Shown here in pieces: positions 1 through 64,000 of a DNA stretch of 64,000 bases. Both the position numbers and the translations under genes were made by a program. The notes below the pieces were generated by a model that had not been told where the DNA came from, did no database searches, and saw nothing but the letters and a program-made list of their open reading frames with translations. Location of the stretch: NCBI GenBank assembly GCA_022414725.1, contig CM039462.1, forward strand, positions 96,084,020-96,148,019, given 5' to 3'. The stretch comes from Microglena sp. YARC (Eukaryota; Chlorophyta; Chlorophyceae; Chlamydomonadales; Chlamydomonadaceae). Numbering within the stretch: position 1 is the first letter of the stretch; each line of letters opens with the position of its first letter.

Positions 1-69
1 TTCCCGAGCATCTCCCACGCGGATTGATCAATAGTGCAGCATCTGCTCCATCGGCCAACTCGGCTGTAC

Positions 70-101
<32 letters not shown>

Positions 102-1895
102 GGGGGGAACCAGCAAAAGGCGCAACTGATAAAACCTAGCCCTTTGTGACCAAGGAGAAAAGACCAAAGAAAAAGACAAGAACGGCTAAGGGACAGCTAA
201 GGGACGGACACCACCTGGGCGACGTAAGGGACAAAGGAGGACGGGAACAGAAGACAAACAAACCAGAGAGGCAAGGAAGAAGCCAAAAACAGGAAGCCCA
301 AGAGAAGGGGCTAGGACTACTAAGAAAAAAGACCTAGGGGCCATAACATTGCAACCTCTAACAGTCACCGGATCAGAAGACTGAAAGAGGAGATGCAAAC
401 TAAGGAGGACTAAAAGGAAAACTATGCAAGAAACTAAGAGAAAAAAGGGGGGAGGGGGGGGGGGGGGGGGGGGACTAAGGAGGCAACTGAGGAGGAAACT
501 AAGGAGGCAACAAAGGGTGGAAACTGAACTAGGGGAAGCAAACTAAGGGAGAAACTGCAAAAGCCCAAAGCAGGGAGGCAACCAGAAAAGAAGAAAGACA
601 ACTGGAAGCAAAGCGAAAACCTAAAAGACTGGTCTGGGCAGGTAAACAACTGGAATGAAGACAGAGACAGTATCAAGATCTAGATCTTGATCTGGATCTT
701 AGGGCAGATCTGGACCTTGATCTTGGTCCAGATCTAGCCCGAGATCTGGAACGTTGTCGAGTGCTGTGTCCAAATCTGGAACCTGATCCTGATCTGGGGC
801 AGGGTCTTTTTTTTTCTTTTTTTTTTTCTTGATCTTGATCTTGATCTTGATCTTGGGCTTGGGCTGGAACTAGGTCAGGGTCAAGATCGGGGCCTAGAGC
901 TGGGGCTTGGGCTGGACCTAGGTCAGGGTCTAGAACAGGGTCTAGAGCTCGGGAATGGGTTGGGTCTGGGTCAGGGTCTAGAGCAAGGTCTAGATCCGGG
1001 TAATGGGCTGGATCTGGGTCAGTGTCTAGATCAGGGTCTAGAACTAGGGCTTGGGCTGGGTCTGGGATTGGGTCTGGGATTGTAGGGAGCGCTGAGGCCA
1101 TGGGGATTGTCATTTCCATGGTGCGGGTATCAGGCTCCCGGTCACCGGGAGTGACCCCAATCATGGTGCAAAAAGGGGGCCCATAAGCTTGCAAAGGAAG
1201 CCACTGTGAGAGAGCAATCTAGGCCACGCCACCAATCTTGACAGATGGCGCCATTATCAAGGTGTCGAAGATCCGTCTGGGTGCGCATCCAGTCCCTGGC
1301 GATGGCTTGGTGAAGGTGGCCAAGGGCAAGGCAAATAGCCTTGTGGTGAAGGGGCTCAGAATGGTCCAGTCTGTCAGCCCGGGACGAACGGACCTGCCAT
1401 ATCGCGCCCAAGGTGGTTATACGCAGGAAGGACCACAACCTTAGGGTTGAGGGAGGAGGGGGTGTCCCGGGCCAAAGGGTGATTTCGTCACTGAGGAGGA
1501 AAAAGGGGCAACGAGGAAGGCGCTGCCCACCGGTGAGGGTCTCCCAAGTGGAAAGGAGCCAGTCTATGACAGGGGCAGAATCAGGGCATTCCAAGAAAGC
1601 GTGAGACATTGTATCAGCAGTGTGCAGCTGCAAGCAGTCAGGGCTGGAGCAGACTATGGAGGGGGGGTCGTCTTGGTTGACCCGTTGGAAGCGTCCTCGT
1701 ACATGAGCAAGGAACGCATTGCAGCCCAGGGTGCCATGAAGCAAGCTCCGGCAAGTGATGGTATAAGGACGGTGGAGAGTCTTGTCAGCGAGGCGTACCC
1801 ACACCTGCGAAAAGCCTGCACGTAGAGGGAGGGAGACTTGAGGTTCGTCTTGTCTTTGAGCTGGGTTCAATATTGGGAACTGGGGCTTTGTTGCA
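70..1895 (-). mobile_element. LINE-A copy 1, 5'-truncated, antisense
   Basis: The 3' end is a T run at 70-96 followed by the LINE-A terminal hairpin and 3' UTR in reverse complement. The long G tract at about 437-474 is the family's C tract read from the other strand. The Asp-Pro tail coding region and the ORF2 C-terminus follow. Matching sequence continues to about 1866. After a gap, a short piece at 1874-1895 matches another part of the ORF2 region (compare 53144-53165), so there is an internal deletion near the truncation point. The copy has its own T-rich expansion at 806-830 and a GATCTT repeat at 831-856. Confidence 0.9.
673..1866 (-). pseudogene. LINE-A ORF2 C-terminal fragment (Cys/His motif plus Asp-Pro tail)
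   Basis: Minus-strand frames encode the region downstream of the reverse transcriptase. A Cys/His cluster of the kind found at LINE C-termini (C-x4-C, then H-x4-C in the HAFLECP segment) is followed by a conserved Trp-rich stretch (TLRLWSFLRI, RDWMRTQTDL). A tail rich in Asp, Pro, Leu and Ala follows. The piece lacks endonuclease and polymerase and is out of frame in places, so it is not a functional gene. The open frame that extends past 1866 to 2095 runs into unrelated flanking DNA and should not be taken as one protein. Confidence 0.75.
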
Positions 1896-2306
1896 CTTGC
1901 TTTAATTAGGGTGCTTTGCGAGCCTGTCCTGCAGCTCTCACGGTTTGCTGCATTAATTATTCGTGCTATCCACCTGCTATCTTGCTCATCCTGTGGCGCA
2001 TTTCGATTCGTCGGTGTACTTCCTGCTTGCCCTGTGGTCCGTGCCTTCGCAGTGCTAATATCCCTCATCGTATTCTGGACGAACGCGTCATTCACAGTTA
2101 CGTGTGAGGCATTATCAGCTCGTTACGCTCACAAATTTTACTCATCCCTGTGGCAGGTGATATTTTGGCATCTTAGAGTTGCGAGTAATACCCCCTCTCT
2201 AGCCCACCACTCATCCCTGTCCAATCAGACACAGCACTCAGAAGTGTCCGACGCGTGTCCGACGACCTGGCCATATTCCGAGCGACAGTGTCATCCACTT
2301 GACAGG
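1896..2306. other. Unassigned flank
   Basis: No protein family is recognised here. Short open frames on both strands show no motif. The sequence lies between the 5' truncation point of LINE-A copy 1 and a short tandem repeat. Confidence 0.5.
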
Positions 2307-2475
2307 TCAGCCAAGTCTAGCCGCGCCAGGTCTAGCTGCGCCAGGTCTAGCCGCGCCAGTTCTAGCCGCGCCAGGCCGCGCCAGGCCAGCCAGGTCTAGC
2401 CGCGCCAGGTCATGGCCCGCCATAGCCGCGCAATTTTGCCAGGTCATGGCCCGCCCTAGCCGCGCAATTCCACGC
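2307..2475. repeat. Degenerate tandem repeat, GGTCTAGCCGCGCCA core
   Basis: The 15-base core GGTCTAGCCGCGCCA recurs several times in direct orientation with small variations. Towards the right it grades into a variant containing GGTCATGGCCCGCC and TAGCCGCGCAATT. Three open frames across it are low-complexity artefacts. Confidence 0.8.
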
Positions 2476-2939
2476 AAAATGCTCCTCAGCATTTCGCGAC
2501 GCGATGGCGCGCCATATCACACGATAGAGGAACCGACTGTTGTGCCGATGCAGTCACCTGCGGCGGACATCCATAACGATCACGTCCGACCGCGGGGGGT
2601 TAAATACCACGCCACGCACGGATACTCCTGACCGACCACCTCCCCACGCTACAGAGGACCGAAGACACGTTTCGGGATTCGCAAAGCGGATCTCCGACGT
2701 TCCACAGAGTGTGACTCCTTGACGAGAATAGGGTGGACAGGGGCACACGCGCAAGAGCCGCGACGATGGATCATGGCGTAAGACGCTGTCCTCGACGTCC
2801 TGTTAGCATAATACCCTATTTCTCATCTGTATTTAGCGGTCCTCTACGCATCCCCTTGGACGAATCGTGGGCCTCGAGCATCACGATTGAGGTAGGATAG
2901 TATCGTGACGTGGGTCGAGACGCTATTAACGCTCAACAT
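2476..2939. other. Unassigned stretch upstream of gypsy remnant
   Basis: I see no gene or recognisable repeat. A 5' LTR matching the one at 8570-8917 was looked for here and not found. Confidence 0.4.
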
Positions 2940-3800
2940 ACATCGAAATTCATGACATATTTCGTTATGAGATATTTCGGATTTTTTTTTCCGGAAACGC
3001 ACGTCGCTCTTACCCGACTACACAAAGTGGCATGCGCCAGCATACTCGCTCCCTGCAGGATTACTTCCATTAAATCAAGCCGGAGTTTCGCAAGGTCCCC
3101 GACCTGACGACCCTCAAGCGACTGAATTTCTTCGCATGGGCTTGTCCGACGCTCTCCGTGCTCTTGCGCCCGCTAGAAACGGGAACGTTGTTTAGCACGA
3201 TGGAATATTGGTTCCACTACCTGCAGTAGGGCGAGGCGAGACAGACCGCAGTCTCAACCGGCAATTCCTCCACGGACCAAAGCGACAGTTAGGAGAAAGG
3301 GGGATGAATAATCGAAGATCATTTTACCCCCCCTCCGACTTCGATTCTTTCTCTTCGCCGCGCATGAACCATCCACGCTGTCGAAGAGTTACACTCTAGT
3401 CGAAAATGAGCCCCAAGCTGAAGGAGGTCGGAGAGTTGCACTCTCATCCGACAATTGCCCATGCTTTCGGCCAACAGTAGTAGTTCCCCGGCTGGCCCTT
3501 TCGGGAGACAGAACACAGGCCGAGGGGGTAGACGACGTAGCGGATCGCAACAACCGCAGACCTTCAAGCTGAGTTGATCGCCAGGGTCGCAGGTCCTCAG
3601 CTTGCAAGGTGCGGGTTGACGTAACGAAGGCAGTCTACTTCGGCCCCGATCCTAAGGAGCACATCCCCAGTTCGATGGGAACCCGTCGGAACCCGTCGGA
3701 AACACAACTGGTGGACGGTGGTACCGAACGCCGTTGTTTCCACCCGACAACATACACGAAGGATCGATAAAGCTATTCTCGATCTCACTGCACTTGCTTT
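2940..3800 (+). pseudogene. Gypsy gag/protease remnant, segment 1
   Basis: This is the first of three diverged copies of the same gag-to-protease region. It shares ordered landmarks with the third segment. A CACGTCGCTCTTACC(C/T)GACTACAC-like start near 3000 is followed by a stretch resembling the later gag frame (cf. 5101-5300). A motif GCAGGTCCTCAGCTTGCA lies near 3589, cf. 5655. Stops and frameshifts break every frame. No protease active site is visible in this segment. Confidence 0.55.
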
Positions 3801-3899
3801 ACCGCAATCATTCAACCCTCTGATTCTTTTCTTTTTCATAGCTGATCCATGGAGTACCTCGACAGAAATTCTGATCGGTGCTCCATCAAGGGCGCTAAA

Positions 3900-4800
3900 G
3901 TAATAGCGCTCATACAAACAAGTAGCCCATTGATGCGCTCGAGTAGTCGCATGCCAGCCGGCCCTATGTTAGGGATGAAACACAGGCTGATGAGGTCGAA
4001 CAACCTGCGGATGCCAATACGATTACACGTCGGGTCCTTCTCCCCAGACTACATGACATTTCAGTCCAACGAGGCACGGGGTCGCTGCAGACATATTCCA
4101 ATCAGTCCCATAAAGTACCTGACCTCACTGTCCGCGAGCGATATAATATTTCGCCGGGACTTATTGATGACCTCCGACCCAAATATTTGACGGTCGGAAA
4201 ATGGGTGCATTATTCGATTCGGTGGTCGACGTATTCCACTATCTGCAGCTGGACATGTCCCGCAATACGCAGCAGTATCGACGGGCAACAGAGCGGGGGC
4301 TACACGTACACAGGTCAATGACTCGATCCCAACGATCGGCATACACTAGGTACCTTTCTTCCGACACAACCATTCATGCTTTGCTGGCGTTACGATCTAA
4401 AGACGAGACCGACAGTACCGGATTCTCGTCCGACAAAAAGCCAAAAGTTGGACGCACGCCACGAGTAGCCCATTGATGCGCTCGAGTAGTCGCATTCTGG
4501 CTGGCCCCTTCGGGTAATATCACAGGCCGAGAAGGTAGAGAGGACCACGACGTACGCAGCAGAGCGCAGCCCTGCAAGCAGAGTAGATTGCCAGGGTCGC
4601 AGGTCCTTCGCTTGCACGGTGCTGATCACGCTCTCAACGACGCAACCAAGGCAGTATACTTTGGCCCCGCACCTGAGGAGGGCATCCCCAGATCCGGTTG
4701 AAACCCGTCGATACTTAAACTAGTGGTCGGAGGCATTGGATCCGAAAGTTTGCGGAAAACAAATCGCTGCCAGACGGTCAATGAAGTGCATCCGTCGCAA
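3900..4800 (+). pseudogene. Gypsy gag/protease remnant, segment 2
   Basis: This is the second diverged copy. The landmark TATCTGCAGCTGGACA near 4239 matches the gag helix of segment 3 near 5262. GGTCGCAGGTCCTTCGCTTG near 4595 matches the same landmark in segments 1 and 3. A 31-base piece around the core CATTGATGCGCTCGAGTAG occurs twice, near 3922 and near 4467, so this segment was itself rearranged. No frame is open across it. Confidence 0.5.
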
Positions 4801-6282
4801 TCACGCACAACGAAATCCGAACACTTTCCCCGTGCTCACTACGCGAGCCATTCGGGTATTTGAAGTCAACTCCGCGACAGCCCCGATATGCTTTTCAACG
4901 CCCGATCTGGCGCGAAGCAATTGCTCACATTGGCAGATACGGGCGCGCCGGGTTGCCTTAGGGAAAGGCGCAAGGCTGCTGATCTCGGTTTGCACATCTA
5001 CCCTTGGGAACACGAACGCGACGGATTCACTTGCGCTAACAACGGGATTATCAAAATCGTGGCATGGGCAGAATCGCTCCTCATGCCCGACCTATTATCG
5101 GAATCGCACGTCGCTCTCACCTGACTACACGAAAGTGGCTTGCGCCAAAACACTCGATCCGTGCAGAATTATTACCAAGCCATCAAGTCGGAATTTCGCG
5201 AAGTCCCTGATCTCACCGATCGCGAGAAGTTAAACTTCTTTCGCACGATGGAGGACTTGTTCCGCTATCTGCAATTGGACAAGGCGAGAAAAGTCGTCGC
5301 TGCTCGTGGCAAGTCCTTGACGGACAAGCGCAATCGCCATCAGAGGGGAGGTTCCGCTAATCATAAGTCGAAGTCTCCGTTCAAGAGGCCCGCGAATACT
5401 AGTTACCCGGGTTAGGACTTTACATTCAATCGCGTCCAATTTACCAACCCCCCCCTCCGAGTCTGACACTGATTCTTTCTCTTCGCAAGGCCTAAAGACC
5501 ACCAACGACGGCGGGGAGATGAACTCTCGCCCGGCCAAGAGACCCAAACGGGAGGCCAACGGTAGTCGCAACCCGGCCGCTGGCCGAGGAGGTGGAGGAC
5601 GTAGTGCGACGCAACCTACGCACACCGCCAAGCTGGGTGGATCGCCAAAGTCGCAGGTCCTCAGTTTGCAAGGTGCTGCTCGCACGCTCAAGAACGGCCA
5701 CGCTCCCTTTCCACGTCCAACAATATGTTGGCAAAGCGGTTGTCCATGTCGTCGACAAACTTCCTGGAGGATTGGATTTAATCCTCGGATCCGACTGCAT
5801 GCACGACAAAAGGGCCGTCCTCGACTACGATCGCATGACAATGTCACTCAAACGGTACGGCTGCTGTTTAACCCCTATTAACGGGCAGCGGGACGGAACG
5901 GCTCATTCCTTCTTCACCATGGCTCTATCGGGCAAGTCAACCGATGACCCAGTCATTACGGGTCGCGAAGCAGCAAAATATTTAAAGGCTGGCGCTAACC
6001 ACGTCATGGTCAACGTCCGTGAATCGCGAGCAGACTTACCGGCGTCAAATGTCACAGCCGATGAAAGAGCGATATTGACCAACGCTCATCTCGGCCAGCG
6101 GTCTGCGCGCCCTCATATAGAAGTATCGCAAAGTCTTCAACAATTTGCCGATGGGGACTCCTAACCATCGCGTCATACCTCACGTCTGGTTATTACCAAA
6201 TACGAATATCGGACGAGGACGCGCCGAAAACTGCGTCCACTACCCCGATGGGTCAGATCGAATTATATATCGAATTATTATT
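4801..6282 (+). pseudogene. Gypsy gag and retropepsin remnant, segment 3
   Basis: Two retropepsin hallmarks are visible. LADTGAPGC at about 4930-4956 has the DTGA catalytic motif. DLILGSDCMHDKRAV near 5775-5820 has the ILGxD motif that follows in gypsy proteases. Between them lies a 91-residue gag-like frame (5140-5415) ending in a basic Lys/Arg-rich stretch. That order is not canonical and implies rearrangement. The frame 5592-6164 continues past the protease, and an overlapping frame from 6145 (LPMGTPNHRVIPHVWLLP) resembles the linker before gypsy reverse transcriptase. The reverse transcriptase, RNase H and integrase core are missing. They are replaced by a LINE-A insertion at about 6283. 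Confidence 0.7.
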
Positions 6283-7806
6283 ATGACACCATGTCTCACG
6301 CTTTCTTGGAATGCCCTGATTCTGCCCCTGTCATAGACTGGCTCCTTTCCACTTGGGAGACCCTCACCGGTGGGTAGCGGCTTCCTCGTTGCCCCTTCTT
6401 CCTCCTCAGTGACGACATCACCCTTTGGCCCGTGACACCCCCTCCTCCCTCTACCCTAAGGTTGTGGTCCTTCCTGCGTATAACCACCTTGGGCGCGATA
6501 TGGCAGGTCCGTTCGTCCCGGGCTGACAGACTGGACCATTTTGAGCCCCTTCACCACAAGGCTATCTGCCTTGCCCTTGGCCACCATCACCAAGCCATCG
6601 CCAGGGACTGGATGCGCACCCAGACGGATCTTCGACACCTTGATAATGGCGCCTTCTGTCAAGATTGGTGGCGTGGCCTAGATTGCTCTCTCACTGTGGC
6701 TTCCTTTGCATGCTTATGGGCCACCCCCCCGATCTTTTGCACCATGATTGGGGTCACTCCCGGTGACCAGGAGCCTGATACCCGCACCATGGAAATGACA
6801 ATCCCCATGGCCCCAGCGCTCCCTACAATCCCATACCCAATCCCAGACCCAGCCCAAGCCCTAGTTCTAGACCCTGATCTAGACCCTGCCCCAGATCCAG
6901 CCCATTACCCGGATCTAGACCTTGCTCTAGACCCTGACCCAGACCCAGCCCATTCCCGAGCTCTAGACCCTGTTCTAGACCCTGACCTAGGTCCAGCCCA
7001 AGCCCCAGCTCTAGGCCCCGATCTTGACCCTGACCTAGTTCCAGCCCAAGCCCAAGATCAAGACCCTGCCCCAGATCAGGATCAGGTTCCAGATTTGGAC
7101 ACAGCACTCGACAACGTTCCAGATCTGGGGCTAGATCTGGACCAAGATCAAGGTCCAGATCTGCGCTAAGATCCAGATCAAGATCTAGATCTTGATATTG
7201 TCTCTGTCTTCATTCCTGTTGTTTACCTGCCCAGACCAGTCTTTTAGGTTTTCGCTTTGCTTCCAGTTGTCTTTCTTCTTTTCTGGTTGCCTCCCTGCTT
7301 TTGGCTTGTTTTTGCAGTTTCTCCCTTAGTTTGCTTCCCCTAGTTCTGTTTCCACCCTTAGTTGCCTCCTTAGTTTCCTCCTCAGTTGCCTCCTTAGTCC
7401 CCCCCCCCCCCCCCCCTCCTCCCCTTTTTTCTCTTAGTTTCTCGCATAGTTTCCTTTTAGTCCTCCTTAGTTTGCATCTCCTCTTTCAGTCTTCTGATCC
7501 GGTGACGGTTAGAGGTTGCAATGTTATGGCCCCCCCTTCATAGGTCTTTTTTCTTAGTAGTCCTAGCCCCTTCTCTTGGGCTTCCTGTTTTTGGCTTCTT
7601 CCTTGCCTCTCTGGTTTGTTTTTCTTCTGTTCCCGTCCTCCTTTGTCCCTTCCGTCGCCTAGGTGGTGTCCGTCCCTTAGCTGTCCCTTAGCCTTTCTTG
7701 ACTTTTTCTTTGGTCTTTTCTCCTTGGTCACAAAGGGCTAGGTTTTATCAGTTGCGCCTTTTCCTGGTTCCCCCCCTTGTAAAAAAAAAAAAAAAAAAAA
7801 AAAAAA
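6283..7806 (+). mobile_element. LINE-A copy 2, 5'-truncated, inside the gypsy remnant
   Basis: It starts within the ORF2 C-terminal region (ATGTCTCACGCTTTCTTGG) and runs through the Asp-Pro tail, the 3' UTR with the C tract at about 7399-7425, the terminal hairpin (left arm 7730-7737) and poly(A) at 7781-7806. Gypsy sequence lies on both sides. The pre-RT linker is on the left and the integrase C-terminus on the right. About 3-4 kb of gypsy pol is therefore missing at the insertion point. No target-site duplication is evident. Confidence 0.93.
6432..7169 (+). pseudogene. LINE-A ORF2 C-terminus, best open copy of the Asp-Pro tail
   Basis: A 245-residue frame starts inside the element and ends at the natural ORF2 stop (TAA at 7167-7169). 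The first ~110 residues are the conserved C-terminal module with RDWMRTQTDLRHLDNG and FCQDWWRGLDCSLTV. The last ~120 residues are almost only Asp, Pro, Leu, Ala, Val and Gln in DPDLDP-type repeats, giving a highly acidic tail. No known domain matches the tail. The start codon is incidental because the copy is 5'-truncated. Confidence 0.75.
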
Positions 7807-8295
7807 GACGAACGGAGGTTTTCTTCAACCTTGGTGATTATGTTCTCTTGTCCACCCGCAATATGAAGTTCAAGGCAACGGGTCAACCAAAATTTACGCC
7901 TCGTTTTGTTGGCCCTTATACGATTACGGAATGCATTGGTCCACGCGACGAGCAAACTGGAGTCGACTGGAGTCGTCCGGCAAGTCACGGCGTGCCGCTT
8001 GGCTTTGCCCAAGATGATGCGCATCCGCCCCGTGTTTCACGTGGGTTTGATCAAGCATTGGCACTCCGATGGCGTTGTCCATGTTAGACAACCGCTTGAG
8101 TTCGACTCCGACGGCGCTCCGATTTGGAATATCCAATGCATCATGCGCGAAAAGTCGCGTGTCATAGGCACATCCAGCAAACGACGTCTCGAATACTTGG
8201 TCCGATGGCAAGACTTCGGTATTGAGCAAGACACTTGGAAACTCGCCAAGGCGGTCAAGAAAAGTGCCCCTCACATCGTCGATGCATGGAAATGA
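7807..8295 (+). pseudogene. Gypsy integrase C-terminus and chromodomain
   Basis: Two overlapping frames, separated by one frameshift near 7960, encode the end of a chromovirus Pol. The first has GDYVLLSTRNMKF and PRFVGPYTI, the conserved strand region after the integrase core. The second has MRIRPVFHVGLIKHW, the family's usual junction, then a chromodomain (RRLEYLVRWQDFG, then DTWKLAKAVKKSAPHIVDAW) ending at a stop at 8293-8295. Chromodomains of this class are thought to steer integration towards particular chromatin. The fragment is cut on the left by LINE-A copy 2. Confidence 0.88.
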
Positions 8296-8556
8296 CGTGT
8301 TACGCCCGTTATGTCCCGACGTATGTCGAAAATACGGGCCCATCACCCACCCATCGCACTCGACGCATACGACACGGCGGTCAGATTGCTTTATTCATAA
8401 AGCTATCTTTCCCGGAGTACTCAAAAGGGATGTTAAATGGTTCTCTCCGAAACCAACTTGATTCATCAAGTATATTTTGAGCACGGCACATACGACTACG
8501 ACTGGTATTCACATCCCACCTTCATTACGATCAGATGCGGGGTCCGCATCTCTTCT

Positions 8557-8569
8557 GGAGGGGGGGGAG
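8557..8569 (+). promoter_or_regulatory. Polypurine tract of the gypsy element
   Basis: A GGAG(G)nAG purine run lies immediately before the TGTAAC start of the 3' LTR, where plus-strand priming takes place in LTR retrotransposons. The 260 bases between the pol stop and this tract contain no gene. Confidence 0.8.
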
Positions 8570-8917
8570 TGTAACGGTACAGAACCCTTCACGGGTACTC
8601 TGGCCGTCCAGCAAGGCATACGGGTACACCGTACCCGTAAGCCACGTGACGAACGCACATGATACAGTACCATACCCATGTACTGCCTCATCTCTCACAA
8701 CGCACACGTTGCGTACATAGACACAAGCTACTCGGAATGAACCCTTCTCCTTCTACCACGAAGACGTTCTTTCCAAGCTACTCGACATCCCCTACTTAGG
8801 TAACCATCTACTTGTTCTGCTAGTTCACCCATATCAACATACACGTAAACTCACATCACGCATCACGTTCCCTAGCCTAACCCCTCAAGCTGCTAAGGAG
8901 CATCCTGAGCTGTTACA
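8570..8917 (+). repeat. Gypsy 3' LTR
   Basis: The repeat starts TGTAAC directly after the polypurine tract and ends GTTACA at 8912-8917, a perfect 6-base terminal inverted repeat with TG/CA ends. Its length is 348 bp, within the range of short gypsy LTRs. No matching 5' LTR is present in the window, so the end was set from the inverted repeat and not from a second copy. Confidence 0.75.
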
Positions 8918-10345
8918 GGGGTAATGGTGGTGGGCTCCCAGTGGGGAGAGAGGCTGACCATGTGGTCATGGCAGAGCTGGATAAATTCTGGAAGTTTGGG
9001 GAAGTAGGTAGATTGACTGTGGGGACTGCAGATAAGAATGAGGTGTAACTTTTGAGTTGATGGGGAGGTGTGGAGTTTACTGCCCAGCCAGGTGTCAGGT
9101 AGCATAGAGTTCAGAATTTTTGTATGGAGTCAATGTAGTGGACCCATGCATGGATGGTGGATAAGTTTTTGGTAGGGAGCAGAGTAGGTGTCAGGGATGA
9201 GCATGACAGTGCATGTGGGGATCTGACGGGTCTCAGCATTATCTGCCCTGAGTAGGGCCCACCTATCGTAGTGCTTGGTGTGCCAGAGTGACTGAGCTAG
9301 GGATGTCCACCAGGGAGCCCCCAGTCCAGATGGTGTGGAAGGGGTCCTCGTTGGACCCAAAGAACTGGTCAGCAGGGTGGGTAGAGGAATAGGTGTGGAG
9401 ACTCTGGTCATAGATGAGAGGGTTGGAGGCACGGTCGTAAGTGATGCCAAACGCTGTTGTAGCTTGGTGAAGAGCGGGAGAGAGAATGTAAGTGGATGCG
9501 GGGGTAGCTCTGTACCTAGTGAAGAGAGCAGCTAGGTCCGTATAGTAAGTTCCTCCCTGGGTTAGTTGTTGCCATTTGGTAGGGTGGTTAATTTTGAAGT
9601 GTTTATAGTTCTGCTGGAGGGAAGTAAGGTTGCCCAATACATTTTCCAGTGGGGCTTTTGAGGTAGGAAGTGTTTGTGTGGGTGTGGGTGTCCTGACGAT
9701 CCTGGTTGGTGAGGATGCCTGCTTGGAGTTTTTTTTTTTTTTTTTACAAAGGGGGGAACCAAGAAAAGGCGCAACTGATAAAACCTAGCCCTTTGTGACC
9801 AAGGAGAGAAGACCAAAGAAAAAGACATGAACGGCTAAGGGACAGCTAAGGGACAGACACCACCTGGGCGACTAAAGGGACAAAGATGGATGGATGGTGT
9901 AAGCAAGGGGTGGTTGGATGTCCCAGTCTGGGTGTCTTTCTTGTGTGTTCACGTGCAACAGTTTGTGGACAAGGGCGTGGTTGATTGTCAGCTTGGAAGC
10001 CTGGGGTGTTAGTCCATTGACCTTGCTATTGAGAGTTGGTAAGACGAGAGTCCTTTCTAAGGTTTTGGTGTGTGGTTAAAGGAGGACCTGTCTGAAAAGT
10101 GTGAACAAGTTGGTCATAGGCTTGTTGCCCCAGCATTTTGCAGAGGTGAGAAGTGAGGTGTGATTGCGCTTTCCAGTGGATGGTGGAGATAGTGGAGGTG
10201 ACAGGTGTGCTGTGATGGATGCTGTATCCCGCTTGAGTGTAGGAGTTTATGTGATCATTGTGCATGGTTGTGGGAGCCCACTGGACGTGGGCTACGGTGG
10301 TACTGGAGGGGTTGTCAGTGTCTAGTGCGCGTTTATTGCGCCATC
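8918..10345 (-). pseudogene. Decayed PCIF1-like cap adenosine methyltransferase (tentative)
   Basis: Minus-strand frames at about 10345-10026, 9637-9263, 9450-9130 and 9105-8918 read as one protein broken by frameshifts and stops. The order of motifs resembles the PCIF1-type mRNA cap N6-adenosine methyltransferase family. An LFTRYRATP segment is followed by FGITYDRASNPL (family: FG-x-E-x-FASPLN), a YSSTHPADQFFGS segment (family: YCS..PDTD..FGS), GGSLVDIPSS at the place of the GSF-x-x-NPPF catalytic motif, and a VMLIPDTYSAPY strand. The NPPF motif is not preserved, so the protein would be inactive. A short LINE-A copy at 9729-9887 interrupts it. The assignment rests on remembered motif order only. 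Confidence 0.42.
9729..9887 (-). mobile_element. LINE-A copy 3, very short 3' end
   Basis: A T run at 9729-9745 is followed by the reverse complement of the terminal hairpin and ~140 bases of 3' UTR, ending within GACAAAG. It is inserted into the methyltransferase-like pseudogene. No clear target-site duplication is seen. Confidence 0.92.
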
Positions 10346-10578
10346 TAGCATGTGGAGAGCTTTGTACTGGGCACCCACTCGGGGAAAGGCCCGTTTTGCG
10401 CGGATATAGCGAATGGATTGATTATATGCGTATTTGTATTTTATCGTACCGATCAGGTGTTGTCAGGCTTGAGCCATGGTTCGAAAAGAGTGTATCTTTG
10501 CGACGGACCCATACCATCCCGTTCCACCCATATATTCGCGGATACAGAAGCTCGACCACTGTTACCTTGATCGCTCAA
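10346..10578. other. Unassigned stretch
   Basis: No gene or repeat is recognised between the methyltransferase-like pseudogene and LINE-A copy 4. Confidence 0.4.
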
Positions 10579-10848
10579 TTTTTTTTTTTTTTACAAAGGG
10601 GGGAACCAGGAAAAGGCCCAACTGATAAAACCTAGCCCTTTGTGACCAAGGAGAAAAGACCAAAGAAAAAGTCAAGAACGGCTAAGGGACAGCTAAGGGA
10701 CGGACACCACCTGGGCGACGTAAGGGACAAAGGAGGACGGGAACAGAAGACAAACAAACCAGAGAGGCAAGGAAGAAGCCAAAAACAGGAAGCCCAAGAG
10801 AAGGGGCTAGGACTACTAAGAAAAAAGACCTATGAAGGGGGGGGGCCT
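10579..10848 (-). mobile_element. LINE-A copy 4, short 3' end
   Basis: A T run at 10579-10592 is followed by the terminal hairpin and 3' UTR in reverse complement. It is truncated in the G-rich GAAGGGGGGGGGCC segment near 10848. The left and right flanks are unrelated to each other. Confidence 0.92.
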
Positions 10849-11968
10849 AACTTCATTAACTCGCGAGATGTAATACGCTCTCGTATGTGAAGGAAATTGC
10901 TGCGTATTGGCTCTCTTGGTGGCGATTCTTGCGTTCCTGCCGAGTGTAGCCCCTCATTCCAAGATCGGTAGGAAGCATAGACAGAGCTGAATGTGCTCGA
11001 ACTGCGTAAATTAGAAATAGCATTCCTCGAAAACAAGGTTTGTGTGAAGGCCTGTCGCCTGTTTTGCGACTGCCTCTCCTGTTGCGACAACAAACTGCTA
11101 CTTCATTGCTTTGTGCGTGTGGCACAACAGGTACATCACGTGATTCGATGACGTGTCAGTTTCGAAGTAAATCTTCAAGGACATTTTCACTAAGCCACGC
11201 CACCCGAAATTGCAGCTGTGATGTTTACACCTCCCTCCCTGACGGCTACCCCTTAGCGCCTCATGCCCGCAACAGTTGCGATTATCTTTTATGACTACTC
11301 GAACTCTTGTCAGCATTATTAATCTCTGTCTTAGTCCTAACTATCAATTTTATTCTGCAGCCCTCCAAGAAGTCGCAATTACGACGGCGAATTCATTCAC
11401 ACCTGCACTATGCCCCCCCACCCCCCACCCCCCACCCCCACCCCCACCCCCCCACTCTGTAGTTAAGTTGGGGGGGGGAGGGGGGGGGGGGGGCGAGAAG
11501 ACTTCAGTCCTGCGGCGATTTTCTCCCGTTTTACAGCATAGAGTACCCGAGGGTACTCCATCTTCCTCCTCCTCCTAAGTAGTAAACGTCTTCGCTCCGT
11601 TCTCGCTGTCCGCTCCAAACAGTGATACGTAGCAACTACGCACGCACAGGCGTACCTGTCGACCGACCAACGGACACTGTACCATGAAATCCATGATACT
11701 CCGAGGATCTACCAATGCGCGCGTGCAATCCCAAAGAACGGGCCGCACTCGTTCAGTTGGAGTGTTTGCATCCAGCAGCAAGTATGTTCTGATCACCGGT
11801 ACGTCAGTGTGTGGGGGGGGAGGTCGGGGTTCAAGGTGGGGGTGGTAGTGGCGGTCCATCTGTGTGTGTGTGGGGGGCCCGGGAGTAAGATTGATTAAGG
11901 TGGGGTGGTGATGGTGGTGGTCGATGTGTGTGATTGTGTGTGTGTGTGCTTGTTTGCCTGTGCTTGTG
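10849..11968. other. Unassigned stretch with paired C and G tracts
   Basis: No gene is supported. A C-rich run at about 11411-11455 is followed 12-15 bases later by a G-rich run at 11470-11494. The transcript could fold back on itself there. The right end (from about 11850) becomes GT/GGT-rich and leads into LINE-A copy 5. Confidence 0.5.
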
Positions 11969-12296
11969 TTTTTTTTTTTTTTTTACAAAGGGGGGAACCA
12001 GGAAAAGGCGCAACTGATAAAACCTAGCCCTTTGTGACCAAGGAGAAAAGACCAAAGAAAAAGACAAGAACGGCTAAGGGACAGCTAAGGGACGGACACC
12101 ACCTGGGCGACGTAAGGGACAAAGGAGGACGGGAACAGAAGAAAAACAAACCAGAGAGGCAAGGAAGAAGCCAAAAACAGGAAGCCCAAGAGAAGGGGCT
12201 AGGACTACTAAGAAAAAATACCTATGAAGGGGGGGGCCATAACATTGCAACCTCTAACAGTCACCGGATCAGAAGACTGAAAGAGGAGATGCAAAC
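11969..12296 (-). mobile_element. LINE-A copy 5, short 3' end in GT-rich DNA
   Basis: A T run at 11969-11984 and ~310 bases of 3' UTR in reverse complement end at GAGATGCAAAC (12296). Both flanks are GT-rich, so the insertion split a GT-rich tract. The truncation point lies within two bases of that of copy 9 at 29180. Confidence 0.92.
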
Positions 12297-12530
12297 GGAT
12301 GGAGATGTGTGTTATGTTTGTTTGTGCTTGCATGTGTATGGCGTTTGTGTGCGTGTGTGTGTGTGTGCGGTTTGCGTGTTAGTGTTTTTCTATTTATTCC
12401 GTTGGTGTCTGTGTTTGTGTATTTATTTTGTGCGTGTTTGCGGTTAGTGTATTTATGTTTTTGTGTGTATGTGGTATGTGTATTTGTGTTAGTGTATTTA
12501 TGTTTGTGTGTGTATGTGTCTGCAGTTTGT
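12297..12530. repeat. GT-rich low-complexity tract
   Basis: The plus strand is dominated by TGTGTTTGTG and GTGTATTTATG words. The apparent Cys/Val-rich reading frames across it are by-products of the repeat. Confidence 0.8.
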
Positions 12531-14182
12531 GTGTGCTGCCTGCTGTCTTGCTTCTTACAATGGTGCCGCTTACTGCTTACTTTACTATTGTGGTGTTGCT
12601 TATTGTCTTGCTGCTTGCAGAGGTGCTGCGTACTGCTTACATGCTGATTGTGGTGTTGCTTACTGCCTCCCTGATTAATTTTTGCAGAGCAGCTTACTTC
12701 CTACCTGCTTATTGTTGTGCTGCCTACTGTTTTACTTATTTCCTCGATGCTTCCACCGCTGCGTTCTGCAACCTGAATCACTATCTGACTCACAGCCTGT
12801 CTAACAACATGACTTACTATCTGGCTCTTATTTATTTGCAGGGACCTTTTCTCTTATCGCTAGCAGGATTATTGCCCCCTCTCAATGCAGGTGCGGCACA
12901 TTTTGCGACGTTGTATAGCCAAGGGAATTAATTCACTTGATTAAATGGGCAACATTTGATTCATCTGGTACCTGACGCTCAACCTTCTAGGCCGGGCAGT
13001 TACCTGCTGGCAGCTTGCAAGTTGGTTAATCTGTTTTCACTGGGCCCTATTAGTGTTAGCAAATTCCTGCTTACCACCATAATCTCAAATCTTCTCGTTA
13101 TGCCTGAAATGCAGTCAGACTCTGTTTGTATCTCAAGACGGCACACAGTTTGGCAACTAAGTAGAGGCCATGTTAGTGACATTGAAAACTATTTAGCTTG
13201 CAAGATGGTCAATATGCAATCACATTATTGTTATACTTCATTACTAAATCGCCATGTGTAGGCACCTGAACTAGCTTGCAAGGATACAAATATGTATTCA
13301 CCTGACCCGCATGCTTCTGAAACACACCTTCATAACTAGATGCAAATCTGAATGGACCAGAACGAGCTTGCAAGCTAGTTCATCTGCATTCACCAGACTC
13401 TTAGCCTTCTGGGCGAGTTGGCAACATGTAGGCATCTGAACTAGCTATTGGTAACTATCTATATAATTATCAATTAACTAACATAGTACCTGATTATCTG
13501 ACTGGCTTGCGAATGTATGTATGAATCTCCTTCCGTGTATGCATGTCTTGCAGGCCAAGAGGAGGGATGGATGTAATCGGAATGGCAAGATTGCTGGCGT
13601 GAAGTAACTACAAATGCTGATGATGTACAGATATAGATTCAGCGAGGACGGAGAGAAATGATGATCGGGTTGACTTGCTAGCCCCCTTCCTTCCCTCTCT
13701 ATGCGGTCGGTTGTACTGTCTAGTCCTCTTCCTTGACTCTCCCAGCGGTTGGTTTTCCTTGCTTGTCACATTTCTTGCCTCAGTGGTTAGGTTGCCACAC
13801 CTCCGGCAGTTGGAGTACCTTCATGCCTCCTTCCTTGCCTCCTATTAGGTTGGGTATACCTTGGGTTATGCAGGTTTCATATTGGACCTGATCAGACTTG
13901 TCCTACATGCTATTGACATACATATTTGGTTGGATGCATAGAGATCCTTGTGATAGACACTCCGAAAAAAATCGAATCTGACACATGGGGTCGTGGTATA
14001 TCCTTCTAAAGTGTATATGCTGTGAAATAGGGATGCTGGACGGAGAATATCCTCTCAGTAGTAGAGGATGAACAGCGCTTCTTGATGGAATGTCACGTGT
14101 GCTCTTAGGATTTCTTGGGGTGAGAAATTTGAAAGCACCCCGAGTGGATTTAACAGTTTATAGACTTGTCAGGGCTCACCCC
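12531..14182. other. Long stretch without a recognised gene
   Basis: The first ~200 bases contain loosely repeated TGCTTACTGC/GTGGTGTTGCT words. From about 12980 to 13560 related words recur at irregular spacing (AGCTTGCAAG, CATCTGAACTAGCT), suggesting an old degenerate repeat. I see no protein domain or RNA gene. Confidence 0.45.
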
Positions 14183-14243
14183 TTTTTTTTTTTTTTTTAG
14201 TTGTGAAAGGACTTTCACCCCAGGAGGTGGGTCTCCCGACACA
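14183..14243 (-). mobile_element. Family C 3'-end fragment
   Basis: A T run at 14183-14198 is followed by the reverse complement of the family C 3' end also seen at 43765-43830. In sense orientation it reads TGTGTCGGGAGACCC, then CACCTCCTGGG, then GTGAAAGTCCTTTCAC, AACT and poly(A). GTGAAAG/CTTTCAC is a perfect 7-bp stem with a 2-base loop. Confidence 0.75.
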
Positions 14244-14790
14244 TCCCTTGATTGTAAACTGACATACATGATTTGTTGCATGGATATTTTATGCTTGTAA
14301 AGTGCCCCAATCTCATTCCAGACTAAAGAGTTGCGCCAGACTACATCCTTTGAGAAACGCAATGAACTCAACCCAGACTAAAGAGTTGCGCCAGACTACA
14401 TCCTTTGAGAAACGCAATGAACTCAACCCAAACTAAAGAGTTGCGCCAGACTACATCCTTTGAGAAACGCAATGAACTAAACCCAGACTAAAGAGTTGCG
14501 CTAGACTACATCCTTCGAGAAACGCAATGAACTCAACCCAGACTAAAGAGTTGCGCCAGACTACAGTCTTTGAGAAACGCAATGAACTAAACCCAGACTA
14601 AAGAGTTGCGCCAGACTACATCCTTTGAGAAACGCAATGAACTAAACAAAGACTAAAGAGTTGCGCCAGACAACATCCTTCGAGAAACGCAATGAACTCA
14701 ACCCAGACTAAAGAGTTGCGCCAGACTACATCCTTTGAGAAACGCAATGAACTCAACCCAGACTAAAGAGTTGCGCCAGACTACATCCTT

Positions 14791-14890
14791 GTCTTTTTCT
14801 TTGGTCTTTTCTCCTTGGTCACAAAGGGCTAGGTTTTATCAGTTGCGCCTTTTCCTGGTTCCCCCCTTTGTAAAAAAAAAAAAAAAAAAA
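14791..14890 (+). mobile_element. LINE-A copy 6, minimal 3' end with target-site duplication
   Basis: Only ~81 bases of the LINE-A 3' terminus plus ~19 A are present, inserted into the 55-bp array. Because the array sequence is known, the edges are exact. TCCTT lies directly before the insert (14786-14790) and is repeated directly after the A tail (14891-14895), a 5-base target-site duplication. This defines the true 3' end of the family and shows target-primed reverse transcription with extreme 5' truncation. Confidence 0.93.
14821..14871 (+). other. LINE-A terminal hairpin (ACAAAGGG / CCCTTTGT)
   Basis: The last 51 bases before poly(A) can fold into one hairpin. The outer stem is ACAAAGGG (14821-14828) with CCCTTTGT (14864-14871). 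The inner stem is CTAGG with CCTGG (one G-U pair), with a 5-base bulge TTCCC on the 3' side. The same arms are present in most LINE-A copies in the window. A hairpin at this position is the expected recognition site for the element's own reverse transcriptase in stringent-type LINEs. Confidence 0.8.
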
Positions 14891-14940
14891 TCCTTTGAGA
14901 AACGCATTGAACTAAACCCAGACTAAAGAGTTGCGCCAGA

Positions 14941-15423
14941 ATGAACATACTATGACAACTCTGCAACTGGACAATCAACGCAGAATAAACGGTCCACAAT
15001 CGTCCACGTCCTGATCCTCTAAATCGACGAGGAAGCGTCTATTATGCGCTACTATCGCAATGCAACGCATTCAAGTTGGACGTCCGGAAAGCTGCAGTGC
15101 GTTCGAATTCCGTCAAAGAGTCCACCCACGTGGCCCTAAGTCACGTGATCACTGAGTCATGCTCTAGGGCGCGGAGCGCCTTCCGTTCACCATTAGTCAT
15201 TAACCTGATAGGCGCAACTGCGCAACCGAACGGGAACCTTTACGCAACCCCGCGCAAAACGGGTCGTTCCCTGAGTGACCATAGGTGTGGTGAAGTAGGC
15301 GAGTTGGTGGTGCAGGAGCGTTGGTTGCTGTTATTGACCGGTTCTCCCGGCTCAGCTAGAGTATCTTGGGGCACCAGGCCTTCCGCCTGGAAGCTTCCAT
15401 AGTCTTCCATAACCATTTTCTCA
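14941..15423. other. Unassigned 5' flank of the full-length LINE-A
   Basis: A 108-residue open frame (15076-15402) has no recognisable motif. I see no repeat shared with the flank of the other long copy, which supports placing the element start at about 15424. Confidence 0.4.
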
Positions 15424-15434
15424 GCCGACTTTTT

Positions 15435-16090
15435 CCAACTTTCTCAACTCCGATCTTTTTCGGCTTTCGCATCTTTCGCGCAGCTTCTTGAGCTTCGCAA
15501 CCACCTTCAATTCGTTGCGGGGCGTGCGGCATGCACTTGGGCGACTTTTCACTCCTCTGGCCAATCTCAACTTCGACAGCCTTTCTCTCCCTCTTCCCTC
15601 TATACGCTTCTGTGTTCTTGTGCTCGTCTTGAAGCTCTCAAGGAGACGCATCTGCCTATACCTTTTCTTTTGTTCGAGGCTCGTTTTTTACGAAAACGCC
15701 AGGTCAACACCTTTCCCTCAGCTTGTTAGCCTCTGGCCATCTTTCAGCACCTTTCAGCACCTCCAACTTTCTCAACTCCGATCTTTTTCAGCTTCCGCAT
15801 CTTTCGCGCAGCTTCTTGAGCTTCGCAACCACCATCAATTCGTTGCGGGGCGTGCGGCATGCACCTGGACGACTTTTCACTCCTCTGGCCGACCTCAACT
15901 TCGACAGCCTTTTTCTCACTCTTCCCTCAATACGTTACAGTGTTCTTGTGCTCGTCTTGAAGCTCTCCTGCCGCTCAGTGTTCGAATTGCCCTTCTTGAT
16001 ACTCTCTGCTCCCCCCTTCAGCCCCGCAATAGCAGCAGTGTCTCAGCCAGCCTGGTCTGACACTCGAGTTTCCCCTCACACTTTCAGCCC
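15435..16090 (+). repeat. Two ~328-bp direct repeats at the LINE-A 5' end
   Basis: The sequence starting CCAACTTTCTCAACTCC at 15435 recurs at 15763, an offset of 328 bases. The two units stay closely similar for ~230 bases, through CTTGTGCTCGTCTTGAAG. The second long copy has the same arrangement at 54486 and 54813. Tandem 5' monomers of this kind act as promoters in some L1 families; here that role is inferred. Short Ser/Phe-rich open frames across the units probably are not translated. Confidence 0.85.
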
Positions 16091-16098
16091 TTCCTTCT

Positions 16099-17222
16099 TT
16101 GCATGGGATTCAATCCTACACCTGGTATACTTCTCCCAGCCCCTTTCAGCTATCATGGCCTCTTATGTTCCTTCTCTCTGACAGCCCCATGCAGCTTCCC
16201 CCCATGGCTCAGCACATGCTAAGAAGATCCCAATGGACCACTGATGTGCGAGACATCCCCCAGACTCTACAGCAAGCCCCATGGATGACCAGCTCCCAAG
16301 TCTCGCACATCCTTCCATGCCCGCACACCTTCTTACTGGAAGTAGGTAAAGCAGCAGTTGAGCCCCAAGAGCTGCCAGCCTTTCTCACCTTCCTCCTCCA
16401 GTACTTCACCCCCCTTCTCCATGGTATGCCGCCAATGGGGCGATGCGGGTCCCATGCAAAAGCTTATTGGTGCATCGTCCTTGCACCCACTGGCCGATAT
16501 TACGCTGACCTTTCCAGGCGGCTATCTCATTCTGGCAACTTCACTGTGGAGTGGGGACAGCGACAGATCCTCATCCCCCTATCCTCTGCTCCTCCCCCCT
16601 CCCCTCTTCACACCGCCGCCTTAAATTCTTCAACGTACCCTCCACATGCGCACGCATTGGCCTTCCTGAGGCCATCCTCTTAGCGGCCGGCTACAAGACA
16701 ATTCCTGCCCACCTTTCCAACTTCCCCCCTTGCTCCCGTCCCGGGGGCAGTCATTATCCTCCGCTACAGTCTTGGCGTGAACGCCAACGCTGCCGTCTTC
16801 ATCGTGGATATCATCCCACCCCCAGCAGACCCCTTCCTCCACCGCCTGCCACCCTTTCTCCCCTCCCTCTCCCTCCCTGATAGACCCCCCTTCAGCACCT
16901 TCTTGGATCAAGATCCTCTCTCTTTCCCCCTCCCCTCCCATTCTGCTCGTTCCCACCTCTTCACCACATCCCCTCTCACATCTTTCCAGGGCCCTTCTGC
17001 TTCTACCCTCCCCTTTACTTCCCCTCCTCCTCCTCCTCCTTCCCCCCTCCCCTTCCCTTCCCCTTCTTCCAACATGGAACCCATCGGGCCCCCGACCTAT
17101 GGTACCCTCCTCATTCTCTCCATTTCCCCTGTCCCTCCCACCGTCCAGTCCACAGCACTCTCACCCCACCCTCCTTCTCAACATGGTCCACCACACCATC
17201 CCCCTCTCCCTACAGCCCCTAC
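16099..17222 (+). pseudogene. LINE-A ORF1, N-terminal region (frameshifted)
   Basis: Overlapping frames are conserved between the two long copies. One contains EVGKAAVEPQELPAFLTFLL and HGMPPMG. The next contains NFTVEWGQRQILIPLS, FFNVPSTCARIGLPEAILLA and AAGYKTIPAHLSNFP. The V-x-x-x-GLPEAI pattern recalls the RRM-like or gag-like start of other LINE ORF1 proteins, but I cannot assign a domain. The frames switch at homopolymers, so the break may be sequencing error. A long Pro/Ser/Leu-rich linker follows from about 16850. The true start codon is uncertain; ATG codons at 16099 and 16155 are candidates. Confidence 0.5.
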
Positions 17223-18926
17223 ATGTTTCCCTCTACTGAGGCACTCCTCCATGCCGGTTCCCTCAGAGCTCGCCCCAGGTTACAATCTTTTTCAAGCCTT
17301 CTCCTGTCAGAGACACACACAGACCCAGTGACTTCAGCAGCCCCCATCGACAGCACCGCCAACACTGAGCCAGGAACTTCACCCGCACCCCCTTCTTCAG
17401 ATGAAGCACAAGTTTCATACTCCACTTCAGATCCACAGGCAGCTCATCCACATCACCCAGGTGCAGAATTAGATCTAGCCGCAGCTACAGCACCAGAAGC
17501 AGCACACTCTCAAGCAACTTCTTCAGCATCAGCTCCTTCTCACGCTTCTGTACCAGCATCTGCCCATCAAGAGCAACAACCACCATTAGATTCACAACTA
17601 ACATCAGTTGCACCTTCCACTCCAAGATCTGTTTCGGCTTCAGCAGTACCAACATCAGCAGCCTCAGCCTCAGCCTCAGCCTCAGCCTCAGCCACAGCCA
17701 CAGCCTCAGCCACAGCCTCAGCGTCAGCATCAGCATCAGTATCAGCTCTAGCATCAGCTCCAGCTCTCTCAGCCTCGGCATCAGCAGCCTCAGCCTTAGC
17801 CTCAGTCTCAGCCTCAGAGTCAGCATCAACATTAGCATCTGTATTAGTTCTAGCATCAGCTCCAGCTCCCTCAGCCTCAGCATCAGCATCAGACCAAGCA
17901 ACACTAGCATTAGCATCAGCATCATCCACAGTGCTATCACCATCAGCACCCTCAGCAACCTCAGCACCAGCATCAGGATCAGCATCAGCATCAGCTCAAC
18001 CTCCCTCAGCAGCATCAACCTCAGCTCCAGCAACAGCATCAGCATCAGTAGCTAAAGGCTCAAAAAAAAAAAAAAAAAGGACTCCATTACAAAACCAATC
18101 TGCACTAGCACAGGCACCTGCAGTAGGAGCCTTGGTTCAGCCACCAACGACAGCAACATCGGTCTCAGCTTTAGCACCCGCTGCATTGGCTACAGTATCA
18201 GCATCACTTGCTTTAACACCTGCACTGGCATACACAGCTTTGCCACCGGTAGAGGAATCGGATCTTCCTACAGCAGCAGATGTTTTGACACCACCAGTAG
18301 CAGACTCAGTGTTGACACCCACAGCAACAGCTTTGGTACCCACACAATCTCCTATAGCATCCTTTCCCCCCTCTCCGCTCCCCTCTAACTCTGCACTAGC
18401 AGAGTCTCCATCTTCCCCTGTCCAAGATTCCTTCCTCTCCATCGCTCCCCCCTTATCCTCATCCCCCTCTCCAGCCCCCTTTAACTCATCTCATCCAGAG
18501 TCTCCCTCTACCCCAGCTCAAGTCCCTCCTATCTCCGCCGCCCTTCCCCTCGCAGACCCATCGCTCCCAACCCCCGACCCATCTCTGATGCAGCAGCTGC
18601 TGCTGGTGCTGCCGCCATCTCAAGGGCAAACCAGACTCCTCCTGCCCATCCCTGTCCCCTTCCTTTTCACCTCCCTCCCTCTCCTGTCCCTCCCTCTTCC
18701 TCCAGCCCACTGGCCACCCGACGTCCCTCCCACACCCCTTCCTTACCTCTCTCCGCCATCACCCACCACCCTCCAGCCACCAGCGATCTGGACTCTCTAT
18801 CAAACACCCAGCATGATCCGCTTTGCTGCCCCATTTGTCTCAACCCCTTTGGGACCGAGCCCCCTTATTGGACACCTTGTGCGCACTCCTTCCACTTCAC
18901 ATGCATCACGACTTGGTTCACTATAG
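17223..18926 (+). CDS. LINE-A ORF1, central Ala/Ser-rich disordered region
   Basis: This is the largest open frame of ORF1, 567 residues. It has a Pro/Ser/Thr-rich entry with acidic residues and His (about residues 1-120). A nearly pure Ala-Ser block with Thr, Val and Leu (about 140-275) is encoded by TCAGCC/GCATCA trinucleotide repeats. A Lys patch KGSKKKKKR (about 280-288, encoded by an A16 run at 18062-18077) could be a nuclear-localisation or nucleic-acid-binding motif. A second Pro/Ser/Ala-rich stretch follows. The last ~90 residues are in the wrong frame. Copy 13 carries one extra CCTC unit near 57728 that puts the frame into the RING finger. The antisense frames over this block are artefacts of the repeat. 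Confidence 0.6.
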   Translation: MFPSTEALLHAGSLRARPRLQSFSSLLLSETHTDPVTSAAPIDSTANTEPGTSPAPPSSDEAQVSYSTSDPQAAHPHHPGAELDLAAATAPEAAHSQATSSASAPSHASVPASAHQEQQPPLDSQLTSVAPSTPRSVSASAVPTSAASASASASASATATASATASASASASVSALASAPALSASASAASALASVSASESASTLASVLVLASAPAPSASASASDQATLALASASSTVLSPSAPSATSAPASGSASASAQPPSAASTSAPATASASVAKGSKKKKKRTPLQNQSALAQAPAVGALVQPPTTATSVSALAPAALATVSASLALTPALAYTALPPVEESDLPTAADVLTPPVADSVLTPTATALVPTQSPIASFPPSPLPSNSALAESPSSPVQDSFLSIAPPLSSSPSPAPFNSSHPESPSTPAQVPPISAALPLADPSLPTPDPSLMQQLLLVLPPSQGQTRLLLPIPVPFLFTSLPLLSLPLPPAHWPPDVPPTPLPYLSPPSPTTLQPPAIWTLYQTPSMIRFAAPFVSTPLGPSPLIGHLVRTPSTSHASRLGSL

Positions 18927-19590
18927 GACACTCCTCGTGTCCCAGCTGCAGGGGCGACTGCAGCCCAGCCCCCCCTTCGATTTGGCATCCAACCTATTAT
19001 TGATAGTGACAGCGATGACAACGAAGAGTTCTCCGAACCCCTTTTATATCCCTCTCATCCCCTCCCCTTCTTCTCTTCCTCCCCCTCCATCCCCACGCGA
19101 GGACTTGGCCCCCCTGCTCCTCCCTACTCCTCCCTCTCCCTCATCTATCCCCTCGCTTTCTTTTTCAGCCTGGGCATCCACTCGGCCCTTGGAGCATACA
19201 CCCCCCAGATCCCACCTCCCCCGTCCCTGCTCCTTCTCCCCTTCTCTTAACTCCTCCTGCCACCCCCTCTTCCACTTCACGTGCTGACAACGCACATTGG
19301 TGGCGCTCAGCCCCTCCCCCTCTACAGGCAACCTCCCCCGCTCAAGCTTCCCCCCCTCACCGTGCCACCTCCTCTCTTCAGGCCGTTCACCCCTTACAGG
19401 CAGTCCCTCTTCAACAGGCTGTCCACTCTCGCAAGAGAACTCGGACAGTCCCAGAAGACCAACAGCCCTGGTGGGCAGTCTCTCTTCCCAGCACCTCTCT
19501 CTCTGAAATGTCCCCTAGGTCAACCCGCAAATCTGCACGCTTAAATATCAGCGGCAACACAAGCCGGGATCACACCAGGGGAGAACACGA
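18785..19590 (+). pseudogene. LINE-A ORF1 C-terminus with RING-H2 finger
   Basis: The frame from 18785 encodes DLDSLSNTQHDPLCCPICLN and a complete RING-H2 pattern: C (18827), C (18836), C (18878), H (18884), H (18893), C (18902), C (18938), C (18947). This gives C-x2-C-x13-C-x1-H-x2-H-x2-C-x11-C-x2-C with a Trp after the sixth ligand, as in E3 ubiquitin ligases. It is followed by an acidic IDSDSDDNEEF patch, reached by removing one C from the C7 run near 18976, then Pro-rich sequence and a basic segment near HSRKRTRTVPEDQQPWW. Similarity to copy 13 continues straight into ORF2, so ORF1 and ORF2 may overlap or be fused. The RING role in retrotransposition is unknown. Confidence 0.72.
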
Positions 19591-22218
19591 ATGAATGCAC
19601 AGCATGCCCCTCCTAGGAGTACCTTTGTCTGCACCAACGCGCAAGGACTTACACCCCTTAAACTCTTTGAGCACATTTCTTGGCTTCGAGAAACGCGAGT
19701 GGATATGGCAGTGCTCACTGAAGTAAGGACAACCTCATCACCCGAGGACCTTCTTCAACACCTCCCAGGCGCGGGGGCAATCTGGCCAGGCGCAAGATTT
19801 TTCTTTTGCCCTGGTACAGGGCACACTGAAGGCATCATCCTGATATTAAGCCCTCACTGCCCCATCACAGATCCCGTCCTAAGACCTATTCTAGGTCCAA
19901 CATGCCGCATTCTAGGCATCGATGCTTTCATTGGTGACTCCGTCATCACCATTTTGTGCGTCTATGCTCCGGCCCAAGCTGCTGACAGAGAAGACTTCTT
20001 TTTCAACTGCGTGCGTCCCAACCTTCCCACTGACGGACGCCTCCTTCTCGTTGTTGGTGATTTCAACTGCATTCTTGACCCCCTCGATGCGGTCTACCCT
20101 CCTCACAGACTCAATATTGACCCCATGAGTCGCATGCAGGGGGCACCTCCCCTTGCAGACATCATGAATACCTACAGCCTACAAGACATCTGGAGGAACA
20201 CGCACCCGACAGCCAAAGACTTCACACATTGGAGCATCCCAGCCTCATCGGGCGGTAGGCTTGACCGCTGGCTGGCTTCAGACTCCCTCCTAGCCCTCTT
20301 CACAGCCACTTCCTCCATTCTTTCTACCTCTGGCTTTATCTCTGACCACCGCCCTGTGTCTATAACCCTCTCCTTCCTAGGCCACGCTCCACCCAAGGGC
20401 CAAGGGCTGCAAGGTTTCCCCCTCCTCCTCCTCAACATTCCAGAAGCTTGTGATGAGCTCAAGAACATCATCGCTTCACAATCCCTCCTCCTAAACCTCT
20501 TACCCGATTCAGACATCGTCACAAAATGGGACAACATGAAGGAAGTTATTCGCACCAGCAGTTGGGCCATTTACAAGAAGCATCGCCGTGCCCGCCAGCG
20601 TGCCGCCCGCTTAGCAGAGGACGACGCCCGGCAGGAATTCTCACAGGTGCATTTCTCCCCCGATGCAATTTCTTTCCTGGCACGCCTCAACATAGCCAAG
20701 GCTAAGGCATTAGCAGCAACACTCGCTTGGCAGCAACTCCTTGCTCCAATGCTCAAAGCTCTACCTATCCTTGAGCACACTTTTGGGGATTCATCTTCCT
20801 TCTACTTCTTCCACCTTTCCCGTTCCCCTCACCCCCCAGTCCACATCAAGCTTATCCAGCCTCCAGGGCCACCCCAGCATCACCCCCTTTCTGTGGCTGA
20901 CCTCTCTTCAATGATAGGAGTCAACATAGGACTGGAGTATGCCCGGGACTTTTATAGTGCTGATTCCTCCTTTGGACTGTATCGTCCAAACCCTCACATC
21001 AACCAGGCTAACCAGGATCTTCTGCTCACATCCCTCCCTCTTTCCCTCCCCCCTAGTTATGCAGCCCTTGCAGAAGGTGTCAATGGCGATGGCCTAATCA
21101 CATCAGAGGAGATGGACCTTGCCATCCGCTCTGCTTCTCGAGGCTCCAGCCCAGGTTATGACGGACTTCCCTTTGAAGTCTACAATGCGTTCCATGAAGA
21201 ACTGTCCCCGATCCTTCAACGGGTTTTCAACTCTGCCTTCCAAGATCAAGTTAACTCGGCCCCCCTAGCACCCCTCCTTCAGGGAACCATCTGCCTTCTC
21301 CACAAGACTGGTCAGCCCCAAGACTCCCTCGCAAGTTACCGTCCTATCACCCTTCTCAATTGCGACCTTAAGCTGATCCTTCTGATCATGGCTCACCGGC
21401 TGCAACGCCCACTGGAATATCTCATCGACGTCACTCAATCAGCTTTCCTCCGTGGCAGAGACATCAGTGACAACATCCGCTATCACCTAGGCTTGGCTGC
21501 GCGCTTGAAAGAGCTTGGCTTACCAGGCTGGTTGCTGCATTCTGACCTCACTAAAGCTTATGATTCTGTCAACAGGGGATGGCTCCTAAAGACAATGTCA
21601 GCCATGGGATTCAATAGTGCGGGCATCACGCGCTGGTGCGATATCCTCATGAATGGCAGCTCTACGCGAGTGCGTCTCAACGGTTTCTTCACTACCTCCT
21701 TCCCCAACACTTCCGGCTTCCCTCAGGGTGGGGCCTTGAGTTGTAATCAATGGGTCATCATCTTTGAGCCCTTCATCACCTACAATAACCAACTGAGATC
21801 TTGTGGAACTCTGCAATCCTTCCGTCTTCCCTCAGGAGAGTTGGCCCCTGCCACCCTCTCGTTTGCTGACGATGGCAAGCACTTAGTCCTCAACCCAACC
21901 ACAGATGGGCCTATCATCAAGGAGACATACGTCGTAGCCAATTCGGCTGGCTTACCCGCCCAGTCTGTTCCCAAGACCCGTCTTCTACTTCTTGAACTTC
22001 CCCCAGACATACCCCTCCCTACAGATCTGGACCCCGCCCTTGGCACCCATCACTTGACTGGTTACCACCTCCATCCCCCAGACACACCTCACAGATTGCT
22101 GGGCGTGCCGTTCGGTGCAAACACTGCCCTTTGCAAGGCTGCAGCCTACCAGCACATGCCCCATAGCATCTCACGTGCAGCAGCTCCATGGCTCTCACGC
22201 ACTCTCAATGTTATTTGA
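19591..22218 (+). CDS. LINE-A ORF2: AP endonuclease and reverse transcriptase
   Basis: This is the best preserved gene in the window, 875 residues. Residues ~10-260 form an AP-type endonuclease with FVCTNAQGL (Asn), AVLTEVR (Glu), CVYAPAQ (Tyr), VVGDFNCILD (Asp and Asn), GRLDRWLAS (Asp) and ISDHRPVS (the terminal Asp-His). The enzyme nicks target DNA to prime reverse transcription. Residues ~480-800 form the reverse transcriptase: LASYRPITLLNCDLKLI, QSAFLRGRDISDNI, HSDLTKAYDSVNRGW (first catalytic Asp), GFPQGGALSCNQW and LSFADDGKHLV with the FADD box. The GFPQGGALS motif differs from the RQGDPLSP form common in L1 elements. The frame ends at a TGA at ~22216 where the other copies read GG, so the stop is probably a mutation or consensus error. 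Confidence 0.93.
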   Translation: MNAQHAPPRSTFVCTNAQGLTPLKLFEHISWLRETRVDMAVLTEVRTTSSPEDLLQHLPGAGAIWPGARFFFCPGTGHTEGIILILSPHCPITDPVLRPILGPTCRILGIDAFIGDSVITILCVYAPAQAADREDFFFNCVRPNLPTDGRLLLVVGDFNCILDPLDAVYPPHRLNIDPMSRMQGAPPLADIMNTYSLQDIWRNTHPTAKDFTHWSIPASSGGRLDRWLASDSLLALFTATSSILSTSGFISDHRPVSITLSFLGHAPPKGQGLQGFPLLLLNIPEACDELKNIIASQSLLLNLLPDSDIVTKWDNMKEVIRTSSWAIYKKHRRARQRAARLAEDDARQEFSQVHFSPDAISFLARLNIAKAKALAATLAWQQLLAPMLKALPILEHTFGDSSSFYFFHLSRSPHPPVHIKLIQPPGPPQHHPLSVADLSSMIGVNIGLEYARDFYSADSSFGLYRPNPHINQANQDLLLTSLPLSLPPSYAALAEGVNGDGLITSEEMDLAIRSASRGSSPGYDGLPFEVYNAFHEELSPILQRVFNSAFQDQVNSAPLAPLLQGTICLLHKTGQPQDSLASYRPITLLNCDLKLILLIMAHRLQRPLEYLIDVTQSAFLRGRDISDNIRYHLGLAARLKELGLPGWLLHSDLTKAYDSVNRGWLLKTMSAMGFNSAGITRWCDILMNGSSTRVRLNGFFTTSFPNTSGFPQGGALSCNQWVIIFEPFITYNNQLRSCGTLQSFRLPSGELAPATLSFADDGKHLVLNPTTDGPIIKETYVVANSAGLPAQSVPKTRLLLLELPPDIPLPTDLDPALGTHHLTGYHLHPPDTPHRLLGVPFGANTALCKAAAYQHMPHSISRAAAPWLSRTLNVI

Positions 22219-24250
22219 AGGGCGCATGTTGCTATGCAATGCTTGGCTTCCAAGTTCATCTTCCAGGCTAACTTTGCATCACCACCAGCGCCTCTCCGCC
22301 AGCAGTTGCAATCTTCTCTCAATGCCTTTGTTGCAACCTCTAGCCTGCAGGAGGAGGAATCACCACGTCCAGGACACCTCTTCCCCCGCTTCGGGACAGC
22401 TGTCCTTCCTTTTCATCGAGGAGGGCTTGCTGTACCCCATCTTGCTTCCCACTCGGCAGCTATGCTGGCCAAGACCACATGGCTCCTCTTCAGTTACACA
22501 GGTCACCCCTGGCAGCAGCTCTACCGTTACGAGATTTCTCGGGCTGTGCGCCTTCCTCCAGGTCAGCCAAGTGGTACCATGCCCTGGTTACCGCCCCGTC
22601 TTCTGTGGACATCGCCTCAATCACCACCAACTTGGCCCGGGAAAGTGCAGAGGCTTTTCTCCTGCTGAACATTCGTAGAATTATCGCTCCGCCCATGCAG
22701 TGCCCCCAATCCATCCTACTAGAAACCACCTTCAACAACACCCCTCCTTTTCCGTCCATGCCCATCACCTCAAACCAAGTGCTCTCCTCCCAAGCACTCT
22801 CGTAGCACCGTCTCAAGGACATCCGCTCAGCTCATCAACAACGAGCTCACCTCCCTCCCGCTGCTGTCCAAGACCTTGACTTCATCCTCTCCCCTCTGCC
22901 AGACCCCTGGCGGGATGCTGTCCTCCTTCCTGAACTTCCACCTCCCAAATGGAAGCTCTTTCCCGCTGTGGCCCCTGCTGGTCCCCTTGCAGAGGGGCCA
23001 GATCCCCTCACTGGAGAGGACCGTCTTTGGGAGGTCTGGCCCTCTGGCCGGTTACACCCTCTCACCCTTCCTGCCCTTCCCCCCCAAGGACACCCCCAAG
23101 CTGCGCTCATCACCCTACGCAAGAAACCTCTAGTAGCATGGTTACGGGCAGACTTTGAGGAGCAGCTGATCCAGCAAGGCCTCCACCCCCACCAGAGGCA
23201 AGAGCTCTTGGAACCATGGCTGGTTGGTCTTTGGGAGGACCTCCAACTGGACCCAACAACATGGGGTCTCCACCTCCATGATGATACTGAGGTGAACCTT
23301 CTTGAACTCTCTGTGCGCCAAGCACGGCAGGCCCTTCTTCACCAACATATCATGCAACAAAGCCCCAGTTCCCACCATTTTGTGCCAGGTTATACCGAGG
23401 AACGTGCTGCTTGACCCAGGCTGTGGAGCATTCTACCCCCCTCCACCTTGGACACTCACCCTAGCACTAACCCTGACCTGCGAGGCCTCCGTGGTCTTGA
23501 ATCCCGATGGATTGCCTCAGCAACAGAGAGAGCGCTCGTTGTCACCCCTATTCCAGTCCCCTCCCCTGAAGACCTCCCACTGAACGCTTGGGTGGACTTA
23601 CAACGTGTCCGCCCCTCCCGTCCAGGCCCAGCAGAGAGAACTGCTCAAAGATAAGACGAACCTCAAGTCTCCCTCCCTCTACGTGCAGGCTTTTCGCAGG
23701 TGTGAGTACGCCTCGCTGACAAGACTCTCCACCGTCCTTATACCATCACTTGACAGTCTTCATGGCACCCTGGGCTGCAATGCGTTCCTTGCTCATGTAC
23801 GAGGACGCTTCCAACGGGTCAACCAAGACGACCCCCCCTCCATAGTCTGCTCCAGCCCTGACTGCTTGCAGCTGCACACTGCTGACACATTGTCTCACGC
23901 TTTCTTGGAATGCCCTGATTCTGCCCCTGTCATAGACTGGCACCTTTCCACTTGGGAGACCCTCACCGGTGGGCAGCGCCTTCCTCGTTGCCCCTTCTTC
24001 CTCCTCGGTGACGACATCACCCTTTGGCCCGGACACCCCCTCCTCCCTCTACCCTAAGGTTGTGGTCCTTCCTGCGTATAACCACCTTGGCGCAATATGG
24101 CAGGTCCGTTCGTCCCGGGCTGACAGACTGGACCATTCTGAGCCCCTTCACCACAAGGCTATCTGCCTTGCCCCTTCACCAAGCCATCGCCAGGGACTGG
24201 ATGCGCACCCAGACGGATCTTCGAAACCTTGATAATGGCGCCTTCGGTCG
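22219..24250 (+). pseudogene. LINE-A ORF2, region after the reverse transcriptase (frameshifted)
   Basis: Coding continues in pieces through all three frames. They include NAFVATSSLQEEESPRPGHL, QALLHQHIMQQSPSSHHF, ESRWIASATERALVV and HGTLGCNAFLAHVRGRF. They end with the Cys/His motif (CSSPDCLQLHTADT, then HAFLECP) of the type found in LINE C-termini and probably nucleic-acid binding. Comparison with copies 8, 12 and 13 shows that the frame changes sit at single-base differences. No RNase H catalytic pattern was found. The region is cut at 24250 by the nested antisense copy. Confidence 0.72.
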
Positions 24251-26947
24251 TTTTTTTTTTTTTTTTTACAAAGGGGGGAAAGGAAAAGGCGCAACTGATA
24301 AAACCTAGCCCTTTGTGACCAAGGAGAAAAGACCAAAGAAAAAGACAAGAAAGGCTGGGACAGCTAAGGGACGGACACCACCTGGGCGACGTGGGTCAAA
24401 GGAGGACGGGAACAGAAGAGAGAGGCAAGGAAGAAGCCAAAAACAGGAAGCCAAGAGAAGGGGCTAGGACTACTAAGAAAATAGACCTATGAAGGGGGCC
24501 ATAACATTGCAACCTCTAACCGTCACCGATCAGAAGACTGAAAGAGGAGATGCAAACTAAGGAGGATTAAAAGGAAAACTATGCAAGAAACTAAGAGAAA
24601 AAAGGGGGGGAGGGGGCGGGGGGGGGGGGGGGGGACTAAGGAGGGCAACTAAGGGGGAAACTAAGAAAGGCAACTAAGGGTGGAAACTGAACTAGGGGAA
24701 GCAAACTAAGGGAGAAACTGCAAAAACAAGCCAAAAGCAGGGAGGCAACCAGAAAAGAAGAAGACAACTGGAACAAAGCGAAAACCTAAAGACTGGTCTG
24801 GGCATGTACAAAAGGAATGAAGACAGAGACAGTATCAAGATCTAGTCTTGATCTGGATCTTAGCGTCTGGAATCTTGGTCCAGATCTAGCTAGATCTGGA
24901 ACGTTGGTGTGCTGATCTGGAACCTGATCCTGATCTGGGGCAGGGTCTTGATCTTGGGCTTGGGCTCGATCTAGGGTTCAGGGTCAAGATCGGGGCTAGA
25001 GCTGGACTAAGTCAGGGTCTAGATCAGGGTCTAGAGCAATGGGCGGGGTCTGGGTCAGGTCTAGAGCAAGGTCTAGATCCGGGTAATGGGCTCAAGGCCT
25101 AGGGCTTGGGCTGGGTCTGGGTTGGTCTGGGATTGTAGGGAGCGCTGGGGCCATAGGGATTGTCATTTCCATGGTGCGGGTATCAGGCTCCTGGTCACCG
25201 GGAGTGACCCCAATCATGGTGGGCAAAGATCGGGTGGCCCATAAGCTTGCAAAGGAAGCCACTGTGAGAGAGCAATCTAGGCCACGCGACAGAAGCGCCA
25301 TGGTGTCGAAGATCCGTGGGTGCGCATCCAGATGCTTGGTGAAGGTGGCCAAGGGCAAGGCAGATAGCCTTGTGGTGAAGGGGCTGTGGTCAGAGCCCGG
25401 AACGGCGCCCAGGTAGGAGGCATAAGAAAGCGTGAGAACAATTGTGTCGCTGCAAGCAATCAGGGCTGGTATGGAGGGGGTCGTACCCGTTGGACCCATG
25501 AAGCAGCTTGTCTGCACGTAGAGGGGAGGGAGACTCGGTCAGCAGTTTGTAAGTCCTTTTTGTGGAGGTCTTCAGGGGAGGGCTGGAATAGGGGTGAAAC
25601 AAGAGCGGAAGGCAATCATCGGGATTCAAGACCACGGAGGCCTGCAGGTCAGGCGCACAGGTAAAGAGAGTTCTGTGGTGTTTGTGTGGTCCAGTTGGAG
25701 GTCCTCCCAAAGACCGCAGCCATGGTTCCAGAGCTCTTGCCTCTGGTGGGGGTGGCGGCCCTTGCTGGAGCTCCTCAAGAGGTTTCTAGAAGGGTGAGAG
25801 GGTGTAACCGGCCAGAGGGGACCAGACCTGTGAGGCTGAAGGGGACAGCAGGGGGCCACAGCCATGTGGTTCAGGAAGGAGGACAGCATGCCAGGGGTCT
25901 GGCAGAGAGGGAGGATGAAGTCGAGGGTCTTGGACAGCATAGCTGCTGAGCGGATGCCTTGAGACGTGCCACGAGAGTGCTTGGGAGGAGAGACTTGGTT
26001 TGAGATGGGGCAATCAAGAGAAAAGCCTCTGCACTCCTCGAAGTCGATGTCCCATTAGAGGTAACTCGGCTGGCTGCTGCCAGGGGTGACCTGGTGTAAC
26101 TGAAAGAGGAGCCATGTGGTCTTGGCCGCATAGCTTCCGAGTGGGGAGCAGATGTACAGGCGCTGGGGAAGAGGTGTCCTTGACGTGGTGATTCCTCCTC
26201 CTGCAGGCTAGAGGTTGCAACAAAGGCATTGAGAGAAGATTGCAACTGCTGGCGGAGAGGCGCTGGTGGTGATGCAAAGTTAGCCTGGAAGATGAACTTG
26301 GAAGCCAAGCATTGGCATAGCAAACATGCGCCCTTCAATAACATTGGAGAGTGCGTGAGAGCCATGGAGCTGCTGCACGTGAGATGCTATGGGGCATGTG
26401 CTGGTAGGCTGCAGCCTTGCAAAGGGCAGTGTCTGCACCGAACGGCACGCCCAGCAATCTGTGAGGTGTGTCTGGGGATGGAGGTGGTAACCAGTCAAGT
26501 GATGGGTGCCAAGGGCGGGGTCCAGATCTGCAGGGAGGGGTATGTCTGGGGGAAGTTCAAGAAGCAGAAGACGGGTCTTGGGAACAGACTGGGCGGGTAA
26601 GCCAGCCGAATTGGCTACGACGTATGTCTCCTTGATGATAGGCCCATCTGTGGCTGGGTTGAGGACTAAGTGCTTGCCATCGTCAGCAAACGAGAGGGTG
26701 GCTGGGGCCAACTCTCCTGAGGGAAGACGGAAGGATTGCAGAGTTCCACAAGATCTCAGTTGGTTATTGTAGGTGATGAAGGGCTCAAAGATGATGACCC
26801 ATTGATTACAACTCAAGGCCCCACCCTGAGGGAAGCCGGAAGTGTTGGGGAAGGAGGTAGTGAAGAAACCGTTGAGACGCACTCGCGTAGAGCTGCCATT
26901 CATGAGGATATCGCACCAGCGCGTGATGCCCGCACTATTGAATCCCA
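24251..26947 (-). mobile_element. LINE-A copy 8, nested inside copy 7
   Basis: A T run at 24251-24267, the terminal hairpin, 3' UTR, Asp-Pro tail and ORF2 follow in reverse complement. The copy is truncated within the reverse transcriptase at CACTATTGAATCCCA (about 26947). The host copy continues on both sides with at most one base lost and no visible target-site duplication. Compared with other copies, this one lacks many short blocks, from about 5 to over 100 bases, while the remaining sequence is nearly identical. That pattern is unlike ordinary decay. Confidence 0.93.
26280..26903 (-). pseudogene. Reverse-transcriptase C-terminal half of nested LINE-A copy 8
   Basis: A 207-residue frame begins MNGSSTRVRLNGFFTTSF, i.e. 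after the first catalytic Asp motif. It contains GFPQGGALSCNQW and the FADD box (LSFADDGKHLV) and runs through the thumb region. It is nearly identical to the same segment of copy 7. The endonuclease and the RT palm start are missing. Confidence 0.85.
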
Positions 26948-27681
26948 GATTGGTGGCGTGGCCTAGATTGCTCTCTCACAGTGGCTTCCTTTGCAAGCTT
27001 ATGGGCCACCCCCCCGATCTTTTGCACCATGATTGGGGTCACTCCCGGTGACCAGGAGCCTGATACCCGCACCATGGAAATGACAATCCCCATGGCCCCA
27101 GCGCTCCCTACAATCCCAGACCCAATCCCAGACCCAGCCCAAGCCCTAGTTCTAGACCCTGATCTAGACCCTGACCCAGATCCAGCCCATTACCCGGATC
27201 TAGACCTTGCTCTATCCCTTACCCAGACCCAGCCCATTCCCGAGCTCTAGACCCTGTTCTAGACCCTGACCTAGGTCCAGCCAAGCCCCAGCTCTAGCCC
27301 CGATCTTGGGACCCTGACCTAGTTCCAGCCCAAGCCCCAAGATCAAGACCCTGCCCCAGATCAGGATCAGGTTCCAGATTTGGACACAGCACTCGACAAC
27401 GTTCCAGATCTGGGGCTAGATCTGGACCAAGATCAAGGTCCAGATCTGCGCTAAGATCCAGATCAAGATATAGATCTTGATACTGTCTCTGTCTTCATTC
27501 CTGTTGTTTACCTGCCAGACCAGTCTTTTAGGTTTTCGCTTTGCTTCCAGTTGTCTTTTCTTCTTTTCTGGTTGCCTCCCTGCTTTTGGCTTGTTTTTGC
27601 AGTTTTCTCCCTTAGTTTGCTTCCCCTAGTTCAGTTTCCACCCTTAGTTGCCTCCTTAGTTTCCCCCTTAGTTGCCTCCTT

Positions 27682-27715
<34 letters not shown>

Positions 27716-28099
27716 TTTTTTTTCTTAGTTTCTTGCATAGTTTTCCTTTTAGTCCTCCTTAGTTTGCATCTCCTCTTTCAGTCTTCTGATCCGGTGACTG
27801 TTAGAGGTTGCAATGTTTTGGCCCCCCGCTTCATAGGTATTTTTTCTTAGTAGTCCTAGCCCCTTCTCTTGGGCTTCCTGTTTTTGACTTCTTCCTTGCC
27901 TCTCTGGTTTGTTGTCTTCTGTTACCCGTCCTCCTTTGTCCCTTCCGGTCGCCCAGGTGGTGTCCGTCCCTTAGCTGTCCCTTAGCCTTTTCTTGACTTT
28001 TTTTTTGGTCTTTTCTCCTTGGTCACAAAGGGCTAGGTTTTATCAGTTGCGCCTTTTCCTGGTTCCCCCTTCTGTAAAAAAAAGAAAAAAAAAAAAAAA
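26948..28099 (+). mobile_element. LINE-A copy 7, 3' part resumed after the nested copy
   Basis: It starts AGATTGGTGGCGTGGCC and contains the rest of the ORF2 C-terminus, the Asp-Pro tail (27110-27450, with several frameshifts) and the 3' UTR. The stop corresponds to the TAA near 27451. The C tract is 27685-27713, the hairpin lies at about 28025-28075 and the A-rich tail at 28076-28099. It is the 3' end of the element beginning at 15424. Confidence 0.92.
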
Positions 28100-28846
28100 G
28101 TAGTGCCTCCCACCCGTTAGGGCCGGCACCTACCGGCGGCAGTACCCTGAATGGTACTGTCGCCTTTCCCTTCTTATACCTTGCTTGCCGCCTGGCATGC
28201 TATCACGATTGTAAGCTTAGCGCCTTCGCTATTCCCTGTGTCAGTCCTCACGAGATAAATACTCCCGGAAAGCTAAAGGTTATCGCTCATCACTGCCGGT
28301 CCTGTGTTCCACTGCAACAGTCTTCCACGCCTGTTACACTGTCCGTAGATCCCGAGCTCCCGCGCACCTGCAGTGCCTTCCACAGTTGCCGCCGCAACAA
28401 TCGAAGGAAAAAGGATCTCAGTTTGCAGAATCTTCTCTGATTGCTAGGCACCCTGCTGGAACACCAAGCCCCCCCCCCCCCCCCCCCCCCCCCACTGCGT
28501 CCACGCCATCGTCCCCTCTCCTTCCCGGTACCCGCCATTCCCTTTTAACCCCCCGGCCCCGCAAGCCCACCTGTAACCCCCCGCCCCCCCCCCCCCCTTT
28601 CTTCAACCTACGAGTCGTCCCAGCCCGTTGCCAATGAATCCACCGTCGGCGTCTAACGCCGCAGAGTTTCATCACTGGCTCAAGGACATCTCTAAGGAAG
28701 TTAAGGTGATGGAGGAAGAGAGTAGAGGAGTCCCACACCAAAACTAAAATTAGATCTAGCATTTGGATCATGCACCACATGTCCCCCTGCTCTCAGGCTA
28801 CAGTACAAGAACTTCAGGCACATAGACTTTATTGTATTGGCTCCAA
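28100..28846. other. Unassigned stretch with C tracts and a short open frame
   Basis: Two long C runs lie at about 28470-28493 and 28578-28596. A 37-residue plus-strand frame at 28634-28747 (MNPPSASNAAEFHHWLKDIS start) has a protein-like composition. It could be the beginning of the copia gag cut by LINE-A copy 9, but nothing proves this. Confidence 0.35.
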
Positions 28847-29180
28847 TTTTTTTTTTTTTTTTACAAAGGGGGAACCATGAAAAGGCGCAACTGATCAAAC
28901 CTAGCCCTTTTTGACCAAGGAGAAGACCAAAGAAAAAGTCAAGAACGGCTAAGGGGACAGCTAAGGACGGACACCACCCTGGGCGACGTAAGGGACAAAG
29001 GAGGACGGGAACCAGAAGGCAAACAAAACAGAGAGGCAAGGAAGAAGCCAAAACAGGAAGCCCAAGAGAAGGGGCTAGGACTACTAATAAAAAAGACCTA
29101 ATGAAGGGGGGGGGGGCCAATAACATTGTGCAACCTCTAACAGTCACCGGATTCAGAAGACTGAAAGAGGAGATGCAAAA
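28847..29180 (-). mobile_element. LINE-A copy 9, short 3' end
   Basis: A T run at 28847-28862 and ~318 bases of 3' UTR in reverse complement end at GAGATGCAAA (about 29180). Several single-base differences suggest it is older than copies 3-6. Confidence 0.92.
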
Positions 29181-32100
29181 ACGAAGGGGTGTATGCAGAC
29201 TGGTATTTTGAAAACATAGGATCCATCCACAAGAATCTGGTACCACCACAGCTCAACAAAATGGACCTTTTACCCTCCCATGAATGAAGATTTAACGTAT
29301 CCTTCATAGCCCAACAAAAGTCATAGCCAGCCAGATCCAGACAAACAACCATCCACCCAATATCGCCCTCCATGCTACAACACGCAAACACACGCCAGCA
29401 TATACAAACAGGATCATGGACACAGGTGCCAACCTCCTCACATGACTGGAGATGCCAGCCCTCTGCTGAGTATGACATCATAGAGACATTAGCTCCCCAT
29501 AAAAATTCCTACAGCCTCTGGTCACACTTAACATATACAAAGTCATCCACAAGCCCTGATCACGAGAGGAAAATGGGGAAACTCCAACCTTCTCAATGGT
29601 TCACCTATAACTCAGATAAGAACACACCCAACTGGTTGTTCTCAATGGCATCAGCCATCAAAAAATGTGCCCAACATGGAACAAAAAGTCACATGCTGGA
29701 CAAAAGGCACCATGACCATCAATAACAAAGAGTCAATCATCTCAGGATCCAAAAGACGGCTCCCTGTACCTAGTTCCTGTAGTCAAACATGATCCTACCC
29801 TTATCAGAGGGTCTGAATACACCACTGCCTGTAGCAAATGGCAGCTGTCTCCAGAAAAACCCCAATGACAGCTGAACTCAACACATCCAGATTAGGAACA
29901 TTTAGCCTACAGCTCCTTAGCAAGAATGGGCCTCAGAAGACATTGGTCATAGGTAACGACATCATCCATCATCTTGCATTTAGAAAATGGGTACAGCAAA
30001 CCTGATGAGATATGCATTCTATCTAAGCATGGACAAAACCCCTATCCCACATCTCACACCAGAGCTACCAGACCTATGGGAATCATTCCACATTGACATG
30101 AGTTGTAAGATGAAAGTTTCCGTTGGCGGAAATGGCAGCTCTACTTCCAGGGCATTCTGATGATTACTCCAAATTACTCCATTTGTTACATTTCACAAAA
30201 CCCAAAGATGCGAGTAGCCAGTGTTACTTCCCTAGCTTTGGTGAACGATATGAGGTCCCTCACCAAAACAAAATTTGGAACCATTTTTTGCGACAATGGA
30301 TCAGAAACATTTGCAACATAATTAAAAAATTTGGCTGCAAAAGGAAAGGAATCACCATCAACTTCACAGTTCCAGGAATAGCCCCGTCTACAATGGTGCA
30401 GCAGAGCGACCTGAACAGAACTCCTGCGATGACAGCGTCCACAGCACCTTCTCTCTCATCTTAAATTCCCCCAACAGGTACTGGGGCCAGAAAATTGGCT
30501 TCAAAATGCAAGTATCGCTCAGAAACCCTCTCACCAACCTCTGAGTCCAACAAAACACAATTGATGAACTATGCCGATGGTTATCCAAAACTAAGATTAG
30601 ACCACCTCAGGACAATTTGGATGCACAGCATATGTACAATGAATCCCCACCCAAATCAAGGGATTTCAAATTCTCACCCTCATGTCCAAGGATTCACTAG
30701 GGGCTCATTGGGTATAACTCAGCTCAAGAAGCCTACAAGAGTGGCTAGACTCCGCAACACAATTTTGTTTTGATTGCAAGATATGAGACTTTCAATGAAT
30801 TTTGAAAACCTTGGCAGGATCAAAAAAGGATATCTCCCAGTGCAGACGACGCTTGATACTAGGAGCCTATGAGATTCGATATCCCTATAGACAAAGAAGG
30901 TTGATGAAGAGGCCCTCCTCATACTTCCCCTCAGCTAATCCCCCGGACCCAGTCTGAACTCGTAGAAAGAGAGTACATCCTGCCATACAGCTAAATATCA
31001 GACCAACCCACAGGGTGTGAGGGGTACTATCCAGGACAACCGTCGTCTCCTTCTAACCGGCAAAAGAACTAGTGTAACCAGGTCGACTATACATCCACCA
31101 GCATCCACTCTTCACACAGCAGCCAGTTACACCTCATAACCAAAACAAGATAGAACAAGGAGATATAACACCATCCCCTCAGGAAATTGAAATTCCCCCA
31201 TATACCCTCATCTCCACACACCAGGAGCAACCTCCAGCCACACCTTCAGCCCTGATTAGCTATCGCACCCACCCCCAGAAGTAAGACCATCCCCGGTTGA
31301 ACCTAGGACAGTGAAGTGCAAGAGAAGACACCACTCCCCTAACTATTAGGCCCTTCCTAGCTGCAGACCAAGTCTATCATTCCCAAGAATGAAAGAGGAA
31401 AGCTCTCTCTGGCCCTCAGCCAAGAATGGTTAGAAGGCCCGCATGAAGAAGACACTAGCAGCCCTTGCATAGCATGACACCTGGTCCCTCTCAGAACTCC
31501 ATCAGGAGCCCAAAAGCCATAGGAACCAAGTGCGGTATTTGACATCAAACCAGTCCAAGATGCTTGGAGGAAAAATGTAGGTATAAAGCAAGGCTAGTTG
31601 CCAAAGGGTATGGCCCAACGCCCCCAGGAAATGGACTTATGATGAAGTTTTTGCACCAGTGGCTAAACATGCTCTACCATTCGTTACATCCTCTCAATTT
31701 CATGGCCCAGTAAACCCAAAGGCAAACCTAGCCCAGTTAACGCTTTCCAACAGCCTTCCTCAATGAATAGTTGAGAAGAAACTGCACTGCAGCCCCAACC
31801 ACTAGGATTCCGAACACCCCGACCACAGGGCATCATGACCGTATGTAGGAAATTGCCTATTATGGTCCAAACAAGCTCCAGACCAATAGGTACCCAGGAT
31901 AAAAAGAAAGATAATGAAAGCTTGAAGATTAAAGAAGTATAGACGTTAGAACCAAGGTACATATTTGTGCTCCCCAGCTCAACAACAAACCATTCATCTG
32001 CTGGTTACTACCTCTGGGTGATGACTTCCCTTAATGCCTGTCACTTAACAAAAACCCATCGTACAAGTACAAAAACACCATCAATGACGACCTTTTAACA

Positions 32101-32557
32101 AGACTTAAGAAGATTTCGATGACCCTCAGTTTTTGGTTGGCGTATTAAATCACAAGGATGCATCAGCTTGGCACCCCTCCACATCTGCCAATTAGAGGTT
32201 CATTCAAAGACCTGCTGCGCGCCCCACACATGTTTCCAGAACCCCACAGACACCAGATTCCCATGTAACTAGCCCTTTACTACTAGATGCTCACAATGAC
32301 AACACAATATAGCCCAGAAAAGAAGCCCAGGACACAGCCTAACACTTGACCAAATTGTTAGAGCTCCCTCAACATACCTGGCCAGATCTAACACCATAAG
32401 GACCTGACAACTTGCCCCAAGCCCAGTCAACAAGATTGGCCAGCACAGTGCACACCCCTTGCCATGACCACATGCAAGCTGCAACTGGATGTGCGCGGCT
32501 CAAGTATCTGTCTAAACACCCCAGACCCCATGCGCAATTCACCTACACCATTCTCAA
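29181..32557 (+). pseudogene. Decayed Ty1/copia retrotransposon pol
   Basis: Stops and frameshifts are everywhere, but landmarks occur in copia order on the plus strand. An integrase-like start LWESFHIDM and VSVGGN near 30070-30130 is followed by DDYSKLLHLLHF near 30161. CDNGSE at 30289-30306 is the catalytic Asp region. YNGAAERPEQN at about 30389-30421 corresponds to the family's NGVAERxNRT. YKARLVAKGYG lies at 31582-31614 and TYDEVFAPVAKHA at 31635-31673, the diagnostic copia RT entry. Near 32470-32520, AATGCARLKYLSKHP recalls the conserved segment before RNase H. No LTR was recognised, and the right end is lost in the assembly gap. Confidence 0.8.
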
Positions 32558-33557
32558 NNNNNNNNNNNNNNNNNNNNNNNNNNNNNNNNNNNNNNNNNNN
32601 NNNNNNNNNNNNNNNNNNNNNNNNNNNNNNNNNNNNNNNNNNNNNNNNNNNNNNNNNNNNNNNNNNNNNNNNNNNNNNNNNNNNNNNNNNNNNNNNNNNN
32701 NNNNNNNNNNNNNNNNNNNNNNNNNNNNNNNNNNNNNNNNNNNNNNNNNNNNNNNNNNNNNNNNNNNNNNNNNNNNNNNNNNNNNNNNNNNNNNNNNNNN
32801 NNNNNNNNNNNNNNNNNNNNNNNNNNNNNNNNNNNNNNNNNNNNNNNNNNNNNNNNNNNNNNNNNNNNNNNNNNNNNNNNNNNNNNNNNNNNNNNNNNNN
32901 NNNNNNNNNNNNNNNNNNNNNNNNNNNNNNNNNNNNNNNNNNNNNNNNNNNNNNNNNNNNNNNNNNNNNNNNNNNNNNNNNNNNNNNNNNNNNNNNNNNN
33001 NNNNNNNNNNNNNNNNNNNNNNNNNNNNNNNNNNNNNNNNNNNNNNNNNNNNNNNNNNNNNNNNNNNNNNNNNNNNNNNNNNNNNNNNNNNNNNNNNNNN
33101 NNNNNNNNNNNNNNNNNNNNNNNNNNNNNNNNNNNNNNNNNNNNNNNNNNNNNNNNNNNNNNNNNNNNNNNNNNNNNNNNNNNNNNNNNNNNNNNNNNNN
33201 NNNNNNNNNNNNNNNNNNNNNNNNNNNNNNNNNNNNNNNNNNNNNNNNNNNNNNNNNNNNNNNNNNNNNNNNNNNNNNNNNNNNNNNNNNNNNNNNNNNN
33301 NNNNNNNNNNNNNNNNNNNNNNNNNNNNNNNNNNNNNNNNNNNNNNNNNNNNNNNNNNNNNNNNNNNNNNNNNNNNNNNNNNNNNNNNNNNNNNNNNNNN
33401 NNNNNNNNNNNNNNNNNNNNNNNNNNNNNNNNNNNNNNNNNNNNNNNNNNNNNNNNNNNNNNNNNNNNNNNNNNNNNNNNNNNNNNNNNNNNNNNNNNNN
33501 NNNNNNNNNNNNNNNNNNNNNNNNNNNNNNNNNNNNNNNNNNNNNNNNNNNNNNNNN
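32558..33557. other. Assembly gap, exactly 1000 N
   Basis: The run of N has a round length, so it is a scaffolding placeholder and its true size is unknown. The copia remnant ends at its left edge and the satellite array begins at its right edge. Confidence 1.
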
Positions 33558-36500
33558 ATTCCCTTCTTCCGAGCCCCACCACTTCCTTCCTGCCTCAAAG
33601 CCTTCCATCTCCTCCCTCTCATCCCTGCCTCCTTCATATTCATCTCTGAGAACCAGTAGACAAAGCTTTGAGGCAACAATTGAGCTGGGAGGTCCTTTTT
33701 CCCCTAGCAATGTCGCTCTCCGGCCGCCTTGACTTTGCTGCGAAGCTGCTCCGGCCAATTCGGCTGGAGCGACTGCAATTTCGCGGGCTATGGGAGCTGC
33801 TCAGCTGCCCCATTTGAGTCGTTAATAGACGCTCAATGCCAAGATCTAAATCCGCTACTCTGCCTCCTCAGAGTCAGCATAAAGAGGTCAGCCTACTGAG
33901 GGCAGGCTATCTCTTCAAGTTAATTCGGGGACCCACCCGCACCCCATCCTTATACCTTCAGACAAGCACGCTCTCTCCTGATTCCCTTCTTCCGAGCCCC
34001 ACCCACTTCCTCCTGCCTTCAGAATCCTCCATCTCCTCCCTTCTCATCCCTGCTCCTTGCATTCAGCTCTGACGATACCTAGTAGACAAAGCTTTGAGGC
34101 GACAATTGCTGACTGGACGTCTAGCTGTACGCGGACACCGCCACCACACTCATTCCTTCAAGATAAACTTCAGAAGCAGCTAGCGTCTCCTGATCGCTCG
34201 TATCCGACCTCGCACTCGCACTTCCTCCTTGGCCTCTCAGAAATCCTGTACGCATCTCCTCCTCTCATCCACTGCTCCTGTCATTTCAATCTCTGAGACT
34301 ACTAGTAGACCCAAAGCTTGAGGCGACATTGGAGCTGGAGGCCGTTTTTAATCTCGCCAATTGTCTGGCTCTCCGGCCGCCGTCTATGGACTTTGCTGAA
34401 CGAAGTGCTCGCGCCAATCGTGCGGCTGGACGCTATCGCTGTAGCAATCAATGGGAGCTGCTCAGTGCCCCATTTGAGTGTTATAGACGCTCATGCAGTC
34501 TAATCCGCTACTCTGCCCCCCATTCCAGATGTCAGAAGAGGTCAGCCTACTGAAAGGGGGCAGGCTATTCTCTTCAAAGTTAATTTCGGGGAACCCACCC
34601 GACCCCCATCCTAGTACTTCAGAACCTCTCTCCCTGATTCCCTTCTTACCCGAGCCCACCCACTTCCTCCGCCTTCAGAATCTCCATCTCTCCCTCTCAT
34701 CCCTGTCCTTTCATTCAGCTGCTGAGATCACCTAGTAGACACAAACTTTGAGCACAATTGCGACTGGAGTTCCTTTGTCCCACCTAGCATGTCTTGCCTC
34801 TCCGCCGCTTTGACTTTCGCGAAGCTGCTCGCCAATTCGCTGGAGCGACTGCCAATTCGCGGCTATGGAGCTGCTCAGATGCCCCATTATGATTATTAGA
34901 CGCTCATTCAGTCTATTCCGCTACTTCTGCCCCCCTCGAGGTCAGCATAGAGGTCAGCCCTATGGACGGGGCAAGCTATTCTCTCAAGTTAATTCGACAC
35001 CGACCCCCATCCTTTATCTTCAGAAGCAGCTCTCTCCGATCCCTCTTCCGAGCCCACCCCACTTCCCTCCTGCCTTTCTCAGCGAATCCTCCAATCTCCT
35101 CCCTCATCATCCCTGCTCCTTCATTCTCAGCTGCTGAAGCATACCTAGTAGACAAAGCTTTGAGCGACAATGGGCTCGGAACGGTCCTATTTTGTCGCCC
35201 TACAATGTCTGCTCTCCGGCCCGCCTTTGTACTTTCTGAAGCTGCTTCGGCCAATTCGCTGCGAAAGCGACTTGCAATTTCGCGCTAGGAGCGCTCCAGT
35301 GCCCCATTGAGCTTTATAGACGCTTCATGCGCTAGTCTAATCCCTACTCTGCCCCCTCCCAAGGTCAGCATAAAGTCAGCCTACTTGGAGGGGCAGGCTA
35401 TTCTCTTCAAGTTAATTCGGGCCACCCTACCCCCATCCTTGTACTTCAGAAACAGCTCCTGGATTCCCTTCTTCCGAGCCCCACCCACTTCCTCCTGCCT
35501 CTCAAATCCGTCCATCTCCTCCCTCTCATCCCCCTGCTCCTTCATTCAGCGGCTAATACCTAGTAGACATAGCTTTGACGCACAATTGGAGTGAGAGGTC
35601 CTTTGTCGCATCCTAGCAATGTCTCTCTCCGGCCGGCCTTGACTTTGCATAAGATGCGAAGCTGCTTCCGCCAATTCTGGACACTGCAATTTCGGGCTTA
35701 GGAGTCGCTCAGTGCCCCATTTGATGTTAAGACGCTCATTGCATCTAATCCGCTACTCCTGCCCCCTCCAGAGGTCAGCCCATAAGAGGTCAGCTACTGG
35801 AGGGGGCAGGCTATCTCTTCAAGTTAATCCGGGACCACCCGGACCCCCCATCCTTAGTACTCCAGAAGCAGCTCTCTCCTGATTCCCTCTCTCCGAGCCC
35901 CACCCACTTCCTCCTGCCTCTCAAATCCTCCATCTCCTCCCTCTCATCCCTGCTCCTTCATTTCAGCTGCTGAGCTACCTAGTAGACAAAGCATTTGAGC
36001 GACAATTGACTGGAGGTCCTTTTTTCGCCCTAGCAATGTCTGCTCTCCGGCCGCCTTTTGACTTTGCTCAAGCATGCTTCGGCCCAATTCGGCTGGAGCG
36101 ACTGCTAAGAATTCGCGGCTATGGGAGCTGCTCAGGTGCCCCATTTGAAGAGTGTTATAGACCGCTCATGCAGTCTAATCTTAATCCGCTACTCTGCCCC
36201 CTCCAGAGGTCAGCATAAGAGGTCAGCCACCTACTAAGGGAGGGGGCAGGCTATTCTCTTCAATCGGTTTAGGGATTCGGACACGACCACCCGACCCCCA
36301 TCCTTATACTTCAGAAGCAGCTCTCTCCTGATCCCTTCTTCCGAGCCCAGGCACCCACTTCCTCCTGCCTCTCAGAATCCTCCATCTCCTCCCTCTCATG
36401 AACCCTGCTCCTTCATTTCAGCTGCTGAGATACCTAGTAGACAAAGCTTTTGAGCGACAATTGGAGCTGGAGGTCCTTTTTTCGCCCTAGCAATGTCTGC

Positions 36501-39500
36501 TCTCCGGCCGCCTTCGGACTTTGCTGCGAAGCTGCTTCGCCAATTCGGCTGAAAGGAGCGACTGCAATTTCCGGCTAATGGGAGCTGCTCAATGGCCCCA
36601 TGTCGAGTGTTATAGACGCTCATGCAGTCTAATCCGCTACTGGCTGCCCCCTCCAGAGGTCAGCATATAAGAGGTCAGCCTACTGGAGGGGCAGGCTATT
36701 CTCTTTCAAGTTAATTCGGGATCCACCGACCCCCATCCTTAGTACTTCAGAAGCAGCTCTCTCCTGACTTCCCTTCTTCCGAGCCCCACCCACTTCCTCC
36801 TGCCGTCTCAGAATCCTCCATCTCCTCCCCTCTCATACGCCCTGCTCCTTCATTTTCAGCTGCTGAGAGTAACCTAGTAGACAAAAGCTTTGAGGCGACA
36901 ATTGAGAGCTGGAGTCCATTTTTTCGCCCTAAGCAATGTCTGCTCTTCCGGCCGCCTTCGGACTTTGCTGCGAAGCTGCTTCGGCCAATTACGGCTGTGA
37001 GCGACTGCAATTTCGCGGCTATGGGAGCTGCTCAAATGCCCCATTTGAGTGTTATATAGACGCTCATGCAGTCTAATCCCTACTCTGCCCCCTCCAAGGT
37101 CAGCATAAGAGGTCAGCCTACTGGAGGGGCAGGCTATTCTCTTCAAGTTAATTCGGGACCCACCCGACCCCCATCCTTAGTACTTCAGAAGCAGCTCTCT
37201 CCTGATTCCCTTCTTCCGAGCCCCACCCACTTCCTCCTGCCATCTCAGAATCCTCCATCTCCTCCCTCTCATCCCTGCTCCTTCATTTCAGCTGCTGAGA
37301 TACCTAGTAGACAAAACTTTTGAGGCGACAATTGTGAGCTGGAGGTCCTTTTTTCGCCCTAGCAATGTCTGCTCTCCGGCCGCCTTCGGACTTTGCTGCG
37401 AAGCTGCTGTCGGCCAATTCGGCTGGAGCGACTGCAATTTTCGCGGCTATGGGAGCTGCTCAATGCCCCATTTGAGTGTTATAGACGCTCATGCAGTCTA
37501 ATCCGCTACTCTGCCCCCTCAGAGGTCAGCATAAGAGGTCAGCCTACTGGAGGGGCAGGCTATTCTCTTCAAGTTAATTCGGGACACCCGACCCCCATCC
37601 TTAGTACTTCAGAAGCAGCTCTCTCCTTGATTCCCTTCTTCGAGCCCACCACACTTCCTCCTGCCTCTCAGAAATCCTCCATCTCCTCCCTCTCATCCTG
37701 CTCCTTCATTTCAGCTGCTGAGATACCTAGTAGACAAAGCTTTGAGGCGACAATTGGAGCTGGAGGTCCTTTTTTTCGACCTAGCAATGTCTGCTCTCCG
37801 GCCGCCTTCGGACTTTGCTGCGAAGCTGCTTCGGCCAATTCGGCTGGAGCGACTGCAATTTCGCGGCTATGGGAGCTGCTCAGTGCCCATTTGAGTGTTA
37901 TAGACGCTCATGCAGTCTAATCCGCTACTCTGCCCCCTCCAGAGGTCAGCATAAGAGGTAGCCTTACTGGAGGGGGCAGGCTATTCTCTTCAAGTTAATT
38001 CGGACACCCGACCCCCATCCTTAGTACTTCAGAAGCAGCTCTCTCCTGATTCCTTCTTCCGAGCCCCACCCACTTCCTCCTGCCTCTCAGAATCCTCCAT
38101 CTCCTCCCTCTCATCCCTGCTCCTTCATTTCAGCTGCTGAGATACCTAAAATAGACAAAGCTTTGAGGCGACAATTGGAGCTGAGGTCCTTTTTTTTCGC
38201 CCCTAGCAATGTTGCTCTCCGGCCGCCTTTGGACTTTGCTGCGAAAGCTGCCTTCGGCCAATTCGGCTGCTTGAGCGACTGCGATTTCGCGCTATGGAGC
38301 TCAGTCCAGCTCATGCGCAGTCTAATCCGCTACTCTGCAGAGGTGCAGCATGTCAGCCCTACTGCAGCCTATTCTCTTCACAGTTAATTCAGACAGAAGC
38401 AGCTCTCTCCTTTCCTGATTCCCATTCTTCCGAGCAGAATCCATCTCCTCCCTTCTCATCCCTGCTACCTCCTCATTTCAGTGCTGAGATACCATAGTCT
38501 TTGGAGGCGCAATTGCAGCTGGAGTCCTCCTAGCAAGCCTTTGAGCGAATAATTCAGGCTGGAGGACTGCAGCGGCAGCTGCTCTGCCGCTTCATTCAGT
38601 CTAACGCTACTCTGCCCCCTTCATTCAGCTTAAGTTTTAATTCCGACCCACCCGACCCCATCCTTAGTACTTCAGAAGCAGCTCTCTCCTGATTCCCTTC
38701 TTCCGAGCCCACCCACTTCCTCCTGCCTCTCAGAATCCTCCATCTCCTCCCTCTCATCCCCTGCTCCTTCATTTCAGCTGCTGAGATACCTAGTAGACAA
38801 AGCTTTGAGGCGACAATTGGAGCTGGAGGTCCTTTTTTCGCCCTAGCAATGTCTTGCTCTCCGGCCGCCTTTGGACTTTGCGTTTGGATGCGAAGCTGCT
38901 TCGGCCAATTCGGCTGGACACTGCAATTTCGCGGCTATGGGACTGCTCAGGCGCCATTTGAGTGTTATAGACGCTCGCTCTAATCAGTCCCCCAGCATTG
39001 CTACTTTCAAGTCGGGCCGACCTCCATCCTTTACTATCAGAAAGCCAGTCGAGCATGCCCTCTCAGAAAATCCCTGATGCTGCTGCTACGTAGACCCCTC
39101 CAGAGTATAGATCCGCCTCTAAGCCAAGATGGATTCTGCACTAAACTAATCCGCTTTCTGGAGGCTCTTCAGGAAGCATCTCACCCGACCCCATTTCCTA
39201 CAGAGACTCTTCATTTTCCTCCTGATTCCCTGCATCTAGATCCTGCACCCTCACTTTCTCCTGCTCTGCCAGACTAGGATAGCAGGCTACTTTCTTCTCA
39301 TGGTCACCAGAGCTCCGCCACAGTTTGCACCTGGGCGCAAGTCCTCATTGCCTTTGCCGCAATGTCACTGAGGTCTCGCACCAATTGTCTGCTCTCTTCG
39401 GGACTTTGCTGCGAAGCTGCTTCGGCCAATTCGGCTGGAGCGACTGCAATTTCGCGGCTATGGAGGCTCAAATGCCCCATTTGAGTGTTATAGACGCTCA

Positions 39501-42126
39501 TGCAGTCTAATCCGCTACTCTGCCCCCTCCAGAGTCAGCATAAGAGGTCAGCCTACTGGAGGGGGCAGGCTATTCTCTTCAAGTTAATTCGGAGACCACC
39601 CGACCCCCATCCTTAGTACTTCAGAAGCAGCTCTCTCCTGATCCCTTCTTCGAGCCCCACCACTTCCTCCTGCCTCTCAGAATCCTCCATCTCCTCCTCT
39701 CATCCCTGCTCCTTCATTTCAGCTGCTGAGATACCTAGTAGACAAAGCTTTGAGGCGACAATTGGAGCTGGAGGTCCTTTTTTCGCCCTAGGCAATGTCT
39801 GCTCTCCGGCCGCCTTTGACTTTGCTGCGAAGCTGCTGTCGGCCAATTCGGCTGGAGCGACTGCAATTTCGCGCTATGGGAGCTGCTCAGGCCCCATTTG
39901 AGTGTATAGACGCTCATGCAGTCTAATCCGCTACTCTGCCCCCCTCAGCATAAGAGTAGTCTGGAGCATAAGAAGGTCACCAGCCTTTTCGAGCCCCACC
40001 ACTGGCGCAGCTGCTATTCTCTTCAAGTTGAGGCGACAAATTTGCGAATGCTGATTCCGGCCACTGCAATTTCGCGGCTTATGGGAGCTGCTCAGTGACC
40101 CCACAGCTTAGACCGGCCATCCTCGAAGCAGCAGCTTCTCCTGATTCCCTTCTTCGAGCCCCACCACTTCTCCTGCCTCTCAGAATCCTCCATCTCCTCC
40201 CTCTCATCCCTGCTCTTCATTTCAGCTGCTGAGATACCTAGTAGACAAAGCTTTGAGGGACAATTGGAGCTGGAGTCCTTTTTTCGCCTAGCAATGTCTG
40301 CTCTCCGGCCGCTTTGGACTTTGCTGCGAAGCTGCTTCGGCAATTCGGCTGGAGCGACTGCGATTTCGCGGCTATGGAGGTCAGCCATTTGAGTGTTATA
40401 GACGCTCATGCAGTTAATCGCTACTCTGCCCCATCCAGAGGTCAGCATAAGAGGTGCACCTACTGGAGGGGGCAGGCATTCTCTTCAAGTTAATTCGGGA
40501 CCACCCGACCCATCCTTAGTACTTCAGAAGCAGCTCTCTCCTGATTCCCTTCTTCCGAGCCCCACCCACTTCCTCCTGCCTCTCAGAATCCTCCATCTCC
40601 TCCCTCTATCCCTGCTCTTCATTTCAGCTGCTGAGATACCTAGTAGACAAAGCTTTGAGGCGACAATTGGAGCTGGAGTCCTTTTTTCGCCCTAGCAATG
40701 TCTGCTCTCCGGCCGCCTTCGGACTTTGCTGCGAAGCTGCTTCGGCAATTCGGCTGGAGCGACTGCAATTTGCGGCTATGGGAGCTGCTCAATGCCCCAT
40801 TTGAGTGTTATAGACGCTCATGCAGTCTAATCCGCTACTCTGCCCCTCCAGAGTCAGCATAAGAGGTCAGCCTACTGGAGGGGGGCAGGCTATTCTCTTC
40901 AAGTTAATTCGGGACCACCGACCCACCATCCTTAGTACTTCAGAAGCAGCTTCTCCTGATTCCCTTCTTCCGAGCCCCACCCACTTCCTCCTGCCTCTCA
41001 GAATCCTCCATCTCCTGCCCCTCTCATCCCTGATCCTTCATTTTCAGCTGCTGAGATACCTAGTAGACAAAGCTTTGAGGCGACAATTGGAGCTGGAGGT
41101 CCTTTTTTCGCCCTAGCAATGTCTGCTCTCTTGGCCGCCTTTGGATTTGCTGCGAAGCTGCTTCGGCCAATTCGGCTGGAGCGACTGCAATTTCGCGGCT
41201 ATGGGAGCTGCTCAAGTGCCATTTGTGTGTTATAGAACGCTCATGCAGTCTAATCCGCTTACTCTGCCCCCTCCAGAGGTCAGCATAAGAGGTCAGCCTA
41301 CTGGAGGGGGGCAGGCTATTAATTCGGGGACCACCGACCCCCATCCTTAGTACTTCAGAAGCAGCTCTCTCCTGATTCCCTTCTTCCGAGCCCCACCCAC
41401 TTCCTCCTGCCTCTCAGAATCCTCCATCTCCTCCCTCTCATCCCTGCTCCTTCATTTCAGCTGCTGAGATACCTAGTAGACAAAGCTTTGAGGCGACAAT
41501 TGGAGCTGGAGGTCCTTTTTTTCGCCCTAGCAATGTCCTGCTCTCCGGCCGCCTTTGGACTTTGCTGCGAAGCTGCTTCGGCCAATTCGGCTGGAGCGAC
41601 TGCAATTTCGCGGCTATGGGAGATGCTCAGTGGGCCATTTTGAGTGTTATAGACGCTCATGCAGTCTAATCCGCTACTCTGCCCCTCAAGGTAGCATAAG
41701 AGGTCAGCCTACTGGAGGGGGGGCCAGGCTATTCTCTTCAAGTTAATTCGGGACCACCGACCATCCTTAGTACTTCAGAAGCAGCTCTCTCCTGATTCCC
41801 TTCTTTCCGAGCCCACCCACTTCCTCCTGCCTCTCAGAATCCTCCATCTCCTCCCTCTCATCCCTGCTCCTTCATTTCAGCTGCTGAGATACCTAGTAGA
41901 CAAAGCTTTGAGGCGACAATTGGAGCTGGAGGTCCTTTTTTCGCCCTAGCAATGTCTGCTCTCCGGCCGCCTTTGGACTTTGCTGCGAAGCTGCTTCGGC
42001 CAATTCGGCTGGAGCGACTGCAATTTCGCGGCTATGGGAGCTGCTCAGTGCCCCATTTGAGTGTTATAGACGCTCATGCAGTCTAATCCGCTACTCTGCC
42101 CCCTCCAGAGGTCAGCATAAGAGGTC
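33558..42126. repeat. Satellite array, ~420-bp monomer, about 20 copies
   Basis: The word CTGCTGAGATACCTAGTAG recurs at 40628, 41048, 41461 and 41881, spacings of 420, 413 and 420. The monomer also contains CTTTGAGGCGACAATTGGAG, CAATGTCTGCTCTCCGGCC and GTTATAGACGCTCATGCAG. The last five monomers are nearly uniform. Those from 33558 to about 37000 and from 38200 to 40100 carry many small indels and rearrangements. No monomer encodes a convincing protein; the repeated short frames are by-products. The array continues into the gap on the left and ends abruptly in family B sequence on the right. Confidence 0.95.
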
Positions 42127-43018
42127 ATTGGTTGGAAACCATAGCGATACAGTTTGTCTTAGCATTTTGCTGCCCAAGAGGGCTGGATAGTAGTTTTTGG
42201 GGGTGGATCTGCTGCTCCTGCCCTGAAGACTGTTTTTTGTTTGCTTTTTCCTGGACCTGTTTATCAGTAGCATGCCCTGCTTTGGTCTTCTTCCTTACAG
42301 AGCTTGCTGGCCTGCATTGGAGAAGAAGTGGCATGCTACTTGACAGCTGAGTTGGCTCGCCGGTCTGCAGATGGAGTGATGCCCTGATGCGCTGGACTGT
42401 TATAGGAGTGATGCCATGTACCGTGTTGTATCTTGCGTCTGCAGGTTCAGGAGGCTTACTTAGAAGCTACATAGTTTTTGTTACCTTGTTTCTGCTACCT
42501 TTGAACTGTAGGCATGCCGCGTTCTGGTCGTCTTTGCAGAGCTTGCTGATCTGCATGGGTGACCTAGCGACATGTTACTAAGAGTCTGTGCTGGTTTGCT
42601 AAAGGAGTGATGCCCTGATGCACTAGCCTGTTACAGAGTGATGCCCTGCAGTGTTTTTAATCTTAGATCAGCAAGACCTTTGCTTGCATGCCTTTCCTTC
42701 TTTTTCTGTGTTGCTCTTGGAGGTTACAGTGGTGTTTTGTTGGTTGGGGAGGAACAGTGTTGCTTGAAGGTGGGGGTGGTGCTCGGAAGGCCCTTAGTCC
42801 TTTGTCCTCCTAGTAATTAGTTTGTGTCCCTCGGTCTTTTGTCCCCTAGTCTTTTCGTCTTTTGTCTTCGGATCTTTTGTCTTAGCGGACTTTTGGTCCA
42901 TGTCCTCTAGTCTTCTTCTTTGGTTTTTCTTCCTCGGTCACATAGGGCTAGGTTTTTATCAGATGTTCCCTTTCCTGGTTCCTCCCTATGTAAAAAAAAA
43001 AAAAAAAAAAAAAAAAAA
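42127..43018 (+). mobile_element. Family B element, 5'-truncated or fused to satellite
   Basis: It starts at TTGGTTGGAAACCATAGCG directly after the last satellite monomer and ends in poly(A) at 42992-43018. It shares this order with the copy at 50746-52096 but lacks an internal part of that copy. Sub-repeats containing GCATGCC, AGCTTGCTG and GGAGTGATGCC recur. No protein domain is encoded. The last ~60 bases resemble the LINE-A terminus, which suggests a non-autonomous partner of LINE-A. Confidence 0.82.
42940..42991 (+). other. Family B terminal hairpin (ACATAGGG / CCCTATGT)
   Basis: The outer stem is ACATAGGG (42940-42947) with CCCTATGT (42984-42991), and poly(A) follows at once. The inner stem CTAGG/CCTGG and the 5-base bulge (TTCCT) match LINE-A. 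Relative to LINE-A the fourth pair of the outer stem is T-A instead of A-T, so both strands changed and pairing was kept. The same arms occur at 52026-52033 and 52069-52076. Confidence 0.8.
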
Positions 43019-43318
43019 TTGCCTAGGGCGTGCAAGTCGCCCAGACCGGTCTGGGCCAGTAAATCACCCCTCCTAACACAACACACACTCACACCTTCCC
43101 TCTTCACCACCTAACCCACACTCACTCCCCACCACCACACACATTACCGCACACTCTCCCCCTACCACCACAACACACCCCCTCCTTACAGCTTACCACC
43201 CACCATACCTCCACAACACACCCCTCACCCCATACCACCACCACCACCCTGGTCTGGGCGTGAAATTCGCCTAGATAGACCGGTCTGGGCGTGAAAATCG
43301 CCCAGACCACAGTTCCAC
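43019..43318. repeat. Palindrome-flanked CA-rich segment
   Basis: Left end: GGGCG/CGCCC stem and the palindrome AGACCGGTCT at about 43026-43052. Right end: GGTCTGGGCG, TGAAAAT, CGCCCAGACC, a perfect 10-bp hairpin at 43292-43318. It is preceded by a degenerate second copy at 43261-43290. The middle is CACACC-rich with no coding capacity. It could be a small MITE-like element, but no target-site duplication was identified. Confidence 0.55.
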
Positions 43319-43830
43319 GGGAGATTGCTCTTTTCCTATCTTGCCGAGGTTTACCTTAGCGGTTAGGGGGCGGCGTTAGATCGCATGACACGCAGGCTGA
43401 GTTACAAACGTGGTGTGTTCTACATCCCTTGTGATCTACAGTACCCTTGCTGTATCGACCCTACTTGCGAGAGTAGGAAGGGGGTGGTGAGGTTCGATTC
43501 CTCAGTATTTTGGCGTCCTGGCCCTAAGCAAACCTTGTAGGGAAGAACTGTCGGATTTCTGCCCTCGTGGTGGTTATCTAGTTATGTCTCCTTGATTCCG
43601 CCTCTAACGACCATGGCAGGGAGCTTGTCTGTCGTGGTCAACAGGGGTAGTGGTGAATGTTCGTTTGGTCGTGGGTTGGTATCTCTCACCAACCCTAAGT
43701 GCCCTACTTTGCATATTGTAGGAGTGCACCACCATTCGAACTGAATCCTCTGTGTCGCTGGTTTGTGTCGGGAGACCCACCTCCTGGGGTGAAAATCCTT
43801 TCACAACTAAAAAAAAAAAAAAAAAAAAAA
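43319..43830 (+). mobile_element. Family C element with a tRNA-like T-arm (possible SINE)
   Basis: The 3' end, TGTGTCGGGAGACCC, then GGGGTGAAAATCCTTTCAC, AACT and poly(A) at 43809-43830, matches the antisense fragment at 14183-14243. Upstream, TGAGG TTCGATT CCTCA at 43488-43504 forms a perfect tRNA T-arm and contains the box B consensus GGTTCGATTCC (43491-43501). A CCTACT/AGTAGG stem with a 6-base loop lies just before it. No good box A is found at tRNA spacing, although TAGCGGTTAGGGG occurs ~130 bases upstream. A tRNA-derived SINE is plausible but not shown. The left edge is uncertain. Confidence 0.5.
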
Positions 43831-45485
43831 TCACATGCCGGAGCTTGCTTCATGGCACCCTGGGCTGCAATGCGTTCTTGCTCATGTACGAGGACGCTTC
43901 CAACGGGTCAACCAAGACGACCCCCTCCATAGTCTGCTCCAGCCCTGACTGCTTGCAGCTGCACACTACTGACACAATGTCTCACGCTTTCTTGGAATGC
44001 CCTGATTCTGCCCCTGTCATAGACTGGCTCCTTTCCACTTGGGAGACCCTCACCGGTGGGCAGCGCCTTCCTCGTTGCCCCTTCTTCCTCCTCGCTGACG
44101 ACATCACCTTTGGCCCGGGACACCCCCTCCTCCCTCTACCCTAAGGTTGTGGTCCTTCCTGCGTATAACCACCTTGGGCGCGATATGGCAGGTCCGTTCG
44201 TCACGGCTGACAGACTGGACCATTCTGAGCCCCTTCACCACAAGGCTATCTGCCTTGCCCTAGGCCACCTTCACCAAGCCATCGCCAGGGACTGGATGCG
44301 CACCCAGACGGATCTTCGACACCTTGATAATGGCGCCTTCTGTCAAGATTGGTGGCGTGGCCTAGATTGCTATCTCACAGGGCTTCTTTGCAAGCTTATG
44401 GGCCACCCCCCGATCTTTTGCACCATGATTGGGGTCACTCCCCGGTGACCAGGAGCCTGATACCCGACCATGGAAATGACAATCCCCATGGCCTCAGCGC
44501 TCCCTACAATCCCAGACCCAATCCCAGACCCAGCCCAAGCCCTAGTTCTAGACCCTGATCTAGACCCTGACCCAGATCCAGCCCATTACCCGGATCTAGA
44601 CCTTGCTCTAGACCCTGACCCAGACCCAGCCCATTCCCGAGCTCTAGACCCTGTTCTAGACCTGACCTAAGTCCAGCCAAGCCCCAGCTCTAGGCCCCGA
44701 TCTTGACCCTGACCTAGTTCAGCCCAAGCCCAAGATCAAGACCCTGCCCCAGATCAGGATCAGGTTCCAGATTTGAACACAGCACTCGACAACGTTCCAG
44801 ATCTGGGGCTAGATCTGGAACAAGATCAAGGTCCAGATCTGCGCTAAGATCCAGATCAAGATCTAGATCTTGATACTGTCTCTGTCTTCATTCCTGTTGT
44901 TTACCTACCCAGACCAGTCTTTTAGGTTTTCGCTTTGCTTCCAGTTGTCTTTCTTCTTTTCTGGTTGCCTCCCTGCTTTTGGCTTGTTTTTGCAGTTTCT
45001 CCCTTAGTTTGCTTCCCTAGTTCAGTTTCCACCCTTAGTTTGCCTCCTTAAGTTTCCTCCTCAGTTTGCCTCCTTAGTCCCCCCTCCCCCCCCCCCCTCC
45101 CCCCCTTTTTTCTCTTAGTTTCTTGCATAGTTTTCCTTTTAGTCCTCCTTAGTTTGCATCTCCTCTTTCAGTCTTCTGATCCGGTGACTGTTAGAGGTTG
45201 CAATGTTTTGGCCCCCCCTTCATAGGTCTTTTTTCTTAGTAGTCCTAGCCCCTTCTCTTGGGCTTCCTGTTTTTGGCTTCTTTCCTTGCCTCTCTGGTTT
45301 GTTTTGTCTTCTGTTCCCGTCCTCCTTTGTCCCTTACGTCGCCCAGGTGGTGTCCGTCCCTTAGCTGTCCCTTAGCCGTTCTTGTCTTTTTCTTTGGTCT
45401 TTTCTCCTTGGTCACAAAGGGCTAGGTTTTATCAGTTGCGCCTTTTCCTGGTTCCCCCTTTGTAAAAAAAAAAAAAAAAAAAAAA
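43831..45485 (+). mobile_element. LINE-A copy 10, 5'-truncated
   Basis: It starts at TGCCGGAGCTTGCTTCATGG directly after the family C poly(A). It runs through the Cys/His motif, Asp-Pro tail (about 44520-44850), C tract (45078-45110) and hairpin to poly(A) at 45464-45485. The coding part is broken by single-base changes. Insertion beside an existing A tail suggests that the A run served as the target. Confidence 0.93.
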
Positions 45486-45516
45486 GTGGCGGTAAACGTC
45501 ACTGAATACGTAACTA

Positions 45517-46080
45517 ACACATATTGTGACAAAGTCTTTAGGTGTCTTAGATGAGATGGTCGATGTATTGGAGCTTGATATGAGATACAAGGTAAAGAAG
45601 CATGAACTAATTTTGGCTGTTACCAAATGCATGATTGATGGAAGTCGGTTCAACTTCCCACTTTGCTTAGAACAATTTGGTTGGTGTCCGGAGTGGTTGG
45701 AGTGCATTTCACTTGCGAAGACACCTTTCTCGGCTATGCATTGGACCCACAACGGACAAGTGTTACCACACATTGATCCAGACATTTTGGGATCAATACT
45801 TGCTTGGGGTGAAATTAGGGATGACAAGAACACACTTGGAGGGGGGTTTGTACTATTTGACTTGTTGATAGAGTTGAAGCCTAGAGGATTCACTATAGCT
45901 TTTGTTAAGACGCCTGAGTGGCACCATGGAAGCTTGGGACCCTTAAGTATAGTGGGTGCAAGTAGGTTTGGAGTAGCACTAGCAAATAATGTTAGAACAA
46001 TCTCCCGGGCAATTACCCAAACGGCTTCTACAACCCTACCACAGCCACTAGCATTTGCCCAAGTACATGGACTCTAATTT
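45517..46080 (+). CDS. Possible 2-oxoglutarate/Fe(II) dioxygenase domain fragment
   Basis: An open frame of about 186 residues lies directly after LINE-A copy 10 and is unlike the repeats around it in composition. Counting from GTG at 45526, it has HIDPD (H82, D84) as a candidate iron-binding HxD, TLGGGFVLFDLLIELKPRG (about 103-121), EWHHGSLG (H133/H134) as the distal iron-binding His, and ASRFGVAL with R147 as a candidate 2-oxoglutarate-binding Arg. This order matches the double-stranded beta-helix dioxygenases. The GG-x-F-...-L-x-P-G-...-HHG form recalls TET/JBP-like enzymes that fungi and some algae have in many copies. No ATG precedes the domain, so it is probably an exon or a fragment cut by LINE-A. 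The ligands are assigned by eye. Confidence 0.5.
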
Positions 46081-46129
46081 AGTTCACGTTATGCCTCCAC
46101 GCCCACCCACCCTCCCCACACCCAACCCA

Positions 46130-46203
46130 AACCCATCGTAGCCAAACCCACCCCATCCATTTTGAGCAACTAAATGTTTAGGTGGGTTTGGCTAGGATGG
46201 GTT
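46130..46203. repeat. 23-bp inverted repeat with 28-base loop
   Basis: The arms 46130-46152 and 46181-46203 are complementary at 22 of 23 positions (AACCCATC, one mismatch, TAGCCAAACCCACC). The loop is CCATCCATTTTGAGCAACTA plus 8 more bases. It lies ~50 bases after the dioxygenase-like frame. It could be a transcript 3'-end structure or the core of a small foldback element. Confidence 0.85.
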
Positions 46204-48280
46204 TTTAGGTACTAGGTGTAGCTTCTTGGTAGCCCCCCTAAGTTCTTGGTAGCCCCCCATGTCGGGCAGGATTGGGATTGTTAAGGTAGCTACCAAGGTG
46301 GAGGTGGGTGATACTTTTACCAAGGCCGTGGAGGCTAAACAGTTTTGGTACCCAAATGGGTTGGTTGGGATGGTGGACTTCAAGCGTGCGCGGGCAATAC
46401 CCCGCACATACATGCGGCCATCTGCGCAGCTATTGGGAGCTACTAGTCGTGGTATCTTTTAGGTCTGCCACTAGTCACACCGTGGAAGGTGCGACCGTGG
46501 AAGAGCTTGATTACTTTACCGGATTTTTCCATATATCTCTTGCTATTTGACGCTTTTGCTATTTCTCGCCCTTTTGCATAATTTGCATTTGGTGATTATT
46601 AGGCTTAGGGATTTTTCGGTTGATATGGATAATTCCCCTTTTTTGTTGGGCACGTCTCTTTGTCGTACATGTGTGAGAGCGACGGATTGTTCCATCCCAC
46701 ACCTTTTTTGGTTTTGTTGGTGTACTTTTCATTACGTGGAGTAACCGCTCTAAAGATGTTGCCCATCCGAACCCCACTTGATTATGTTGACATTTTGGAT
46801 TTTGACTTGCCCGTCTACATATGCCCACAAGGGCATTATTTAGCTTTTCTGAACATTTATTTTGTTGTGGTCTTGCTATTCTTTAGGTTTTATGTGGCTT
46901 CATTCTAGGGAATGTTTGGTAGAAGCTCTTGGATGCGGTTTATGGTTATTTAAATAAAGCATAGCTTTGGCTTCATTGTGATTTCCTCATTAAGGTGGAG
47001 TCTAGTTTTTTTATTTATTTTATAATTCTCCTTTGCCTCGACAGGTGGAGTTTTGTCCTTCGGTTTACTTTTCGTTTTCGGTTACGACTGTGTTATACCT
47101 CACCTAGGTGGACGAGGTGGAGTTAGAGTGGTAGGTTAGTCTCACTAATAAGTGGTAGGTTAGTCTCACTCACAGTGGCGTGTCCTCGTACATAAGTACG
47201 TGGACTCAGCCGCCCTCTTAGCCCGTAACCTAACCTCATAGTAGAATGGAGGCTAACATTGTCCAGCCTCCCGCCTCTAAACCTTGTCTTACGAAATCGA
47301 AGCTCCGCCTCTCGCTCCACCATTTGGTGTCATGTTACAAAACAAAACAGGGTTCGTTACATAAACTCAGCAAATCACTGCCGAGACTGGATAGCAGCAC
47401 GGCCTCCATAGCAGCACAGCCTCCAAATCGCTGCCGACCATCCAATTTTATAACACGGAAGCACGAGGGTTTTGAAGGCACCCCCACAAACCTAAAAACA
47501 AACTAGGTCAAGTCCCAAAAAAGGAAACAAACTAGAGGCGGAAAAAAAGAGCGGAAAGGGGAGCGTGAAGGGGAGGGATGTTAAGGCAGGTAATCCACAG
47601 CAACAAGCCCAACAAACACAAGAGAAGAGGGCTGAGCCCAAACAGCTAAAGACCAATCAAGGGCACGCGCTATGAACACCTTAATATACTTGGATAATGC
47701 CCCTAACCGAAAAGAGCCCCAGTTAATCCACCCCCGTTGACAGGGAAGACCTGTTTGCTATATGCAGCCAACACACAGCCTTGCTAGAAAGGCTCTACAA
47801 ACTTTAGTATCTATAGCGCTGCAATGTCCACCAAAGGATGTCCTCACCGGCCAGGTCCAAAGGTAGCCATCTAGAAATCCATATGTAGGTCATCACTCCA
47901 GCCACATATCCGGTATTGGGCTGATATTAAGTACAATCCGTAGGCCTGGTCGCCCGCTCAAAGGCCTAAATGTCTAGAAGGGGCCAAAGGTCATGGCCCG
48001 GCAAACGACTGTCCAAGGGAAAACACAAAGAAACTCACCACGAGAAAACACGCAGAATCTCGGGAACAAAAGGTAGATAGAGCACTGCCTAGCAAAAGCG
48101 CCAAATCCTCAAAAACCATGGCAGAAAGCAAGAGTCCCATCGAGGTGGCAAGACCAACAACAAAGCATAGCTGGACTTGAGAAAAGGTGGGAGGATTGAA
48201 AGATGAAAGATTACACGGGGCTCATGTCCTAGCAGTGAAACAACACCGCCCTAGAATCGGACTCGAGAAACGGGAAAAGG
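46204..48280. other. AT-richer stretch without an assigned gene
   Basis: A 67-residue plus-strand frame at 46259-46462 (VEVGDTFTKAVEAKQFWYPN) looks protein-like but has no known motif. It may be a further exon of the gene at 45517. A duplicated GGTAGGTTAGTCTCACT lies at about 47131-47171. From 47500 to 48280 I see only short frames and purine-rich DNA. Confidence 0.4.
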
Positions 48281-49518
48281 TTCGTCCCGGGCTGACAGAC
48301 TGGACCATTCTGAGCCCCTTCACCACAAGGCTATCTGCCTTGCCCTTGACCACCTTCACCAAGCCATCGCCAGGGACTGGATGCGCACCCAGACGGATCT
48401 TCGACACCTTGATAATGGCGCCTTCTGTCAAGATTGGTGGCGTGGCCTAGATTGCTATCTCACAGTGGCTTCCTTTGCAAGCTTATGGGCCACCCCCCCG
48501 ATCTTTTGCACCATGATTGGGGTCACTCCCGGTGACCAGGAGCCTGATACCCGCACCATGGAAATGACAATCCCTTGGCCCCAGCGCTCCCTACAATCCA
48601 GAACCCAATCCCAGACCCAGCCCAAGCCCTAGTTCTAGACCTTGCTCTAGACCCTGACCCAGACCCAGCCCATTCCCGAGCTCTAGACCCTGATCTAGAC
48701 CCTGACTTAGGTCCAGCCCAAGCCCCAGCTCTAGGCCCGATCTTGACCCTGACCTAGATCGAGCCAAGCCCAAGATCAAGACCCTGCCCCAGATCAGGAT
48801 CAGGTTCCTGATTTGGACACAGCACACGACAACGTTCCATATCTAGGGCTAGATCTGGACCAAGATCAAGGTCCAGATCTGCGCTAAGATCCAGATCAAG
48901 ATCTAGATCTTGATACTGTCTCTGTCTTCATTCCTGTTGTACATGCCCAGACCAGTCTTTTAGGTTTTCGCTTTGCTTCCAGTTGTCTTTCTTCTTTTCT
49001 GGTTGCCTCCCTGCTTTTGGCTTGTTTTTGCAGTTTCTCCCTTAGTTTGCTTCCCCTAGTTTAGTTTCCACCCTTAGTTGCCTCCTTAGTTTCCTCCTCA
49101 GTTGCCACCTTAGTCCCCCCCCCCCCCCCCTCCCCCCCTTTTTTCTCTTAGTTTCTTGCATAGTTTTCCTTTTAGTCCTCCTTAGTTTGCAACTCCTCTT
49201 TCAGTCTTCTAATCCGGTGACGGTTAGAGGTTGCAATGTTTTGGCCCCCCCTTCATAGGTCTTTTTTTTCTTAGTAGTCCTAGCCCTTCTCTTGGGCTTC
49301 CTGTTTTTGGCTTCTTCCTTGCCTCTCTGGTTTGTTTGTCTTCTGTTCCCGTCCTCCTTTGTCCCTTACGTCGCCCAGGTGGTGTCCGTCCCTTAGCTTG
49401 TCCCTTAGCCGTTCTTGTCTTTTTCTTTGGTCTTTTCTCCTTGGTCACAAAGGGCTAGTTTTTATCAGTTGCGCCTTTTCCTGGTTCCCCCCTTTGTAAA
49501 AAAAAAAAAAAAAAAAAA
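48281..49518 (+). mobile_element. LINE-A copy 11, 5'-truncated
   Basis: It starts GTTCGTCCCGGGCTGACAG and includes the last part of the C-terminal module and a shortened Asp-Pro tail (about 48600-48880, with fewer repeats than copy 2). The C tract is at 49117-49138, followed by the hairpin and poly(A) at 49498-49518. Confidence 0.93.
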
Positions 49519-49729
49519 GTCATACACGTACTCAACCGGCACTTGCATCCCATTAGCCTCCAACCTCCCCAAAAGTTGGTTGTTGGTGTTGACAAGCCTT
49601 GGTGCGTTCTCCCCTTCCCGTTCCTGCGGTGCAATCCAAAGATGAATGATATTTACAATGTATAAAGTAAGAGATTAAATTTGTAATTCATTCTTTGACT
49701 CTCACGGCAAACAAAGTAGGGAGGAGGAG
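49519..49729. other. Short unassigned segment
   Basis: No gene or repeat is recognised between LINE-A copy 11 and the G-rich minisatellite. Confidence 0.4.
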
Positions 49730-50185
49730 AGAGGGAGAGGGAGTCACAGACTCAAGACAGTCCTTGTGTGGGGGTGGGTGGGGGGTGGGTGGGGTGGGTG
49801 GGGGAGGGGGAGTCATCATGGACACATGACAGGCCTGGTGGGTGGGTGGAGGGGGTGGGATGGAGGTAGAGTCACGGACACATGACATTCCACATGTGTG
49901 TGTGTGTGGGGGGGGGGGGGGGTGGGGGGAGGGAGGGGGAGTAACGGACACATGCAGGCCTGGTGGGGGGGGGAGGGAGGGGGGAGTAACGGACACATGA
50001 CAGTCCTGGTGGGGGGGGAGGGAGGGGGGAGGGGGGGGGAGTAATGGACACATGACAGGCCTGGTGGGGGGGGGAGGAGGGGGAGTAACGGACACAGGAC
50101 AGGCATGGGGGGAGGGGGGGGGGGGGGGGGGGGGGGAGGGAGGGGGAGTAACGGACACAGGACAGGCATGGGGGGGGGGGACAAA
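49730..50185. repeat. G-rich minisatellite
   Basis: About eight units of roughly 45-70 bases alternate long G runs with a conserved GAGTAACGGACACATGACAG, CCTGGTGG segment. Unit length varies through the G runs. The Pro/His-rich minus-strand frames are by-products. The G runs could form quadruplexes. Confidence 0.9.
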
Positions 50186-50279
50186 GAAAACAAAGATCTC
50201 ATCAAATGATATTCAACTTACCCTATGACTTGCCGCAAATAAGCTCAATATGTCTTCTATAGCTTCTCCGCTCATCTTG

Positions 50280-50612
50280 TGCTTGGCCTTAATTTCCATT
50301 AGTGTTTTTTAGTGTTTTTTTGCCTCATACAGGTGTTGTGCTGCTGAGACTCTTTCCCTCTTTCTTGAATTCTCAGTTAGCAGGTCTCCTTTTGACGGTC
50401 TGCATAGTAGTTTTTGGGGGTGGATAGTAGTTTTTGGGGGTGGATCTGCTGGTCTAGCCCTAAAGACTGTTTTTTGTTTGCTTTTTCCTGGACTTGTTTA
50501 TTAGTAGCATGCCCTGCTTTGGTCTTCTTCCTTACAGAGCTTGCTGGCCTGCATTAGAGAAGAAGTGGCATGCTACTTGACAGCTGAGTTGGCACGCCGG
50601 TCTGCTGATGGA
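50280..50612 (+). mobile_element. Family B fragment, left part
   Basis: It matches the start of the longer B copy at 50746 (TTTTTTGCCT, GGTGTTGTGCT, TTCTTGAATTCTCAG) and continues to CCGGTCTGCTGATGGAG, where satellite sequence takes over. GATAGTAGTTTTTGGGGGTG is duplicated in tandem at 50405-50442. Confidence 0.75.
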
Positions 50613-50745
50613 GTCCTCCATCTCCTCCCTCTCATCCCTGCTCCTTCATGTCAGCTGCTGAGATACCTAGTAGACGAAGCTTTGAGGCGACAATTGGAGC
50701 TGGAGGTCCTTTTTTCGCCCTAGCAATGTCTGCTCTCCGGCCGGC
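50613..50745 (+). repeat. Satellite fragment inside family B
   Basis: About 130 bases match the satellite of 33558-42126 (TCCTCCATCTCCTCCCTCTC through CTAGCAATGTCTGCTCTCCG) with few changes. It is joined on both sides to family B sequence, 8.5 kb away from the main array. Confidence 0.9.
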
Positions 50746-52096
50746 GATTTTTTTAGTGTTTTTTTGCCTTAGAAAGGTGTTGTGCTGTTGAGACTCATTC
50801 CCTCTTTCTTGAATTCTCAGTCAGAAGGTCTCCTTTTGAAGGTCTGCATTGGTCAGCATCTTCTTGTTCTCTAATTTGAGACTTGCCGATCCTGGAGTGT
50901 GACATTGGTTGGAAACCATAGCGATACGGTTTGTCTTAGCATTTTGCTGCCCTAGAGGGCTGGATAGTAGTTTTCGGGGGTGGATCTGCTGCTCCTGCCC
51001 TGAAGACTGTTTTTGTTTGCTTTTTCCCGGACCTGTTAATCAGTAGCATGCCCTGCTTTGGTCTTCTTCCTTACAGAGCTTGCTGGCCTGCATTGGAGAA
51101 GAAGTTGCATGCTACTTGACAGCTGAGTTGGCACGCCGGTCTGCTGATGGAGTGATGCCCTGATGCACTGGACTGTTATAGGAGTGATGCCCTGTACCGT
51201 GTTGTATCTTGCGTCTGCAGGTTTAGGAGGCTTACTTAGGAGCTACATATTTTTTGTTACCTTGTTACCGCTCCCTTTGAACCGTAGACATGCCGCGTTG
51301 GTCGTCTTTGCAGAGCTTGCTGATTTTGCATCGGCGACTAGTGGCATGATACTAGGCTGCTGATAGACTGCGCTGAAATGCTAATGGAGTGATGCCCTGA
51401 AGCACAGGCTACCGGTTTATTTGCTTTAAAGTGCCAGCTGCTTTAGTGCGCCTTTAAGGTTTTCCTTGCTGGTCAGTGGATCTTGTGGGGGTTCTACCCT
51501 TTCACCGTCCAGGACATTTTCTAAGGAGTTTGATTTGCTTCTTTAGATACCTTGTTAGTGTTAGCTTTGGCCCTGTCCTGTTTTTTGTTGCATGCCGCGC
51601 TCTGGTCGTCTATGCAAAGCTTGCTGATCTGCATGGGTGACCTAGCGACATTTTACTAGGCTGCTGAGAGTATGTGCTGGTTTGCTACAGGAGTGATGCC
51701 TTGATGCACTGGCCTGTTACAGGAGTGATGCCCTGCAGTGTTTTAATCTTAGATCAGCAAGACCTTCGGGTGCATGCCTTTCCTTCTTTTTCTGTGTTGC
51801 TCTTGGAGGTTACAGTGGTGTTTTATTGGTTGGGGAGGAACAGTGTTGCTTGGAGGTGGGGGTGGTGCTCGGAAGGCCCTTTGTCCTTTGTCCTCCTAGT
51901 AATTATTTGGTGTCCCTCGTTCTTTTGTCCCCTAGTCTTTTCGTCTTTTGTCTTCGGATCTTTTGTCTTAGCGGACTTTTGGTCCATGTCCTCTAGTCTT
52001 CTTCTTTGGTTTTTCTTCCTTGGTCACATAGGGCTAGGTTTTTTCAGATGTTCCCTTTCCTGGTTCCTCCCTATGTAAAAAAAAAAAAAAAAAAAA
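50746..52096 (+). mobile_element. Family B element, longest copy
   Basis: About 1.35 kb, ending in poly(A) at 52077-52096. Three diverged internal sub-repeats each contain GCATGCC, CTTGCTG and GAGTGATGCCCTG, around 51046, 51290 and 51590. No open frame encodes a recognised domain, so the element cannot supply its own reverse transcriptase. The 3' terminus has the hairpin shared with LINE-A (52026-52076). The true 5' end may be upstream of 50746. Confidence 0.82.
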
Positions 52097-52408
52097 CCTC
52101 GAACGTCTGGTGGTAAAGGTGTACCGATGAAGTCGGTCTCCTTCCCCAAAGGATCGTGGAAAGTCCATCCATGGAATTCTGTGTGCCGAAACTGAGATCT
52201 GCGACTTCGAGTTCGTATATTTTCGATTGGCACGTCAATGTCACGTATGCAAAGGTTGCACAGGCACAAGACGTCTGTCATCAAAGAAAGAAGGACGCTA
52301 AACGTCAAAGCATAACTTTGAGGTGCGGTAAACTAGCGGTAATGAAGGTAGAGATAAACTCCGGCAGGCGTGACTTACATTCCTACTCGCGAGGAGCACT
52401 ACACTCAA
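52097..52408. other. Unassigned segment between families B and A
   Basis: No family is recognised. It abuts LINE-A sequence at 52409 without a T run. That junction is a recombination or deletion breakpoint and not a retrotransposition end. Confidence 0.45.
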
Positions 52409-54085
52409 TGCCATATCGCGCCCAAGGTGGTTATACGCAGGAAGGACCACAACCTTAGGGTAGAGGGAGGAGGGGGTGTCCCGGGCCAAAGGGTGATGTC
52501 GTCACCGAGGAGGAAGAAGGGGCAACGAGGAAGGCGCTGCCCACCGGTGAGGGTCACCAAGTGGAAAGGAGCCAGTCTATGACAGGGGCAGAATCAGGGC
52601 ATTCCAAGAAAGCGTGAGACATTGTGTCAGCAGTGTGCAGCTGCAAGCAGTCAGGGCTGGAGCAGACTATGGAGGGGAGGTCGTCTTGGTTGACCCGTTG
52701 GAAGCGTCCTCGTACAAGAGCAAGGAACGCATTGCAAGCCCAGGGTGCCATGAAGCAAGCTCCGGCAAGTGATGGTTATAAGACGGTGGAGAGACTTGTC
52801 AGCGAGGCGTACCCACACCTGCGAAAAGCCTGCACGTAGAGGGAGGGAGACTTGAGGTTCGTCTTATCTTTGAGCAGTTCTCTCCGCTGGGCCTGGACGG
52901 GAGGGCGGACACGTTGTAAGTCCACCCAAGCGTTATGTGGAGAGGTCTTCAGGGGAGGGGACTGGAATAGGGGTGACAACGAGCGCTCTCTCTGTTGCTG
53001 AGGCAATCCATCGGGATTCAAGACCACGAGGCCTCGCAGGTCAGGGTTAGTGCTAGGGTGAGTGTCAAGGTGGAGGGGGGTAGAATGCTCCACAGCCTGG
53101 GCCAAGCAGCACGTTCCTCGGTATAACCTGGCACAAAATGGGTGGGAACTGGGGCTTTGTTGCATGATATGTTGGTGAAGAAGGGCCTGCCGTGCTTGGC
53201 GCACAGAGAGTTCAAGAAGGTTCACCTCAGTATCATCATGGAGGTGGAGACCCCATGTTGTTGGGTCCAGTTGGAGGTCCTCCCAAAGACCAACCAGCCA
53301 TGGTTCCAGAGCTCTTGCCTCTGGTGGGGGGGGAGGCCTTGCTGGATCAGCTGCTCCTCAAAGTCTGCCCGTAACCATGCTTCTCGAGGTTTCTTGCGTA
53401 GGGTGATGAGGGCAGCTTGGGGGTGTCCTTGGGGGTGTTCTTGGGGTCTTAGATCAGCAAGACCTTTGCTTGCATGCCTTTCCTTCTTTTTCTGTGTTGC
53501 TCTTGGAGGTTACAGTGGTGTTTTGTTGGTTGGGGAGGAACAGTGTTGCTTGGAGGTGGGGGTGGTGCTCGGAAGGCCCTTAGTCCTTTGTCCTCCTAGT
53601 AATTAGTTTGTGTCCCTCGGTCTTTTGTCCCCTAGTCTTTTCGCCTTTTGTCTCCGGATCTTTTGTCTTAGCGGACTTTTGGTCCATGTCCTCTAGTCTT
53701 CTTCTTTGGTTTTTCTTCCTCGGTCACATAGGGCTAGGTTTTATCAGATGTTCCCTTTCCTGGTTCCTCCCTATGTAAAAAAAAAAAAAAAAAAAAAAAG
53801 GACGGTCCTCTCCAGTGAGGGGATCTGGCCCCTCTGCAAGGGGACCAGCAGGGGCCACAGCCGGAAAGAGCTTCCATTGGGGAGGTGGAAGTTCAGGAAG
53901 GAGGACAGCATCCTGCCAGGGGTCTGGCAGAGAGGAGAGGATGAAGTCAAGGTCTTGGACAGCAGCGGGAGGGAGGTGAGCTCGTTGTTGATGAGCTGAG
54001 CGGATGTCCTTGAGACGGTGCCACGAGAGTGCTTGGGAGGAGAGCACTTGGTTTGAGGTGATGGGCATGGACGGAAAAGGAGGGT
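52409..54085 (-). mobile_element. LINE-A copy 12, internal ORF2 fragment split by family B
   Basis: This is reverse-complement sequence of the post-RT part of ORF2, from the Cys/His region (52409 onward) to the HHLKPSAL-like region ending near AAAAGGAGGGTGT (54085). It has neither 3' UTR nor T run. Family B interrupts it at 53448-53799, and about 75 bases of LINE-A are missing at that point. The minus-strand frame 52776-53225 (NLLELSVRQARQALLHQHIM start) preserves one of the longest uninterrupted stretches of this region. Confidence 0.88.
53448..53799 (+). mobile_element. Family B element, 5'-truncated, nested in LINE-A copy 12
   Basis: It starts TCTTAGATCAGCAAGACC and ends in poly(A) at 53777-53799 with the B terminal hairpin. 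Antisense LINE-A flanks it on both sides. The 3' half is nearly identical to the copies ending at 43018 and 52096. Confidence 0.92.
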
Positions 54086-54475
54086 GTGCCAAATGCTACT
54101 ACATATACCGTGGACCAGAAGAACACGCTGAGAGAGCAGAAGAATGTAGGCGGTGTCTGCACACAAGGGGAGATCGCAAACAATTCCACTATAGGTACTA
54201 AGACTTTCTTGGTGGAGATTGCCATCCATGTATTTTGCACTTCCTGCCTGCCTGTGCTTGCCTGCCTTCGTGCCTGCCTGTGCCTACCTGCCTGTGCCTT
54301 CCTGTTCATGTGTCTGCCTGTGCTTGCTTACCTGCCTGCCTGCCTGTGCTTGCCTGCCTTCGTGCCTGCCTGTGCCTACCTGCCTGTGCCTTCCTGTTCA
54401 TGTGTTTGCCTGTGCTTGCTTACCTGCCTGCCTGCCTGTGCTTGCCTGCCTTCCTGCCTGCCTGTGCCTACCTTG
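54086..54475. repeat. 5' flank with CCTGCCTGTGC minisatellite
   Basis: From about 54243 to 54472, a ~115-base block built of CTGCCTGTGCTTGCCTGCC and TGCCTTCCTGTTCATGTGT words occurs twice. Cys/Leu/Pro-rich frames in all phases are by-products. The preceding 150 bases hold no recognised gene. LINE-A copy 13 begins at the right edge. Confidence 0.85.
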
Positions 54476-55151
54476 CCGACTTTTTCCAACTTTCTCAACT
54501 CCGATCTTTTTCGGCTTTCGCATCTTTCGCGCAGCTTCTTGAGCTTCGCAACCACCTTCAATTCGTTGCGGGGCGTGCGGCATGCACTTGGGCGACTTTT
54601 CACTCCTCTGGCCAATCTCAACTTCGACAGCCTTTCTCTCCCTCTTCCCTCTATACGTTTCTGTGTTCTTGTGCTCGTCTTGAAGCTCTCAAGGAGACGC
54701 ATCTGCCTATACCTTTTCTATGATCGAGGCTCGTTTTTTACGAAAACGCCAGGTCAACACCTTTCCCTCAGCTTGTTAGCCTCTGGCCATCTTTCAGCAC
54801 CTTTCAGCACCTCCAACTTTCTCAACTCCGATCTTTTTCAGCTTCCGCATCTTTCGCGCAGCTTCTTGAGCTTCGCAACCACCATCAATTCGTTGCGGGG
54901 CGTGCGGCATGCACCTGGACGACTTTTCACTCCTCTGGCCGACCTCAACTTCGACAGCCTTTTTCTCACTCTTCCTCAATACGTTACAGTGTTCTTGTGC
55001 TCGTCTTGAAGCTCTCCAGCCGCTCAGTGTGCGAATTGCCCTTCTTGATACTCTCTGCTTCCCCCTTCAGCCCTGCAATAGCAGCAGTGTCTCAGCCAGC
55101 CTGGTCTGACACTCGAGTTTCCCCACACACTTTCAGCCCTTCCTTCTTTGC

Positions 55152-57640
55152 ATGGGAGTCAATCCTACACCTGGTATACTTCTCCCAGCCCCTTTCAGCT
55201 ATCATGGCCTCTTCTGTTCCTTCTCTCTGACAGCCCCATGCAGCTTCCCCCATGGCTCAGCACATGCTAAGAAGATCCAATGGACTTCTGATGTGCAAGA
55301 CATCCCCCAGACTCTACAGCAGCCCATGGATGACCAGCTCCCAAGTCTCGCACATCCTTCCATGCCGCACACCTTCTTTCTGGAAGTAGGTAAAGCAGCA
55401 GTTGAGCCCCAAGAGCTGCCAGCCTTTCTCACCTTCCTCCTCCAGTACTTCACCCCCCTTCTCCATGGTATGCCGCCAATGGGCGATGCGGGTCCCATGC
55501 AAAAGCTTATTGTGCATCGTCCTTGCACCCACTGGCCGATATTACGCTGGACCTTTCCAGGCGGCTATCTCATTCTGGCAACTTCACTGTGGAGTGGGGA
55601 CAGCGACAGATCCTCATCCCCCTATCCTCTGCTCCTCCCCCTCTCCCCTCTTCACACCGCCGCCTTAAATTCTTCAACGTACCCTCCACATGCGCACGCA
55701 TTGGCCTTCCTGAGGCCATCCTCTTAGCGGCCGGCTACAAGACAATTCCTGCCCACCTTTCCAACTTCCCCCTTGCTCCCGTCCCGGGGGCAGTCATTAT
55801 CCTCCGCTACAGTCTTGGCGTGAACGCCAACGCTGCCCGTCTTCATCGTGGATATCATCCCACCCCAGAAGACCCCTTCCTCCACCGCCTGCCACCCTTT
55901 CTCCCCTCCCTCTCCTCCCTGGTAGACCCCCCTTCAGCACCTTCTTGGATCAAGATCCTCTCTCTTTCCCCCTCCCCTCCCATTCTGCTCGTTCCCACCT
56001 CTTCACCACATCCCCTCTCACTTCTTTCCAGGGCCCTTCTGCTTCTACCCTCCCCTTTACTTCCCCTCCTCCTCCTCCTCCTTCCCCCCTCCCCTTCCCT
56101 TCCCCTTCTTCCAACATGGAAACCCATCGGCCCCCGACCTATGGTACCCCTCCTCATTCTCTCCATTTCCCCTGTCCCTCCCACCGTCCAGTCCACAGCA
56201 CTCTTCACCCCACCCTCCTTCTCAACATGGTCCACCACACCATCCCCCTCTCCCAACAGCCCCTACATGTTTCCCTCTACTGAGGCACTCCTCCATGCCG
56301 GTTCCCTCAGAGCTCGCCCCAGGTTACAATCTTTTTCAAGCCTTCTCCTGTCAGAGACACACACAGACCCAGTGACTTCAGCAGCCCCATCGACAGCACC
56401 GCCAACACTGAGCCAGGAACTTCACCCGCACCCCCTTCTTCAGATGAAGCACAAGTTTCATACTCCACTTCAGATCCACAGGCAGCTCATCCACATCACC
56501 CAGGTGCAGAATTAGATCTAGCCGCAGCTACAGCACCAGAAGCAGCACACTCTCAAGCAACTTCTTCAGCATCAGCTCCTTCTCACGCTTCTGTACCAGC
56601 ATCTGCCCATCAAGAGCAACAACCACCATTAGATTCACAACTAACATCAGTTGCACCTTCCACTCCAAGATCTGTTTCGGCTTCAGCAGTACCAACATCA
56701 GCAGCCTCAGCCTCAGCCTCAGCCACAGCCTCAGCCACAGCTACAGCCTCAGCCACAGCCTCAGCCTCAGCGTCAGCATCAGCATCAGCATCAGTATCAG
56801 CTCTAGCATCAGCTCCAGCTCTCTCAGCCTCGTCAACAGCAGCCTCAGCCTTAGCCTCAGTCTCAGCCTCAGAGTCAGCATCAACATTAGCATCTGTATT
56901 AGTTCTAGCATCAGCTCCAGCTCCCTCAGCCTCAGCATCAGCATCAGACCAAGCAACACTAGCATTAGCATCAGCATCATCCACAGTGCTATCACCATCA
57001 GCACCCTCAGCAACCTCAGCACCAGTATCAGGATCAGCATCAGCATCAGCTCAACCTCCCTCAGCAGCATCAACCTCAGCTCCAGCAACAGCATCAGCAT
57101 CAGTAGCTAAAGGCTGAAAGAAAAAAAAAATTGACTCCATTACAAAACCAAGCTGCACTATCACAGGCACCTGCAGTAGGAGCCTTGGTTCAGCCACCAA
57201 CGACAGCAACATCGGTCTCGGCTTTAGCACCCGCTGCATTGGCTACAGTATCAGCATCACTTGCTTTAACACCTGCACTGGCTTACACAGCTTTGCCACC
57301 GTAGAGGAATCGGATCTTCCTACAGCAGCAGATGTTTTGACACCACCAGTAGCAGACTCAGTGTTGACACCCACAGCAACAGCTTTGGTACCCACACAAT
57401 CTCCTATAGCATCCTTTTTCCCCCCTCTCCGCTCCCCTCTAACTCTGCACTAGCAGAGTCTCCATCTTCCCCTGTCCAAGATTCCTTCCTCTCCATCGCT
57501 CCCCCCTTATCCTCATCCCCCTCTCCAGCCCCCTTTAACTCATCTCATCCAGAGTCTCCCTCTACCCCAGCTCAAGTCCCTCCTATCTCCGCCGCCCCTT
57601 CCCCTCGCAGACCCATCGCTCCCAACCCCCGACCAATCTC
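55152..57640 (+). pseudogene. LINE-A copy 13 ORF1, N-terminal and Ala/Ser-rich regions
   Basis: Frames at 55152-55727 and 55523-56515 carry the conserved FLEVGKAAVEPQELPAFLTF and FFNVPSTCARIGLPEAILLA segments with small differences from copy 7. The Ala/Ser block is coded by ~56510-57110 but broken. The CCC(C)ATCGACAGC site near 56385 has one C fewer than copy 7, and the Lys patch at 57117-57130 reads GGCTGAAAGAAAA, introducing a stop. The repeats show slightly different copy numbers of TCAGCC and GCATCA units. Confidence 0.6.
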
Positions 57641-57642
57641 TG

Positions 57643-57910
57643 ATGCAGCAGCTGCTGCTGGTGCTGCCGCCATCTCAAGGGCAAACCAGACTCCTCCTGC
57701 CCATCCCTGTCCCCTTCCTTTTCACCTCCCTCCCTCCCTCTCCTGTCCCTCCCTCTTCCTCCAGCCCACTGGCCACCCGACGTCCCTCCCACACCCCTTC
57801 CTTACCTCTCTCCGCCATCACCCACCACCCTCCAGCCACCAGCGACCTGGACTCTCTATCAAACACCCAGCATGATCCGCTTTGCTGCCCCATTTGTCTC
57901 AACCCCTTTG
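57643..57910 (+). pseudogene. LINE-A copy 13 ORF1, first half of RING finger
   Basis: This frame joins the Pro-rich linker (MQQLLLVLPPSQ start) directly to LDSLSNTQHDPLCCPICLN, confirming that the RING finger belongs to ORF1. Only the first CPIC pair of ligands is present. After NPFGTEPPYW the frame runs into the minisatellite, so the remaining six ligands are lost. Confidence 0.75.
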
Positions 57911-58660
57911 GGACCGAGCCCCCTTATTGGGACCGAGCCCCCTTATTGGGACCGAGCCCCCTTATTGGACCGAGCCCCCTTCTTGGGACCGAGCCCCCTT
58001 ATTGGACCGAGCCCCTTTATTGGGGACCGAGCCCCCTTATTGGGACCGAGCCCCTTATTTGGACCGAGCCCCTTTATTGGGACCGAGCCCCCTTATTGGG
58101 ACCGAGCCCCCCTATAGGGACCGAGCCCCTTTATTGGGACCGAGCCCCTTATTGGGACCGAGCCCCCTTATTGGGACTGAGCCCCCTTATTGGGACTGAG
58201 CCCCCTTATTGGGACCGAGCCCCTTATTTGGACCGAGCCCCTTTATTGGGACCGAGCCCCCTTATTGGGACCGAGCCCCCCCTATAGGGACCGAGCCCCT
58301 TTATTGGGACCGAGCCCCTTATTGGGACCGAGCCCCCTTATTGGACTGAGCCCCCTTATTGGGACCGAGCCCCTTATTTGGACCAAGCCTCTTTATTGGG
58401 ACCGAGCCCCCTTATTGGGACCGAGCCCCTTATTGGGACCGAGCCCCTTTATTGGACCGAGCCCCTTATTGGGACCGAGCCCCTTATTGGGACCGAGCCC
58501 CCTTATTGGGACCGAGCCCCTTATTGGGACCGAGCCCCTTTATTTGGGACCGAGCCCCCTTTATTTGGACCGAGCCCCCTTATTGGACCCGAGCCCCCTT
58601 ATTTGGGACCGAGCCCCCTTATTTGGACCGAGCCCCCTTATTTGGGACCGAGCCCCCTTC
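57909..58660. repeat. 19-bp minisatellite born inside the RING coding sequence
   Basis: About 39 tandem units of GGGACCGAGCCCCCTTATT (19 bases, with 17-21 base variants) fill this interval. Copy 7 has exactly one such unit at 18851-18869, in the RING finger. The 195 bases that follow it in copy 7 (about 18870-19064) are absent here, and similarity resumes at CCCTTCTTCTCTTCCTCC. Because 19 is not a multiple of three, all forward frames read the same 19-residue peptide repeat (GTEPPYWDRAPLLGPSPLI) without stops. Confidence 0.95.
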
Positions 58661-59187
58661 TTCTCTTCCTCCCCCTCCATCCCCACGCGAGGACTTGGCC
58701 CCCTGCTCCTCCCTACTCCTCCCTCTCCCTCATCTATCCCCTCGCTTTCTTCTTCCAGCCTGGGCATCCACTCGGCCCTTGGAGCATACACCCCCCCAGA
58801 TCCCACCTCCCCGTCCCTGCTCCTTCTCCCCTTCCCTTAACTCCTCCTGCCACCCCCTCTTCCACTTCACGTGCTGACAACGCACATTGGTGGCACTCAG
58901 CCCCTCCCCCTCTACAGGCAACCTCCCCCGCTCAAGCTTCCCCCCCTCACCGTGCCACCTCCTCTCTTTCAGGCCGTTCACCCCTTACAGGCCGTCCCTC
59001 TTCAACAGGCTGTCCACTCTCGCAAGAGAACTCGGACTGTCCCAGAAGACCAACAGCCCTGGTGGGCAGTCTCTCTTCCCAGCACCTCTCTCTCTGAAAT
59101 GTCCCCTAGGTCAACCCGCAAAATCTGCACGCTTAAATATCAGCGGCAACACAAAGCCGGGATCACACCAGGGGAGAACACGAATGA

Positions 59188-61600
59188 ATGCACAGCATGC
59201 CCCTCCTAGGATTACCTTTGTCTGCACCAACGCGCAAGGACTTACACCCCTTAAACTCTTTGAGCACATTTCTTGGCTTCGAGAAAACGCGAGTGGATAT
59301 GGCAGTGCTCACTGAAGTAAGGACAACCTCATCACCCGAGGACCTTCTTCAACACCTCCCAGGCGCGGGGGGGCAATCTGGCCAGGCGCAAGATTTTTTC
59401 TTTTGCCCTGGTACAGGGAACACTGAAGGCATCATCCTGATATTAAGCCCTCACTGCCCCATCACAGATCCCGTCCCTAAACCTATCCTAGGTCCAACAT
59501 GCCGCATTCTAGGCATCGATGCTTTCATTGGTGACTCCGTCATCACCATTTTGTGCGTCTATGCTCCGGCCCAAGCTGCTGACAGAGAAGACTTCTTTTT
59601 TCAACTGCGTGCGTCCCAACCTTCCCACTGACGGACGCCTCCTTCTCGTTGTTGGTGATTTCAACTGCATTCTTGACCCCCTCGATGCGGTCTACCCTCC
59701 TCACAGGACTCAATATTGACCCCATGAGATCGCATGCAGGGGGCACCTCCCCTTGCAGACATCATGAATACCTACAGCCTACAAGACATCTGGAGGAACA
59801 CGCACCGACTGCCAAGAACTTCACACATTGGAGCATTCCCAGCCTCATTCCCGCGGTAGGCTTGACCGCTGGCTGGCTTCAGACTCCCTCCTAGCCCTCT
59901 TCACAGCCACTTCCTCCATTCTCCCTACCTCTGGCATTATCTCTGACCACCGCCCTGTGTCTATAACCCTCTCCACCCAAGGGCCAAGGGCTGCAAGGGT
60001 TCCCCCTCCTCCTCCTCAACATTCCAGAAGCTTGTGATGAGCTCAAGAACATCATCGCTTCACAATCCCTCCTCCTAAACCTCTTACCCGATTCAGACAT
60101 CGTCACAAAATGGGACCAACATGAAGGAAGTTTATTCGCACCAGCAGTTGGGCCATTTACAAGAAGCATCGCCGTGCCTGCCAGCGTGCCGCCCGCTTAG
60201 AGAGGACGACGCCCGGCAGGAATTCTCACAGGTGCATTTCTCCCCCCATGCAATTTCTTTCCTGGCACGCCTCAACATAGCCAAGGCTAAGGCATTAGCA
60301 GCAACACTCGCTTGGCAGCAACTCCTTGCTCCAATGCTCAAAGCTTACCTATCCTTGAGCACACTTTTGGGGATTCATCTTCCTTCTACTTCCACCACCT
60401 TTCCCGTTCCCCTCACCCCCAAGTCCACATCAAGCTTATCCAGCCTCCACGGCCACCCCAGCATCACCCCCTTTCTGTGGCTGACCTCTCTTCAATGATA
60501 GGAGTCAACATAGGACTGGAGTATGCCCGGGCCTTTTTTTTTTTTTTTTTTTTACAGTGCTGATTCCTCCTTTGGGCTGTATCGTCCAAACCCTCACATC
60601 AACCAGGCTAACCAGGATCTTCTGCTCACATCCCTCCCTCGTCCCCTCCCCCCTAGTTATGCAGCCCTTGCAGAAGGTGTCAATGGCGATGGCCTAATCA
60701 CAGCAGAGGAGATGGACCTTGCCATCCGCTCTGCTTCTCGAGGCTCCAGCCCAGGTTATGACGGACTTCCCTTTGAAGTCTACAATGCGTTCCATGAAGA
60801 ACTGTCCCCGATCCTTCAACGAGTTTTCAACTCTGCCTTCCAAGATAAAGTTAACTCGGCCCCCCTAGCACCCCTCCTTCAGGGAACCATCTGCCTTCTC
60901 CACAAGACTGGTCAGCCCCAAGACTCCCTCGCAGGTTACCGTCCTATCACCCTTCTCAATTGCGACCTTAAGCTGATCCTTTTGATCATGGCTCACCGAC
61001 TGCAACGCCCACTGGAATATCTCATCGACGTCACTCAATCAGCTTTCCTCCGTGGCAGAGACATCAGTGACAACATTTGCTATCACCTAGGCTTGGCTGC
61101 GCGCTTGAAAGAGCTTGGCTTACCAGGCTGGTTGCTGCATTCTGACCTCACTAAAGCTTATGATTCTGTCAACAGGGGATGGCTCCTAAAGACAATGTCA
61201 GCCATGGGATTCAATAGTGCGGGCATCACGCGCTGGTGCGATATCCTCATGAATGGCAGCTCTACGCGAGTGTGTCTCAACGGTTTCTTCACTACCTCCT
61301 TCCCCAACACTTCCGACTTCCCTCAGGGTGGGGCCTTGAGCTGTAATCAATGGGTCATCATCTTTGAGCCCTTCATCACCTACAATAACCAACTGAGATC
61401 TTGTGGAACTCTGCAATCCTTCCGTCTTTCCCTCAGGAGAGTTGGCCCCAGCCACCCTCTCGTTTGCTGACGATGGCCAAGCACTTTGTCCTCAACCCAG
61501 CCACAGATGGGCCTATCATCAAGGAGACATACGTCGTAGCCAATTCGGCTGGCCTTACCCGCCCAGTTCTGTTCCAAGACCCGTCTTCTGCTTCTTGAAC
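59188..61600 (+). pseudogene. LINE-A copy 13 ORF2: endonuclease and reverse transcriptase (frameshifted)
   Basis: All motifs seen in copy 7 are present but spread over several frames. Endonuclease motifs (AVLTEVR, CVYAPAQ, GDFNCILD, ISDHRPVS) lie in 59188-60037. The frame 60523-61470 contains the RT with YRPITLLNCDLKLI, HSDLTKAYDSVNRGW and FPQGGALSCNQW. An extra base in the TTTCCCTC run near 61428 shifts the frame before the FADD box. A T19 run at 60535-60553, where copy 7 has CTTTT, adds about six Phe codons. That is probably an error or slippage. Confidence 0.82.
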
Positions 61601-64000
61601 TTCCCCAGACATAGCCCTCCTGCAGATCTGGACCCCCCCTTGGCACCATCACTTGACTGGTTACCACCTCCATCCCCCAGACACACCTCACAGATTGCTG
61701 GGCGTGCCGTTCGGTGCAAACACTGCCCTTTGCAAGGCTGCAGCCTACCAGCACATGCCCCATAGCATCTCACGTGCAGCAGCTCCATGGCTCTCACGCA
61801 ATCTCAATGTTATTGGAAGGGCGCATGTTCTATGCAATGCTTGGCTTCCAAGTTCATCTTCCAGGCTAACTTTGCATCACCACCAGCGCCTCTCCGCCAG
61901 CAGTTGCAATCTTCTCTCAAGCCTTTGTTGCAACCTCTAGCCTGCAGGAGGAGGAATCACCACGTCCAGGACACCTCTTCCCCCGCTTCGGACAGCCGTC
62001 CTTCCTTTTCATCGAGGAGGGCTTGCTGTACCCAATCTTGCTTCCCACTCGGCTGCTATGCTGGCCAAGACCACATGGCTCCTCTTCAGTTACACAGGTC
62101 ACCCCTGGCAGCAGCTCTACCGTCACGAGATTTCTCGGGCTGTGCGCCTCCTCCAGGTCAGGCAAGTGGATACCATGCCCTGGTTACCGCCCCGTCTTCT
62201 GTGGACATCGCCTCAATCACCACCAACTTGGCCCGGGAAAAGTGCAGAGGCTTTTCTCCTGCTGAACATTCGTAGAATTATCGCTCCGCCATGCAGTGCC
62301 CCCAATCCATCCTACTGGAAACCACCTTCAACAAACACCCCTCTTTTCCGTCCATGCCCATCACCTCAAACCAAGTGCTCTACTCCCAAGCACTCTCGTG
62401 GCACCGTCTCAAGGACATCCGCTCAGCTCATCAACAACGATCTCACCTCCCTCCCGCTGCTGTCCAAGACCTTGACTTCATCCTCTCCTCTCTGCCAGAC
62501 CCCTGGCGGGATGCTGTCCTCCTTCCTGAACTTCCACCTCCAAATGGAAGCTCTTTCCCGCTGTGGCCCTGCTGGTCCCCTTGTAGAGGGGCCAGATCCC
62601 CTCACTGGAGAGGACCGTCTTTGGAGGTCTGGCCCTCTGGCCGGTTACACCCTCTCACCCTTCCTGCCCTTCCCCCCCCAAGGACACCCCCAAGCTGCGC
62701 TCATCACCCTACGCAAGAAACCTCGAGAAGCATGGTTACGGGCAGACTTTGAGGAGCAGCTGATCCAGCAAGGCCTCCCCCCCACCAGAGGCAAGAGCTC
62801 TTGGAACCATGGCTGGTTGGTCTTTGGGAGGACCTCCAACTGGACCCAACAACATGGGGTCTCCACCTCCATGATGATACTGAGGTGAACCTTCTTGAAC
62901 TCTCTGTGCGCCAAGCACGGGCAGGCCCTTCTTCACCAACATATCATGCAACAAAAGCCCCAGTTCCCACCATTTTGTGCCAGGTTTATACGAGGAACGT
63001 GCTGCTTGGCCCAGGCTGTGGAGCATTCTACCCCCCTCCACCTTGGACACTCACCCTAGCACTAACCCTGACCTGCGAGGGCCTCCGTGGTCTTGAATCC
63101 CGATGGATTGCCTCAGCAACAGAGAGAGCGCTCGTTGTCACCCCTATTCCAGTCCCCTCCCCTGAAGACCTCCCACATAACGCTTGGGTGGACTTACAAC
63201 GTGTCCGCCCCTCCCGTCCAGTGCCCAGCGGAGAGAACTGCTCAAAGACAAGACGAACCTAAAGTCTCCTCCCTCTACGTGCAGGCTTTTCGCAGGTGTG
63301 GGTACGCCTCGCTGACAAGAGACTCTCCACCGTCCTTATACCATCACTTGCCGGAGCTTGCTTCATGGCACCCTGGGCTGCAATGCGTTCCTTGCTCATG
63401 TACGAGGACGCTTCCAACGGGTCAACCAAGACGACCCCCCCCTCCATAGTCTGCTCCAGCCCTGACTGCTTGCAGCTGCACACTACTGACACAATGTCTC
63501 ACGCTTTCTTGGAATACCCTATTCTACCCTGTCATAGACTGGCTCCTTTCCACTTGGGAGACCTCACCGGTGGGCAGCGCCTTCCTCGTTGCCCCTTCTT
63601 CCTCCTCGCTGACGACATCACCCTTTGGCCCGGGACACCCCCTCCTCCCTCTACCCTAAGGTTGTGGTCCTTCCTGCGTATAACCACTTGGGCGCGATAT
63701 GGCAGGTCCGTTCGTCCCGGGCTGACAGACTGGACCATTCTGAGCCCCTTCACCACAAGGCTATCTGCCTTGCCCTTGGCCACCTTCACCAAGCCATCGC
63801 CAGGGACTGGATGCGCACCCAGACGGATATTTGACACCTTGATAATGGCGCCTTCTGTCAAGATTGGTGGCGTGGCCTAGATTGCTATCTCACAGTGGCT
63901 TCCTTTGCAAGCTTATGGGCCACCCCCCGATCTTTTTGCACCATGATTGGGGTCACTCCCGGTGACCAGGAGCCTGATACCCGCACCATGGAAATGACAA
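61601..64000 (+). pseudogene. LINE-A copy 13 ORF2 C-terminal region (frameshifted, cut by window end)
   Basis: The post-RT coding region lies in pieces: 61787-62275, 62058-62888 and 62801-63262. The Cys/His motif is near 63453-63520, with Cys lost where CCC TGATT became TATTCT. The conserved TLRLWSFLRI and RDWMRTQTDI segments follow. The sequence stops before the Asp-Pro tail. Confidence 0.75.

Follow-up and report, generated by a model that had tools for sequence, protein, structure and literature searches.

The stretch of DNA analysed here (64,000 nucleotides, hereafter the window) contains 14 copies of one and the same 3' end, of which 11 belong to a retrotransposon that we call LINE-A and three to a second family, B, and poly(A) follows all 14. 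The 11 LINE-A tail copies have a single common 3' end and differing 5' limits; the ten besides copy 1 are 5'-short, two of their 5' limits having been set by eye. The LINE-A features of the window are:

70..1861, minus strand: LINE-A 3' copy; hairpin 97-147
6284..7806, plus strand: LINE-A 3' copy; hairpin 7730-7780 (pair 5 broken)
9729..9881, minus strand: LINE-A 3' copy, short; hairpin 9746-9796; 5' limit by eye
10579..10845, minus strand: LINE-A 3' copy; hairpin 10593-10643
11969..12296, minus strand: LINE-A 3' copy; hairpin 11985-12035
14791..14890, plus strand: LINE-A tail-only copy, ~81 nt plus poly(A); hairpin 14821-14871; within a 55-bp satellite; 5-6-nt duplication (A)TCCTT
15424..24249, plus strand: LINE-A copy 1, upstream part, from self-comparison with 54475-64000; 15424 is the start of the similarity, not a proven 5' end
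19591..22218, plus strand: LINE-A ORF2, 875 aa; APE-type endonuclease (PF03372) and reverse transcriptase (PF00078), by Pfam
24251..26947, minus strand: LINE-A copy nested in copy 1, 5'-truncated in the RT region; hairpin 24268-24316
26947..28099, plus strand: LINE-A copy 1, 3' part; hairpin 28025-28075 (pair 4 broken) and poly(A); continues 24249 as the uninterrupted copy 43831-45485 does
28847..29179, minus strand: LINE-A 3' copy; hairpin 28863-28912 (pair 2 broken); shares its 3' flank with copies elsewhere in the cluster (two places)
43831..45485, plus strand: LINE-A 3' copy; hairpin 45414-45463
48280..49518, plus strand: LINE-A 3' copy; hairpin 49447-49497
54475..64000, plus strand: second long LINE-A copy, extending beyond the window end

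ORF2 and the hairpin tail are assigned to one element because copy 1 resumes past the nested minus-strand LINE-A insertion. Among solved structures in the PDB, the best match of ORF2 is LINE-1 ORF2p (106 bits), with R2 at 25 bits. A protein search gave 21 relatives among 7997 candidates scored, four of them carrying an organism name. The nine strongest are at 31-51% identity and the strongest named one, a Haematococcus lacustris protein, at 34%; it is this relative that points to a green alga as the probable host. In viral_contigs ORF2 had no relative. With an APE domain, an RT closest to LINE-1, a poly(A) 3' end and 5'-truncated copies, LINE-A is probably a member of the L1 clade, an assignment based on Pfam and the best structure match. 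In ten copies (nine LINE-A, one B) the flank matches sought as target-site duplications are not clearly above random, the best being equalled by 12/300 random flanks. The one target duplication with a known empty site, 5-6 nt long, is that of the tail-only copy in the 55-bp satellite.

Several further repeats lie in or beside these copies. A 48-bp repeat of 3.7-4.7 copies occurs in the LINE-A 3' part (855-1066, 6842-7068, 27127-27353, 44523-44746, 48610-48783) and reads as Asp-Pro-rich or Arg-Ser-rich frames. LINE-A copy 2 contains a 19/37-bp tandem repeat (57908-58659), none being listed in copy 1, and its ORF2 holds a run of 20 T (60534-60553) with almost nothing else inserted, which resembles a nearly bare poly(A) copied in. 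The 55-bp satellite itself extends over 14318-14790 and has matching arrays on contigs C1, C2 and C3. Degenerate sequence at 29200-32540 resembles, by eye, a copia-type polyprotein, and a protein search with the ORF at 45526-46077 returned no match.

The LINE-A tail (14821-14871) reads ACAAAGGG-CTAGG-(20 nt)-CCTGG-TTCCC-CCCTTTGT, and the family B tail (42940-42991, 52026-52076, 53726-53776) reads ACATAGGG-CTAGG-(20-21 nt)-CCTGG-TTCCT-CCCTATGT, each followed by poly(A). A first-pass annotation of the window had proposed a 3'-terminal hairpin common to the two families, and the hairpin sequence is indeed found in 14/14 tails before the poly(A), three of them with one broken outer pair. It had listed the B hairpins at 42940-42991 and 52026-52076, to which the third copy at 53726-53776 is now added. 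The fourth pair of the outer stem, as had been noticed, is A-T in LINE-A and T-A in B, so that pairing is kept, and the remaining seven outer pairs are identical between the families. The 8-bp outer stem is intact in 8/11 LINE-A copies and 3/3 B copies of the window, the exceptions being the LINE-A hairpins 7730-7780 (pair 5), 28025-28075 (pair 4) and 28863-28912 (pair 2), with one broken pair each. The inner stem and bulge had been called the same in both. The letters CTAGG/CCTGG do occur in both, but the bulge is TTCCC in A and TTCCT in B, and CTAGG/CCTGG is the minimum-energy inner stem only in A, the fold of B preferring another.

A profile built from the 14 tails re-finds all 14 (E <=2.8e-28, by construction), and the next match in the window, at E 4.1, is at chance level. 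The exact tail pattern was also matched at five loci in viral_contigs and 23 in genome_contigs; we take these 28 to be chance matches because the second half of the hairpin appears in 0/28 of the printed 3' contexts. There are 18 poly(A) runs of at least 12 in the window, 14 of them directly after an A/B hairpin. The other four comprise two after the tail of a third family, C, one in the coding part of the presumed ORF1 and one in an ORF2 copy. The family C type of tail ends in TGTGTCGGGAGACCCACCTCCTnGGGTGAAAnTCCTTTCACAACT-poly(A) and is found at 14198 (minus strand), 43809 (plus strand) and ~C1:96006926 (position 22907, minus strand, of a 264-kb region that we also analysed). By eye it has a small hairpin of its own, GTGAAA/TTTCAC, unlike the A/B tail.

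The tails of LINE-A and B are homologous over ~84 nt, with mean pairwise identities of 0.953 among A copies (55 pairs), 0.980 among B copies (3 pairs) and 0.836 between A and B (33 pairs). About 34 nt of this lies upstream of the hairpin, in agreement with the earlier remark that the upstream ~30 bases are related. An extension of the homology over the last 330-350 nt was rejected, as the full upstream stretch was matched by 104/300 and 111/300 shuffles; for the first 80 (versus 110) nt upstream alone the score was reached by 7/500 shuffles, and we do not count this as homology. A homologous 3' tail on otherwise unrelated bodies is one mark of stringent-type LINE/SINE pairs with a common tail, and LINE-A and B carry one. 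The A and B tails differ by ~16%, far more than copies do within either family, and the B tail was therefore not taken recently from the present-day LINE-A; an older capture or a sister LINE would be needed.

The bodies to which the B tails are attached are of a different kind, and their features in the window are:

33558..42127, plus strand: 420-bp tandem array upstream of B copy 1, beginning at a 1000-N gap
42128..43018, plus strand: family B copy 1, body and tail; hairpin 42940-42991
50417..52096, plus strand: family B copy 2, rearranged; includes part of a 420-bp unit (50611-50743); hairpin 52026-52076
53447..53799, plus strand: family B copy 3, 5'-truncated; hairpin 53726-53776

Copy 3 sits in a minus-strand LINE-A fragment, of which ~52 nt of target is missing. 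In the 264-kb region the B copies have one 3' end and many start points, with homology extending from ~160 to 1220 nt, plus the array. The 420-bp tandem array heads the two longest B copies, the second of which lies outside the window (array upstream of the B copy at ~C1:96170383-96174351). The first-pass statement that B has no ORF holds up: the longest frame in body or array is 185 codons stop to stop, none is open across either, and no LINE-A-like RT is found within B; the one array ORF compared with Pfam gave no match. A tRNA scan of the window with the bacterial code found none, and an Rfam scan of the window gave no family at the gathering score, the only matches at 49500-54200 being two weak and unrelated ones (E up to 5). 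A SINE is a short element with a pol III promoter in the form of a tRNA, 5S or 7SL part, and B, with its longest copies >1.2 kb plus the array, does not have this make-up. The label "SINE-like" fits B poorly because B is long, is without a detected tRNA or Rfam part and carries the 420-bp array.

For either consensus tail the predicted fold has a robust outer stem of 8 bp (pair probabilities 0.72-1.0). The inner pairing is ambiguous in these predictions. In B, AGG/CCU together with AUCAG/CUGGU is favoured over CTAGG/CCTGG by 0.6 kcal/mol; in A, CTAGG/CCTGG is favoured by ~0.6 kcal/mol and the AUCAG/CUGGU part is present at ~25%. Compared with shuffles, the folding energy has z values of -1.2 to -2.2 for five hairpins alone and of -0.35 and -1.0 for two taken with 33-34 nt of upstream sequence, so the predicted energy by itself is unremarkable, slightly better than shuffles. 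When seven random substitutions were placed on the 51-nt A hairpin, one compensated pair with none broken arose in 1.4% (8-bp stem) and 0.7% (13-bp stem) of trials, and for this reason the single A/B swap at pair 4, taken alone, is suggestive and not conclusive.

Covariation was therefore followed over more copies, beginning with a local set of 61 parsed hairpins from the 264-kb region and seven further loci (of 71 tail matches, 10 did not resolve into full hairpins and were left out). All eight outer pairs are kept in 48/61, and matched changes occur at pair 4 only, which is A-T in 44/45 A and T-A in 13/16 B copies. An outer pair is broken in the other 13/61, one of them a parsing error (the B copy at 23545, misparsed at its 3' end). 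A divergent LINE-A tail outside the window has G at position 3 opposite T, a wobble. Within each family the local copies are too alike to say more on covariation. Mobile subfamilies with a broken pair were considered and rejected: three AAAAAGGG copies share one 3' flank, and two B copies with T-T both lie within one duplicated segment, so each such group looks like one insertion (the clustering of flanks is approximate and merges a few unrelated ones). Segmental duplications within the cluster copy whole insertions with their flanks, as seen for 28847-29179 and two places in the 264-kb region, and there are therefore fewer insertions than the copy counts suggest.

Because the genome offers hundreds of copies, each stem pair is open to a test by counting: the exact B-type 5' arm GGTCACATAGGGCTAGG occurs 887 times in the 568-Mb assembly (2390 contigs), and its reversed control 0 times. 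In 11 copies 5' position 4 is G or C, and the partner is changed in one, giving a complementary C-G. Position 3 is changed in 28 copies, with a changed partner in three, always complementary: one is G-C and two are T-A, and in one of the latter pair 4 is mismatched as T-T. Two of the 28 (C1:69983378 and C1:80055117) have A at position 4 together with CCCTATGT, an A-A mismatch, and in the variant C2:29273355 the loop has bases of both the A and the B type. Among the 39 variant copies at pairs 3 and 4, four partners are thus changed, all to the complementary base, where the substitution rate in the loops of these 39 copies would give 0.21 if stem and loop mutate alike (Poisson P 7e-5, in a post hoc test that covers 5'-arm changes at these two pairs, treats copies as independent and requires a pattern match over the remaining stem). 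The partner is unchanged in 35/39; by our count 12 of these are G-T wobbles and 23 mismatches, a result that dead copies would give but that a lack of constraint would give too. A hairpin with compensatory changes is another mark of LINE/SINE common tails, and such changes are found here at pairs 3 and 4. Further compensated pairs thus occur genome-wide (pair 3 in three copies, pair 4 in one), while in the 61 local hairpins pair 4 stands alone.

LINE-A and B have a homologous 3' end of 84 nt in common, and its RNA is predicted to form a single hairpin beside the poly(A). We consider it fairly probable that the LINE-A reverse transcriptase starts copying at this hairpin and that B, without an open coding frame in the copies seen, is copied as its parasite. 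LINE-A RNA would be translated into the endonuclease/reverse transcriptase whose domains are seen in ORF2, and this enzyme would bind the 8-bp stem ACAWAGGG/CCCTWTGT together with the poly(A). It would then nick the target and prime cDNA from the 3' end, as suggested by copies with a common 3' end but different 5' ends. The RNA of B would be accepted because of the same stem-loop, and selection on pairing would lead to stem changes matched on both sides, with matching seen so far at pairs 3 and 4. Recognition of the hairpin by the enzyme, and LINE-A rather than an unseen sister as the driver of B, are steps that we infer. The earlier reading of B as a LINE-A parasite, after the manner of SINE/LINE common-tail pairs, is supported in part, by the homologous tails on unrelated bodies, the APE/RT LINE, the frame-less partner with LINE-like 5' truncation and the further compensated pairs genome-wide, and pairs of like design have been published from green plants (PMC3747384).

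We think it unlikely that B is driven by an unsampled sister LINE with a T-A tail, in which case B would be a parasite of this sister, or its non-coding end, instead of a parasite of LINE-A. The gap between the families is in keeping with such a sister, the A and B tails being ~16% apart against mean identities of 95% (A) and 98% (B) within families, and the mixed loop bases of C2:29273355 hint at further lineages. The B bodies could also be a long 3' UTR whose coding part is missing from all copies seen, and in the window's longest B copy the array starts at a gap in the assembly; however, the two longest B copies are headed by the 420-bp array and not by coding sequence. No LINE-A-type RT segment is joined to any of the 15 B tails of the 264-kb region, in a search with four LINE-A-type proteins that would miss an RT unlike these. 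Ten of these tails have no same-strand RT upstream within 12 kb, and for the other five the RT segment is 4.9-9.8 kb away, always with a same-strand LINE-A tail in between (the A/B labels were assigned roughly, and one or more partial matches, such as that at 24084, look mislabelled).

We regard it as quite improbable that the RT works by poly(A) alone, in the relaxed manner of mammalian L1, with the hairpin as inherited baggage or as an element of RNA stability, export or 3' processing. Poly(A) ends all 14 copies, and priming on it is equally possible; yet poly(A) insertions with an unrelated 3' end are rare in the window (2/18 runs, with one other tail common to both, and a further, nearly bare run within an ORF2 copy), homologous tails are kept on two unrelated bodies, and further stem pairs are compensated. 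A role in RNA stability would also select for pairing, so compensation does not exclude it, and neither the target-site duplications nor the hairpin energy lend support to a special mechanism. The TGT of the tail and the following A also make TGTAA, the green-algal polyadenylation signal. In quasi-palindrome mutation, strand switching at a hairpin corrects an imperfect inverted repeat, and matched changes could arise in this way in the DNA without selection on the RNA, but such an origin is very improbable here: the four extra compensated stems are each seen once among the listed copies with no amplified subfamily, as a copy-level mutational process would give, whereas the two families, both amplified, are nearly fixed for A-T and T-A respectively and 35/39 variant copies keep an unchanged partner.

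Recruitment of B by LINE-A through the shared hairpin, the reading that we prefer, has several counterparts. SVA elements are moved by a LINE and depend on L1 and poly(A), whereas B has a structured tail in common with the LINE presumed to drive it. In UnaL2 the 3' end is made of TGTAA repeats, and the Rfam scan of the LINE-A/B window detected no family at the gathering score. UnaL2 and other stringent-type LINEs, which are mentioned in PMC3747384, resemble LINE-A and B in having a 3' stem-loop common to SINEs. The SVA/LAVA VNTR composite retrotransposons of hominoids, described in PMC4432496, are like B in being large and having a tandem-repeat domain. In maize, LINE1-1_ZM shares with ZmSINE2/ZmSINE3, and with sorghum SINEs, a ~50-nt common 3' end with a hairpin and compensatory stem changes, according to PMC3747384. 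LINE1-1_ZM is further like LINE-A in belonging to the L1 clade and in the stringent-type recognition proposed for it there. The monocot SINEs are listed in the same paper as tRNA-derived, and the ZmSINE2 rows consulted end in poly(T), whereas in B no tRNA was found and the end is poly(A); the bases conserved in maize (a 5'-CGAG-3' flank and a UCU loop) also differ from those of LINE-A/B (PMC3747384).

The closest parallel is found in Chlamydomonas reinhardtii, where L1-1_CR and SINEX-3_CR share ~80 nt of 3' end, both with poly(A) (PMC3747384), and where L1-1_CR, which is ZeppL-1_cRei, is described as confined to putative centromeres (PMC8226300). Like LINE-A and B, they comprise an L1-clade LINE that is clustered and a non-autonomous element, with a ~80-nt common 3' end and poly(A), a likeness drawn from the published description. 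SINEX-3_CR is, however, listed as tRNA-promoted in that source (PMC3747384), whereas B is long, frame-less and array-bearing, with no tRNA in the bacterial-code scan. Nested L1-type LINEs in discrete clusters, as in LINE-A, are reported for Zepp of Coccomyxa and Chlorella and for ZeppL of Chlamydomonas (PMC3446292 and PMC11005252), with one nested cluster of Zepp per chromosome in Coccomyxa (PMC3446292). Whether green-plant L1-type enzymes read the hairpin or the poly(A) is a question already raised in print (PMC3747384).

The genomic placement of the tails bears on this parallel. Of the 887 B-type tail places we mapped the first 100, in the first 96 Mb of contig C1, and 96 of them fall in nine clusters (at least two each) that cover 1.48 Mb; gaps of <50 kb between neighbours number 81/99, against 5.0 expected. 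Within the 264-kb region LINE-A and B form one nested cluster, with each family inserted in older copies of the other. In Coccomyxa there is one cluster per chromosome according to PMC3446292, whereas the nine B-tail clusters here lie on half of a single contig (195 Mb) of uncertain scaffolding. Taken with the Chlamydomonas and Coccomyxa reports, which we combine here, the nine clusters make LINE-A/B resemble a pair of the ZeppL type whose partner is unusual in bearing an array, and our guess, by analogy with ZeppL elements, is that the clusters may be centromeres. LINE/SINE tail pairing itself is already known; what is new here is the large array-bearing partner and its clustering. Searches of open-licence papers gave no report of a ZeppL element with such a partner, a negative result of little weight.

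Pair 4 occurs in nature in two versions, which are ready-made re-pairing mutants for an assay of the enzyme, and LINE-A and B together suggest that a tail of this kind may be usable by a long array-bearing element and not only by tRNA-type SINEs. A further-reaching and rather doubtful possibility is that LINE-A is a centromere-building Zepp-like L1 and B a large, frame-less parasite headed by the satellite-like 420-bp array and recruited by hairpin shape. The two would then construct the centromere jointly, and the tandem satellite would arrive with the parasite. If true, a retrotransposon could in this way be the source from which satellite DNA is seeded at centromeres.
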